DNA of 64,000 bases from contig NHZP01000004.1 in the NCBI GenBank assembly GCA_003313425.1, positions 1,984,001 through 2,048,000 on the forward strand, read 5' to 3'. The DNA comes from Pseudopyrenochaeta lycopersici. Its lineage: Eukaryota; Ascomycota; Dothideomycetes; Pleosporales; Pseudopyrenochaetaceae. This document shows positions 1-64,000 of this stretch, piece by piece. Position 1 is the first letter of the stretch. Each line of letters begins with the position of its first letter. Under the pieces are notes generated by a model. That model worked only from the letters and a program-made list of their open reading frames with translations. It was not told where the DNA came from and ran no database searches. The translations under genes were made by a program, and so were the position numbers.

Positions 1-1237
1 GAAAATGTTTTCTCTGGCGGCAAAGCATTGCCGCTAGAGCTGTCCCAGCATTTTCAAATCCCTGAGTATATGCTCACAGGCGTCTATTTCCGGTCGAATG
101 GCTTCTTCAACTATGAGGAAGTTCTTGATAAGAACGGTCACCTACAATCCTACAGTAAACAATATCACGCCGACCTTGCGTAGCTACTAACGGTTGATCA
201 AGGCATCTGGTTCCGCATTTTAATCAAATCTGTATATAGCAAAGGTGCTGCGAGTTATATGTGGCATGAGATGACCTTTTGCTCGCGCTGGGAGTCTGGG
301 CAATGTAGTATTCTTTGTATTGGTGTGGGTACTTCGTTCCAGAGCTTGCTTCAAGAGACTCTGGCTCGCATATGGCCTAGGCTGCCATCTTCACACCCCT
401 ACTCTTTACATGTGCCGATAATTGAGGTAATAATCGCTATGCAAGACGTGTCTGTGTGGTCTTTAAGGAACATTGTGCGGGATGTTGAGAAGGTGAGTGC
501 TATCATGTTACTAGAAGTCGTCTCTCTGGCTCATGTAAATATTTACAGGATCGCTCTCGTTCAGTTCGTGGGTCACTAGATTTCCAGAATCTGCATGAGA
601 CATCAAGGCATGCCATACATTCCTTCGAAGTCCTCAATGTGGCTGTTGAGACAGTAGGCGCACTTCAAGATCGCATCGCTCGTCTGCCAAGCGGAGGTAG
701 CAACAACCCAGTACCAAACTTTGCATCCCACCGAGTCCAAGTACACATCGACTGCCAAGTCCGAATGCTTCGCAACATGCTTCTGCGGTGTCAATCGAAC
801 AAAGAACGACTGCAGAATGAAATTAGTCTTGTACGCCTCAGTCTGATTCTCAGTGAGATGGAAATCGCTAATATGCTCTTAGGCATACAACATGATTGCA
901 CAGCGAGACAGTCAGGTGATGACGGGATTAGGAGAGGCAGCACGGCTAGACAGCGGGGCTATGAGGACCATCGCAGTAGTGACCATGGCATTTCTACCAC
1001 CAACATTCTTATCAGTTAGTTAAATCTAATCACCTGCAGGCTAGTGCTGATGCAAGACAGGCAATCTTCAGCATGAGTTTCTTCAACTTTACTCCGCCAA
1101 AAGACAATGAGAGTGGTGGCTGGTCTGTTTCGGACAAGTTTTGGATCTATTGGGCGTTTGCAGTCCCGTTAACTCTTCTGACTCTGGCAACCTGGTTCTG
1201 GCGGCAGAAGCGGCCTGAGAAGAAGGCAACAGTGTAG
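1..1237 (+). CDS. CorA-like Mg2+ transporter-type membrane protein, 3' part
   Basis: The 5' end lies outside the window; 340 residues are visible. Exons read <1-179, 240-492, 549-830, 883-1014 and 1061-1237. Each junction is GT-AG and keeps frame. Frame 1 contains a TAG at 181-183, but it falls inside a 60-nt intron (180-239) with GTAGCT donor, CTAAC near 186-190 and TATAG acceptor. The C-terminal part has the layout of the fungal CorA-like family: a coiled stretch with IAQRDSQV, a first membrane segment (TIAVVTMAFLPPTF), a loop reading SMSFFNF in place of the bacterial GMN, and a second membrane segment (FWIYWAFAVPLTLLTLATWF) followed by a basic tail. Family membership is clear; metal transport itself is inferred, since many fungal members lack GMN and are uncharacterised. 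Confidence 0.85.
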
Positions 1238-2082
1238 ATATTATATATTTGCCAACATTTTTCGCCTTGAGCCATACAAGACCAAACGTTATTCGGTGAG
1301 ATTGGATATTAGTGCAAGATATAGAACTCGAATAAAGTGAGATCAAGGAGTGATCAAGAAGAAAATAGTGGTTGCATTCTCAAAAGGAAAGTCGTGGTGA
1401 GGCATATCCACCTTATCGGACCAGAAGTTTGGCGAGTGTAACCACATTGACAGGCTCCAGTGAAGCTCCAGTCCTCGACTTTTACCAAGTTTGACCGTCT
1501 GGGAGTATCGCTATCATCCCGAGGATAGTGACATTTCCTAAGTGCATGCCCTATTAGCCCTGCAAAACGTCTACTTACTACCAAGGCTTCATTGAAGATT
1601 GATCAAATACTGAGATATGTGGTCAGCCTTCTCATGATGACTGTCAACATCCGAGGTCCTTGTACTTCTCCTAGCTATGACTTGTTTGTATTATAACACG
1701 AGTTTAAATTTTTTTGAAATGTGGTTCTAGACACATTACCATTCATTACACATCTCAACAATCCGGGCCAAATTGGAAGCTGGTGCGGTATTCCCAGCCT
1801 TGTGTTGTTCGCCAGTGGGTGGTCTGCGCTAGTGCTCTTGTTGGCATCTCATCAGTGCGATTGCCTTCCAGGAAGTAAGACACAGATGTGCCTTCACCAG
1901 CGGCTGGAAAGGTCCTAGAGCAGATATTGAACCTAATTACAAAACTTTTGCCTTGTGGCTTGCTATTTGGCCAAAGAATTGGAGGAGGAGGCTGACTCAA
2001 TGAGGTAAAGCAGGAAGAAAGTTCCTATGCAGGGTGACCAAGGCGATGGTTGGAGAAGTGAAATACCTCGTCTCGCTTAAGT

Positions 2083-2097
2083 GGCCGATACTCCGCG
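2083..2097 (-). promoter_or_regulatory. CGG-N5-CGG element, copy 1
   Basis: On the minus strand this reads CGCGGAGTATCGGCC. The first 12 bases are identical to copy 2 at 2618. Two CGG triplets in direct orientation spaced by five bases are a typical Zn2Cys6 dimer site. It lies about 700 nt before the transporter ATG. Confidence 0.5.
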
Positions 2098-2521
2098 CGT
2101 CTAGAGCCTCTCACGCTTAACATTTCTTGTCCCATTTTAGCTCTCCCGCACTCGAAAGCTTGAACTGCTAAATGGCTAAATAGAACAATGTAGACTTCGA
2201 TATGTTTTCGATCAGGAGGCCCTCAAGCCAAAGCCGGTTCCGAACCGAAACGTGCGTGCAGCTGAGCTTTGTACCGGGACCGAGGTACGTCACTTGCTGG
2301 GTTGATTAGTGGCCGACGTATGTCCACCGCCTGCACGCTAGGTCTCAAGCACTCAGCTGTAAACCTAGCTGGACCTTGTCATTTCGTCTATACCTCCTTC
2401 AGCGCTACCACTATTACTTTTAGGCGTAGCAGCCCTCTATGAATGACTACTTGTACCTTGTGTGACACTGTGTCCACCAATCTCTTCAGGTCCACGGAAG
2501 GCCCGAGCATGTGGTTGAGGT

Positions 2522-2583
2522 CTGGGGAAAGCGCGAGTGGGGTCCCCGGCCGGAAAGGCTGGGGTCCCCCGAAGCTTCCCCGG
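2522..2583. promoter_or_regulatory. Cluster of CreA-type (SYGGRG) sites
   Basis: Five matches to the CreA carbon-catabolite repressor consensus SYGGRG fall within 62 bp: CTGGGG at 2522, GTGGGG at 2537, CCGGGG on the minus strand at 2544-2549, CTGGGG at 2559, and CCGGGG on the minus strand at 2578-2583. Two of them sit in repeated GGGGTCCCC palindromes (2539-2547, 2561-2569). Position 220-280 nt upstream of a sugar transporter fits glucose repression; binding is inferred from the consensus only. Confidence 0.5.
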
Positions 2584-2617
2584 ACTGCAGTCCGTCTACG
2601 ATCTAGTAGCGCCCCGT

Positions 2618-2633
2618 CGCGGAGTATCGCTCT
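2618..2633 (+). promoter_or_regulatory. CGG-N5-CGC element, copy 2
   Basis: Reads CGCGGAGTATCGCTCT, 170 nt before the transporter ATG. It differs at one base of 16 from copy 3 in the GH5 promoter (6592-6607). Likely target of the Zn2Cys6 regulator encoded between the two genes (inference). Confidence 0.55.
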
Positions 2634-2802
2634 TTGGCTGGCTTCAATGTTGATTTAACCGGTCGACTATGGCTTCACTGTAACATAAACACCAAGCAAT
2701 TCTCTATAAGAGTATTGCGCGGGTGAATGTTTGGAATGCCAACACCTCCCTTGACATCTTTTCTTCCAGCTTTGTCTTGCGACTACACCATTTGATTACA
2801 CG

Positions 2803-4482
2803 ATGGACAAGGTGAACTCGGAAGCCGTTGTGCAAAGCGAAAGCATCCATGACAAGTCTGTCATCGATGAAGCCGCTTTGAAGGCTGATCGCATCGATGA
2901 AGAGGGATTGACTTTTCGTTATGTTATTCGTCATCACCCAGCTCTGGTGTGGTGGTCCTTCTTCTACGCCATGTCTGCTGTTGGCTGGTAGGTCCACGTC
3001 CTTCGATGGATAAACAAATATTAACATATCCAGGGGTTTTGATGCTCAAGTCAACGGTGCGATGATATCGGTTGCATCTTTCCGTCGAGACTTCGGCTAT
3101 ATTTACGAGGGCCAACCCGTTCTCCCCGCCAGCTGGCAGACAGCTTTCAATACCGTCAGCGCGGTCGGACAATTCTTTGGCGGGTTTCTCTGTAGTTGGA
3201 TCGCTGATCGCATGGGCCGAAAGCGGGCACTTGTTGCTGGGATCGCTATTTGTTCTGGTGGAATCATTGGCCAGATTGTGTCCGCAACGCGAGTGGCCTT
3301 TCTGATTAGCAAGCTGATACTCGGTCTCGGGCTCGGGTTCTATCTCACAATTGGGCCGTTAGTTACCTCAGAAGTATGTTTCCATCTTTATCTCTGGGCA
3401 ATTGATGGTAGCTGACTATCTATTAGATCACACCAGTGGTTCTTCGTGGTCTCTCTACAGCTGGTGTCAATCTCGGAATAGCCTTGGGCCAACTCCTCTC
3501 AAACGCGGCCGTTAAGGGTTTCGGCGAGCGCGATGATGTATGGGCTTACCGTGGGCCATTTGCTCTCCAGCTTTTCTTCGTCGCATTCCTCCTCGCCGGT
3601 ATCTGGTTCGCACCAGAATCTCCTTGGTTTCTTGTGCGCCAGGGTCGATACGAAGAAGCTGAGAAGGCAATGACAAAGTTATGGGGTAAAGACAAGGAAG
3701 TCGCCGTCAAAGTTGCTGCCATGAGAGCTAGCCACCTGGCGCATGCAGAGAGCGATAACCCTAACATTGTTGAATGCTTCCGCGGCACCAATCTGATTCG
3801 CACTGGTATATCTACGGGCGCCTTCGTCTGCCAGCACCTTGTGGGCATCGTCTTCGTCCTTGGATACAGCAGCTACTTCTTCCAACTTGCCGGGCTGAAC
3901 CCTTCTCGCAGCTTTGATCTTGGTGTGGGCGTCACTGCTTGTGGTGTGCTCGGTAATATCCTTTCATGGTTTACAGTGAACCGGTTCGGGCGCCGCTTCC
4001 ACTTTCTCCTGGGCATGTGTGTGCTCACTGCGCTGTTGTTCCTCATCGGCATCATGGATGTCGTGCCTTCAGGTGGAGCAAAATGGGTGCAGGCAGCAGC
4101 AACTGTCATCTACGCCTTCGTCTACTTCAACACCATAGGTGCTCTGGCGTTTGTGCTCTTAGGCGAGACTTCGACTCCATCGCTCCGTGGACACACAACA
4201 GCGCTCGCCACAGCCACTCAATCTGTCCTAGGTACTGTCATGAATATAGCGATTCCTTACATGGTGAACCCTGACGAGGCCAACTTGAGAGGCAAGGTTG
4301 GGTTCGTGTTTGGAGGCCTAGCCGCGGCAGCCACTGCTGTTTGCTTCTTCTACATCCCGGAACTCAAAGGGAAGTCGTTCGACCAAATCAATACCTTGTT
4401 TGAGAGGAAAATTTCACCCCGGCGCATGGGCTCCTACAAATCGGAGGACATTGAGCATGAGAAGGAAATGGCACAGGCTTGA
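2803..4482 (+). CDS. MFS sugar transporter, alpha-glucoside permease type
   Basis: Encodes 526 residues in three exons: 2803-2987, 3034-3373 and 3427-4482, with 46- and 53-nt introns. It belongs to the sugar porter branch of the major facilitator superfamily: a long cytosolic N-terminus, twelve hydrophobic segments, the loop-2/3 signature DRMGRK after the second segment, the PESPWFL box after segment six, NRFGRR between segments eight and nine, and PELKGKSFDQI at the C-terminus. The stretch following the first segment (QPVLPASWQ) resembles the maltose/general alpha-glucoside H+ symporters, so an oligosaccharide rather than a hexose substrate is likely. It sits first in a co-oriented trio with a regulator and a cytosolic glucosidase, which suggests import of a glucoside that is cleaved inside the cell. 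The exact substrate cannot be read from sequence. Confidence 0.9.
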
Positions 4483-4799
4483 GAGATGGCTCAGCCAGAG
4501 TGGTGATAGAGATGAGTTGATCAGATACAGAGTACTATATAAGAGCGAAGAATATCTCTAGAGTGCAGTTATATACATTGTGAATGCGTCAATCACGAAA
4601 TGCATTCTGATTCTGAGTTCATTGTACGGCTTGCCAAGCTTTAGATCGCCCGTGCCCCAATGAACCTTAAATCATAACCACCTCCCCTTGATCCCCAGAT
4701 TTCCAATCAGGAAAGTCATGTCCAGCAAATACCTTAAACTGAACTGAACCCTTGGCATACGTAGCCACTGATCAAATCTACCCCCACCTAGGCACCGAT
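4483..4799. other. Intergenic between transporter and regulator
   Basis: 317 bp holding the 3' region of the transporter and the promoter of the regulator. I see no copy of the CGG-N5-CGG element here, so autoregulation through that site is not supported. Confidence 0.5.
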
Positions 4800-6524
4800 A
4801 TGGATGTTGACTCCGGGTCACGAAAACGCCCCGCACCCCGTGGAACAGCCGCCTATCCCCGCAAAAGAGCTGTCGCTGCATGTCAAACCTGTCGCTCACG
4901 AAAAACAAAATGTGATAACCGCCGTCCGTCATGTTCCTTTTGCGAAAGTGCCGGAGCAACCTGTAACTATTCAACATCCGACTTGTCTGCGTACGACCCG
5001 GCAAGTCTTGCAATTCTCGACCGTCTAGATCAACTTGAAAATAGCCTCAAGGCACACATTTCATTTGGGTCATCACCTATCCCTTCAAACACCTCGCCAG
5101 AGACGGCCACATTTACGCCAACCGTGGTGGACTGTGAGCAAGTTCCAGGACCAACTTCCCATAACCACATCGACAACGACTCCATTAAAGATATTCCACC
5201 GTTACCAAATACAATAGAACATGTTTTGGCCTGGCCTGTTTTTAAAGGACGCTTCAACGATCATACCAAATTGATGCAACTACTTCGGTCCTCAGCACCA
5301 CTGGAGCAGCCTACTAGTGTCAATTTCGATCTGGAGATTGGCACGTGCAAGTATTTGCTAGGGCAATGCTTTGAGCATATTCTCAGCAAGAATCCTGTTC
5401 TCGAAGAAGATGCAATGTGGAAAACCATGAATTTTGTATGCTTGAATGGCATTGGGTGGGACGCCGATTCCTGTCTCGTGCTCCTCATTTGCGCCCTAGG
5501 GTCGATTGCATCTCCAGACGCTAGCAAAACGGATTGGGCTATGGCAAGGTCCTATTTTGGAGCAGCCCAGCGACGAATGGGCATTATGATAACTTGGGAT
5601 GGGCTTGTTGTTCCACAGTGTTATTTCCTTGCAGGAGTGTATTTTATGTACAACCTAAGACCTCTTCAGGCATGGCGAATGTTTGCGCAAGCTGTAGTTT
5701 GTATTCATCCCGACAGCCCCGAAACTATCCCACCGGCCCACTATTCTCTGGAAGAATGCGTCTACTGGTCTTGCTGGAAGTCTGAGGTAGAATTGCGGAT
5801 GATATTCCAGCTTCCCGATTTCGGGGTCATCGGCAACCGATACCCCCCACACATGCCTGAACCTCCACTCACAGATGCATCGCATGCGCCAAAGTGGTAC
5901 TACTATCTTGCCGACATTTCCTTACGACGGCTTGATATGAGTATCCGCGACACTGTTGCAACGATCTTAGCGCGTAGTACGAGTCCGGAAACGCAGTGTG
6001 CAGACTTAGCACTCGCGGTGCCTACACTTGAGGAGCAGCTGCAAGATTGGGTTAGGTCGATGCCTGACGTTTTCAGTATTCATGACCCTGAGGAGCAAGT
6101 TCTTCACCTCATCTTGAATGGTCGACTCCTTGACAGCTACGATATACTCTACATGACATTCCTGAAAAATGTCCTAGCTGTCGACCCAATGTATCATAAC
6201 ACAACGACCATCTCATACACATATGCCCGCAAGGCGCTCGAATGTTGCGTACAACGTCTTCCTGCGAATGTGCAAGGATATTCAATTCGCCATCATGGCA
6301 CCTGGCTGGGACTGCGCACTTGCACAAGAAGTGCCCTCATGCTACTAGCCGCCCGAATTGCTGGACGTCTGGATTTACTTCCCGATGGATGGCAAACAGC
6401 CATCAGGACCGCAGTATCGGTATTAAATCTTTGGAAAGACGAATCTAACGATGTAGCAGATCGGCTATCGATAATTCGCACTCTCTGTGAGGACGTTGGC
6501 CTAGGCGCACCAGACTCGGATTAA
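4800..6524 (+). CDS. Zn2Cys6 transcription factor, local regulator of the glucoside locus
   Basis: A single exon of 574 residues starting at the ATG at 4800; the frame is open further upstream but without another ATG. The N-terminus is basic (PRKRAVAA) and leads into a binuclear zinc cluster at about residues 28-55, spaced C-x2-C-x6-C-x6-C-x2-C-x7-C (CQTC, then C in KTKC, then CSFC). A coiled segment follows (ILDRLDQLENSLKAHI), which in this family mediates dimerisation, then the long helical fungal-specific middle region, with SLEECVYWSCWKSEVELR marking its conserved core. It lies between the transporter and GH5 gene, both of which carry CGG-N5-CGG/CGC sites in their promoters. It is the natural candidate for binding them. 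Confidence 0.88.
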   Translation: MDVDSGSRKRPAPRGTAAYPRKRAVAACQTCRSRKTKCDNRRPSCSFCESAGATCNYSTSDLSAYDPASLAILDRLDQLENSLKAHISFGSSPIPSNTSPETATFTPTVVDCEQVPGPTSHNHIDNDSIKDIPPLPNTIEHVLAWPVFKGRFNDHTKLMQLLRSSAPLEQPTSVNFDLEIGTCKYLLGQCFEHILSKNPVLEEDAMWKTMNFVCLNGIGWDADSCLVLLICALGSIASPDASKTDWAMARSYFGAAQRRMGIMITWDGLVVPQCYFLAGVYFMYNLRPLQAWRMFAQAVVCIHPDSPETIPPAHYSLEECVYWSCWKSEVELRMIFQLPDFGVIGNRYPPHMPEPPLTDASHAPKWYYYLADISLRRLDMSIRDTVATILARSTSPETQCADLALAVPTLEEQLQDWVRSMPDVFSIHDPEEQVLHLILNGRLLDSYDILYMTFLKNVLAVDPMYHNTTTISYTYARKALECCVQRLPANVQGYSIRHHGTWLGLRTCTRSALMLLAARIAGRLDLLPDGWQTAIRTAVSVLNLWKDESNDVADRLSIIRTLCEDVGLGAPDSD

Positions 6525-6591
6525 TTTTTGGTTCACATTCCCCCTCCCCGTCACGAAGTGGTGCCGAGGTGGTTCCGAAGCACGGACCACA

Positions 6592-6607
6592 CGCGGAGTG
6601 TCGCTCT
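6592..6607 (+). promoter_or_regulatory. CGG-N5-CGC element, copy 3
   Basis: Reads CGCGGAGTGTCGCTCT, one mismatch from the transporter-promoter copy at 2618. It lies 201 nt before the GH5 ATG and 57 nt upstream of the TATA-like box. Confidence 0.55.
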
Positions 6608-6626
6608 CAGTCAAGATTGTGCTACA

Positions 6627-6641
6627 CGCGGAATGTCGGCG
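6627..6641 (+). promoter_or_regulatory. CGG-N5-CGG element, copy 4
   Basis: Reads CGCGGAATGTCGGCG, a direct CGG repeat with five-base spacer like copy 1. Copies 3 and 4 are 35 bp apart and both begin ACACGCGGA or CCACACGCGGA, so they also look like a local duplication. Confidence 0.55.
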
Positions 6642-6663
6642 TTAGGATCGTCCCCGAACGGGA

Positions 6664-6669
6664 TATAAA
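6664..6669 (+). promoter_or_regulatory. TATA box of the GH5 gene
   Basis: TATAAA, 23 bp downstream of the second CGG-N5-CGG site and 139 nt before the ATG at 6808. The spacing suits a core promoter with an adjacent activator site. Confidence 0.4.
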
Positions 6670-6807
6670 CCATTCCAGGAATGTAAGCATCCGTTCGAAA
6701 TATTGCGGGGCTGTCCAAATACCTCCCAGAAACAAAGTACTTATAGCGCTTGTTCGCCGGGTTCGTAAACTTACAATCAGACATTAACACCATCTTCGAC
6801 AGCAAAC

Positions 6808-8295
6808 ATGACTCCCGGTGCCATTGTTTCCGAGTCTTCTTCAATAAAGAGTGAAACATGGCCAAGATCAAACTCCATTCTTCGGGCCTCAGGTACTTCC
6901 ATCGTTGATGGCAATGGCAACAAGGTTATTCTCAAAGGAGTAGGACTAGGCGGACACCTCAATATGGAGAATTTCATCTCAGGATTCACTGGCCACGAGT
7001 ATGAGCATAGAGATGCTCTTGCGGCAGTTCTTGGAAAAGAAAAGTCGGAGTTCTACTTTGAGCGATTCCTGGACTACTTTTTCTCGGACAAGGACGCCGA
7101 GTTCCTCGCTTTCCACGGTCTGAATAGCATCCGCATTCCCATCAACTACCGCCACTTCGAAGACGATATGAACCCTAGTGTCATCAAAGCGGAAGGTTTC
7201 CGGCTTCTCGACCGAGTTGTCAATGCATGCGCCAAGTACGGTCTCTATGTCATAATTGACCTGCACACAGCTCCTGGTGGCCAAAACCAAGACTGGCACT
7301 GCGATTCAGGCATCACAAAAGCCCTCTTCTGGAAGTTCAAGAATTTTCAGGACCGTGTTGTGAATCTCTGGATTGAACTTGCGAAGCACTACCGTGGCAA
7401 CCCTGTCATTGCTGGCTACAACCCACTCAACGAACCCGCAGATCCTGGGCACACAAATTTAATCGCATTCTACAACCGCATTGAGAAGGCAATCCGCGCT
7501 GTGGACCCTGACCATATGCTATTCATTGATGGGAATACGTACTCGATGGACTTTACCCATTTCCCTGCAGAACCCTTGCCTAACGCTGTTTATGCGTGCC
7601 ATGACTACTCGTTTTTTGGATTCCCTCGTGGGGGTACATACACAGGCACCGACGAACAAAAAGCCAAATTACGCGCCTCATTCGAGCGAAAAGTGAAGTT
7701 TATGCGCGCAGCCAATGTTCCCATCTACAATGGCGAATTTGGGCCAGTATACGCGTCTGCTGAGGAAAATGGAATGAGTGCAGAGGAAGTGAACAAGTGC
7801 CGGATAGCGCTGCTTCGCGAACAGCTAGCTATATACCGCGAAACAGATGTGAATTGGAGCATCTGGACTTACAAAGACGTTAACTATCAAGGCATGGTCT
7901 ATACCAACCCAGACTCGGCATACATGAAACTCCTCCAGCCCTTTATCCAGAAAAAAAAGGACCTCAGCGCTGATTTCTGGGGCTCAAATGATGATAAAGT
8001 CAAGCATGTTTACGACCCTTTCTTCGCGGCGATCAAGGAGTGGGTGCCCGAACACTTACACAATAAGAAGTACCCAAGCCCGGTGTGGACTATTGAACGC
8101 CAATTTGAGCGCGTAATCAGAGAAACGCTACTCAGTGAGTATTTGGGTTTGGAGATGGCCGAGTATTTTGAAGGCAAGAGCGAGAAAGAACTTGATGAGC
8201 TGGCGGCTTCATTCAAGTTTGAGAATTGTCTGGTTCGAGGTGCTTTAAATGCAGTTCTAAGTGAGGATGCGCAGATTCGAGATGATGTTAAGTAG
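6808..8295 (+). CDS. GH5 family beta-glucosidase/exo-beta-glucanase, cytosolic type
   Basis: A single exon of 495 residues. It has the glycoside hydrolase family 5 retaining beta-glycosidase signature: the acid/base Glu209 in NPLNEPADPG and the nucleophile Glu310 in YNGEFGPVY. RIPINYRHFE near residue 112 and HDYSFFGFPRGG near 268 are other GH5 blocks. The closest recognisable relatives are fungal exo-1,3-beta-glucanase-like GH5 proteins, but there is no signal peptide: the N-terminus (MTPGAIVSESSSIKSE) is polar. An intracellular enzyme next to an alpha-glucoside-type permease suggests hydrolysis of an imported beta-linked glucoside or disaccharide. The C-terminal 80 residues, rich in E and K, extend past the barrel. 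Transcription probably responds to the CGG-N5-CGG pair 170-200 nt upstream. Confidence 0.9.
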   Translation: MTPGAIVSESSSIKSETWPRSNSILRASGTSIVDGNGNKVILKGVGLGGHLNMENFISGFTGHEYEHRDALAAVLGKEKSEFYFERFLDYFFSDKDAEFLAFHGLNSIRIPINYRHFEDDMNPSVIKAEGFRLLDRVVNACAKYGLYVIIDLHTAPGGQNQDWHCDSGITKALFWKFKNFQDRVVNLWIELAKHYRGNPVIAGYNPLNEPADPGHTNLIAFYNRIEKAIRAVDPDHMLFIDGNTYSMDFTHFPAEPLPNAVYACHDYSFFGFPRGGTYTGTDEQKAKLRASFERKVKFMRAANVPIYNGEFGPVYASAEENGMSAEEVNKCRIALLREQLAIYRETDVNWSIWTYKDVNYQGMVYTNPDSAYMKLLQPFIQKKKDLSADFWGSNDDKVKHVYDPFFAAIKEWVPEHLHNKKYPSPVWTIERQFERVIRETLLSEYLGLEMAEYFEGKSEKELDELAASFKFENCLVRGALNAVLSEDAQIRDDVK

Positions 8296-8663
8296 AATGT
8301 AAACAAGGTATCTATTCACAATGATGTACAACATATACGCTTTACTGGAGTGCTATTTTTAAGGAGCGAAAGTTGAGGTTTCCTTGACGAGAGCGCTGGG
8401 AAAGCTTTTGCTAAAACAGGATTTAGTCACATTGTCGTTTGTAGCAGGGCACCAACAAGAAGAGGATATGACCCACACTTCTTTAAATTGTATTCTATTC
8501 TAGTCTATATTAATCATACTAAAACCAAACGAGTGACTGTTACCGATGCGCACAACCAAATCTCTATCCAACGCCATGCTGGATGCCAAACAATGATGCT
8601 AGCGAGTGACAAAATCTATTAACTCAACGATTAACCACCCCTTCGCTTCAATACCAGATTCAT
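8296..8663. other. Convergent intergenic stretch
   Basis: 368 bp between the 3' ends of the GH5 gene and the small secreted protein gene on the opposite strand. AT-rich; no further feature seen. Confidence 0.5.
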
Positions 8664-9059
8664 TCATGCGGTGGGGCATTGGAAAGTGAATCCACCAAGC
8701 CAGATTGGAATCGGTCGGGAGCGATCACCATCGAGGTCGACAAAGTTCTTTGCGCGTCCATCCAGCTCGATGACCCAGTCGCGGATGTTGAGGTTCGTAA
8801 GGGTGCACTTGGTGGTGTCTGAAAACTTGGTGAGCTGGGCAGAAGTTCCGATGATGTCGCCCTTGCTGTCGATTGCGGTGCCGCGGAAAAGGTCGGGAAT
8901 GCTGCGTGGGAGGCCGTCGGCGGGGACCGTCGCTTCGGCGTTGGCGCCGGTTTGGTCGTTGAAGATGCGAATGGTGATTTGAGGGATGGGAGAGGGGATT
9001 GCGCTGATGCCAGAGGCAAAGGCGAGGATAGTTGAGGCGATAGCGATGGTGAACTTCAT
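8664..9059 (-). CDS. Small secreted protein, unknown function
   Basis: An intronless gene of 131 residues. Residues 1-20 form a clear signal peptide (MKFTIAIASTILAFASGISA) with an AIP-type cleavage region. The mature part is about 110 residues with only two cysteines, one in TTKCTLTN and one three residues from the end, which could pair. I do not recognise the family; the motif IRIFNDQTGANA and the terminal GGFTFQC suggest a compact beta fold. A TATA-like box (TATAAAG, minus strand) lies at 9201-9207, about 140 nt upstream. Small size, signal peptide and possible disulphide make it an effector or cell-wall protein candidate, with no direct evidence. Confidence 0.75.
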   Translation of the reverse strand: MKFTIAIASTILAFASGISAIPSPIPQITIRIFNDQTGANAEATVPADGLPRSIPDLFRGTAIDSKGDIIGTSAQLTKFSDTTKCTLTNLNIRDWVIELDGRAKNFVDLDGDRSRPIPIWLGGFTFQCPTA

Positions 9060-10539
9060 TTTGATGATGTTGATTGGAATCGTTGATTATGTCGTAAGAA
9101 GACAAGAAATCGAAGTGGATTTTGGATTTGAAGATTGGATTGTGGTTTTAGTTGCTGGAGTAGATGATGGTGGGAATGTTTGAGCGAACTATGGTGATCT
9201 CTTTATACTAACTTATGGCTATTCGAATCCTGAGCAGATTATGCTCATCTCAAAAACATTCTTCGGCACTGCCACCTGATACTATTCGTAAATTTGTCGG
9301 TGAGCAATGCCTTTCCCTTACTACCAGTCCTCGGCTACGCCATGTCGTCACTAAACAACCGTCAGAGACAAGCCAACAAGGCTATTACGACCACATGGTC
9401 ACGAATGGGCATCTACAGTATGATACTCGTTCCAGCGTAGTCTTTTTCGCAGGGTTGGCATATCCTGGAGGGTGTGATCGAGCCTACTAGGTTGCATGTT
9501 CGGCTTCGCCTACGCCCCAATCGCTACCCTGCCACTCATGATGCATTTGGCAAGTTCTAGACGCGCATTGCTATATTAGCACAGGGATGGCGCCTTGAGG
9601 GAGCGGTAAGCTTTTTGGGCTCTCGCCCAAACCTTCTCTTTGTGGGCATAGCTGAGGGAAGTCAGATCGCCGGAAAGCAGGGATCTCAGCCTCTTCGTAC
9701 TTCCAGCAACTTCAACCGGGACTATGTAAGCAGCTGAACGTCGAGGCCCACCACCGTAAGATTATCATGGGACTCAACATCTACACCGATTTCTACTGTG
9801 GTTCGTGCTAAAGCTGAATGTAGGCGGTATGTACACAGAATCTCTGATTTGCGTGCATGATTATATCGCATCAAAGACATATACGCCATTCTGTACGCTA
9901 GCAATGTTGTACAAGCCTGAAATAGAATTACTACAAGTGAACTAAGCAGCTGCATTTCTAGGAGAAGAGTGTAAAACTCAACCTGTATCTGAACCGCGCT
10001 TCTGTTTGGAATTCGACGGCCTTGGCGTTCTTCCGTGTCTAGTTCCTTGGATGAGAATACCAAAAGCTACAGTGTGGGCTACTCTTATTCTGAAGCTACA
10101 AAACGTGCATTGTCAGAGGGACATTTTTTAGTCTGCAGTAGTCCTCAACAACCATATCTATACCAAAAATGCACCAAGGGCGATAGCCCTAACTAATGGC
10201 CAGTTCTGGTAACACAAAAGCACTACCAAAAATACAACTTTGATGCATCGTGTTAAAAAGCTACAGTGTGGGCTACTCTTATTCTGAAGCTACAAAACGT
10301 GCATTGTCAGAGGGACATTTTTTAGTCTGCAGTAGTCCTCAACAACCATATCTATACCAAAAATGCACCAAGGGCGATAGCCCTAACTAATGGCCAGTTC
10401 TGGTAACACAAAAGCACTACCAAAAATACAACTTTGATGCATCATGTTAAAAAGCTCTTGTTTCTTCACTCATAATTTGCTAAAGTTACGAAAAAACTGC
10501 GCTATGCTAGAAGATGAAATTTACATTCACATTTGAAGC
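9060..10539. other. Intergenic with a tandem duplication
   Basis: About 1.5 kb. The left end is the promoter of the small secreted protein gene; the right end is downstream of the GMC oxidoreductase gene and holds a 194-bp direct duplication (10062-10449). No gene recognised: the longest open frame (9722-10063, minus) shows no motif. Confidence 0.5.
10062..10449. repeat. 194-bp tandem duplication, two copies
   Basis: Copy 1 is 10062-10255 and copy 2 is 10256-10449. They differ at one visible base (gcatcg versus gcatca near the end), so the event is recent. Each unit begins AAAAGCTACAGTGTGGG, and AAAAGCT recurs immediately after copy 2, marking a short homology at the breakpoint. Each copy contains the small hairpin AGGGC-GATA-GCCCT. 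The repeat ends about 90 bp beyond the stop of the GMC oxidoreductase gene, so it may lie in its 3' UTR or terminator region. Confidence 0.95.
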
Positions 10540-12679
10540 CTACCACTTGGCTTTAAAGGTCTTAGAACTCCGGATGATATCGGCTGCCTTCTCGGCAATC
10601 GCGTACACCGTAGTCATGGTATGTGAAGCAGGTAAGACTGGAATGACGCTCGCATCCACAACCCTGAGGCCTTGGACGCCATATACCTTGAGCTCACTGT
10701 CGACAACACCACCTTGATCCTTTGCCCCCATCTTACAAGTACCGGCAGGATGAGCTATCGAAAAGGCACTACTCTTAATGAAAGCATCAAGATCTGCTTG
10801 GCTTGTAACGCTGCCGCCAGGAACGATTTCAAAAGGCGCGAGGTCAGTAAGTCCTGGTGTCTTCGCTAATTGGCGCGCGAAACTGACCCCCTCGCGCAGC
10901 AGGGCGAGATCTATGGGATTACGGAAACCGCCGACGTCTGCGCTTGGGGCATCAAAAATGTTGGAAGAGGTCGCCTTGAGACTTCCGCGAGAGTATGGGT
11001 GTTGCAGGCTGAGAATCATGGCGCCGTCAGCCGGGATGAGCTCAAGAATAGCTGAGTCTTTGGCGGCGAGGTTCTTGGTGAGTGCGGCGTACTGAGCCTC
11101 GTAGCCCTTTTTGACCTCAGGCGGAGCATCTGATGGCAGAGAATCTGCGGCCTTCCCAGCTGTTGCTTGAGCCACGATGACGCTGGTCGCATTCGAGTAA
11201 GTGGAAAGTGGCAGGAAAAGCAAGAAGTCGCCGACAGGTGTGCTAAGAGGACCTCGCCTTGACGTATCATACTGTTGTCTGGCTTCGGCCGCAAATGTTG
11301 CATTGCTAGATAAGCTGCCTGCAGTGAAATTTGTATTGACTATTTTTACTGTTAGTTTTGACGTACTTTGAATTGAAAAATACACATACTCGTATGAACC
11401 ACTGTAATTGAAAGATGATCGTGTAGGTTGTGGCCAACCGCTGGTAAATCGACAACAACTGGCACATTGATGCTTTTAAGAAGTGTTGGATCTCCAACCC
11501 CGGAAACCTGTAGCAATTGAGGAGTGTGCAATGCACCAGCGGAAAGAATAGCCTCTCTCTTCACTTTCACACTTTGGAGCTCGGCGCCTGCTGATGTGGC
11601 AAATTCAACACCAGTGACCTTGGCACTGCCGCTGGATTTGTCTATCACGATTCGTGAGGCTTGATGGCCAGGGATGAGATGGAAGTTCTGACGCGGGGCA
11701 GCAGAGGCATAATAGGCTTCTCTAGCTGAGGAGCGCGTGGCAGAGACTGGGTCTTGATTGTGGGGACAAAAGTAGCCACCGAAAGCATTTCCAGTAGCCT
11801 GGTCGTTGATAGGAATTCCGAGTGCTTTGGTAGCTGTCACATAATTTTCTAAGCTTCATTGTAAGTATCCGCGCCAACAGGAGAAAGCAGGACTTGGTCT
11901 CACTTGTGGTTGGGAAAAAGAATGGAGCATAGGTAGACTGCACGTATCCTCGATCGCCGTGAAAGTTGACATCGTATTTTATTCCATACTCGGCTTCAAT
12001 TTCCTTTGTTGGGGGCGTGAATTTCTCGGACTGCGAAAAGGTAAGCACTGGAAGTTGATTTGATCGCACCGCCCAAATGCATACCTTCTTGAAGTATGGT
12101 AGCAAGCCGGCAAAGTTCCAGCCCTTGTTCCCAAGAGCCTCCCAACCATCATAATCCGATTTGGAGCCCCGGTCGAAGACCATACGGTTGATTTTGGTAC
12201 CCCCACCAACCGCCTTACCAGCGGAAACTCCAATTGCTTGGCCAATTGAACCTGTAGTGTATGATATATTCCAGTTGTACTTTGTTCCAGCAGCGGCACT
12301 TGCAAGGCCTGGGATGGTGACGAAGTCCTCATTTTGATCGCTGGCAATTACAATCAGTTTCGTAATTGGGGGGATGCTGAAGTGCGTTAGACTTACAAAT
12401 CTCCAGCCTCGATAACAAGAACATTGATATCTGTCACGGGCATTTTGTTAGATGGCTTGCATAGTCGCAAGATTATGCATGCAGCTTACTCTTCTGCTCA
12501 GAGAGTCGATTTGCGACAGTAAGACCGCCTGGTCCGGCACCAATCACGACATAATCATATTCAGGAAGAAGACTAGATCTTGACACTATCTGCCCATTAA
12601 AGAGTGGATGAGCAGAGACGTTCGGTGTCGAAAGAGCGACTACTAAAGAAAGAACGCTTAATCTGGCCGTGAATGGCAT
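10540..12679 (-). CDS. Secreted GMC oxidoreductase (FAD-dependent, AA3-like)
   Basis: Modelled as 621 residues in six exons: 12679-12490, 12430-12397, 12340-12085, 12030-11904, 11848-11390 and 11339-10540. All introns are GT-AG, 50-59 nt. The start MPFTARLSVLSLVVALS is a signal peptide. The ADP-binding motif GAGPGGLTVANRL lies near residues 49-61, followed by IEAGD, then the GMC signature 1 region (GKAVGGGTKINRMVFDRG), signature 2 (GALHTPQLLQVSG) and the C-terminal box HPAGTCKMG with ASHTMTTVYAIAEKAAD carrying the active-site His. The family oxidises alcohols or sugars with O2 or quinones. The substrate cannot be told; aryl-alcohol, glucose or secondary-metabolite oxidase are all possible. 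Confidence 0.88.
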
Positions 12680-13367
12680 TTTGAGTGCGAAAATTGTCCA
12701 GATTCGTGAACAACTATTGAATGCTCTTTTGGGTGCTCCAACTTGCTCATAGATATAATCGGTGTTTATGCAACCGTAATGAAGCCGAGACATGTGCCTA
12801 AGCCCAACTGCCGAATTCGTGGGTATATAGGGTTGGTTTACACTTGGCAAGAATTTGGTTTTGAAGCAAGCGGTTGTTGCACATTAAAAGCAACTTTGAA
12901 CAATCATCGTGTGGCCTTGATTTTTGCATTCCAGCTGGAGGGGCTCTTCAGCCACCTGCTGCGATGGCTTTTCCCCTAATGTTGATATGTTTATGCTTCT
13001 CAAGGTACTATCTGGTTGTGAAAGCTACTCTGAGACCCTTACTTCTGGGTTGGGGAGAGGCTGTAATTGCAGGGGTGGGTGGCTATTATCCTGTATATTT
13101 ATTAACCGCGGTAGGTTCTGGCCTGCCAAATGCGGCTCTTCCCAGATTATTTCCAGGGTCGGCAGTGGCGTAGCGCTCGGAGTGATCTCGCCTTGGGGGG
13201 CGCAATAGTCGGTCCTTCTGATAGGTCGATTAGTTTATGTGAGGGCAATTATAATGGATTAGTAGAGTTTACGTTGATCACATGATCTTACCCGGGCTGC
13301 TGACGTCACAGTAGCCGATATCCTCGGAAGGGGTCGACGCTTGAAACTGCACACAATCAGATACGCC
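12680..13367. other. Divergent intergenic region, GMC oxidoreductase and ketosamine kinase promoters
   Basis: 688 bp between divergent genes. A perfect CRE lies at 13301-13308. No gene-like frame; the open frames at 12743-13208 have no recognisable motif. Confidence 0.5.
13301..13308. promoter_or_regulatory. CRE element (TGACGTCA)
   Basis: A perfect palindromic cAMP-response element, bound in fungi by Atf1/AtfA-type bZIP stress factors, 60 nt upstream of the ketosamine kinase ATG. Binding is inferred from the consensus. Confidence 0.5.
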
Positions 13368-14425
13368 ATGAAGCTTGACCCAGCGGTAGCAAATCTCCTC
13401 TCTTTGGATCCGGAAGCCACGAGGGTCTCTTCTGCAGGCGGAGGCGGCTGCAGCTCTGCGTCCACTTTGAAGGTTGAATCCAAACTCAAAGATGGAACCA
13501 CTCAAGCCTATTTCATGAAGACTGGAAGCGGCAAAGACGCCGAAATCATGTTTGCAGGCATGTGTGGACTGACACGCATTTGCTTCTGGAATTGGTCCGC
13601 TGACAGCAGCATCAAGGCGAACATGCATCCCTAACGGCCATTCACAATGCCGTTCCGGCGTTATGTCCGCAGTCATTCGGCTACGGACAATTTCGGTCGC
13701 AGCCGCAAACCTTCTTTCTGGTGACCGATTTCCTTCATCTCATGCCGCGCTCCACAACCAAGTCAAGGAGTACCAAATCACTAGCAGCGAAGCTTGCGAA
13801 GCTGCACACCACGCCAGCACCAATGCCAGAGGGCTGGGACAAGCCCATGTTTGGCTTCCCCGTAACAACCTGTTGTGGTGACACGCCACAAGAGAACGCC
13901 TACAGGGAGAGTTGGGCCGATTTTTACGCGGAGAACAGGCTCATGTTCATCTTGCGGCAAGCGGAGAATGGGAATGGAAAGGAAAAGGATTTGCGCAGAC
14001 TAGTTGAGGACACTGCTTCGAAAGTTGTTCCCCGCCTGCTTAGTGACACCCACCTGAACAACGGCAAAGGTGTCACCCCAGTAGTCGTACATGGTGATTT
14101 GTGGAGCGGCAATGCAAGCTCAGGCATTATTGGTAACGACCAAGGCGAGCCCGAGGACGTGGTCTTTGATTCATCAGCCTGCTACGCGCACAACGAGTAT
14201 GAACTGGGCATCATGAAAATGTTTGGCGGCTTCGGTGGTACCTTCCTCAAAGAATACCATGAACTGTGTCCAAAGACGGAGCCGATTGACGAGTACGACG
14301 ATCGAGTAAAATTGTACGAGTTGTACCATCATCTTAATCACTATGCAATGTTTGGGGGTGGATATCGTGGTGGTGCAGTAAGTATCATGAAGGAATTGGT
14401 AAAGAAGTATGGCGGTGATGGATAG
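13368..14425 (+). CDS. Fructosamine/ketosamine-3-kinase family protein
   Basis: 332 residues in two exons, 13368-13557 and 13617-14425. The family phosphorylates sugar-protein adducts (ketosamines) in the cytosol so that they decompose, repairing glycation. Visible family marks are SSAGGGGCSSAST (nucleotide loop), GEHASLTAIHNAVP, SFGYGQF, the catalytic HGDLWSGNA at about residue 225, and FDSSACYAHNEYELGIMKMFGGF, in which the metal-binding Asp and the YxHxE block are present. The only donor that keeps the conserved MFAGEHASL block in frame is GCATGT, giving a GC-AG intron of 59 nt with a GCTGAC branch site 12 nt before the acceptor. The start is the ATG at 13368; upstream in-frame codons have no ATG. 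Confidence 0.85.
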
Positions 14426-14547
14426 TCAACGACGAAGGCGACAATTAAAATAAATATTTACAGCTAATAGAATCCCGATCCAGCACGCCAATTATCCCTC
14501 ATTCGACGCACCCATCCCTGCTCTTGATGGCGTTTTACTTTAGAAAC

Positions 14548-15616
14548 TCAGGCCAGCCCAGCTGCCTGGATTGCGAAAGTGGCAGCAGCATCCGCACTGG
14601 TCCTATAGCCTGTGTGGCCACCAGTTGCTCCGCCGTCGCCTCCTCCGCCACAGATAGTGTCGGAAGTGCCGCAAAACTGCTTGACCTTGTTTGCAGGCAT
14701 ATCACCAACAGCCGAACGCTTCAATGGGTCGCCAAACAGAACAGCACCAGCAACCTTGGAGGAGGAAAGCCCGTTTCTGAAAGCATTGTGAACCACCATG
14801 CCACCCTGACTATAGCCTGACACAATGATTTTGGTATTGGGGCATCGTGAGAGCGCGGTTGTGACCAACTGGGCCATGATCTTGCCCCCGTCTCCGCCTT
14901 GGTTTGCATTGCCCTTTGCCAATTATTAGTATTGAATAAACACAAATAAAGCAGCGGGTACTTACGGCAAAGGATGCAGGGTAATCAACACCTTGAACTG
15001 TGACGCGGTCCGCGCCGAGCTTCTGCCTTAGGGCCGCGAACATAGGCGGCCCGGTTACGGTTCCGACATTACCGAACTCTCCGGTCCCGCGAGCAAAGAT
15101 GACGGTCATGTCAGTGCAGCAGTTTCCATTCTTGATGCCATCCTCGGTTCCACTGCTTCCTCCGTTGCCCTGGGGCGTGCAGTTGGCGCTAATCGTACCA
15201 GATCCACCAGTACTGCCCCCTGCTGGGCTCGTAGGAGCAGTGGTTGGAGCAGCTCCGCCGTTGTTCGTTGGCGTTGCTGTGACTTGGACAACCTCCTCGT
15301 CAGTCTGTGAGCCGAGTCCGCTCCCAAGGCCACTACCTCCACCGGAAAGGAGACTACCGGAGCCAGATCCTAATCCTGAGCCACCACTGAGCAAGTCACT
15401 TAGACCAGAGCCAGAGCCACCTCCAAGACTGGGCGTACCAGTAGCAGCAGGCAAACTGGGGATACCAAAACCACCCCCGCCACTAAGAAGCCCAGAAAGA
15501 CCACTGGAGTCTGAGCCAAAGCCTGTAGGAAGGGAGAAGGAAGGAATATTGAAAGGGAGAGCATTGATAAAGTCGAGGCCAGCAAGGGCGACGATGGGGG
15601 CGGTTGTGTACCTCAT
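14548..15616 (-). CDS. Cutinase-family serine esterase with Gly/Ser-rich spacer
   Basis: 338 residues in two exons, 15616-14966 and 14913-14548, separated by a 52-nt intron. Residues 1-20 are a signal peptide. Residues 30-105 are a low-complexity Gly/Ser/Leu spacer built from imperfect GSGLGSGLG and LLSGGG units, then a Thr/Pro-rich linker. The alpha/beta hydrolase domain of about 190 residues starts with CCTDMTVIFARGTGE, the cutinase N-terminal block. The catalytic triad is visible: Ser252 in GYSQG, Asp302 in CGTSDTIC and His317 in GGHTGY. Cysteines around the Asp match the family disulphides. Substrates of the family include cutin and acetylated xylan. The long spacer N-terminal to the domain is unusual for a cutinase and might anchor it in the cell wall. 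Confidence 0.9.
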
Positions 15617-16397
15617 CTTGATAAATTGTGAATTCTGCCGTTGAAGCTAAAATGATCTGGAAAAGGTTGATCAATCAACGAGTGTATATCTGGGAGAAGT
15701 GAAGATAGGTGCACAGCACAACGAAGGACGAAGCGAACGAAAGTCTGGGTTCTGTAATGGGAACCTTGATCAACTGGATGCGATGTCGATACCTCCAAAT
15801 TCACAAACAGCAACCATTCTTTATATCTGGCAATGTTTGTTTCTTCCTCGGAACGATTTCATCGCCTTGCGTAGTGATTCGAGGCAAGCAGCCAAGCTCT
15901 ACAACAATTCGAATATGGTTTCGAAACGAGATGGCGTTGTTTCTTTTTCCTCCAAGTTTGATGAAAGGTGCCATGGCTAACGGGTTTTCAGGCAAGGGCA
16001 TGCAATTTGCTTTTGCCTATCGGATTCTTGATGTCTACAACAGGTCTAGTCTAGTGCGCGACATTTCTGCATAGCGCTTGGGTCCAGTGGCTGCGCAGCC
16101 AATGCCGAATATGTCCTTCAATTTCAGGGCTAGAAATGGCCCACATGGCCCCACTGATGCTCATGATGGTCGAGGAAGGCTGGTGTTGAATCCATGTCGA
16201 CGATGCGACGGCCTCGGCTGCTTTAAGTGGGGTGTTTCACGACTGCGTGGTGCAACAAACGTCCCGCGGTCAACCATCAGAACAAAACATGGACGTTCAA
16301 CGGTTGTTTGGAGTGACCAACAATTCTTGTCTTTTCTAACAAACATCCGAGGCTGGTGTTGAACCTTGAAAGGTTAAGCAGCCCTGTTTCAGCACCA
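15617..16397. other. Intergenic
   Basis: 781 bp upstream of the cutinase gene and downstream of the FAD monooxygenase gene. Several short overlapping open frames on both strands, none with a recognisable motif. Nothing supported here. Confidence 0.5.
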
Positions 16398-17789
16398 TCA
16401 TGACTTTCTTGCCTTTATAACCGCTTCTACCTCCTTCGCTGCATCATATCCATAGAGCCAAGGCTGCACCTCTGGACATGTCCATCGACTTGGGAACGCG
16501 CCTTGTAGCTCTTTGCCAAGTTGTCGTAGCATCAACTCATCACGCTCCTCCTGCTCTGGCCCATTGCGCATATGGAAGCTTTTCCTCTGCTTGAACGTTT
16601 CTCGTACTATACCCTCGCCTCGTGCTTTTCGCAGGTGCTGGAAAAGCTGCAATGTATCTGGAAGCTGTGATTTGGAGGTGAAATTCTCCGAGGAAAGGAG
16701 TTGGCCAAGCACAGCCCCATCCTCTATGGAGGAATTGGCACCCTGAGCAAGATATGGAAGCATCGGGTGGCATGAGTCGCCAATTAGCACTAAGTTGTTT
16801 TGCGGGTTGATCCATGACTCCAATTCCTCGCGATGCATCAACTTCCATTTATCGACCCTATCGACGCATTCGAGCAGCTGGGTCAACCTTGCATCTGTTA
16901 GCAGTGGAACGACCATCAGGTGGGGAGACAAACACTGGGTCCCACCCCTCGAACAGCTTCCTCATTTCGTCTATGTCACCTGCAGTTCTTGCTACACCCT
17001 CTTCCAGGTCATCTGGCACAAGTAGTACAACGTTGTACATGTCCCCACCGCGCATGCTGTACGCCACAACGTGTGCATCGGGGCCAGCCCAAAAGCGACA
17101 CGCAGGATTTTGCACCATATCGCGCAACTTCGGGTCCTTGATTTGGCTGAGGTTCATGACGATGCGATACGCGAGATCTCCCGTGGGAAGTGGGGGGTCT
17201 TTGCGCCCGAGGAAGGTAGAGCGACACGTCGACCAGAGCCCGTCTGCGCCAACTACTAGATCTGCCTCGTAACCCCTGACTCCATCCACAATGACTTTGG
17301 CTTTGCTTCCTGATGCGTTCCCAAAGTTCAGACTTGATACCTTTGCATTCAGAATGACGGTTACGCCTAGTTCTCTCGCCCGCTTCACCAGCGCCTGCTG
17401 TAGGTCGACGCGATGGCAGTCTGAAAATGGCGCGCCATATTTGCGCTGTATATTGCTATCGAAGCCATCTTCTTGTGCGAGGATCTTGCCCTGGTAGTTG
17501 AGTACCGTGAGCGTTTTCGGTTCGCAGACTTGGTCTTTGATCGTGTCGTATACGCCCCATTGCTGGAGCAGCCGCGTTGCATTGGGTGTCAATTGAAGAC
17601 CAGCGCCAACCTGGGGAGATTGTCAGACGGGCCCAGATTGTTGATATAAAACTACGGATGCCATACCTCAGCAAGCTCCCTTGCGCTCTCAAGCACTGTG
17701 ACTGAGTGTCCGGAGAGTGCACACTGAATTGACGCTGCGAGCCCTGAAAGACCCGCGCCTACAATGATGATATCCAGTTGGTGTGCCAT
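16398..17789 (-). CDS. FAD-dependent monooxygenase, salicylate hydroxylase-like
   Basis: 425 residues in three exons: 17789-17667, 17610-16936 and 16877-16398. Group A aromatic-hydroxylase marks are all present: the dinucleotide-binding GAGLSGLAA at residues 10-18, the DG motif GADGLWS near 163, and the GD motif GDSCHPMLPYLAQGAN near 300. Such enzymes use NAD(P)H and O2 to hydroxylate phenolic acids or decorate secondary metabolites. The second intron needs care: a GCTAACAG sits too close to serve as branch and acceptor together, and only the acceptor ACCCAG at 16878-16883 keeps the frame. No signal peptide, so cytosolic. The neighbours (cutinase, NifS-like protein) give no pathway hint. Confidence 0.88.
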
Positions 17790-19522
17790 GGTGGTTTGGA
17801 TGTGTAGCCTGCTACGTCAAAACGCACACAGAGGAGATGGTGCTACGAGGGATATGAGGAGTTTTCGGGATGAGGGGTGTTTGATGGCTAAAGGGTTAAA
17901 GGTCACATTGCACGGATGCTGTCGTGCAGCGTTACTTTATTTTGGTCACAAAGCGGAGCTCAGATCTATCGCCGGTTCAGCCGCATTCTTTCCAGAAAGC
18001 CACAACGCCGTTGTCGTGTTTGTTTCGCGTTGCTTGCGCTGGAAATATCATTATCCTGTATGGTGCGCCGGAATTGCGGGGAAGACGCCTCGGGGAGAAA
18101 TCGCGGGACAGGAACCCACCATCCGACATTATGAAGCAAAAAAGACCGGAGCGCAACAATACAGTTTTCATCATCGTCTCCAAATCCACCAATGCACATG
18201 CATGACACACGGCTATTGGAGCGCGCAATTTGCTCTCTGGCCTATTTTCTACGACTGATCTAATTTTGTCTAGGTGCTGTAGTCAAACGATACAGCATGT
18301 TCCAACCCATTTGTGAGGCATGACCCAATGAGCTTACAAAGAGCAACACAAACACAAAAGACGATGAGTTGGATATCCAGCAGACACAATTTCGAAGTTA
18401 TCATACAAGAAACAACATGTCTACTGTGACTTGACCAGACAACCATCCCATAGCCATAAAAGTGGTCAGTTCGGATGAAGTCGAAGTAACAAGGCAGATT
18501 GCGAGCAAACTAATTCTAGAGATAAATTACAGGGCTTTGCGACAGAAAAGAGAGCAGTTGCTTCTAAGCTGACCATCTATCTAGACTCTGCACGGCCAAG
18601 TCCCACTCTCGCTCCCTTCACGTTACAGCTTACAGTGGAATGCCTGAGCGAGACTCAGAACTGTGTCCCGAGAATCAGGTTTATAATTAATACAAAAAAA
18701 GGTCTTTGAGCCCTTATCACTTGTAAAATTGAGATCCCGGAAGCGAGGAGCAAGTGGACTACATATTCATGCCGGTATGCACGCATACGAACCTAAAGAC
18801 GCAGATGACGACGTCGAGCAATGGGCATACTGGGCTACTCATTTCCACATGGGGCTGAGACTGTAATGACGCTCAAACCTAATCACTCGTTATTTCCAAT
18901 GAGAAATTTTGCGTTGTGGTCCTAGAGAGTATTGCCACAACTGGAACGCCGAGTCGAATTAACGATAGTAAGAATCAGCTCCAGGAAACTCAAGAGTAGA
19001 TTAAGTTCAAATCGAAGAAATAAAATTGGTCTCAAAATGAGATGAGAACGACTAGTCGGGAAGTCTTTTACAGAATCCCATTTGGCTAATGTCGGTGGAA
19101 CTTTTTATACATGCTACCAGCTTTCCTCTTACGAACATTGCGCTTTCTTCCCACTAGCCCTGCAAAGAATTTCCGAAATTATTGTTGATTTTTGTGTTTG
19201 CTCCATAATGTACTGCTTCGAATGACATATACCTGCTGTCTTACTTTGAACACATGAGACTTGGTTTCTTGCTTTACAACATCCTACTCCTATATTCTTC
19301 AACTCATAGCCGATATACACGGTCGCCTGAACTAAGCGTTCCTTCTTATCTTTTTTATTTAATTTTCAAGTTGCAGGAGTGTTGTGTCTGCTATTCGGTG
19401 TGCCGTAGCCAGGCGCCTGCACCTGCGATATAAATTTGAACCATGGCCATTGGCATCGTTAGTTTTCAACAGTGATAAATAGACCTTCTCGGAAGGATTG
19501 GAGTAATTGGAGGATAGCGTCT
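17790..19522. other. Intergenic, 1.7 kb
   Basis: Promoter of the FAD monooxygenase gene at the left and 3' flank of the NifS-like gene at the right. Overlapping short frames at 17764-18258 have no family resemblance. The stretch 18260-19500 is AT-rich with nothing recognised. Confidence 0.5.
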
Positions 19523-21269
19523 TCAACGACTTGGCTTTCTTTCCCTGCCGAGACAGCTTCCAACTATTCGCCTCATATTCGACAAAAAGCTTGGTATGCT
19601 CGGAAGCGCTCGCGCGGTCAAGGCCTTGTCGCTTCCTGGATTTGCATTCTGAATTCCTGGGATTTCTGTCATATCGGATCTATCCTCGGGCTCCATGCTA
19701 GGCGAACTCTCTTTCTCGATATGAGAGGCTGTGTGCGGCCTCAGGTCAGTGCCATGAACAACACCCTTGTGCTCGATAAGGTTCCGATCGATGAAGTTTA
19801 AGAGCAAATTAACATCTTCCATGGTACTCATCGCTCCTAAGGTAACTCTGACCATGCCAATCGGCACCCCTCTCAATACATCGATTTCTGTGTTGCAGCG
19901 GAAGTCTTCATCAAATGCGCTTCTTAGCCACTCCGCATCTACGCCTAGCGCACAGGCCATCCCAGCCGGATTGCAAAGATTGCCTGTGCGAACGTGGATA
20001 TTGTTCTTTCTCAGGAACCCACCAACATGCCAGCACCCCAACCAAGTGCCGTCGCTTCTGCGGATATTGAATGCTACAGTCGCTCCTTGCGTGTTTGGGT
20101 CACCGTAGGTCGAACCGGGCGCCTTATATATGTGGCAAACCGGTGTACCATCGGCATGCCGAAGGCTGGACAATCGTTCATATAGTCCTTTAGCTAACCA
20201 AGCCGTATGTTTTGAAACCTCCCTCAGGCTGCCGAATATTTTCTTATGAGTGCCGATGGCGCATCGCAGAGCAAGGATGCTACGAATTGCGATGGTTCCA
20301 TCTTCAAGCCGTACATGGAAACTTGACTGCTTGCGCGCCGCCCAGGCGTCACCGATACATGTAATCATCTCTGTTGTCCCGCCACCAAAGTATTGTCGAT
20401 GGTCCAATATATGGCCAGCATCTTTTCGAAGAATCAAAGCCCCAAGGTCTGGAAAGCCGAAAATCTTGTAGAAGGATAAAGCAACAAAGTCGGGGGCGCA
20501 GCCATGGTTACTCAGATCTAATGGACTAGTTGAGACCAAAGCAGCAGCATCGAGCAACGTGTATGTGTTTGGATGGCGCAGCGAAGAGCGTAATTTTCCA
20601 GACCAATCGAGAGGTAGTCGTTCCCCGTTCATGTTCGACTGTCCAGGGTAACCAAACAGCGTCGGCATTCGAGATGGGCATTGGTCCAAGCCTAGACTCC
20701 GTCCTGCAAGCCAATTCTCCATCTCCTCATCTGATGCAAAGCAATGTGCTTGGCTCGCTAGTTCCCGAACCCCGACAAGACTGGTATGACTATTACGATG
20801 ATAGAAGTAATTAAACCCCTCTGTGTGTCCAGAGAAGCCCTCCATCACTAGCTTAATGGCAGCCGTCGCGTTGGCAGTAAACACGACATCGAAGTGCGCC
20901 GGGTCTGCATTGAACATCTCTAACACCCTGTGCCGCGTTTCCTCAACTATCACTGCAGATGCACTTGGGTTCGACGAATCTGAGTGTGGGTTCGCGAGGA
21001 GAGTGGTTTGCATCTCTTTAGAGAATGACTTTAGTAACGATTTGGATGCTAGCGTAGTACCGCCATGGTCGAGGTACGTTATGCCTGCATAAGTCAGATC
21101 TATGCCCAAAGTGTGTCCCGATCATGAAGGTACCTTTTAACATTGGGTACTCGGACCTTCTCATGCGACTGATCCGTTTATCATAGGATGATCCGTCATA
21201 ATAGTAGTCTTGATGCTCATTCTCTCTGGCGCCTTTCGGATGCTGCCTAAGCTCTTGACGGCTAGACAT
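19523..21269 (-). CDS. NifS-like aminotransferase class V protein (Moco sulfurase N-domain type), no MOSC domain
   Basis: 565 residues in two exons, 21269-21134 and 21084-19523, joined by a 49-nt intron. The sequence follows the PLP-dependent NifS half of molybdenum cofactor sulfurase: EYPMLKGITYLDHGGTTL near residue 38, NPHSDSSNPSAS, the block ALSFYKIFGFPDLGALI whose Lys binds PLP, GGGTTEM, and RTGNLCNPAG with the Cys that carries the persulphide in the family. Full-length enzymes run to about 800 residues with a C-terminal MOSC domain. Here the NifS part is followed only by an 80-residue polar tail ending in a basic segment (GRERKPSR), so MOSC is missing. It may be a stand-alone desulfurase or a neofunctionalised PLP enzyme. 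Confidence 0.85.
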
Positions 21270-24200
21270 TTGCGATAGATGATACTTGCCAGTCCAAAAT
21301 TGCCAGATAAGGTTTGCTAAAGTCGATTTTGCGGGGACTAATGATTATAGGACGCGATGGATCGAGTATGTGCCTACGCCTGGGTTATCAACTACGTTGC
21401 CCTGTCCAAAACTGGAGTCCCTCCGCCCTCCGCTTTACCTCATCACATCTTGCGCTACTCGAAATTTCGCTTACCATATACTAGCAATAGCAACCATTAT
21501 ATACGAATCTGCACTTCTGATTTGACAGATCATAGTCAAGTCCAATCCTGCCGCCCTGTAAGCAGCGATCTGGGCGAATAATAGATTACGCCCGACACCA
21601 TCTTTTCTGCGAATCACTGCTTGGTAACTTTAGATTCTTTAGACGAAACCCTGTACAATAAGCACCATCGGGCGTTGGTGTTGGATTGTTGCCTAGGTCA
21701 CTGTTTTTCCCGAAACGATTACTGAAAATGCACCCTAGTCCGCTTCAAAGCCGCACCATGTGCAGCTTAAACTGAAATATGTTTGAAAATAGACCTAAAT
21801 AATTGTTTGCTCCTAGCATGCCCTGGGATGTGATACGCGAAGATAAGTCTGTTCAATTATTGGAAGAATATACGAGTAGAGCATAGCCAGCTTGTAAACT
21901 AAAATCATCAGGTTCCCTAAGATGCCGTCAGCCAAGCGTGACCCGGCTTTTGGGCCCCCATACGAATGTTGTAAAGTCGCGAATGGGTGGAGTAAGTCCA
22001 AACTGTCGGAATAAGGCCTGGACACCCATATCTAAAGAAAAGGGTCGTTTTTACGTCACAACACAGGTGACTTCTGAAAAGCGCTCGGTCAGTCCGTGGC
22101 TGCGCGAATCCTATAAGATCGTGTTCCCAACGAAGCCAGTGCATGATGCAAGGTAAGCAATAGTTCCTAATTTGGGCGCTACAGTGACTGAAGCTGCCAT
22201 GATGACAGGTACACCCCTCTTCGTTAACCTAGTTTGTCTACGACTGAAGGTTAGTTCGTTGTCAATTCCTGCTGCATCACAGTGCAGAAGTGGGCATGAA
22301 TGACAAAGCAATTCGCTAATCTCACGGCGATATTTCTGAAAGGAGCTGCTGCTCAGGGCGAGTTCGACTTTGAGGGTGGTCAGATTCGGGTACTAGCAGT
22401 GCGGCGCAGCCATGTGGCGTTTTCGCCCTCACATTTTGTTTTATGCGCCAATAGACGCTAAGGAATATTGAGGGCTGTGACTACGCAACCAGGCACATGG
22501 TAAACCTTTGCGTAAGGCGTTTTTACGTTGGATAAAGTTCCAACTGTGCCACTGCGGAGGAGCAAGCCTACATCCCAATATAAAACAGGTTTAGTATTTC
22601 TATAACTTAGATTAAGAACTTGGCGTATGTCGCATGTAATCTTTCAGCGCACGATATTTATCTATGTTTATCACAGAAGCTTGAAGTTTTCAATCGCTTT
22701 AACGCCACTGAAGTTGTTACAGGAGTCAATAACGAATGTCACCGTAGAGCACTGCTCTACACCGGCCAATTTGGCGGCCGAAACACAGCACTAACGTACC
22801 TTGCAAAATATACACAAGAACGCATCTTGACACCTGAAGCAGCAGACTTAGGGACCGAAGCGTTGCATTCTGGTCAACGTAGGTGAATGGCAAAAGATAG
22901 AATTCAAGGGATGTACATGTTTGCAATACCAGCCTCTGGTGCTGGCGAGAGGTAAGTTCACCTCAAAAGCAGGGCTGTTACCACTTTCCCGCTCAGAAGA
23001 TGTCCAGAACTTGAAGCAGCTTTACATCAGACCTTCGGTATTGTAGTGAAATCATCTACCTTGCAGGACGGCAGCCATCTTCTTGCAATACTGGCTCCGC
23101 TTGCATACGATGTCTACGCGTCGTCCTGTATGGTGGTCTTGCAATTTATTGAGATGAGAGGGTTTATTGGCTAACATGCAGGTCCGAGCCATTAGGGCGG
23201 CGCTAATGATGCTTCGGCAGTTCATTTCAATACTGGATCAGCCATCACCGCACGTAAACTAGTGCTGCGGAGCAGGCTGATCTTAAAATCGTTCATTGTA
23301 CTTGAAATATCCTTCTATTTGCGATATTAGCGCCTATTTAGAATAATGTTTGGTTCTGAAGTTGCTTTTTGGCGGGTAGACCCGTAAATACTTATTATCG
23401 GACGTTACTACCTTGTCTAGGGTTGGTTGAAACACATGTTTGGAGGAACACGTACCATTCAAGACGGTGTTGAGCCGACCATATTTGTTTAAAAGAATTC
23501 TTCAAAATAAGATACACGTTATATATACGAAAAACGCGTCGACAATTGGAAGAAAAGTGCACCTGGTCTGTCATCTCAAGTGGGTGTCGAGCACATTGAT
23601 GTCCGTGACGATTTCCTGAACAAGTCCTGGTAAATCTAGGTCTTCTCAAGAGTAGCGATAATGGCGTTCGGTCTAGTTTCACCGCATCGCGAACAAGAGT
23701 TAACAATACTTGATAGCTACGCATTGCCAACGCTAAGCTAAAGCAATGGCCAGGGTAATAGCGCATACGGAAAATATATATATATACCGTAAGCCATTGA
23801 TGAAATTATTTGGTAGTTATACTACTTATGTTTTCTTGCGCTATCTTGCTGGAAGTTATAGGGATGATCGAGGTTTATCTATTTACGGCCAATAATATAT
23901 TGCAGGAAGTTGGGACTTTGCTACACAAGTCAGCCCTTAAGCATAGTCTCAATTAACCGCTGGTGGTTGATTGCCTTTCAAATTTTCCGATATTACATAC
24001 CGAACTATTTTCGCAGCTGCTTGTATGCCAATTATCTTATCCATTCTAAAAAGGACTGTTTTACAGACAACGATGAGCTATGTCGATATGAAACCGTTAC
24101 TCTAGGTGGCATCTTTTGTTCGTACTAAGGTGTTTGTGTACCAGCTTTAGGTAAGCATTATGGGTCTTATGAGTGGGCGCTAAGAGCTTGTAATAGCTAT

Positions 24201-26204
24201 ATACGAGGCTAGAATGCTCCAGTACAGTTGTCTGAACACGCGGTTTGCACTGACTGAGGGGCAGCTAGTTATTCGATGAGAATTCGACAAAGATTACTCA
24301 CAATGTCAGCGCATGCTGTTGACAGGATTTACTTGACCATATCAGCTCATGCATGTCGATGATTGGCATTTCATGGACTGCTTCCTGCTCAAGCGCCTCT
24401 CTTTCGTAAATCTGTCCTGGCACGCTTCATCGAACTTCTGAAGTTATATTTTAGATCTAAAATCGGACTTTCTGCTAGAAAAAGACTAGGTATAGACTCT
24501 AACAGATGCCTTTGAGTCCAATGGTGAGGTGGCAGGAGGATCCGGTTGGTTGCAAGAAACAAAAAATGACTCGTCGTGGCTGCCAGAAATCTGAGTTTGT
24601 GTTGAATACCAAAATATTTGACGAGATTATGATCATTTTAGATTTTTTGAAAGACTCAATATATCCAGTATGATCTTCCATTGCGAAGGACTCCATCAGA
24701 GCCGTAAATATGGCCTTCTAGTATGCATATTACAGGTATGGATTCATTAACTACCATTCCATATATTGCTCCAGCATTAAAAAGTATCAAACTCTACTGC
24801 AACCGTGAAGATTTTGCCTCAGCACAAACTGGTCCACACGTCGGTTTAGTGTTGAGGATGCATGGAATCGAGACGTGTGATTCAAACAGGTCGTCTAAAG
24901 AACCAAGTACTACTCTCTCGTGCATTATCTCGACCTGGATACTCTTCTCTCACACAGAAGCGGTGCTTATGTGTTCGCTGGTACCCCTTCACAGAGCCAT
25001 GTCTGTCTATACTCTGCTTGGCTTGCTGTTTCCAGCATCTCTCCAAACATAAACACTTGTTATAGGAACACCAAGTTAATTGAAGAGCATACAAGCAGAG
25101 CCGCTGTTTGCATATAAACGCAAGGAGTGGTGGCTGTGTGATGATATTGAGCTAGTTGAGCGGCATCGTGATGTTATTTAGTGGTCTCAACAGGCGACTG
25201 TGGACGCCCTAAAATGGTCATTGAGGAAGGCCTCGAGGGCTGCACCAGGATGTCCTCGCCTCGACCTTTAAGACCCGTTGATTTAGGGCATCAAATAGGC
25301 GAACTGGCCCGCGAGGCTGCAGGGTAATATGAGAGAGTAGGGTGGACCGAAACATCTGTAAGCGCTAAATGGGGCCAACCGCCTGAGGAAAGCGGTATCG
25401 CCCGTCAGGTCCGACACCAAGCGGAAGTCAGATTTGGACACGAACGCGGCATATAAACCATCGCTAAGAAAGCTAGCTTGCAGGATTCATATCCATAGCT
25501 GGAAAACTGCCACGTGTTGACTAATCCATGCACGGTGGCACCAGTAGGAACGATGAGCTGGATCAGCCACCGGTCCTGTGCTTGCCTTGCAGAGCCAGTT
25601 TTGCGACTCTCTCCGATCTGACTAAGAACTGCTGCCGGTGTTCCCTCGGCACTGCCCCGCTGAGGACTGAAGGATGCAAAGGCCTGGGCCGACCGTGCGA
25701 AGAGACTCTGGATACCCGACAAACAGGGTTTAGCCCGCTTCACAGCGCAGAATGTGGCTGCGGCACGCGGGAACAGGCCGCACATCAGGGGACTCACAAG
25801 ACGCCTTAGCCCACATACACAGTGTTGCAGACGACACGGCAGAGCGCGGCAAGGAGTCTTTAGGTTTGCGCCGAATGGCGTTATTGTAGTCGCTGTATTA
25901 ACCATGATAAGGACGACGGCGAAAGCCTCAGCCGTGGTGGCGTTACACAACGGGCAGCCACCTGATGTTTAATCTTTGCGGTTTCTTTTCACCCCACATC
26001 GATACTTCGACTCCCCCACGGCCGCAACAATCGGTTCACATCAACTCCGCTCGTAACGCTTTCCAATAGCCTGCCGAAACCCATACTCACAAGAAAGTGG
26101 CGCAAGAGGCGGGCAAGCCACCAAACCGCTAGAAATCTGCCTAAAATCGGGGTGAGAGCACCTCCAAGCTGCGGGGCCGAGTGATTCAACCTCTCAATCT
26201 CACG
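21270..26204. other. Gene-poor stretch, about 5 kb
   Basis: No gene recognised. From 21.3 to 25.2 kb the sequence is AT-rich with short frames on both strands and no family motif; a run of TATATATATATA lies near 23771-23785 between inverted TACGG and CCGTA. From about 25.2 to 26.2 kb the base composition turns visibly richer in G and C. A 181-codon minus-strand frame there (25405-25950) and overlapping plus-strand frames show no homology I can name. This part probably includes the promoter of the regulator at 26205. Confidence 0.5.
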
Positions 26205-28808
26205 ATGCCTGCTACTGACGTGGGAAATCTTATCGCCTGCCAACCTTGCGCAAAGGCAAAGGCAAAATGCGACAAGCAACTGCCCACCTGTTCTCGGTGC
26301 CTCTACAAGCGTCTCAAGTGCGAACAACGCTCACCGAGACGTTACCCGGAGAATTTCCAGTTCCTCCAGAATCAAATCCAAAACGTATCCCCGCCTCGCT
26401 CAACTTCTGCTTCGCCTGGGGATCAGAACATGGGCCAGAATGAAGTTACTTCTGAGGACGCGATGCGCCCTGTCCCTACAACCGAGTCCAACAGTGTATA
26501 CGACCCACTGTTCACTATTGAGAACTTTCAGTGGCAGCCAGAGCCATTTTCCAATTCAAATTCATGCCCAGGAGATATCAATACCAACTCTATAGATCCA
26601 TCGTTGCAACATCTCGATACCATTATGGATTATGACTTTTCATCGACCCAATTCCCAGCGGCTTTTTCACCCATCCAAGGATCATTCCATCAATTTACCA
26701 GCGACTCTCTACCTTCAGAGACTTATTCAAATCCGAATGCGTTTTCTACGCCGCCACAAACTGCTCCGACGCGTAGCAGCTCTTCTGGGTTACCCGATGA
26801 AGAGTTGCCTTGCTTTCGATGTAATCCAAAATGCGACCAACGGATCAACCCACGCATAGGTAGCGAGTACCTGCAAAAATTGGAAGAAACTTTGAACAAT
26901 CAGTCGGTCTGGACGGGACCGGAGTTCGTACGGCCACACCTCGATCACCCCACAACTCTCCGGGTGAGCCCGGTACAAGGCAGTTTGAGAGATAAGCTTA
27001 TGGTTATCTCACAAGGTTTCCTTAGCCGTGCTCGAGATGTGCACCGAACAGGGATCGATGACGTCTCTTTGGGTCAATTCAGATCATCATCAAATGCGAG
27101 CGTGACAGGTTTCTTCATATTGCCTCCTCCACTGGTATTAGAAGAATTCTTGCGTACTTACGCGTCTCGGGTGGAGCCATATATGCCATCCTTTTTCGCT
27201 TCAACAATTGACCTCGCGACTCTGGTTGCTTCTGCAGATGAGAAGTCTACCATTCTTCTACTTCTTTTGATGATTGCTCATGGAGCAATGGGGAACGCGC
27301 AGCCAGAAGCTCGCTATATTGCGAGCGGTCTGGTAGAAATATGCCGTATCTCTATGTTTGATATAATGGAGAAGAATGTTCAGATGGCGGCTCAACCCAT
27401 GATGCTGCGCTGTGCTCTTTTGTACTTGAATGCAGCAGCGTGGAGCGGAAATAAATGGCACATGGATGTGAGTAATCCAGCCGCTCATATACCGAATGAA
27501 CTTCGCTAACCTTGCGTGACAGTTGTCTGCAGCTCACTCTCGCATGTATATCTCGGTAAGTGCGCTGCACGTGAGGCATTTATTGCTCAGCCGCAGAGCT
27601 AACGTTACATGCGCATAGATGGTCCGACACGCTGGTCTGGTTGATGCACGTCAATCACCGCTTCTAGAGATCAGCCCCTCAATGGAAGCGGAAACAGCGT
27701 GGTCCACCTGGAAAGCAAAAGAAGCATTAAACAGGTCAGTGCTTTACATCTTACATCAAGTCTTTCTTTAACGATCGTTTCCGACAGACTAGCATACTCC
27801 TGGGTTATTTTGGATCAAGAAATGAACCTTTTTCACGATCGCCAGCCTGATTTCGAAATTGACGACTGTAATGCACCGGTGCCTTACAGAGATGAGCTGT
27901 GGAATGCCACTTCTACAGAGGCATGGCAGGCAGCCTTGCAAAAAGCCTACCAATCAAATTCCCAAGCTGCAGATTCATCTCGTTCACTGGCTCAGCTCTT
28001 CAATTTGTTCATGAGCAACGAGCTATCCAGCACAACGAATACACTACTACCCATTGAGCTACGACTCCTCCTTCAACCTCTACAAGCACTAATCTACCAT
28101 TTGAACAAAAGCATTCACTACTTCTTTAACTCCGGCAGTCAGCGGCTCTTGCAACGCCTCTTGACTCAACTTGAAGAAGTACAGTATCTGCTCAAGCAGT
28201 GGTACACCATTTCTAGTCGATCGACGTCGCTAGAGAGTCCTACCCCGAATGACTGCACCAACATTGTCATGTTTCATTTGATCAGTCTCAATGCATCTAC
28301 TTATCTTCCTGATATCGAAAGGCTAGCTCGAGGCGATATATCTTCCGACACATTTCACGACTCTCTCTGGACCGGAAAACGTTGCGTAGAAGAAGCACCG
28401 CAGATATGGTGCCATTGTGGACAGGTCATTCGATACTTTCGAAAGATGCCTGCTTCGAGTCGGCCCTATTGGTGGAGCGCTGCCATATACCGCGTTGCAC
28501 TTTGCTTGTGGGCAGTTGGCCTCTCTAGCAAATTAAATCGTATCAATGCCACCTCTGCATCAGCCGAAGCGGAGGTGATAAAAGTAGATGGCTTGCCATT
28601 CGACCATCCTCTGATCGTTCGCTACCTGCGCCACCAGGAAGGTAAACCAGGGTTATCAAATACCGATGGCACTCTAGTCTCTTTGGCTTCTGCTGTAGAT
28701 GTTGTCCAGCAGTGTATTGAGGTTTTAGATGAAAAATTGCCCTTGTCTCAGCTGGACGCGGGAATAAGAAGCCGTCTTTCAACTTTGGTTGAGCGATGGA
28801 GAGCGTAA
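26205..28808 (+). CDS. Zn2Cys6 transcription factor (first of a tandem paralogous pair)
   Basis: 810 residues in four exons: 26205-27467, 27523-27555 (33 nt), 27619-27734 and 27788-28808. The start is the ATG at 26205; the frame upstream begins with GTG only. The zinc cluster is at residues 12-40 with spacing C-x2-C-x6-C-x6-C-x2-C-x6-C (CQPC, KAKC, TCSRC). After a low-complexity Ser/Thr/Gln/Asn region comes LPCFRCNPKC, then the fungal-specific regulatory half: WSGNKWHMD, MVRHAGL, LAYSWVILDQEMNLF and YWWSAAIYRVAL. Exon sizes and the C-terminal half match the regulator at 29943, so the two are tandem paralogues; this one lacks C2H2 fingers. It stands at the left edge of the candidate biosynthetic cluster and may be pathway-specific. 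Confidence 0.85.
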
Positions 28809-29942
28809 GATCAGATAGGATGGGTATGAGAGATGCAGCTATTTGCATATATGAAGACGCAGACATCAAGATGATCAAAATCTGCCCTTTAGCGACATCT
28901 TACTGCTCCTGTAACACGTTCGTTCACGGCCATCGAAACGCTTCTTGCTAGTAGTCGGGGCCTTAGACATCTCACCACAAACGCTCAACGGCTAGCTGCT
29001 GAATGAGGTTGTACGAACGTAATCCAGGTTTCAGTAATTCTGGCCGAAATTTTCCCCACTGTTGCTACTACATACGCAGAAATGGAACTCCGATACTAGT
29101 ATAAAAACTGACTGGCTTGTTATCTTGGTTATACGGACACAAAGTAGAAATGGGCTCGATAGGTACATGATGCGGCATCTTCTACCAGCTTGGCGATTTG
29201 GCAGCCACTAGCGTAATCCTTCTGCTTATGGTCATGCAAACTGATGCAAGGTTGGATTGATTGGTTTAGGATGACGGGTTCTCCCACCGGCCTTCCGGCA
29301 TAATAGCGCGATAGCACGGACCTAATTCTTGATCAAGGGTACGATGAGCTTGCATCACTTAAAATCCAACGCGGAATCTCGTAAACCCACGTTTTGGACC
29401 CGGAGGGACTTGCACATGATATACGATATTACCTACACTATCCCGAACCACGTTGTTGGGCACAGAAATAGTGCAAGGACCGACTTGGCGGTTTACCAAT
29501 GACATGAACCGTGTATGCATCCAGACGGAGCAGCGCAGCTTTATACTCTTCCGCCAATTACCAAAAGGACTGCACATCCAGCAGAACCTATGCTCTAACC
29601 AAGTACAAATTGGCAACTAGGTACCCAGGAACTCCATCTCACTGCGGCTATCACGCCATTCAGCTGCATGTCGGACCGCAACAAGTGCATTTGGTGCTTA
29701 CGTCCGCGGATGCTCCATGTCAGCCGCAACGGATTGGCAAGCCAAAGTGATCCACCTACCAACTCAGGGCCAGATAGCGGAGAATTGCGGCCTGTCTGTA
29801 TCAGACCCGCCCGTTCCAATGATAATGATACCCCCCCTTAAACTCAGGCGGGGCGTTTCTGAATCTGGAAGGTTCTGGGCGAGAACAAATTCTTTCATCA
29901 TTGCTCCACAACTTCACTGTGTCAAATAACAGTAGTATCAAC
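28809..29942. other. Intergenic between the paired regulators
   Basis: 1.1 kb promoter region of the second regulator. It holds GGTCCGAC on the minus strand at 29670-29677, a motif shared with the promoters at 25408 and 33313. No gene-like frame. Confidence 0.5.
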
Positions 29943-32908
29943 ATGATCTTCTGTTCATACTGCGGTCAAGGGTTCAAGAGGGACGAACACCTCGAACGCC
30001 ATGTTCTCACTCACACGGATATTCGCCCTTTTCGCTGCCAAGAGTGCAAGTTAACCTTCAAACGAAAGTATGTGAACACGATTATGTCTGTCAAGAATCC
30101 CAACTAACTGAGAATAACCAGAGATCTACTTCGACGGCATTTTAGATCCATTCATGCGCCACCCACAGAACTCGACAATGCTCAACCAGATGATGAACTG
30201 GCATCAATGCGAAATTCAGCAACTGAGCGTATCTCTATTGCATGCGCCAACTGTGCGACGAGTAAAACAAAATGCGATAATCAGATGCCTTGCGAGCGTT
30301 GCGTTAAGAGGAAACTCACTTGTGAGCGTCGAGCAGTCAGAAGGAGTGGCGGCAAGAACAGTGCTGCGCGGCAAAAGATCGTGGTAGATTCAATCAGGCC
30401 TTCAGAGGGAGAGCATACGGTAGAGGCATCCGAGGACACTGATCATGATATGACGAAGTATCAAGAAAGCGGTGATTCGTCCACCAGCCCGGTATCAAGT
30501 GCTAGCAGCGTCGAAGGCGGTACTGATGAGTCAACCTGCCGTGCAATTGAGGGTCTGCCAGAGCTTAAAAGTTCAGAAGCGATGGGATTCGCTAACGAAA
30601 CTCGTCCCAATGCCGGGGCTCTGATTCTACCAAGCGTCCCCGAAATGAATTTCCCAACTTTCTTCGACTCTGTCTCACATTCAATGCTTCATGATGTAGA
30701 TCTCGATACACCCATGGAAGAGTTCCCGCCGACTGATCCTTTCTCAGCCACCGATCCAAATTTGCTCTCAGCATTGGGAGACAATTTTCCCGACTCACTT
30801 TGGCCTTTTGCAACAGGAGATATTGCCTCTATTCCTTTGTCGTTTTCAGCAGCAGGGCTACCAGCGACTGCGACTCCTTCCCCTCCTGTCCCAGATTTCT
30901 GCAGCCAATGGCCAATCTTCCACTGCAATCCCCAATCCGAAGGCGAGAACTCCATCAACGCGTCAGAGTCCACTGCGAGTCTTCTAAATCTCAAAGTACT
31001 GAATAATCCAAGTATTTGGTCTGCGATCCCTCTGCAGCTTGAAGACACCGAAAGCGCAAATAGCGCGAATTGCGTCAAAACGACTTTCTCATCCGAAATG
31101 GAGCTAAATGAAGCTCCTTCAAGGGATAGGCTACTCGCTATTACCCAGAAATTATGGACCGTGGCTAAGAAAAGCACGGCATTACCATGGTGGCAACCAG
31201 ACCAAATAAATGACGGGGCAAACTCTTGGATGGATCATGTTGTTCTGCTGCCACCAATTGAAGTTTCGCAACAATTCTGGCGAGAGTATAACTTGCACGG
31301 ATATCAGCGCATCCACATGCTCCCACCTTCGCGAAAACTTGCATCAACCAATTCTGTACTGGAAGCCGATAATACCCTCCTCGCTGGTATTGATGCTCTT
31401 CTGGTAGTCGCACAATCTACTCGATCATCGCCAATGGGGGAAATCCGTGCGCTTTCAAATGGTTTAGCAGAGGTGTGTCGAATAGTGATGCAAAATGAGG
31501 AATTCGCAACAACCCCGGATTTTTTAGACGCGAGCTTGTCAGTCTTGCAATTGATCCAGTGGAGCGGCGATGCATGGCACATGAATGTAAGCTACTTTAA
31601 TCAAAAATTCACGGAAGGCGAAGTTAATATGAGTAGGTGCTCATGAAGCTGTGGGAGCAGCATGCCAAGGTAAGTACTTCCTGATCATGAAATGATATTG
31701 TTTTGAACTTTATTGATATAATCCACAACAGATAATACGCAAGAATCCATTTGGGCGCAACCAAAACAGTGTTGGGCACCAATCTGTGAGCCTGATGGAC
31801 TCACATATTCAGTAGGCACAGAAGCAAATCATTATATCTTTATTTGACTGATAGTCTTAGGATGGCATATAATTGGCTAGCCGTGGACCTAGAGTTGAGC
31901 ATCTTCCACGACACTCCACCAAAACTAACAGTACAAGATGTCTCATTCCCCACAACCTCGCCAATACAGTTCAATAATCACTTTACATCGCTGGCAGCGC
32001 TATTTGAAAGCTTCATGGATGGTCAACTCTCCAGTCAGGACGGACATATCCTGACTCCCGCTAACCTTCGACTCCTACTCCATCCATTGCAATGTCTATC
32101 GACTCATCTACACCAATGCCTCGGCACCTTTGGTTCTGTTCAGAACACAGGTTTCCGCAATTTGCCTAGCTCAAATCTTGGCTTGGCTAGCAAAGCCTTT
32201 ATCGACGAGCTTGGGACGTACTTGCGGCGTTGGCACAAGTTATCCGCCAGCGTGGGAGCCGATGTTAGCTCCGGGAACGCAGATCCTATTATGCAGGGCA
32301 GCATGGCACTATACCACATCATGGTCTTGAACAACCTTGCATCCTTCCCAGATATTGAACGCCTGACTCGCGAACGTCAGACAGGGCTACAAACAAGCGG
32401 AAGTGATCCGAGGTCCTGGATGCGGACCCCTAGTACCGAGTCCACGGCCCTGCTACTTTATCATGCGGGTCAGTGTCTCACTGTGCTCCAGGGTATGGTG
32501 CCAGTCACGCGACCACTCTGGTGGGCCGCAGCCCTGTACCGTGCCACTCTGGTGCTGTGCCACGCGGTCATCATGAACGATACATCTAGTACAAGATTTT
32601 CCACATCATTTCCCCCTGCATCGGCGCATGCAGGATCCGGGCTCATTTTCCTGGATCGGGAGTATTCTCCTTCGATAAACAGTCAAGATATTTCCTTACA
32701 ACGATTTCTGGGAAGACTGCAGGGTACGCCTGTGCTCACAAGGGCTGACGATTCGCCAATGTTGCTGGCATCAGCGGTGGATATAATAGAGCATGCCATA
32801 CATCTACTAGATGATCATCTGGTTAGCGACGGCACGGAATTTGTGAGGGGAATCCTTGGGAAGCTATGTACTTTGAGGGCGAGGATGTGGAACGGTACGC
32901 ATTATTAG
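29943..32908 (+). CDS. C2H2-Zn2Cys6 hybrid transcription factor (second of the pair)
   Basis: 916 residues in five exons: 29943-30067, 30122-31586, 31637-31669 (33 nt), 31732-31811 and 31861-32908. Two tandem C2H2 fingers open the protein (CSYCGQGF...HVLTH and CQECKLTF...HFRSIH); the first intron falls inside finger two. A Zn2Cys6 cluster follows near residue 95, spaced C-x2-C-x6-C-x5-C-x2-C-x6-C (CANC, KTKC, PCERC). The remainder is collinear with the regulator at 26205: LNNPSIWSAI, WSGDAWHMN, MAYNWLAVDLELSIFHD, LWWAAALYRATL and the closing LLASAVDIIEHAIHLLD. Exon four is 27 codons and unlike its 39-codon counterpart in the paralogue, so the model there is the least certain part. Likely DNA-binding regulator of the adjacent genes. 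Confidence 0.82.
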
Positions 32909-33725
32909 AGTCGGTTGTTGCTGATCATAGCTTTTCATATGTTGACGACAGAAATTTCGATGCTAAAGACTTTCATGCCTCCACTTTAGCCATCCGCTTA
33001 GACTTTAAGTTAGACAGATTAGAACAGAGTCTACGATACTTGACTTAAAAGAGACTGTGTTTTCAAACAATATAATTGAGTGGTGCAACAATAGAAATTT
33101 ACGTAACTCGCTCGTGGGCCAGTCAAAAGTTCACCGGGAGTTGCCACACACCGAACCACTATCTTGTCGAGAATCTTTCTAGGTCGAGCTCTTTCGACAT
33201 GCAACTTGGGGCCTCACAACTCTCGCACAACTCTCGACGAAGCGGATGATTACGTCGGTCCAAGCGTCATTCGCTGATTGACTGAATGTGTTTTGGGGCT
33301 CTAACCGTATACGGTCCGACTAGACTAACCGCTTTCGATCCGACGGACGCTAACTGTATTTGGGCCGACACATCGCTCTTGACAGTTACGGAGGCGGAAA
33401 GACGACTGGGCTGCCATTGTCACTGCTATTGTCATGTACTTCCTTTCTTCGTCCGTCAAAGCGAGTAGACAGTGCCCGGGTCATCAGATGACAAATGTAA
33501 ACCAGCAATATGGTCACACTTTCTCTTTCACGCCTTTATCAAGTGGACTAGAACACTATTTGCAGGCAACACGTACAACTGCACAGGTTGCTTTGAAGAA
33601 CACATCGTTTCTTTCCTTCCCCTGAGCTGTCACCTCTCTACGCTAATTTGACTACGAACGGAACCCTCGATATCGGCAGCAGAAGTTAACTCCAACCTTA
33701 TTCACAGCTTCACCGCTTGTGAAAG
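32909..33725. other. Intergenic, promoter of the MFS exporter gene
   Basis: 817 bp. The region 33250-33370 carries several CCGAC-type motifs and a perfect 12-bp palindrome (see 33304-33320). No gene-like frame. Confidence 0.5.
33304..33320. promoter_or_regulatory. Composite regulator site: ACCGTATACGGT palindrome plus GGTCCGAC
   Basis: ACCGTATACGGT (33304-33315) is a perfect palindrome with CCG and CGG triplets spaced by four bases, the form expected for a Zn2Cys6 dimer. It overlaps GGTCCGAC (33313-33320). Related CCGAC motifs follow at about 33339 and 33364, and GTCGGTCC precedes at 33253. CGTATACGG recurs at 36500-36508 before the GMC oxidoreductase gene. It lies about 410 nt before the exporter ATG. 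Confidence 0.4.
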
Positions 33726-35701
33726 ATGTCTGCGACCCTTCCCAGTCAAAATTTTGCAGTTCCGGATACTATGAGTACACCATCAGAGATCAAGGGTCTC
33801 GATGTGACAATGAAGAGCAAAGAGGGCAGCAATTCAGAGGTTACATCTCATGAGAACGAGGAAAAAGAAGACGACGTGGAATACCCTAGCTCCTGGAGGC
33901 TAGCCTCGGTCGTAGTAGCCCTGGTGTTGAGTATGTTTCTTGCGAGCCTCGACATGGTAGGTTGTATCCAAGCTCTCTTCACGGCAGAGCGCAGTGGTAT
34001 TTGAACCTTCTGACTTATATGACTAGACTATCGTCGGCACGGCGATCCCGAAGATCACAGAAGAGTTCCAAAGCCTTGATTCAGTAGGTTCAGAAACATT
34101 TAATAGATGTTCTCTCTGCAAATGTCTGACATTTCAAAGGTTGGGTGGTATGCCTCCTCCTTCTTCCTCACCGTTGCTGCCTTTCAGTCCACTTGGGGTA
34201 AAGCCTACAAATTCTTCGATCTGAAATACGTTTTCCTTATCTCAATTGTGATATTTGAGGTTGGCAGCGTAATATGTGGTGCCGCTCCCAACAATGAGGC
34301 CCTTATCATTGGCCGTGCTCTTACTGGGGTTGGTGCTGCAGGTGTCATAGGAGGTAGCTATTGTATTGTCGCGCTCGCAGTGCCGCCGCACAGACGACCC
34401 GCCTTTACGGGAATCATGGGGGCCACATATGGAGTTGCGAGTGTTATTGGGCCTCTTTTAGGAGGTGTATTCACAGACAAGGTGAACTGGCGTTGGTGGT
34501 AAGTAATCAGACTTTGTCGTTAGGTAACTACAATCATTAACATACAAGGGCAGCTTTTACATCAATCTACCAGTTGGTGGCATCTCTGCAGCAATTATCT
34601 TCTTTTTCTTCCAGACGCCAGCCCACTCACGCTCTAAAGAAAAACTCCGTCTCTACGAGAAATTTCTTGAAATGGATCTACCCGGCGCGCTCATAATTCT
34701 GGCTGCTGTAGTGTGTTATCTACTTGCGTTGCAATGGGGCGGCACCACAAAATCATGGGGCGACTCGGAAGTCTACGGGCTGCTAATTGGGTTTGGATTA
34801 ATCACTGCTCTGTTCTTGGTCGTTGAATGGGTGCAAGGTGATCGAGCGTTGTTGGTTCCGTATTTGCTAAAAACGAGAGTTGTTTGGGTCGGTTGCGCTT
34901 TTGGGTTCTTGTAAGTCTACCACCACTGATTCCGTTGTCCCACTCAACATGATGACTGATATTACGCCAGCCTTGGAGGTGGCTTCTTTGTTCTGCTCTA
35001 CTACCTACCAATTTACTTCCAGGCTGTACAAGGCGTGTCAGCAGAGCAGAGTGGTATTCGCAATCTTGCGCTGATTGTTTCTGAAAGTACGTCTGCCTGA
35101 TCCTCTTTTTTTTAATATGCTAATACTTTTTTTAGCCATATTCACCATTCTTGCCGGTATTTTGGTCTCTACTTTCGGTCTCTTCGCTCCCTTGATGATA
35201 TTCGGTTCTGCCGTTGCCACCGTCTCTGCGGGTCTGACCTACACACTATCCACATCCTCGTCAATCGGCCACTGGGTTGGATACCAAGTCCTTGCAGGTG
35301 TAGGTATTGGCCTCTGCTTCCAAGCCCCTATCATGGCTGGACAGGCTCTCGCCAAACACGAAGACGTTCCTACGACCACGGCTCTCCTCATGTTCTTTCA
35401 GACGATGGGCGGCGCACTCACCGTTTCTGCAGCGCAATCTATGTTCGCTAATGAGCTGATTAGTTCATTGGGACGGAGTCTGCCATCAATGAACCCAGCA
35501 CAGGTGCTTGTCGTCGGTGCAACTGAAATTCGAACTGCCTTTTCATCAGAGGATTTTCCTGCGATACTAGCAGCTTATATGGATGGTCTTCAGGTTGCAT
35601 TCATTTTTCCGATTGCGCTCTTTGGTGTCAGCATGCTAATCAGTCTCGCGACTCCATGGACAAATATCAAGGCAAAAGCAAAGCCAGGTGTGGCCGCTTG
35701 A
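33726..35701 (+). CDS. MFS transporter, DHA (14-TM drug:H+ antiporter) type
   Basis: 561 residues in six exons: 33726-33956, 34027-34083, 34140-34498, 34554-34910, 34971-35086 and 35136-35701. A charged cytosolic N-terminus of about 60 residues precedes the first membrane segment (VVVALVLSMFLASLDMTIVGTAIP, split by an intron), which matches the DHA2 motif LDxTIVxxAxP. Other DHA2 marks are WYASSFFLT, GRALTGVGAAGVIGG and NWRWCFYINLPVGG after the loop. Members export drugs, toxins and secondary metabolites. Its place between the regulator pair and the oxidative enzymes suggests product efflux or self-protection. The promoter has candidate Zn2Cys6 sites. Confidence 0.9.
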
Positions 35702-36844
35702 TTTGGAGGGTGGAAAGGGCGGCTTCATTGGGTTAGGATATTGAGAACATATTCTTTTTATCAGAAAAGATTAACAAGCAATGGCTAGCATGTCCCCTGG
35801 GGCCTGACTTAGATGGAATTTTTCACTGGACAGAGTTTGATTTTGGGTGGGCCATGTTGGTCTCACCACTTTTCGTATAGAATGATACATCAAAATTCAT
35901 TGTGCTTTTGTTAAGATGAGGGTTCCTTGCAGCATGGAATAGTTCGGGCGTTTCCGAAGTTAGGGCGCAGTGGTTTATGTCACTGGAGGAAATCACTAAA
36001 TTGATTTAACAATCACGATTACATGGAGTTTCAAACCTCGGCACAAGCGCTGAACACTGTTTTCGGAAGCTACGTTAGGCGCAATCCGAGATCACAATAA
36101 AGACAAACTTTCTGCAATCCGAGCTGATACAATGTTCTGGTGACAGAGGTTGGAAAACATTTGCTTCTATGGCTGTATGCATTGCGAAAGCAGGACCGCG
36201 CAAGAGGATTTCAGGCACGCCGAAATCGATCTCAAGACGCAGGGTGGGCATCGTAATCTGCCACGTGCTTTCCATGTCGAGCTATCCCAAATGGTGGCGC
36301 AAGGTAGTTTAACATCCGAAGTGAAAAGCGCGGACGTCCTATCAGCAGCCACCAGCGTGCTAGATCCTGCAGGTACGCCACGCCTGAGACCCGGAAGCAT
36401 GGTCCGTCAAACGAACCAGGGTGCCGACACGTGGAGACCCGACCAATATATTCGTACAATTCTACCTTACTCCGTTGCCCCCAAACCGAGGTTGTATGTC
36501 GTATACGGCGGAGTGGCTTTCAAGTGAGCTGATTCAAGTAGGCAGAAGGCTCAACGGGAGTCACGGGCATGCTTTCATGATTTACGGACTTCCGCTGGCT
36601 CGAGCCAAGGGTGGAGCAAAAAGAGTATGCTTTGAGACAGAGGTTGGAGATGATGCGAATGGCCGGTGAGGAGAAAGAACGCCTTATTGACTTTAAAAAG
36701 GAACAAGGTCCTCGCGATGTTTTAGCTGTGCACCGTCCCTGTTCACGAGTAACAACCTTCGCTTCTACAATACGCGACCTTTGACTCTTTTTCATATCTT
36801 ATATTTGTACACTTGTCGTCTTGATTCAGTCGGAGAGTCGCACC
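35702..36844. other. Intergenic, promoter of the second GMC oxidoreductase gene
   Basis: 1.1 kb. CGTATACGG at 36500-36508 (345 nt before the ATG) repeats the core of the palindrome before the exporter gene. A 125-codon open frame at 36150-36527 has no recognisable motif and overlaps antisense frames, so I do not call it. Confidence 0.5.
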
Positions 36845-38788
36845 ATGGTTTCACAACTTGCATTAACGCTTCTTTCTCTCGTTTCTTGGACTACTGCGGC
36901 GCCTGCGCTACCTTTAGAAGGTCGTGCCTATCAATATATCGCTGCGCCTGCAAATAAAACCTTCGACTATGTGAGATGATCCTCCCTTTGCTCCATTCAA
37001 TAATCTCATTTAGACCAAGGTTATTGTTGGTGGTGGCCTCACCGGCCTCACTGTTGCAGCCCGTCTCGCTGAGAATCCGGCCATAACTGTAGCGGTTCTC
37101 GAGGCGGGAGACTTCTATAACAACATAAACGGAAATGCTTCCCGTGTCCCAGGCTATGGCGCTCAAGTCGGCGGTCCAGGTGTGGAATGGAGTATGCCCA
37201 CAACTCCACAGGCTGCGCTCAATAACCGTTCACCTCCATGCACTCAAGGAAAGACCATCGGCGGATCAACTGCTACCAATCTTATCACATATCACCGGAG
37301 CACCAAAGGCGCCCACGAGAAATGGGCGGCAACTGTAAGCGACGACAGCTTCAAGTGGGACTCATTCCTCCCGTGGATGCGCAAGGCAACCAATTTTGTG
37401 CCTGCGAATGCGCAAATCCGAGCAAAAAATGCAACAGTACCATCACCGAGTGTGGAAAGCTGGGCCAATGCGAAAGGGCCTGTCGGGATTACGTACCCGA
37501 ACTGGGCGAATCCTGTGTCTTCTTACGCCCAAGAAGGTTGGAAATCACTCGGATTGAACTCATTAAAAGACCTGACGAGTGGCTCTTTGATTGGAAATCA
37601 ATATTCTCCCATGGCAATTCACGCAAAAGACCAATCGAGAGCAACCGCTGAGAGTTTTATCGATTATTCGATTGCCAGTAGCCGCCAGAATCTCTTCATA
37701 TTTACAAAGAGTTTGGCGAGGAAGGTCAATTTCGACAGCCAAAAGAAAGCAACATCTGTCCTTGCTGACTCAAACGGCGTTTTCTTCCAACTGGAAGCGA
37801 AGAAAGAAGTTGTGCTAGCTGCAGGAGCATTACACACTCCCCAGCTCCTAATGGTGTCTGGGATCGGTCCCCAAGAAACCCTCTCCAAGCATCAGATTCC
37901 TGTTGTCAACGCGCTGCCTGGTGTTGGAAAGAATTGGCAAGATCATCCTAACTTCCTGATGGCTTTCGGTGCGAATGCTGTTACTGGAGCCATGCTTCTT
38001 GACCCGACATTTGCGGCAGCAGCAGCGAAAGAATACACCGAAAAACAAACTGGCATCCTTACACACAACATGGCCGACTACTACGCATGGGACAGGGTGC
38101 CGGATAGCCAGCTAAGCTCAACAGCGAAGAGTGACTTGAAGAGCGTACCAAAAGATTGGCCACATTACGAAGTCGTACTGGCAAATGTACCTCTCCCCTT
38201 TGGAACAAACTCTGCGCAAGGCATCGTTATGCTGCAGGCCGTAACTTCTCGCGGTATGTTAATACTGTTCATCAACTCTGGATATGTCTACTAACAAACG
38301 ATAGGAACCGTTTCTATCTCTTCCACGACCACATCTGACGCGCCAGTCCTGGACTCGCAGACTTTTGCAACGTCCACTGACCGTGAGCTTGCGGTGCTTG
38401 CATTCAAACGCGCGCGAGCCTTTTTCTCTACCCCATCCATGAAGAAAATTATCTCTGGGGAGCTCATGCCTGGATCGTCAGTCTCTTCTGACGAGCAAAT
38501 CCTTGACTGGCTGCGAAACAACATTGGGCCGGGCGCACACCCATGTTGCACAGCAACGATGGGGAAGCAGAGCGATGCGAATGCCGTCACTGATACGAAG
38601 GGGCGCGTATTTGGTGTCAAAGGCTTAAGGATTGTCGATGCGAGCGTGATGCCCTTCCTTACTCCAGGACATATTGTTGCTGTATTATGTAAGTGTTTTG
38701 ATACCGCTGAGTGCGAAGCAACTTGCTGATCATGAATATAGATGGACTTGCCGAGAAGATTGCGGATGACATGAAGAAGGGCAGATAA
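36845..38788 (+). CDS. Secreted GMC oxidoreductase with altered C-terminal box
   Basis: 596 residues in four exons: 36845-36970, 37020-38253, 38305-38688 and 38742-38788. MVSQLALTLLSLVSWTTAAP is a signal peptide. The FAD-binding motif GGGLTGLTVAARL is at about residue 45, LEAGD near 70, GKTIGGSTATNLITYHR is signature 1 and GALHTPQLLMVSGIG signature 2. The C-terminal box usually written HP-x-GTCKMG is here HPCCTATMG, and the last block is GHIVAVLYGLAEKIADDM, keeping the active-site His. It oxidises an alcohol or C-C bond in an unknown substrate. Position next to the exporter and P450 genes makes it a candidate tailoring oxidase, although a secreted enzyme would act after export or in the wall. 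Confidence 0.87.
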
Positions 38789-39379
38789 GGTTGGTGACTG
38801 CGGATTGTTTCCTAGTTAACGGGTTTTCATTTCTAGTTGGATAGTTTTAGAGCACCGGGTTTGGTGTTTTGTACCACAGTAAATACATATCAATTCAATC
38901 CTCTTTGTAATCATCAAATGATCTTCTTGAGGGGAATGCATAGCTTCCGAGTTCTGGGGCTTGACCACTGAGGGTCAATTGCCTGTCATCATCTGTTGCA
39001 ATGGATGTCGCCCCGTTGTTGTTCCAACTACAAGGATGCGCTCATGCGGTCCTTCAATCTGTACATCCTGAACCGGCGTCCGAGTGCAGTAAAATCGAAA
39101 CCAAGAAGCACTTTCTCGGTAAATATCCTGGAAACGGTTTATTCTGTTGGTTCACTGGATGGTATATTGACTGCCGGAACGTGATAACCGTGGTTCAAAA
39201 TCTTTGCAACTTCATAAACGCCCTACCATCCCGATACGTCTTCATCGAGCGAAGTGTGCAAAATGTCATAGATTGCAGGGAGATATCATGACCTGTAAGG
39301 ATGATAATATATACTGACTTTTTATTATTATTGGCCTTATATATGCTGGTATTCATTGATCATTAAACTCGGCTTCCGT
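38789..39379. other. Convergent intergenic stretch
   Basis: 591 bp between the 3' ends of the GMC oxidoreductase gene and the P450 gene on the other strand. A 96-codon frame from the ATG at 39001 has no signal peptide or motif and is not called. Confidence 0.5.
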
Positions 39380-40981
39380 CTAAGTGTGTTCTTTGACCAC
39401 TTTGATCCGAACGCCTCTCGAATCCGCAGCAAACCCCCCCGCAAAGCCATCCCATGTGATTTCCACATCCTTTGAAGTAGTTTGATAGAGTTCAAAGTCG
39501 AAGCGCCGGATAAGACATGCAATGGCGAGATGTAACTCTGCGCTTGCGAGGCTGAACATTGGTTAGCATTGGGTATTGTGTATTCTGTAATATTCCGTTT
39601 CACTCACTGTAAGCCAATACATGCCCGTGTTCCTTTAGAGAATGGAATCACGTATTTCTCCAAGCCTTGTGCGGCGCCGAACCAACGATCTGGGTCGAAT
39701 TTGTAGGGTTGTGGAAATAATTCAGGATCCAAGTGCATGAAGTGCGTACTCATCGAGACGGGCGTTCCGGCAGGGATGGAGTAGTCCCGAAAGTGGAGTA
39801 CTTCGCTGGGCGCGGTGCGGATCAGACGTGTGGTGATGACAGCTTGCACACGGTGAGCCTCGAGAATAGTCGCACGCAGATATGGTAGCTGCTCCAGCTT
39901 CTGCCAGCTAGGAGGGTTCTGAGGGTCTGGAATAGCCTTTCGAAGCTCGGACTCAAGTTTTGCCAATGCGTCTGGGCTGTTGAGCAGGTGGAAAGTGAGC
40001 ACCGCTAACGTTTGCGCAGTTGTCTCGCCACCTGCGCCAACTAGAATGAAGCCCTCATCCATAAGACGCTCAACGGTTTTCTCGTTTGGCGGCAAATTGC
40101 TGTCACGGAGTTCCTCGAAAATGGTTCTGTGCTTGTCCTTTTCGCTGGATTCACGCGCTAGTGTCGCTTCTACGATTGCTCTGACGTCCTGTTTAATTAG
40201 GACATGTTCGTTTCGCATGTATCAGGATTTATGTCCGTACCTTCTGTACCTTTAAGAAAAACGCGACTGGCTTGCTGACCATTGCAGCCACGCGATCTGG
40301 CAATCGCATCATGACATCCGCTACCCATGGAAGGTGACGATTCATGATGCTTGCTTCGATCATAGCGAGAATCGCATGCTTCCAATCGGGATCAAATCCA
40401 GGCTTATCCAGCAGCCCAAAAGAGTCTCCAAAAGCATAATGAGAGATGACATCTAGGGTTAAAGCCATGAATGCGGTTTGCATCTCTACCGGTGTTGCCG
40501 TGTCGATGTGTTCCCTGAGCGCTGTGCAGAGCCGATTCACTTTATCCTGAATGAGAGGCTCAATAGTTGCGATACTGCTTTTCGAGAAGTATGGATTGAG
40601 TGCGCTTCGCCTGAGGCGATGAAGATCATGCCCAATGGTGCCAAAAATGCTTTGCCCACCGCTCCGGCCCACGAACCATGCAGATTTGTCGCGCCTGCGA
40701 CCGCCTGCCGCGTAAAGCTCGTTGTACCAGTCGGGGTCGCGAACATGCAGTTCATATGGATTGATGCGCACAATAGGCCCATAGACCTTGTGCATCTCCT
40801 CAATTTTCTTATAGAACTGCCCATGCTTGACGGCGTCGTAGTAGAACTCATACCACATTGTCATGGCGGCGAGCCTGGGGCCAGGGAACTTGGCGAGAGG
40901 AGAGAAGCAGATTCGATATATCGCAAGACATGCCGAATAGAGCAGGAATGCTCCAACAAGGGGAAGCACGATTGGGATCAT
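39380..40981 (-). CDS. Cytochrome P450, trichodiene-oxygenase-like class
   Basis: 497 residues in three exons: 40981-40241, 40188-39608 and 39551-39380. The start is the ATG at 40981; the open frame reaches 41065 but only with GTG. The N-terminus is an ER anchor (IVLPLVGAFLLYSACLAIY) followed by the proline hinge FPGPRLAA. The I-helix reads AGGETTAQT, the K-helix ExxR is EAHR, and the heme loop is FSKGTRACIG with Cys437 as ligand. The N-terminal third (WYEFYYD, GPIVRINPYELHVRDP) resembles TRI4/CYP58-type enzymes that oxidise terpenoids, though the class is broad. It is transcribed divergently from the SDR gene, sharing a 552-bp promoter, so the two are probably co-regulated. Confidence 0.9.
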
Positions 40982-41533
40982 GATGGCGATGTGGCAATGA
41001 GCGAGAATGGCGCGCTGTTGCAGATAGCTATACCCAAGAATCCAAGGCTCCCCTCCATGTGCCACAAATCCTGCGACAGAAATCTGCTAGGCCGACGTTG
41101 AGATGAGTGCTACGGATTGTCCTCCGCTGTATTGCCCGCGCAGACTACACGAGTCGATCAGGCTATACGAGCTGGTCAGGCTGGATGAGCCGCTCAGATC
41201 AAACGAGGCGGACGATCGCTGCAGGCATAAAATAAGCTTCGGAGGCCGCTCTGCGCTAACCGCATTGGGTCCGCAATGAGGCTCAGGCGAAGCGCACCAA
41301 ACATCGTCCGCATTTCTTTTGAAGAGACAGTCGGAACAGTGCATTATTCAGCCGGCCGCTCTTTGTCCTTTTCAATTTCACCATACACCAAGAGAACTAT
41401 ATCTCCTCTACGCATTGCTCATTCCATCTTCCTACCATCCATATTCCACTTGCGCGTCCCTAGCCTCCTCACCATCCACATTCCACTTCAACCACCCCAC
41501 TTCCCACGAGCCATCCCACGTTCAATCGCCACA
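40982..41533. promoter_or_regulatory. Bidirectional promoter, P450 and SDR
   Basis: 552 bp separate the two divergent ATGs. A four-unit degenerate 18-bp repeat lies at 41146-41217, with a TATA-like CATAAAATA near 41226 on its SDR side. CA-rich and CT-rich sequence precedes the SDR start, typical of fungal 5' leaders. Confidence 0.5.
41146..41217. repeat. Degenerate 18-bp tandem repeat, four units
   Basis: Units are TACACGAGTCGATCAGGC, TATACGAGCTGGTCAGGC, TGGATGAGCCGCTCAGAT and CAAACGAGGCGGACGATC. Units 1 and 2 agree at 14 of 18 positions; all share ACGAG or ATGAG at position 4. It lies in the shared promoter and could be an array of activator sites. The reverse frame encodes a Ser-rich six-residue repeat but is closed off from the P450 frame by a stop, so I read it as non-coding. 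Confidence 0.6.
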
Positions 41534-42580
41534 ATGGGTTTCGCGCTCCAATTCCTCAAGTCTCAGCTTTTTACACGACTCCCATATCCAACCTCCGACT
41601 TCAGTGGCCAGACCATCATCATTACGGGTTCGAACACGGGCCTGGGTCTTGAGGCTGCGCGCCACATTGTTCGCCTCGGCGCCTCCAAAGTCATCCTTGC
41701 TGTCCGCACAGTCGCAAAAGGCGAAGCTGCAGCGCAACAAATCATTGCCTCTACCAATGCAAAGAAGAATGTGATTGAGGTCTGGCAACTCGACCTGTCT
41801 GACTATGAGAGCATCAAAGCGTTCGGAGCGCGTGTGCAGGCACTCGAACGCCTTGACGCCTTGATCCAGAATGCGGGTATTTTGACTCGGCACTTTGAAC
41901 TGGTGCAGGACAACGAGAGCCACATCACAATCAACGTCATTTCAGCGACCCTGGTTGGCCTCCTGGTGCTGCCAAAGCTGCAAGAGACCAGCCACAACTT
42001 CGGGGTCAGAACGCGGTTGGCTTTTGTTGGCTCCGACCTGCAGTACATTGCCAAGTACAAAGAAGGCGAGACATCTGGATCCATTTTGGAGGCACTAGCA
42101 AAGAAGGAGGGAGTCGACATGGGCGACCGTTACAATGTCTCCAAGTTGTTGCTCCTCTACACCGTCCGTGAACTTGCAGCACGAAGCCCGCTCTCCAAAG
42201 ACTCCAATGTTGTCATCAGCAAGCTCACACCGGGAGCCTGCCAGTCGGATCTTTTCCGTGACGACATGGGCTGGCTGGAAAGCACAATCCAGAGCATACT
42301 TGTCAAACTTATTGCCCGTACTACCGAGGTTGGCTCTCGCACTTTGGTCCATGCCGTGAAGCCCGATATCGAGGACAATGCGCATGGCGCCTTTTTGATG
42401 GATTGCAGAGTTGCACCGTAGGTACTCTCCCTGACACTAGGATCCAACAACTGACTTGTAAACAGAAACGGCTCCCGGGTTGATAGCGCCAAGGGTCAGA
42501 GCGAGCAGAGGCGGTGGATTGAGGAGTTGCTTCCCAAACTAGAGAGCATTTCGCCAGGCTGCACAAAGGTCCTAGTATGA
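41534..42580 (+). CDS. Short-chain dehydrogenase/reductase, retinol-dehydrogenase-like
   Basis: 332 residues in two exons, 41534-42417 and 42466-42580. The start is the ATG at 41534 in the context CACAATGGG; an in-frame ATG at 41276 would add an 86-residue Pro/Ser-rich extension with no match, and lies in the promoter. The Rossmann motif TGSNTGLG is at residues 31-38, IQNAG near 115 and the catalytic YNVSK at 200-204. The family uses NAD(P)H to interconvert alcohols and ketones on lipophilic substrates. Divergent transcription from a P450 gene suggests oxidation of a hydroxyl group introduced by that enzyme, or the reverse reduction; this is inference. Confidence 0.9.
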
Positions 42581-43529
42581 GTGCACAGACACATTGATAA
42601 TGGTTGACCTGTCAGTACGGTGCTGGGTTTCTTTCGGTGGCGTTCTACCTCGGGCTATGGCTCTCACGAGGCAACTGTGTTTGCTTTCCTGTACTTATCA
42701 CTCTGGTCTTCCTATCTTCCCAAGGCTTCTACGTGCATGGCTATCAGCGAGGGGACTGTTTTAATTTCTAGAATTCGTCACTATTCAAAATGATTCCTTA
42801 CCTATTGCTCCGTCCTTTTTGCTTTCGGCCTTGTGGTTGCACAGTATGATCAGAGTTGGCATCGTGATACAGTGACACAAAAATAAGGAAGCTTCCCCAT
42901 CGGCTTCTCGTTCGAGGGCAGCAATTGTTCGCGAATCTCTCATCCGGCGCTGCAACTGCATCTACATGCTACCGATCAGATGGCTAGTTCCCAAATGTGA
43001 GGCAATGTGTGTGGCAGAGGGTGCAGATTGCGACAAAGAGACGGGGGAGCGGGGCTTGAGAAACGGCGTCCTGGCTCGTGCGCCTGCCCTCTTGCTGGCG
43101 ATTTTCGTCTCAGTCACTGCGTCCATCCCGCATCTCAGGCTCTACCCTGCGGTTCCGGCAGTTGAGTATGGTCTGAGCGATTTGCGCTAAACTTATGCTT
43201 ATCTGCAGCGGAAGGCAAGCATGCTGTCCATTTTCGGTCCGCAGTGGGGGACCGATTACCTTGCATCTGACGTGCCTGAACCGAGCATGCGCGCCCCATG
43301 TCATGGAACGAGAGCTCTCCCACCAACGGTACTCCATCCACATCTGCTCCGAAAGACCCTGGATTCCGGGTCTACGGAGCCAATGGTTTTACCATAGCTG
43401 TGCTCATCCTACGAGAACAGACTAAGTGTTCTTCGACCCTCGCTTCATCCAGATTACCATCATTACTTCTGTTCCCTCATTCATCTGGTCCAAGGAATTG
43501 TCACAAGCAGCTGTCGGGCGAGCAAAATA
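42581..43529. other. Intergenic
   Basis: 949 bp between the SDR and second P450 genes. Overlapping short frames near 42966-43440 show no motif. It includes the promoter of the P450 gene. Confidence 0.5.
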
Positions 43530-45330
43530 ATGGCAACAAACATGTCCAACTCCCACTGGGAGATACCCTCCGGGTCCCATACTGTTGGGGACGCAACATT
43601 TTTATCCATATTTCTCCGGCCGAGCAGTGCTATAGTCTTTCTTGTCACGATAATTTTAATTGGGATTTCAAGCTGGAAGACCTTGGAGAAAGGAAAGAAG
43701 GAGAAGATTGGCCTCGGCGAAGTTATTGGAAACGTCGGTGACCATGACTTTCACAAGGCGCTCTATGATGGGTATTTCAAAGTAGGCCATGCATCTTCTC
43801 GCACCAAGTAATTTTCTAAATGGTGTAAAATAAAAACTAATGAGATATAGCACAAGGACACGCTTTTCACCATCCCCACTGCCCACCACGCCATGACTAT
43901 CGTGCCAGCTAAATTCCTTGACGAGATCAAAGCACTTCCAGAAAGCATACTATCCTTTCAAAAGCAAGTCACTGCACGTTTTCTTGGTAAATATACCGGT
44001 CTCGGCGTTAATGACACGCTTGTGCACTCTGTCAAAGTAGACTTGACAAAGAACATTCCTCGAATCATGGCTGAACTGCAAGACGAAGTAGGATATGCGG
44101 TCGGAGAGCATATTGGCGAGTGCGAAGACTGGACCGCGTACCCACTTTATTTCATGCTCACACATTTGGTGGCATTATTGAGTGGAAGGATATTTGTAGG
44201 GCATCCACTGAGCAGAGATCCGACCTGGCTCCATGCTACCGTCAGGTATACTATTGATGGATTCACCGGTAAATATCATTCACATCAATTTCAGGGCATG
44301 TGAAAATGCTAAAAATGGCATAGGTGCTGAGAAGCTCTGGAATTACCCTCGAATCCTGCATCCCATTATGCAGTACCTTATCCCCGAAGTCCGCATGGTG
44401 CATTCCTATCTCTCCAACGGTGCAAAAATGCTGGCTCCAATCATCAAATCTCGCCAAAATGCAACGACGGTCTCTGAGAAAGACAAGCCATCCGATATGA
44501 TTCAATGGATCATTGACAACTCAGATCCCAAAGACAAAGGCAACGTTGCATACATTACCAAAACCCAGATGCTTATATCTGTCGTTGCAATTCATACGAC
44601 GACTATGACAATGACTCAAGTGATTTTTGATTTGTTGGCACATCCTGAGTACATCGGCATCTTGAGGGACGAAATCCAATTGGTGAAGCCGACTGAGGAT
44701 GAACCATGGACTAAAGCAAAGATCGCGGGGTTGAAGAAAATGGATAGCTTCATGAAGGAGAGCCAAAGATTCAGGCCGCCAGGGTTGGGTATGCATACAT
44801 TCCCCGCTAGTGCACTATGAGAGTCGATTCTAATGACATCCAAAGTTACTATGAATCGCCAAGTCGAGCGAGAGCTCAAGCTCAGCAATGGCTTGACCTT
44901 ACCAAAAGGCGCGCACATTGGTATCGCAGCCGGAAGTAATGCTCTAGATCCTGAACTCTACCCTAACCCTACGGAATTCGACGGTCTGCGCTTCCTTAAG
45001 TTGCGAAATCTCCCTGGGAATGATAACAAATACCATGTAAGCCAATTTAGCCCTTAATACTACTGGTTCCTGGAATTCATAAACAACTAATACTGTCGAC
45101 AGTTTGTTACAACCGGTCCCGATCAACTACATTGGGGTGTTGGCACGCATGCCTGCCCAGGCCGCTTCTTCGCCGCGTATGAAATCAAGGTTCTTCTCGC
45201 AAAGATCTTGATGACCTACGATATCAAGCTTGAGGGCGATGTGAACAGTAGACCAGAAGATGTCGCAATCGATATCCGTGTCGTACCAAACCCCATGGCA
45301 AAGGTTCAATTCAAAAAGAGGAAGGCTTGA
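43530..45330 (+). CDS. Cytochrome P450, ent-kaurene-oxidase/indole-diterpene-oxidase-like class
   Basis: 517 residues in five exons: 43530-43781, 43851-44268, 44324-44788, 44846-45036 and 45103-45330. A membrane anchor (AIVFLVTIILIGISSW) lies at about residues 34-49. The I-helix reads AIHTTT, the K-helix ExxR is ESQR, and the heme loop is WGVGTHACPGRFFA with Cys460. The first position is Trp rather than the usual Phe. The CPGRFFA ending and AIHTTT are typical of fungal kaurene-oxidase-like P450s that work on diterpenoids and related isoprenoids. A second ATG (residue 5) could also be used. The class fits a terpenoid pathway with the squalene synthase 3.4 kb downstream. Confidence 0.88.
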
Positions 45331-46152
45331 GTACTTGCAATATGCGAGGGTGAGCTTACTGATTCTAATTTCTGTAGAAACTTGGACTCGGGGAAGCAGA
45401 GATGAATCTGTCTCTTCTCAAGCTTCAGGGATGCGTAGTAGTTTTATTTGGTTTCGAGCATTTGATGTTCCTGCGCCGGACAGTCGCAGACCTACGTATT
45501 TATGTATATACCGGATGCGCATTCATGGCAAATCAAAATTGGTACCAAGCTTCCATCAATAGTGTTCCACTAAAGAAATCTCCTAAATCAAGCAATATTA
45601 TATTGTGCCTGAAACCTACAATGACCTGTGCCAGTATGCCTTCTGCCTAGCAGTCGTCAAGACTAGCACCATGAAAGTTTTCTCAGAACAAGAATTCAGC
45701 GACTGCATTTACTCTTGCTTGAGTGGCTGCAAGGACTACTACCTGCTTATCGATAGATATGACTGAAAGTACCTGCATTATGCAAAGAATTGCCCGGATT
45801 GCGTATTACAACATTGAGTCGGCTCCATCGGATCGGACGTCCGCAGTGCAACCTTGCTTGATAGCAAGGCGGTCAAGCCGGTACAGCGGTATAGAACCCA
45901 ACCCCACAATGTCTTGTACTCAGTAATGTCTTTCCGCTTTCGATGCGCTTTCGATGGCCCCAACGGGCCTCAGTGGTCAGTTGGAGAGTTCGGTCGATTT
46001 GCGGACTGTCTTGTTGTCAGCATCCGCCTTGACAACGCTACTGAGGTGAGGAACGAGATATTTCAACATATATCGGAGTCGTAGTCAATATATAAAACAT
46101 CCCAATAAGGACGGCACTGGACTGAACAGTCTGAGATCACGTCGAAGCTTTC
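45331..46152. other. Intergenic, promoter of the third P450 gene
   Basis: 822 bp. A TATA box is at 46091-46097. Small open frames on both strands near 45720-46080 have no recognisable motif. Confidence 0.5.
46091..46097 (+). promoter_or_regulatory. TATA box of the third P450 gene
   Basis: TATAAAA, 56 nt upstream of the first ATG at 46153. Confidence 0.4.
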
Positions 46153-47886
46153 ATGATGATGTTCTATATACTTGCGGCGGTCGTAGCGCTAGGCTTTGTG
46201 AGGCACTTGTACAAACATCGCCGTGCTCCCCCGGGGACTAGGTACCCTCCTGGGCCTATGGGTAGGTTGAAACCTCTTCAATCTTTCTAGGAATGTTCCA
46301 CTCATAATCCTAGGTCTCCCTCTCATCGGACGCGTCTGGGACATACCTCGCCAACATAGCTACAAGCGTTTCAAAGCATGGTCAGACCGACATGGGCCAA
46401 TATTTAGTATCAATATCTTTGGCATCAACCATATCTGGCTCGCATCCGACAAGATTGCGAATGATCTCCTTGCTAAGCGAGCAACAAAACACTCTGATAG
46501 ACCTAGCATCAATCAGTTACTAGACAGCAAAACTGAGCCTGAGTATCTTCCTCTGCTTGGATATAATGGTATGCCCTTGCTACAGTCTCTTCTTAACATT
46601 ATTTCTGACCGCAGCATAGATATTTGGAAACGTCAACGCAGAATTGTGACCCAATTCATGACCAACTCATCAAGAACTAAATTTCACCAAGTTCCCTACC
46701 TTGAACTCGGTCAATTTCTTACTGAACTTATTGCAACACCAACAAACTACGAAACAATCATGGAGAACTACACTGGCCGCGTGATCTCCCGGCTTGCTTT
46801 CGGTGTCCCCGATCATTATGAAGACATTAAGATGTATTCACATGGCCTGCTCAAAGCCATTTCCCCAGCGGCGTACATTACGAACATCATTCCACAGTTG
46901 AAGTCTCTCCCTGCGTGGATCAGTCCCTGGAAATGGACAGAGAAAAGCAGACATTCCGCCGAGCGTGTCTTCTTCATGCGCATGCTAGAGAATGTAAAAG
47001 AGCGTATTTCGAATAAAACTGCAGCACCAAGCTATATGAAAGAGGTCATCGACAATCAATCCAAGACCAAGCTTCCAGATACCGAAGCGGCTTACATCGT
47101 TGGTATGATTGGGCTGGCGGGCGTTCTCACTACGTCGAGTTCAATGATGACCTATATCCTCGCGATGACTTTGTATCCGCATTGGCAGAAGAAGCTACAG
47201 GAGGAGGTAGATAGGGTTTGTGGTAACCGACTACCCGAGCTTTCGGATAGTCCGAATATGCCCATACTAAGGGCTGTGGTCATGGAGCTCATTCGGTGGA
47301 GACCAATCACGCCAAGTAGTAAGTGAAGGGCGCAGAAACGAAATTCCCAGAGACACTAACATATTTTCAAGGTATTCCACATGAGACGACCGAGGATGAC
47401 ATCTATGACGGCTACTTCATTCCCAAAGGGACTTACATTCACCCAAATCAGTGGGCCATCACCCGTGACACGTCCATGTACCCCGACCCCGAAGTCTTCA
47501 ACCCCGATCGCTGGCTGAATCCTGTATATCCAACCTACAAAGAGCCCATCACAAAGTTTCCTAGTATCCAAAACTTTACCACCTTTGGCTACGGCCGACG
47601 CCTCTGCATGGGCATGGATCTCGTGGAACAGGAATTCTTCGTCGCAATGGGCGCAATGGCTTGGGCGTGCCAGATTGAGAAAAAGAGAGACGAACTTGGT
47701 AGAGAAATTCATGTCCCAGAGCATGAGTATTCTACATATCTAATCAGTAGGCCCAAGACCTTTGCGTTTAATTTGATGCCGAGAAGCGAGAAGAAAGTCC
47801 GTCAGATTGAGGAGTTTCATGCGAGGGCACGGAGGGAGTTGGATCCGCCCTACGGAGAGACTTCCCCTGTAAAGCAAGCATTTTAG
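46153..47886 (+). CDS. Cytochrome P450, O-methylsterigmatocystin-oxidoreductase-like class
   Basis: 525 residues in four exons: 46153-46261, 46314-46568, 46620-47318 and 47372-47886. Three consecutive ATGs open the frame (MMMFYILAAVVALGFVRHLY), giving a short membrane anchor, then the hinge YPPGPMGLPLIG. The I-helix is AGVLTTSS, the K-helix ExxR is ELIR, and the heme loop is FGYGRRLCMG with Cys433. This class includes CYP64-like and many uncharacterised fungal tailoring P450s. Three P450s of different classes within 8.5 kb point to a multi-step oxidative pathway. The enzyme is followed, on the opposite strand, by squalene synthase. Confidence 0.9.
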
Positions 47887-48724
47887 TGGAATGCAATAGA
47901 CGTAAGTTACAGCGTCGATAGGGTTATTTACCCAGCATCAGTCTTTACACTCTAGAAAGACCCAAAGGCTCTCGTAGACTCTTGCATGAAAGTATGTCAG
48001 ATGAAGTGTTTTATCAATAGAAGTTCTTATTGGTTATCTCAAGTGAAGGTAATCAAACAGAGACAAATTGCGCCTAAGGATGTGTGACTTGCTGATAAGG
48101 CTGCCGAAAATCACAATCCCAGAAAGCCCTTTAGGGCTTGCCAGGTTACCGCTCTTGGAATGAAGGGTTCGATCGGTACACATAGTTACAGCTATGCAAC
48201 ATCAGATGGAAACTGCTGAAACGTAGCTGATTCGGCGCAAAAATTGTCCCACTTGTTCCCATACAATCTATTTGCCGGTATCCCCCCGGATTTTCAAGTC
48301 GGTTGCAATAGATTCTTCCTGTTTAACAACATGATCGGTAATTCCTAGATGATGGTAAAAAAACATATGGCTCGGCAGATATATTCGAAATTTGAAGCAG
48401 CTATAGAAGGACTCAATTCGTACGCGGTTCTTTTGCTCCAGACGCAGCTAGCGCTCCATGTTGCTTTGCTCGCCAGGTCGCAATGCGATTTCACGGGATA
48501 CTTCTGGAAGGAAATTCACTTGATCGCATATTTGGGTTATATATAATCAGTACTATTACAATTCCTTGCAGCCTTCGTACGCATTTGCAATGTTTTCAGT
48601 CTCGCTAAAGGATTTCGAAGTGGAAAGTTTACGCTGTTCCAACCCTGCAAATGCGAGAGCAGGGTGAATATTGAAGACCCAAATGGCGACAATCTATTGA
48701 CATTATCAGTGGTTTGATTAAAAG
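47887..48724. other. Convergent intergenic stretch
   Basis: 838 bp between the P450 and squalene synthase 3' ends. A perfect hairpin AAGCCCT-TT-AGGGCTT lies near 48124 to 48139. Nothing coding recognised. Confidence 0.5.
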
Positions 48725-50053
48725 TTAAGGAACTGTTCTTACTATCACAACAATGATCAGGCCAAAACTTGTAGAGATCTTCGTGACCATTACACTCTGC
48801 TGGTCCCTCTTTGCTCTTTCCCTCTCTCCCTGCTGTGCGTTTATAGTTGAATTTCTATCTGTACTAGCCGAAAGAGCATGCTGACTCTGAACGGAGAACA
48901 TGGAGTCAATGAAATTCTCAATCTTGCGGCAGGCCAGGCTGATCTCGCGAAAATGGGGATCAGTAGGGTTGTTCCTCTGGTATATTTTCTTTATATATCG
49001 CCTGAATACTTCGCATACAAGTTGAAAATTTGTTGACTTAATCATGAGCTGACAGGCTGCGCCTTTTGTGATTTTGACGTGACGGTCGAAGATTGCCGAA
49101 TTCTGGAACGAGAGCTCGAGTGTCGCTATAGCCATTGATTGCGGTATAGCAATGAATCTGAACACTGAATCATCCTTAATGGTTGAGATATACAATAAAC
49201 ATCCCTCGACTTTGCCCAGGGCGATGAGCACCATCTCACTGCTGCATTTCAATGCTTGTTGCTGGTTCTGTGGCAAAAACAGATCGCTGAATTCGTCCAC
49301 GTACTTAGACCAGAGCTCCTTGGGCCAGAAGCATCGCTTCTGACTGTGGTCTTCCCATAAATCGCGTATGATATTTGTTTGCTGCAAGAATTGACCCATT
49401 GATTCTATCGGCTGAGATTTCTGCAGGATGGCCGGGTTCGCAAGATCAGCCTTGACGAACAACAGTGTCAAACCCTCGCCAACGATTCCTGCAACCCAGT
49501 GGCAGTAACGCTCATACTCTGTGATGGATTGGATACCAAAAACGTTGCTGTGCGCATTTCGAGCGTAGTCTGCCATGCCATTACCCATCCGCTTCGTAAT
49601 GTCTTGAATAATAACCCTGTACTCGTGCTTCATTCCGCCGAACTCTCTAGATACGCAGCCAAAATTGACGAGCACTGCCCTATCTTTCTCATTAGGACCG
49701 TTGCCATTGTAATTCCAGCTCTTGTCATCGACGTGTATATGAAAATTGCGCAATAAGGGCTCCTTCTCCTCGATACTGATAGTCATGTCATCTTCAATGG
49801 TGTCGAGACTGCGTAGAATAAGGTAGAATATGCAAACCGGGACATGAAGCTCAGGGTGAAGTTCTTGAAGAACAGCTACAAACGAGCGCGATGTCAATTC
49901 GAGAAAGCGGTAACATTCCTTCAGGTCATCTGACTCCTTGCTCTTATCGCGCCTGTGGACAGGACTGTGCCATAGATTCCATTGAATGATGGCATACAAC
50001 TCTTTGAACTGGAAGAAGAAGTAGTAGTAGAAGAGTCTTCCGAAGTGTGACAT
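48725..50053 (-). CDS. Squalene synthase paralogue (ERG9-like)
   Basis: An intronless gene of 442 residues. The family condenses two farnesyl diphosphates head-to-head to presqualene diphosphate and reduces it with NADPH to squalene, on the ER. The start is the ATG at 50053, where the protein aligns with the usual N-terminus (IIQWNLWHSPVH). The first Asp-rich motif is DTIEDDM at 84-90; Tyr180 and Tyr183 sit in EYERYCHWVAGIVGEG. The second Asp-rich motif is D231-L-W-E-D235 within QQTNIIRDLWED, where the family normally has K-T-N-I-I-R-D-Y-L-E-D. FWPKELW and IPQSMAIATLE follow as expected. The C-terminal hydrophobic run (GLIIVVIV) is shorter than a normal membrane anchor. With three P450s, an SDR and two RTA1-like genes nearby, this is probably a pathway or resistance copy, not the housekeeping gene. 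Confidence 0.93.
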   Translation of the reverse strand: MSHFGRLFYYYFFFQFKELYAIIQWNLWHSPVHRRDKSKESDDLKECYRFLELTSRSFVAVLQELHPELHVPVCIFYLILRSLDTIEDDMTISIEEKEPLLRNFHIHVDDKSWNYNGNGPNEKDRAVLVNFGCVSREFGGMKHEYRVIIQDITKRMGNGMADYARNAHSNVFGIQSITEYERYCHWVAGIVGEGLTLLFVKADLANPAILQKSQPIESMGQFLQQTNIIRDLWEDHSQKRCFWPKELWSKYVDEFSDLFLPQNQQQALKCSSEMVLIALGKVEGCLLYISTIKDDSVFRFIAIPQSMAIATLELSFQNSAIFDRHVKITKGAACQLMIKSTNFQLVCEVFRRYIKKIYQRNNPTDPHFREISLACRKIENFIDSMFSVQSQHALSASTDRNSTINAQQGERERAKRDQQSVMVTKISTSFGLIIVVIVRTVP

Positions 50054-53044
50054 TTTGGGCCAATGCGATGACAGTGTGAAATGCGGGTAAGCGCAGGCGA
50101 TGGCAGCGGGTCTGAAGAAATTTCTGTATTGTTGTTGCAACTACTGCGGCTTCGAAATTTCGCCTATTAGAAGCTATTATCATTTGTAGGAGATCGTCTA
50201 TTTCGTCGGGAAACTGTACTGCGGCTATCTTATGTTGGGGCGCAGCAGCAAACGGGGGTGGGATTTGCCGACGGTGTCGGAATATAAACAAACCCGCATA
50301 TGTTCAAATTTGCTCTCAAGGGAGAGCCTAGTTCTTCAAGACATTGCCTCCTTTATTCCTAGTACCAATAGAAGCAACTATAATAAGATAATTTTGACAC
50401 AGGCACAAGCTCCTACTACCCGAGAGTTCAGATGAGAAGAGGCCGGGCTAGAGGGCGGTGGCCTCGACCAGCCATGCGGTGGAAAAACATGTACAACTTA
50501 AAACTCTTGACACTATTATAAAAACCGTGACTGCTCCCTGGCTAGTGCAGAAAAGTAGAATGTTAAGACGCGACTTTTCAAGCCCGGAAGAATCAATTTG
50601 GTATCGCAAAGTTAGAGCGTTGAAAATTGCAGCACCCCACACGTAAGTGGCCACACAATATCATCGCCCATTACAGTAGAGACCTTAATAGGAAACTATC
50701 TTTCTACAAAGCGTAAAAATTAAAGCTCTAGTAGTCTAAGCTCGCAATGTCGGACAAGTGAAGCGCACGATAACAAATCTCTTGTGTATTGGAGCAAAGG
50801 TCCCGAAAGCGTAGGGTTGTGTTGGTATACCTGTTCAACGCAGTGCCTCTAGCTCACATAGTAAATTCGCATCCAGTGCTCTTGAGATATCCGGTGCTTC
50901 TGTCGTAGAATCGTATTCTCGCTGCGCTGGGAGCTTGGCGCTGGGGCTGTGCGGTACGCAAGCGAGAACGAGTACGAAGGGTCCAAAGATGTACGATGGG
51001 TCAAACGTGCAAAGTCGCGTTCTGTCCCGTGTACTTCTGACAACTCAGTCCCAATTTAATCTTACAAATCCGGGAGAGCCGGACTGATATGGATACACTA
51101 TGCGCGTCTCATCCTCCATTCCTTTGTCTTCACAAATGCCCAGTGCCATGGAGGCAGAAGCGAATATCAAGAAACGAGAGCAAAAAGTTACGGTCACTGT
51201 CGCTAAAAGAAGTCGAACGTATGGTAGCTACAAGTACACATTGAGCCTCGATCTGAGTCAGGTAGCGTGACGGAACCATTCCTCGTAGTCGATGTAGAGC
51301 TCATAGCGCCATCCGTGTTCAGAGAGGAAAAAGTTGCATGATAAAGCTTGACAAAAAGGGTACGACATTAGTCTTCATTTCTTAAATATGGTGACTCACC
51401 AAACCAGATAGGTCGAAATTCTGGAGCTATAACAAAATTAACTTCGAGCCAGCCTTCGAAAATTGTGCAACCGTCTTCTAAGTAGCGAGGATTAGCCAGG
51501 CCAGCCATTAAAAATAACCTCGGAATGGCGACCCTTCATTGCACGATGTTGTCAAATGCCTCGACCTGCTACATTATTCAAACAAATCTAATAGTACTTA
51601 CGAGGAAATTTGAGGAATTTGGCATCCAGATGCATCAAATGCTGCTCAAGAGAAGGACCTCATTGATTCCGTAAGGCGTATCGCCAATTGAAACCGCCAA
51701 TCTATCTCAACCGTTGTGCACTTGCGATAATACTGCTCCAATCTAACTAACCATTGAAGCCAAAATTGCATTCTTGGAGTTGCTAATAAACTGGCTATTC
51801 TCACGGCAATCGCTGATGGCGTCCTCTGAGAAACAAGAATCGCCCGCGCTATCACCGACTGGTAGGAATATAGTAGCACTGAACTCCCCCTCATTCTCAC
51901 AACCTCATTCGTTTTATAAGTCATTCATGCCCAAGATAATAACAGGATCTCATAAAATGCATATAATTGTTGGAAAACATGAGCCATTCCGACCGAACGA
52001 CGATGGGGGAACGGATGATAATCAAACTTCAGCGGCCTCATAATATCCGATTAGAATGGTCCCGTGCAAGATAACTATTTCGAGTCAGGAATTTATATTT
52101 CTTCTATTTTGTCGGAAGTAGCTCCAGGCTTGGCTCTGATATCATCAAGTGAAAACCTCAGTCTCCTCTACCGAGTAAACTACGAACGACTGCTGGTGGG
52201 TGACTTGGCAGAGTTGATGAGAATATGATTGTACTTCTAATAAGGCCCAAAGTAATCTCATTATCGAGCCTGTTCGCCTTGATTCTACTTCATCCTCACT
52301 GTACTGAGCTAAGAAATGTTGTAAGGGTGCAAGGATGCTATGGGACTTATACCTCGATATTGGTAGTATATCAAGAATGCAGGAGTTGGTACTAATCCAT
52401 TGAATTACATATAATGTTCCACCAATTCCTAAGGTCATGAAATCTTGAAACAGGCATCGCCTCTAAACCTTTGTGCAACAGGATGGTAGAGCAAACCAAA
52501 AAGAGGTGCAATTTACTCCTAGGCTTCCTTGGTGCCCCAATAACAAGTTTTTAAAGATAGTGTTTAAAAAAACCCTGTATTAGAATCCTATGCGTTAGAC
52601 GACGGAAATTTGCAGAAATCACAATGAGAAGACTTCAAGTCATCCCCCTATCTACTGGTTGTCTCTGGGACCGCATCAACAGAAACAGAAAATTGCCAGT
52701 TTTGATTTTAATCGTAAGGTATTTTGATGTATTTTAGGGGTTAAGATCCTGTGGCTGTGCTTGCTTGGCTTTTGCGTGTCGTATACCGTACCGCGTTCCA
52801 TGTGGGTCCGTATATGTATTCGCAACCTCCCCGGCTACTAAGCAAAGATCCTTGTAGGATTCCGTGATGTGTTTAAAAACCGAATCCATTGCTCATATGA
52901 AGCAATCATATGCCACGCTCCTTTCATTTTCTCTCTTCAGATATTTACGATCACTACCATCCTCAATATATATGTTTCTGTTTCTTTCAGGCTCTTTACA
53001 CTCGATCAGATCTTAATTTCTCACCCGTTTGGCAGGTCTCTACA
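50054..53044. other. Intergenic, 3 kb, AT-rich
   Basis: Promoters of the squalene synthase gene (left, minus strand) and of the RTA1-like gene (right). CCGACGGTGTCGG at 50268-50280 is the one regulatory candidate. Between 50.4 and 52.9 kb there are only short frames on both strands without motifs; I specifically looked for pieces of a cyclase or prenyltransferase and saw none. Confidence 0.55.
50268..50280. promoter_or_regulatory. CCGAC-N3-GTCGG palindrome upstream of squalene synthase
   Basis: CCGACGGTGTCGG has perfect five-base inverted arms and lies 215 nt upstream of the squalene synthase ATG. The CCGAC half-site is the one repeated in the exporter promoter. Candidate Zn2Cys6 target, by form only. 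Confidence 0.35.
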
Positions 53045-53934
53045 ATGGCAGGCCCGAACGGACTATACAAATATGAGCCCAACCAAATAGGTGCTGTTGT
53101 TGCCATGTTTCTTTTCGGCCTTAGCAGCGCATACCATTTCTTTCAAATGATACGATCACGGGCATGGTTTTATAGCTCTTTTGTTGTCGGAGCAATCAGT
53201 ATGTCATGACATGTCCCTAAATATCTGCCAACAGCTAACACATATCAGTGATGACAATCGGCTATGTCTTCCGCTATCTATCTGCGCGATCACCAAACGA
53301 ACTCATGCTCTACATCGGCCAATCCTTGGGCATTATGCTGCCGCCATCGCTCTATGCTGCTACAATCTACATGATATATGGCCGCCTCGTCGTCTTCGTC
53401 AACGCGACTGAAGCTTCTGTCATTCGTCCCACATGGGTTACCAAGATTTTCGTTTGCGGCGATCTTCTTGCCTTCTTCATGCAAATGGGCGGTGGTGGTA
53501 TGATGGCAAGTGAGGGCATGGCGGACCTAGGGCAGAAGCTCGTACTCTTCGGTCTTGGAGTGCAACTCATATTCTTCGGGTTTTTCCTCTTCATTGCGCT
53601 GACGTTTTGGAAGCGCATGCGCCAATCACCAAGACGATATTCTATCCCGCAGTACGGAAATCATGGGTGGGAGACATTGTTGAAGATGCAGTTATGCGCC
53701 GCAGTCATCATTATCGCTCGCTGTATTTTCCGTGTTATCGAATTTTCGCAAGGCTCCGGCGGGTACTTGTTCCATCATGAAATTTACATGTACGCATTTG
53801 ACGCGGTACCCATGTTCTTCGTGCAGGCGATGATGCACTTTGTGTATGCTGCAGAGGTGTTCGGCGTGGGGCGATCGATGCGACTGCGAAAGACCGAAAG
53901 TATAATCAACCTGTACGAGAGAAGCGAGGCCTAG
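53045..53934 (+). CDS. RTA1-like seven-TM protein, first copy
   Basis: 279 residues in two exons, 53045-53198 and 53249-53934. The open frame extends upstream of the ATG at 53045, but the ATG context (ACAATGGCA) and family length favour it. It shows the RTA1 pattern: a short N-terminus YKYEPNQ, seven hydrophobic segments, YVFRYLSA after segment two, YMIYGRLV, PTWVTKIFVCGDLLAFFMQ in the middle, and RCIFRVIEFSQGSGGYLFHHE before the last segments. RTA1 and RSB1 of yeast give resistance to 7-aminocholesterol and sphingoid bases, and the family is described as lipid-translocating. Close to a squalene synthase it may protect membranes from, or move, a sterol-like product; that role is inferred. Confidence 0.9.
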
Positions 53935-56592
53935 CAGCGAGGCCATTGAAACACTTTCAAGGTATTTCCCAGCCGTCATGGTTCAGTGAAATGGATTAAT
54001 AGATGAGGAGGTAAAAGAAAGAGAGATGCCCACTTCGACTAGGAATGGAGAATAGCTACATGTGAACTACTTCCAATTGTACCAGAGAGTAGTATGCATG
54101 ACGAAGCAGTCATAACATACAAAAAGGGTAATACAAATACTACAAGGCGAAGGTCTTTTTTGGCCGGGGCATACTTTTGTGACCAGCTTGTTTCTTTTAG
54201 AATTCGCATGAATTATCAGCCCCTTAGCCAGAATATAGTCGCTTATCACATAAGTTTCTTCAAATGTACATGAGAGCTTGCCAAATACGCATAATAGAGA
54301 TTAATTGAAGGCTCTAGAGCATCCTTCTCTTCGGAGGTACTGGCCGGTATAGCATACGTTCTAAAACTTTGCGTATTTAAAATCCCTATTCAGGTGACAT
54401 GAGCACTACACCTACGTTATCACTGCTCTGAGTCTATTTTCAGGCATCATAATTCACTACAAAGCCTTCGTTGATAACGCTTGAAGAAAAAAAGAATAAA
54501 ATACTATGATGAAGTCAGGTACTCTACAACCCAGGAGGGCGTAGATATATTTCAGCTTGAAATTTTTGAGATTGTGAGTTTTAAATACTTATCTGAATAG
54601 AAAAAAGAATTATGCTTGGCTATCGATGATGAGTGGAGTGATGGGTAGATCTATTTTGAGGTCGACTTGTTATTTGGGGCTGAAAAGCCGAGTGGGAAGC
54701 TTCGACATGAGAACAAAGTAAATTTTGAATTTGAATAATATGCAAAAAAACATGACAGGGGAGAGAATAGCCAGTTTTGGAAGCGATGCAACACATCGCA
54801 TCCTGATGTTTACCTCAGACGCAGATCGACTGGCAAGGACCGAACGATCGGCTAGTACCGAGGGGCGACACACTACGACGGAGGCGTCATGAGCCACATT
54901 AAGCTATCGGGCCCCACAAGCACGCTATCTGCCTCAGGAATTATCTTTGCGTATTCTTTACAGCATTCGAAGCAACAACAGTCAGCCTGCGTAGGTCTTT
55001 CCAAGATTATTCTCCATGACACTCTTTAATTTGAAGCATCTTTATGGCTCGTCGCAAGTACGGAAAGCATCTCAACATTGTACCTCCCTTAAGCCTCTCT
55101 CTCTCTGCAAACTGCTTTCCTGCTTGTTGCGCATTACTCTGGTTTCAATAAAAATTGTGGCCCATACTCAGGGTGGCATAATGGAGTTGAATATGCTGTC
55201 CTAGCGGTACTTTCATGAAGCAACCCTGGGCTGTTTCCGGGGCTGCGGTATTAGTTCCAATCTTGATCCCACTTCAGGTTCATGCAATGATCCACAACCA
55301 AAGCAATTGGATTGCCATTCAACGGTAGCATTTGCCTATTGTGACAAAATGAGACTACTATGTCTCGCCTTTGGAGTTCATACATCATCATGAATGTGGA
55401 GGCATTGAGTGGTAGAGGGATGGAGCAAATGAAATATAACACCAGAGATGTAGTATTCGTAGAAGATCAGTCTTGTACGTCAAAGCCGAATATCCTTAAT
55501 TGAGATTTCGAACCAATATTCACAAATATTCTGATGCCTAGGATGGACGGTAATGTCATGTCATTGCTTTGCGTAAAGGAACACTAATATGTCGTAAGCA
55601 ACCCGGTGCTATGAGGATTGGTCAGAGAAAGAGGAAGAGGGAGATAGAGAAAGAGAAAGAGGGAGATAGAGAAAGAGAAAGAGGGAGATAGAGAAAGAGA
55701 AAGAGGGAGATAGAGAGAGAGATAGAGAAAGAGAAAGAGAAAGAGAGAGATAGAGATAGAGAAAGAGAAAGAGAGAGATAGAGAAAGAGAAAGAGAAAGA
55801 GAAAGAGAGAGATAGAGATAGAGAAAGAGAAAGAGGGAGATAGAGAAAGAGAAAGAGAAAGAGAGAGATAGAGATAGAGAGTTAAATAATGATCGCACGA
55901 TAGACAAAGATTAATTTTAGTATATATTGGCAATACATGTCGAGGCTAAACATGTTGCTTGAAAAAAGTAAGAGTAAATGAGCAGACAGAGGAGCTTAAT
56001 ATTTCGTGCAACCTGAGAATGACTTGCCGCATCTAGATACTTGCTTATTATTCTAGAAATATATTTCGCTTGAGAGAAGTCATATCTTGGTCTTGGAACA
56101 GCGCATCATACGCAGTTCGATCAGTTGGCGATGATGAAACTCCATGGAAACTAACCAGAGCTCTTCGCATGGTTCCCATTCTTCGTAGCAATTTTTCTTT
56201 GGTGCCTATTGGCTTTCAATGCTTGATTAATTACATGCATGGATCTGCTGTCGAGCTACACGCACTGACATTGCGTCTTCCCCTGTTCCCTGACAACATG
56301 TCCTTGCGGCTCCGCCGCGATCGAATGTTGCAAGATTTGGGGCGTTCATGCTAATTCGACTGCCAAGTCCAGTGACTCGCTGGTTTCTGGTTACGGCCCG
56401 ACTCACAGTCTCGCTTCTCTTCTCTTTGCCTTTACGACCTCTTGATCACAACAGCACCTGTAGACGCTTCAGGCTAGGGAGGGTACGACTGAACTCCTAC
56501 CATTCAACTGAAATTTATAGTTTTTTTTAATCTCGTTCGCAACCTCTTGTGATCAAATCTCCGCCACTCTGGTTTGACCTACCCGCACTCAG
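53935..56592. other. Intergenic with purine-rich minisatellite
   Basis: 2.7 kb, AT-rich at the left. It contains the purine tract at 55624-55881. Open frames inside the tract (Ser/Leu/Phe repeats on the minus strand) are low-complexity artefacts. The last 300 bp are the promoter of the Zn2Cys6 regulator. Confidence 0.55.
55624..55881. repeat. Purine-rich minisatellite, 22-bp period
   Basis: About 258 bp composed of A and G with scattered T. The first half repeats GGGAGATAGAGAAAGAGAAA plus GA (22 bp) three or more times; the rest mixes GAGAGATA and GAGAAA units. The plus strand is almost free of C. Homopurine tracts of this kind can form triplex or slipped structures and vary in length between isolates. 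Confidence 0.95.
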
Positions 56593-57798
56593 ATGCCCCG
56601 CAGGCGATCGCACAAGAAGTCTCGATACGGATGCGATGAATGCCGAAGGAGACGCGTGAAATGCGACGAGAGACAACCGCGTTGTTTAGGCTGCATACAC
56701 CGAGGGACTGCTTGCCATTATTCGCGGCAGACTGTGCTCCACATTCAGGGCCACGTCCTCGAGGCGGAAAGCTCGCCCTCCTTCAGCGGAACCCAACCTG
56801 AGGCTTCTCCTGTCCACAACGTCATAACAACATGCCATTCCTGCAGCGTTCAGAGCTCCACGGTTGATGAAGTAGCATGGCTGTCAATCAGGCACACCGA
56901 GCTGGAGCTGATGCACCAGTGGTGCACGCGAACCTGTTATAGCTTTTCTTCTCACCTTGCGGAATGGTTCAGAGATCACGTAGGAAAGGAAGCTCTCCGC
57001 TATGATTTCTTGATGAAGGCGCTTCTGGCATCTACGTCGCTCCATATTGCGAGCGAAACGAAGGACGCGAAAGCTGCACGTCGTTACGTAAGCGCCGCGC
57101 TTCAGTACCAGAATCAGGCTGTCTCTGGGTTGCGTGGAATGCTTCACGACATCACTCCGTCAACTTGCATCGCGATCTTTGCATCTTCAGCAATGATTAT
57201 AATTTGTGCGATTGTCTCGCCACTTCTTCCCGCAGATTCAAGCAGTGAGGTCAAATCAACTGCGGAGGCAATCTTGCCTGTCATTGACCTTATAAAAGGC
57301 ATTAGTTCAATTGTCGACGTTAGTCGCCAATGGCTTCTTCAAGGACGTCTAGGTGAAATATTGCGCAGCGTCATTCCGAGGAAACCATCAGCTATCGAAA
57401 TTTCCTCGCCTGCGCAGGAGTTGCGACAACTGAACGATGCGTTCCTCAGCAACAACCGCTACGCGCAAGACCAACGAGCAAATGGAAGTAAAAAGCATGA
57501 AATCTTCGAAGAAGCAATCCAAAAACTTGAAGAAGGGTTCGAATGTGGGACATCTATGCTTTCATGGTTCTTGAAAATTGACCCAGAGTTTGTGAGCGAA
57601 TTGCGAAAGGATGAGTCAATGGCGGTGGCTATATTCATGCATTGGGGTGTGCTTTTGGACCAACTGGATGATATGTGGTGGGCAAAGTATTCTGGAAAAA
57701 GACTTGTGCGAGAACTGTCTACTAAGCTGGACGACCAAGGGGAGCAGTGGGGCTATCTTACCATGTGGTGTCGAGAGCAAGTAGGGCTGTGTGGATGA
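56593..57798 (+). CDS. Zn2Cys6 transcription factor, sterol-uptake-regulator (UPC2/ECM22)-like
   Basis: A single exon of 401 residues. The N-terminus is HKKSRYGCDECRRRRVKCDE, the form seen in UPC2/ECM22-like regulators: a basic HKKSR lead, then C-x2-C-x6-C-x6-C-x2-C-x6-C at residues 14-41, ending CHYS. A linker to about residue 95 is followed by the pattern LELMHQWCTRTCYSF and DFLMKALLASTSLHIAS typical of this group, whose C-terminal domain in yeast senses ergosterol. Many fungal members carry this annotation without proof. Its location between two RTA1-like genes and near a squalene synthase gives the sterol link some weight. Confidence 0.87.
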   Translation: MPRRRSHKKSRYGCDECRRRRVKCDERQPRCLGCIHRGTACHYSRQTVLHIQGHVLEAESSPSFSGTQPEASPVHNVITTCHSCSVQSSTVDEVAWLSIRHTELELMHQWCTRTCYSFSSHLAEWFRDHVGKEALRYDFLMKALLASTSLHIASETKDAKAARRYVSAALQYQNQAVSGLRGMLHDITPSTCIAIFASSAMIIICAIVSPLLPADSSSEVKSTAEAILPVIDLIKGISSIVDVSRQWLLQGRLGEILRSVIPRKPSAIEISSPAQELRQLNDAFLSNNRYAQDQRANGSKKHEIFEEAIQKLEEGFECGTSMLSWFLKIDPEFVSELRKDESMAVAIFMHWGVLLDQLDDMWWAKYSGKRLVRELSTKLDDQGEQWGYLTMWCREQVGLCG

Positions 57799-58362
57799 AA
57801 TGGTCATATTTGCACCCCATTTCCAGTTGTTGTTCAAAATAATTGTACCGAAGTCGAATGCGCTGTCACAGTCCATAGCCATCGTACGTTCGCTCTGTCC
57901 TTCTCGGTTGTGTCATGCCCTGGCTTTCAAGTCGGCCCGGGTCTCGTTTCGCGAGATTGCTGACTTTTGCTTGATCTCGTAATCGTTCTCGTTCCTTTCC
58001 TCTACTTATTGGCTACAATCACCATATCTCATTGTTAATATTTTGAGGCCTTTGAAACCTCTGAAATAGACCGGCCGCATAGCCGCAGGACCAGAAAATA
58101 TGAGGACTCGTTCTCGTTCCATGGGGCTTAGATTTGGGCTACCAAAGCCCGCGCATATTTGGCCTGGGCTTCAGGCTGAGGGTTATTATACCATAGTATA
58201 TATATTCATAGAAGCATTCACCACCCTCGGCAGGAATCTGAAGAACAAAGTCTACTGAACAGTATCCTGCACCGCATTTACTTCCTTGTTCGAGGCTAAT
58301 ACACCCTTTTTGTCTCCCAGCGCCTCCTCCTTCCTATTATTACGCATTGCAAACACTTTAAG
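57799..58362. other. Intergenic
   Basis: 564 bp between the regulator and the second RTA1-like gene; a TATATATATT run near 58197-58206 precedes the latter by 160 nt. Nothing else recognised. Confidence 0.5.
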
Positions 58363-59290
58363 ATGACAAAAAAGAGCCATTATGCTTATGCACCTTCCCT
58401 TCCGTTGGCTGTGATTGCGATTGTCATCTTCTCTGTCTTGACCTTAATCCACATATTCCTCCTTTTCAAGAGACGCACTTGGTTCTGCATACCATTTGTA
58501 ATTGGAGGCACACGTAAGAAAGTTTTCAATACACCTCCAGAGTCTTCCGCTAATAGAATCACTTAGTTGAGATCATCGGGTATGTTGGTAGGGCGATAGG
58601 CAACTCCAAGCCTGCCTCACTTCCACCATACATCGTGCAGTCTCTGCTCATCCTCCTTGCACCGATCCTATTCGCGGCCTCCGTATATATGTTCCTAGGC
58701 CGTATAATTAGAGCCACAGGATGCGAGTCGTATTCCATGGTTCGTTTATCTTGGTTGACGAAGGGCTTCGTCGCTGGCGACGTTCTCTGCTTCATCATCC
58801 AAGGTATGGGTGGTGGTATGCTTGCGTCCGCCGATGATAAAGCCGGGTTAGATCGCGGCAAGCTCGTTATTCTGTTGGGGTTGATCCTTCAGATTATCAT
58901 CTTCGGCTTCTTTATGCTCGTGGCAGCTGTATTCCATGTACGAATGCGAAACCGACCAGCTCAGGAGACAACGCATTGTAATTGGAATTGGGAGCAATAT
59001 CTCCGCATGTTATATGCCATCAGTATTCTTATTACCGTCAGAAACTTGTTTCGTGTCATTGAGTACGCTATGGGTAGTAAGTTCAACTCTATATCGCTAA
59101 TATTGAAACATCAATTCACAGCCCTCTAGAAGACGCATACCTCATGGCCAACGAGTGGCCGATCTATGTTTTTGATGCATTACTTATGGCTATTGTGTTG
59201 GGGCTTAGTTGTTTGTGGCACGTCGGCATTATCGCGGTGGGTAAGCGGAATAGTAATAACGAAGACATTGAATTAGTAGGACGCAAATAG
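58363..59290 (+). CDS. RTA1-like seven-TM protein, second copy
   Basis: 273 residues in three exons: 58363-58513, 58567-59076 and 59130-59290. It follows the RTA1 family closely: YAYAPSLPLAVIAIVIF at the start, FVIGGTLEIIGYVGRAIG, PPYIVQSLLILLAPILFAASVYM, LTKGFVAGDVLCFIIQGMGGGM, and FRVIEYAMGKDAYLMANEW before the last segments. The second splice uses CTCTAG at 59129; the nearer CAG would bring in an immediate TAG. It differs enough from the copy at 53045 to be an older paralogue. The tail is short and polar. Membrane function in lipid export or tolerance is inferred from the family. Confidence 0.9.
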
Positions 59291-59898
59291 AAGATATGTA
59301 AAGGAAGTCTACAAAGTACTACGAGACTGCAGGAGGAAGCCAATTGCTACAAAAAAAGGACGGCCAGATTCGTCAAGGCTGGGGGAGTAGACACGAACAC
59401 TTAATCTACAATAAAGTTGTGGTTAGTGTTCTGAGCTGAGTTGGTAGGTAGATATGCTTCGGCATTATACAGTGGAAGAGACATTATTGGACAAGACTAG
59501 CACTTATGATTATATTGGGTTTGGTATAATGCTTAGTGCGCGGCACAAAGATGCGCAAAACACATTGAGCGACTGACTCGCGTTAAGGATCGAAAGGGGC
59601 ATTTTTTATTTTTAGCAAATTTGGTTGTCACACTAGGACTATAGTGGCATGGAGAGCGGTGGAATATGTTAATTTAAAGAGGGGCCCAATCAAAATCCAG
59701 GGGCTCTGCCAAGTATGTATTTTCCGGATGCGAAAATGCTGCTGAAAAGGACAATGTCTATTGTCTCTATAAATCCTAACCTTATCTCTCTTTATAGTCT
59801 TTCCTATCACCGGTAGATGTTGCATAGGCTGTAATCACTTGACGGCCCTGCGACGTGTTATCCGCAAGCGGTAATAATCCGTCAAAATATATCTAATC
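59291..59898. other. Intergenic
   Basis: 608 bp, AT-rich, between the RTA1-like gene and the peptidase gene. No feature recognised. Confidence 0.5.
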
Positions 59899-62193
59899 AT
59901 GAGAGCATACACCCAATTTCTGCAGTACTTCGGGCTTTCTATCTTTTTAATATCTATCGCACAAGTCTCTGGATCACAGGAATTCTCTTCAAATAAGCAC
60001 GCCACCGACGTCGCTCAAAAAGATGGAGATGCGCAAACGACGGCAGTAGCCGTACAACCCCACTGGATTTCAAACACCAACACTTTTTGGTTTCAGAGAA
60101 AAAATGCGCCACGAAACACTACGTTTATCTATGTCGATTCAACTCGAGGCATGCGCCGGCCTGCATTCGACCACGATGGGCTCTCTAGCGCGCTGAGACA
60201 GCATGGTATTGAGGCCTCGGCTACGAATCTCCCGTTCGCATGGATTGATGCTAAAGAGAATTGCACAATTGTAAGGTTCCGTGCTGGAGAAAAGAACTGG
60301 GAATGGAGGAATTCAGGCACTTTAGTAGCGTTTGAGGGCGATATTGGCGATGTTGACGCTAGTGAGACGGGAAAGCATTTGGGTGTGGTCGAAGAAACGC
60401 CGGCTAAGAGCTGGAGGGAGACTCCAGAGAAGTTATCTAGACGCCAGACTAATGAGACAGATGGTTCAGGCGTCTTCTTCAAGAATGACAACGTCTGGTT
60501 CCGCGACGTTGATGGGCAGGAAACCCAGCTGTCTACGACGGGAACGGTAGAGAACCCTTTCAGCAACTTGACGTGGCACTCGCCGGACAGAAAATACGTG
60601 GTTATATTTCAGACAACGCCAGCCCAAGAACGCTTCGTCTACGCAGTCGAGTCCAGTCCAACAGATCAACTTCAGCCCCGCTTGAAGCAGTTCGGATACC
60701 CTAAACCTGGTGATAGAGTCCGCATCGATCGGCCGCGAATGTTCGATTTAACGACCAAACAGGAGATTCCCACGGATGACACGTTATTCCAGAATCCGTA
60801 CAGTATTTCCGCATTAAGAGGTTCTGGATGGAATTTAGAGGGCACCGAATTCCGCTTCGTGTTCAATCAAAGGGGTCACCAGGTTTTGCGTATCATTGGA
60901 ATGAATACACAGGGAAGGGTGCGAGTTGTGATCGAGGAAACGAGCAAGACATTCATCGACTACTCGCAAAAGCTATATTACCACGAGGTACACAGTTCAA
61001 ACTCGAGCGAGATGATTTGGGCTAGTGAACGTGATGGATGGAACCATCTTTACCTCTACGACGTTGAGAGTGGAGAAGTTAAGAACCAGATCACGAAGGG
61101 GGAATGGGTGGTGCGGTCCGTGGACTATGTGGATGAAGAGGCACGGCGGATCTGGATCCAAGTATTCGGCGCAGTGCCAGGCCAAGATCCGTACTATTCC
61201 CACTTAGCGCGTGTGAATTTTGACGGCTCAGGCTTCAAACTCCTGACTGAAGGCGATGGCTCGCATTGGTGGTCATTCAGTCCAGATCGTAAAACCTTTA
61301 CGGACACATGGTCGCGCATGGACATGGCTGCAAAGACCGTCACACGTGACGCAGAAACTGGCAACCAGACCAGCATTGTCGAGGAAGGCAATCTAGACTG
61401 GCTCTTCTGGCCTGTCCCCGAGCGCTTTGCCGCACCGGGCAGGGACGGCTCCACGCTAATTCACGGTCTCGTATTTCGCCCCGTAGACATGGATAACAGC
61501 ACAAAGTACCCCGTAATCGAGAGGATCTACGCCGGACCTCATGACTTTCACGTGCCAAAGGAGTATCGCATGGATTACGAAGCGCACCAACTCGCTAATG
61601 AGGGCTTCGTTGTAGTCCTTATCGACGGTATGGGCACCAACTGGCGCTCCAAAGCTTTTCACGATGTCTGTCATAAGAACTTGAAAGACGCCGGCTTCCC
61701 TGACCGTATTGCCTGGATGAAAGCTGCGGCGTCGACGCGTCCATGGATGGATATCGACCGCGTCGGTGTTTATGGCGGATCCGCGGGCGGCCAGAATGCC
61801 ATGGGCGCACTTCTTTTCCACAATGATTTCTACAGTGCCGCCGTTGCCGACTGCGGTTGTCACGATAATCGCATGGACAAACTGTGGTGGAACGAGGCAT
61901 GGATGGGATATCCTGTCGACCAGAGCTACGAAGATAGTTCGAATGTTGTGAACGCAGGAAAGTTGAATGGCAGCTTAATGCTTGTTGTAGGGGAGCTAGA
62001 CACGAATGTGGATCCGGCAAGTACAATGCAGGTTGTGAATGCGCTAAACATTGCTGAAAAGGACTATGACCTGTTATTCGTGCCAGGCGGTGAACACGGA
62101 GTAGGAAGTGCTAGTCCCTACGCAGCACGGAGGACAAGACAATTTTTGTATAGGCGACTGAAAGGAAAGGAGCCACCAAGAGAAGCATTGTAG
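59899..62193 (+). CDS. Secreted S9 family serine peptidase, DPP-IV-like
   Basis: An intronless gene of 764 residues. The N-terminus (QYFGLSIFLISIAQVSGS) is a signal peptide. The N-terminal 480 residues are the beta-propeller part (HSPDRKYVVIFQTTP, ASERDGWNHLYLYD). The catalytic alpha/beta hydrolase domain follows, with the nucleophile Ser628 in YGGSAGG, the Asp of GELDTNVD near 701-705 and the His of GGEHGVG near 733. ERIYAGPHDFHVPKEY replaces the usual oxyanion-hole stretch. Secreted fungal S9 enzymes release dipeptides after proline from substrates outside the cell. There is no clear tie to the biosynthetic genes upstream. Confidence 0.92.
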   Translation: MRAYTQFLQYFGLSIFLISIAQVSGSQEFSSNKHATDVAQKDGDAQTTAVAVQPHWISNTNTFWFQRKNAPRNTTFIYVDSTRGMRRPAFDHDGLSSALRQHGIEASATNLPFAWIDAKENCTIVRFRAGEKNWEWRNSGTLVAFEGDIGDVDASETGKHLGVVEETPAKSWRETPEKLSRRQTNETDGSGVFFKNDNVWFRDVDGQETQLSTTGTVENPFSNLTWHSPDRKYVVIFQTTPAQERFVYAVESSPTDQLQPRLKQFGYPKPGDRVRIDRPRMFDLTTKQEIPTDDTLFQNPYSISALRGSGWNLEGTEFRFVFNQRGHQVLRIIGMNTQGRVRVVIEETSKTFIDYSQKLYYHEVHSSNSSEMIWASERDGWNHLYLYDVESGEVKNQITKGEWVVRSVDYVDEEARRIWIQVFGAVPGQDPYYSHLARVNFDGSGFKLLTEGDGSHWWSFSPDRKTFTDTWSRMDMAAKTVTRDAETGNQTSIVEEGNLDWLFWPVPERFAAPGRDGSTLIHGLVFRPVDMDNSTKYPVIERIYAGPHDFHVPKEYRMDYEAHQLANEGFVVVLIDGMGTNWRSKAFHDVCHKNLKDAGFPDRIAWMKAAASTRPWMDIDRVGVYGGSAGGQNAMGALLFHNDFYSAAVADCGCHDNRMDKLWWNEAWMGYPVDQSYEDSSNVVNAGKLNGSLMLVVGELDTNVDPASTMQVVNALNIAEKDYDLLFVPGGEHGVGSASPYAARRTRQFLYRRLKGKEPPREAL

Positions 62194-64000
62194 AGGGACA
62201 TCGAAGTTTATACTATGAGCGCTAGACTGCTTTATTAACATGAGGAGAGTCATTGTTATAGACATATTGATACAATAAACAAGTGAAACAGAAATAAGCT
62301 GCTCAATGTTCAATCGTATATCTAACTAGCTCTAATATATACTTAAATCTAATCTTAAATTGATAAATCAGAATCTGATACAAACTGTAAATCTAGAGAT
62401 AAGGTGAACTGTGCGAATGATGATCTGTTTCTCATCCAAAGCCTCACCCAAAGGAGGAAGTCATTATCGAGCATAGTGACGCGATTTTATCTCCTATCTC
62501 GTACGCTTGAAGCTGCTTGTCCGCAATTCACACCACCGGCTGTGTAATTGCTTATCGCACTTCTTCATGACCATGCAACGCGCCTCTGCAGGGCAGAGTG
62601 TTTTGTGGAGTTGAGCTGTTGGTGGTGTTCCTGAATGCGTTGAGGCTCGCTTCGGGATAGATTTTCTGTCTAGTAGAATCGCTATGGAAGTGATAGAGGC
62701 GAGGGACCAATAGCAGGGGTGTGCATTGAAGGCCTCAAAAGTTCCGTACGATGGTTTCCATGTAAGTGAGTCGCCCAAGGCTTGCCAGCAGAGTTGAGCT
62801 TGCGGATCCGAACTCCCATCAGGTCTGTAGATGCGTATGCGAAGACAAGTAGGGGTAATGTCTTGATGGAGTATTGTCTGATTTCAACTGATTCAACATG
62901 GAAGTAAAGGGATCTAACGATGCCTGGAAGGATGCATAGTCTTTATATAGAGTCTTCAGAGTTCATTAGCTTTGCATATGTCGGCAGATGGGTAGATCTT
63001 CAGAGGTAGGTTTGACCAACGGGTGCTGGGTTGTGAAAGGGTTGTCTGTTTACATGCCAAACATGGCCTAGTATTGTATGTGATGCCTGATGTTCGTGCA
63101 TGGCTAAGCTGAGCTTATAATCATTCTCAGGACATCTCTTTAATTTCCTTTCATGGATCTGCGACACGTTCCTCTCACACATGGACAATCGATGAGCACT
63201 TCTGCCGCCAAACAAATGATTGACATCATTCGCTGAACCGAGACAAAATATTTGCGTTCATTAGGGTAGGCCTTTCTATATACTTCCGCGGGTGGGATGT
63301 TGTACGTTTGAAATATTTCCAGAATTGATCTTAAGCCTTGCGCTCAGTGCTCTATTACGATTGCCACGACTATTGTACACAAGCAGAAACAAAATTAAGT
63401 TGAGCCTCCATGTGAAGATCAGCCAGTGGGTTTTCGATATATGAGTTTATTCATACACGATATCATCAAGAATAGTCTTGGGACTTGCGAAGCAGTTGCA
63501 TTGTTGGAATCTTAAGGAGGAAGTAAAAGTTCTTAATACGTCTTCAGCTATTGGCGCCACAGCGTCAAAAGGTCCATTTATTGCCTCTTTTCTAATCCGA
63601 TATTTTCGCGTTGCGTTCTAGTTGTTTAGCTTGCTAGGCTCATAGCTCTCTACAGAATATGAAGGCGACTCTGGGCGTCACTGATGCTATCTAAGAGCCT
63701 TTTAGGAGCTGAGAGCAGTAGGTTTAGGAAGCTACGTGAGTATATCCAATATTTGCTCCAACGAAATATAGGTCCTAGTAAGGAGAATACACATTGGATA
63801 ACCGTATTGCTAGCTGCGGAGTAAATATTGGCCTGGCGCGCGGTGTTCTAGCGGATGGAAATCATTATCGAGTTCACACTGAACTAACAATATTATATGA
63901 TATATGAGGATATGAAGAAGTGAGCATCTTATGGCAACCGTACGGCGACGGGGTTGTCTTGGTGTGGCGCACAGATCCACGGTATCTTCAGAACGGGGTG
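62194..64000. other. 3' flank and unassigned sequence
   Basis: 1.8 kb to the window end. A minus-strand frame is open from 62883 to its stop at 62494 and encodes about 129 residues with seven cysteines. It has no upstream ATG before an in-frame stop and could only be a terminal exon. The rest is AT-rich with no feature recognised. Confidence 0.45.

What the first reader, a model, noticed from the sequence alone, without database searches (positions are those of the whole stretch)
36845..53934. Candidate gene cluster built around a squalene synthase with no other terpene core enzyme
Within 17 kb lie a GMC oxidoreductase, three P450s of three different classes, an SDR, a squalene synthase paralogue and an RTA1-like protein, flanked on the left by an exporter and two regulators. 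The sequence shows these genes directly. Squalene synthase belongs to primary metabolism and is seldom grouped with tailoring oxidases. The inference is a pathway to an oxidised linear or cyclised squalene-type product, possibly novel. No cyclase, PKS or NRPS is visible, so the core may be the squalene synthase itself.
Basis: partly seen in the sequence, partly recalled or inferred. Interest (0 to 1): 0.8.

Follow-up and report, generated by a model that had tools for sequence, protein, structure and literature searches.

The report
Spare squalene synthase beside oxidase genes
A fungus carries, next to a group of oxidising-enzyme genes, a second squalene synthase that is not a copy of its own but is kin to one thought to protect another fungus from the squalene-synthase poison it makes, so it is more likely a protective spare than the builder of a new compound.

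Summary
The genes are there: a GMC oxidoreductase, three intact P450s, an SDR, an intact second squalene synthase (SQS2, 48725-50053, minus strand, 442 aa) and an RTA1-like gene. The genome has an ordinary ERG9 770 kb away; no PKS or NRPS domain was found on the 2.19-Mb contig. SQS2 is not a duplicate of ERG9 (62% identical; AU test rejects the pairing). It falls in a 23-row clade (100/99) with MfR6, the squalene synthase of the squalestatin cluster, and proteins labelled Blastomyces silverae and Lineolata, nested in Mycosphaerellales/Capnodiales ERG9. SQS2 keeps the catalytic residues but shares V55, next to the inhibitor-binding flap, with 21 of 21 readable clade rows (2 of 110 ordinary rows). 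Its neighbour P450c is 92% identical to one in a Pyrenochaeta genome for which no SQS2-type protein was listed, so linkage looks unconserved for the one oxidase tested. Best reading: a horizontally acquired, probably inhibitor-tolerant squalene synthase, not the core of a squalene-derived pathway. Only two citrate synthase loci were found, neither near a ketosynthase, so what it tolerates is open. Tolerance is inferred, not tested.

The parts
48725..50053 (-). SQS2: second squalene synthase, 442 aa, no intron, MfR6-type clade
   Evidence: SQS_PSY 133 bits; 497 bits to A. fumigatus SQS 7wgh; start and length; trees
46153..47886 (+). P450c, convergent neighbour of SQS2
   Evidence: gene model; Pfam; 92% to Pyrenochaeta sp. 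MPI-SDFR-AT-0127
43530..45330 (+). P450b (heme motif WGVGTHACPGRFFA; likeness to fungal terpenoid P450s is recalled)
   Evidence: gene model; Pfam; PDB relatives weak
41534..42580 (+). SDR (retinol-dehydrogenase-like, name recalled); ends placed by eye
   Evidence: adh_short, sequence
39380..40981 (-). P450a (trichodiene-oxygenase-like N-terminus, recalled)
   Evidence: gene model; Pfam
36845..38788 (+). GMC oxidoreductase, closest solved structure patulin synthase
   Evidence: (8bxl, 432 bits)
52901..53934 (+). RTA1-like membrane protein (two exons, start approximate)
   Evidence: RTA1 181 bits; ORFs
34107..35701 (+). MFS exporter, pieces of an interrupted gene
   Evidence: MFS_1
30108..32908 (+). 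Zn2Cys6 regulator, paralogue of the next
   Evidence: Zn_clus; C-terminal parts 28% identical
26145..28808 (+). Zn2Cys6 regulator
56578..57798 (+). Zn2Cys6 regulator right of SQS2

Best explanation
SQS2 is a catalytically competent squalene synthase of the MfR6 lineage, gained horizontally by this Pleosporales-like fungus, not by duplication of its ERG9. It most likely keeps squalene and ergosterol synthesis going when the housekeeping enzyme is blocked by a squalene synthase inhibitor: same reaction (two farnesyl diphosphates to squalene), altered surroundings of the inhibitor-binding flap. Shown: intact gene, catalytic residues, clade, non-kinship with ERG9. Inferred: transfer, enzyme activity, tolerance, and whether the inhibitor is its own (made by the adjacent oxidases or elsewhere) or a competitor's.
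For: Clade of 23 with MfR6 at 100/99 in a rooted 61-row tree (57 of the 133 SQS proteins listed were put in); still 100/99 with only five short-branched clade rows. AU test rejects SQS2 with own ERG9 (p 1.6e-8) and with the Pleosporales ERG9 group (p 0.0002) (groups named after the tree was seen). MfR6 is so named by UniProt and listed as a known resistant target (PMC10320164, passages). SQS2 keeps both DxxED motifs, Y171, R228, F286 and F288 (human numbers). V at position 55 in 21 of 21 clade rows with a residue there and in SQS2, against 2 of 110 ordinary rows; Ile58 replaced in 11 of 21 and in SQS2 (Leu), 0 of 110 ordinary rows. Residues 51-54 are the flap that binds zaragozic acid, and Ile58 contacts another bound inhibitor's tail, with similar contacts described for zaragozic acid (PMC4106277, passages). 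Changes of SQS2 alone near the cavity: Y174W and N287R (invariant in 110 ordinary and 22 clade rows) and I289.
Against: No inhibitor assay exists. Inhibitor-contact columns as a set are not enriched for change: of 136 columns at least 99% conserved in ordinary rows, 15 have 5 or more departures among 22 clade rows, and of the contacts named in PMC4106277 only position 58 is one. Apart from MfR6, known from the literature, the genomic setting of no clade member could be read. No squalestatin-like cluster found: citrate synthase matches at three loci, one of them ATP-citrate lyase by its sequence, none within 90 kb of a listed ketosynthase. SQS2 has a long branch (0.7-1.3) and whether it lies inside or beside the rest of the clade is unresolved (p 0.125).
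Confidence: 0.58

Rival explanations
1. Flux or backup isozyme: SQS2 is a foreign, ordinary squalene synthase that adds squalene capacity and has nothing to do with inhibitors or with the oxidases beside it.
For: Catalytic residues kept; P450c shows no sign of linkage to SQS2-type proteins; extra squalene synthase shifts terpene profiles in A. nidulans (PMC10881027, sections 6 and 10).
Against: Shared change after the flap and kinship with MfR6; 13 clade rows break 8-29 of 189 conserved columns, whereas ordinary groups left out in turn break 0-12 of 170-195.
Confidence: 0.22
2. Core enzyme: SQS2 supplies squalene, or a changed head-to-head product, that GMC, SDR and the P450s oxidise to a linear or cyclised product.
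For: Gene content; no other core gene seen in the ORFs of the window or 20 kb to its right; highly oxygenated squalene derivatives (concentricols) exist in a fungus whose genome gave no extra squalene synthase and no explanation (PMC8403587, passages).
Against: MfR6 clade; P450c relatives in genomes with no SQS2-type protein listed; 0 of 120 listed P450c relatives share a longest-contig length with any of 21 clade rows.
Confidence: 0.14
3. Bystander on the way out: a transferred gene under relaxed constraint with no present role.
For: Longest branch in the clade; breaks 28 of 188 conserved columns (one of the 28 is an artefact of residues placed before the start codon).
Against: 442 intact codons, catalytic residues kept and a hydrophobic C-terminus aligned with that of the clade.
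Confidence: 0.06

Closest known systems
MfR6, squalene synthase of the squalestatin S1 cluster, Phoma sp. MF5453 (P0250)
   Same: Same clade at 100/99, V55, changed residue 58, catalytic residues kept
   Different: 59% identical over 86%; MfR6 sits in a PKS and citrate synthase cluster (PMC8403587, passages), SQS2 has neither on its contig (PKS) or nearby (citrate synthase)
Fungal ERG9 (own ERG9, A. fumigatus 7wgh)
   Same: Domain, both DxxED motifs, similar length
   Different: 62% identity to own ERG9; own ERG9 has at least two introns by eye, SQS2 none; pairing rejected by AU test
Squalene synthase clusters of lichen fungi (PMC11457338)
   Same: Squalene synthases in cluster-like settings; 75% of the lichen fungi studied there have two copies
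   Different: One of the two conserved clusters has phytoene desaturase, RPE65 and opsin genes; no P450s were found in them
PdFAC1 squalene synthase of Pseudogymnoascus destructans (PMC10881027)
   Same: A squalene synthase noticed during cluster mining
   Different: Gives 10-fold more squalene in A. nidulans; no tolerance or oxidase cluster described in the parts read

Membership tests
Eukaryotic squalene synthase | SQS_PSY domain and both aspartate-rich motifs | tested here: met
Eukaryotic squalene synthase | Makes squalene from farnesyl diphosphate with NADPH | not testable with these tools
   needs assay
MfR6-type squalene synthase clade | Groups with MfR6 to the exclusion of ordinary ERG9 | tested here: met
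   one search repeats the placement without MfR6
MfR6-type squalene synthase clade | V55 after the flap | tested here: met
   21 of 21 rows with a residue and SQS2, 2 of 110 ordinary
Self-resistance target gene | Second copy beside a core biosynthetic gene of an inhibitor | tested here: not met
   No ketosynthase, condensation, terpene synthase or prenyl synthase match on C4; a core of an unlisted kind is not excluded
Self-resistance target gene | Less sensitive than the housekeeping enzyme | not testable with these tools
   needs inhibitor assay
Squalestatin/alkyl citrate cluster | PKS or FAS with a dedicated citrate synthase | tested here: not met
   no ketosynthase on C4; no citrate synthase match on C4 and none within 90 kb of a listed ketosynthase
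Squalene-based biosynthetic cluster | Conserved linkage of SQS2 with its oxidases | tested here: inconclusive
   Not seen for P450c, from capped lists; GMC, SDR, P450a and P450b not tested

The most novel reading that the evidence does not exclude
The locus is a PKS-free cluster whose three P450s, GMC oxidoreductase and SDR oxidise a linear prenyl or squalene chain into a new squalene synthase inhibitor, with SQS2 as its self-resistance copy: a target-guided lead to an inhibitor class unlike the squalestatins.
Probability: 0.12. Interest if true: 0.8.

Novelty: new variant of a known kind. Interest (0 to 1): 0.5.

Why it matters
It turns a vague terpene-cluster call into a testable one: the second squalene synthase belongs to the lineage of a known self-resistance gene, and that lineage, placed inside Mycosphaerellales/Capnodiales, turns up under scattered labels (Phoma MF5453, Lineolata, Blastomyces silverae, this fungus, and many proteins with no organism named). 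If its members are inhibitor-tolerant, the clade is a ready marker for finding fungi that make, or live with, squalene synthase inhibitors.

Tried and rejected
Rejected: recent duplication, or retrocopy, of own ERG9 (AU test). Rejected: V289 as a clade mark, because 100 of 110 ordinary rows have V there; I had first taken it for one. Rejected: a local squalestatin-type cluster; the weak citrate synthase match on C7 reads as ATP-citrate lyase (sequence, name recalled); the other two citrate synthase loci (C11, C16) I take as housekeeping, unchecked. No sign of a repeat between SQS2 and RTA1: that 2.9 kb matches only itself in the genome (the search skips very common words). A scan of viral contigs for the clade found no relative. 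A paper search for Blastomyces silverae with squalene synthase found 0 papers. Searching squalene synthase, squalestatin and horizontal gene transfer together gave 6 papers, of which I read passages of two (PMC10320164, PMC8557879); those passages do not describe this lineage; the other four were not opened. PMC12616698 (resistance-gene mining) holds no 'squalene' in its main text. PMC11109268, PMC7839719 and PMC11923402 were searched for passages and gave background only. Contexts of the clade's metagenome contigs were not fetched: no metagenome scans are allowed, none tried. No structure prediction was run. Supplementary files were not looked at.

Full report
Setting. The window is C4:1984001-2048000 of a 62.7-Mb, 188-contig genome. 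Its ERG9 is 84% identical to that of Lojkania enalia and P450c is 92% identical to one of Pyrenochaeta sp. MPI-SDFR-AT-0127, so I take the fungus as Pleosporales-like (orders of named genera are recalled throughout).

Genes. Splice-corrected models, joined by eye on GT-AG borders, give four whole proteins: GMC, P450a, P450b and P450c, confirmed by Pfam. SQS2 is a single exon at 48725-50053 on the minus strand, matching A. fumigatus squalene synthase at 497 bits. Order: two Zn2Cys6 regulators, an MFS exporter, GMC, P450a(-), SDR, P450b, P450c, SQS2(-), RTA1, a Zn2Cys6 regulator, RTA1. ORFs of 140 aa or more in 20 kb to the right (a fungal rhodopsin-like protein, and a serine-rich protein) and 10 kb to the left show no core biosynthetic gene; apart from that one Pfam scan these flanks were read by eye. 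A P450 match lies 24.6 kb right of the window.

Genome survey (matches are exons, not genes). PF00494: 4 loci, ERG9 770 kb from SQS2. Squalene cyclase PF13243: 1, on C2. Squalene epoxidase: 1 strong, on C23, and 2 weak, one on C4 about 500 kb left of the window. Ketosynthase 75, condensation 47, prenyl synthase 7, terpene synthase 5 matches, none on C4; UbiA 5, one on C4 about 560 kb left of the window. Citrate synthase: 5 matches at three loci, none on C4 and none within 90 kb of a listed ketosynthase; the weakest reads as ATP-citrate lyase.

Descent of SQS2. It is 62% identical to own ERG9 over 356 residues. A quick tree of 121 rows (119 of the 120 proteins listed, one dropped for length, plus the two own proteins) and a careful tree of 46 rows put it with 13 proteins that have no organism named. 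A profile search with that group brought in MfR6 of the squalestatin cluster, a Blastomyces silverae protein and a Lineolata protein. The rooted 61-row tree gives a 23-row clade at 100/99 (SQS2 and 22 others), inside a 50-row Mycosphaerellales/Capnodiales group (100/99) that excludes own ERG9. AU tests reject SQS2 with own ERG9 (p 1.6e-8) and with Pleosporales ERG9 (p 0.0002), and leave open whether SQS2 is inside or beside the other clade rows (p 0.125); these groups were named after seeing the tree, and SQS2's branch is long, which the tool warns about. The placement holds with only five short-branched clade rows, and MfR6 and the Blastomyces protein stay in the clade when SQS2 is left out. 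The scatter of named hosts is best read as horizontal transfer; the Blastomyces record rests on one label and could be contamination.

What sets the clade apart. In 189 columns at least 97% conserved among 106 ordinary rows, the 13 first-found clade rows break 8-29 and SQS2 28 (one of SQS2's is an artefact of residues before its start codon), against 0-12 of 170-195 columns for six ordinary groups left out in turn. Position 55 (human), just after the flap 51-54, is V in 21 of 21 clade rows with a residue there and in SQS2, against 2 of 110 ordinary rows; Ile58 is replaced in 11 of 21 and in SQS2, in 0 of 110; Y44 occurs in 18 of 21 and in SQS2, against 1 of 110 (22 clade and 110 ordinary rows, one of the 133 dropped for length). 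SQS2 keeps the metal-binding and catalytic positions listed there; a few clade rows depart singly (one S286; the Lineolata model is broken at the flap). Per PMC4106277 (passages) the flap binds the zaragozic acid core and Ile58 lines the donor farnesyl tail pocket used by inhibitor tails. Against this, contact residues as a set are not enriched for change, so tolerance is inferred mainly from kinship with MfR6.

Linkage. The best 120 of 568 P450c relatives are listed; the first are Pyrenochaeta 92%, then Lophiotrema 73%, Lojkania 72% and Massariosphaeria 75%. None of these genomes is named with an SQS2-type protein in the 120 listed rows (of 3100) or (of 3214), where an orthologue as close as P450c would head the list; Lojkania appears only with its ordinary ERG9. 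No longest-contig length is shared between the 120 P450c relatives and 21 of the 22 other clade rows (MfR6 has none); only the longest contig per protein cluster is given. Many rows carry no name and an unannotated gene would be missed.

Literature. MfR6 is listed as a known resistant target (PMC10320164, passages). PMC9860836 (passages) calls a protein 58% identical to MfR6 the backbone gene of a squalestatin cluster; identity at that level does not by itself separate MfR6-type from ordinary enzymes, as SQS2's values here show. Alkyl citrate inhibitors need a citrate synthase (PMC13178491, PMC8403587, passages). In lichen fungi 75% of those studied have two squalene synthases, in cluster-like settings without P450s, and the same paper says such clusters of other fungi do contain P450s (PMC11457338, abstract, passages and section 24). 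A squalene synthase from Pseudogymnoascus raises squalene 10-fold in A. nidulans (PMC10881027, sections 6 and 10).

Verdict. I put 0.58 on an inhibitor-tolerant squalene synthase, 0.22 on backup, 0.14 on core enzyme and 0.06 on decay. Of the first, the bold part, that the neighbouring oxidases make the inhibitor, has about 0.12.

Noticed in passing
G000 contigs C79, C84, C109, C123, C129, C137, C147, C171: Ketosynthase hits of near-identical score (202-208 bits), four of them in frames of 1041 aa, mostly on small contigs: an amplified or repeat-borne PKS, or assembly duplicates.
   Followed up: no
G000 contigs C41, C56, C64, C104: RTA1-like fragments with frames of 159 aa and 1 to 8 in-frame stops, mostly TAG, looking like repeat-induced point mutation of a copied gene.
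   Followed up: no
window 26145-32908: Two neighbouring Zn2Cys6 regulator genes are paralogues (28% identity in the C-terminal part).
   Followed up: partly
window 55624-55881: Purine-rich (AGAGAA) tandem repeat of 258 bases between the RTA1 gene and the right-hand regulator.
   Followed up: no
window 10540-21121: A second oxidative group: GMC oxidoreductase, FAD monooxygenase and a class-V aminotransferase-like protein.
   Followed up: no
G000 C63:11456 and C63:36298; C63:77441 and C70:10365: P450 pairs with identical scores, suggesting recent segmental duplication or split haplotypes.
   Followed up: no
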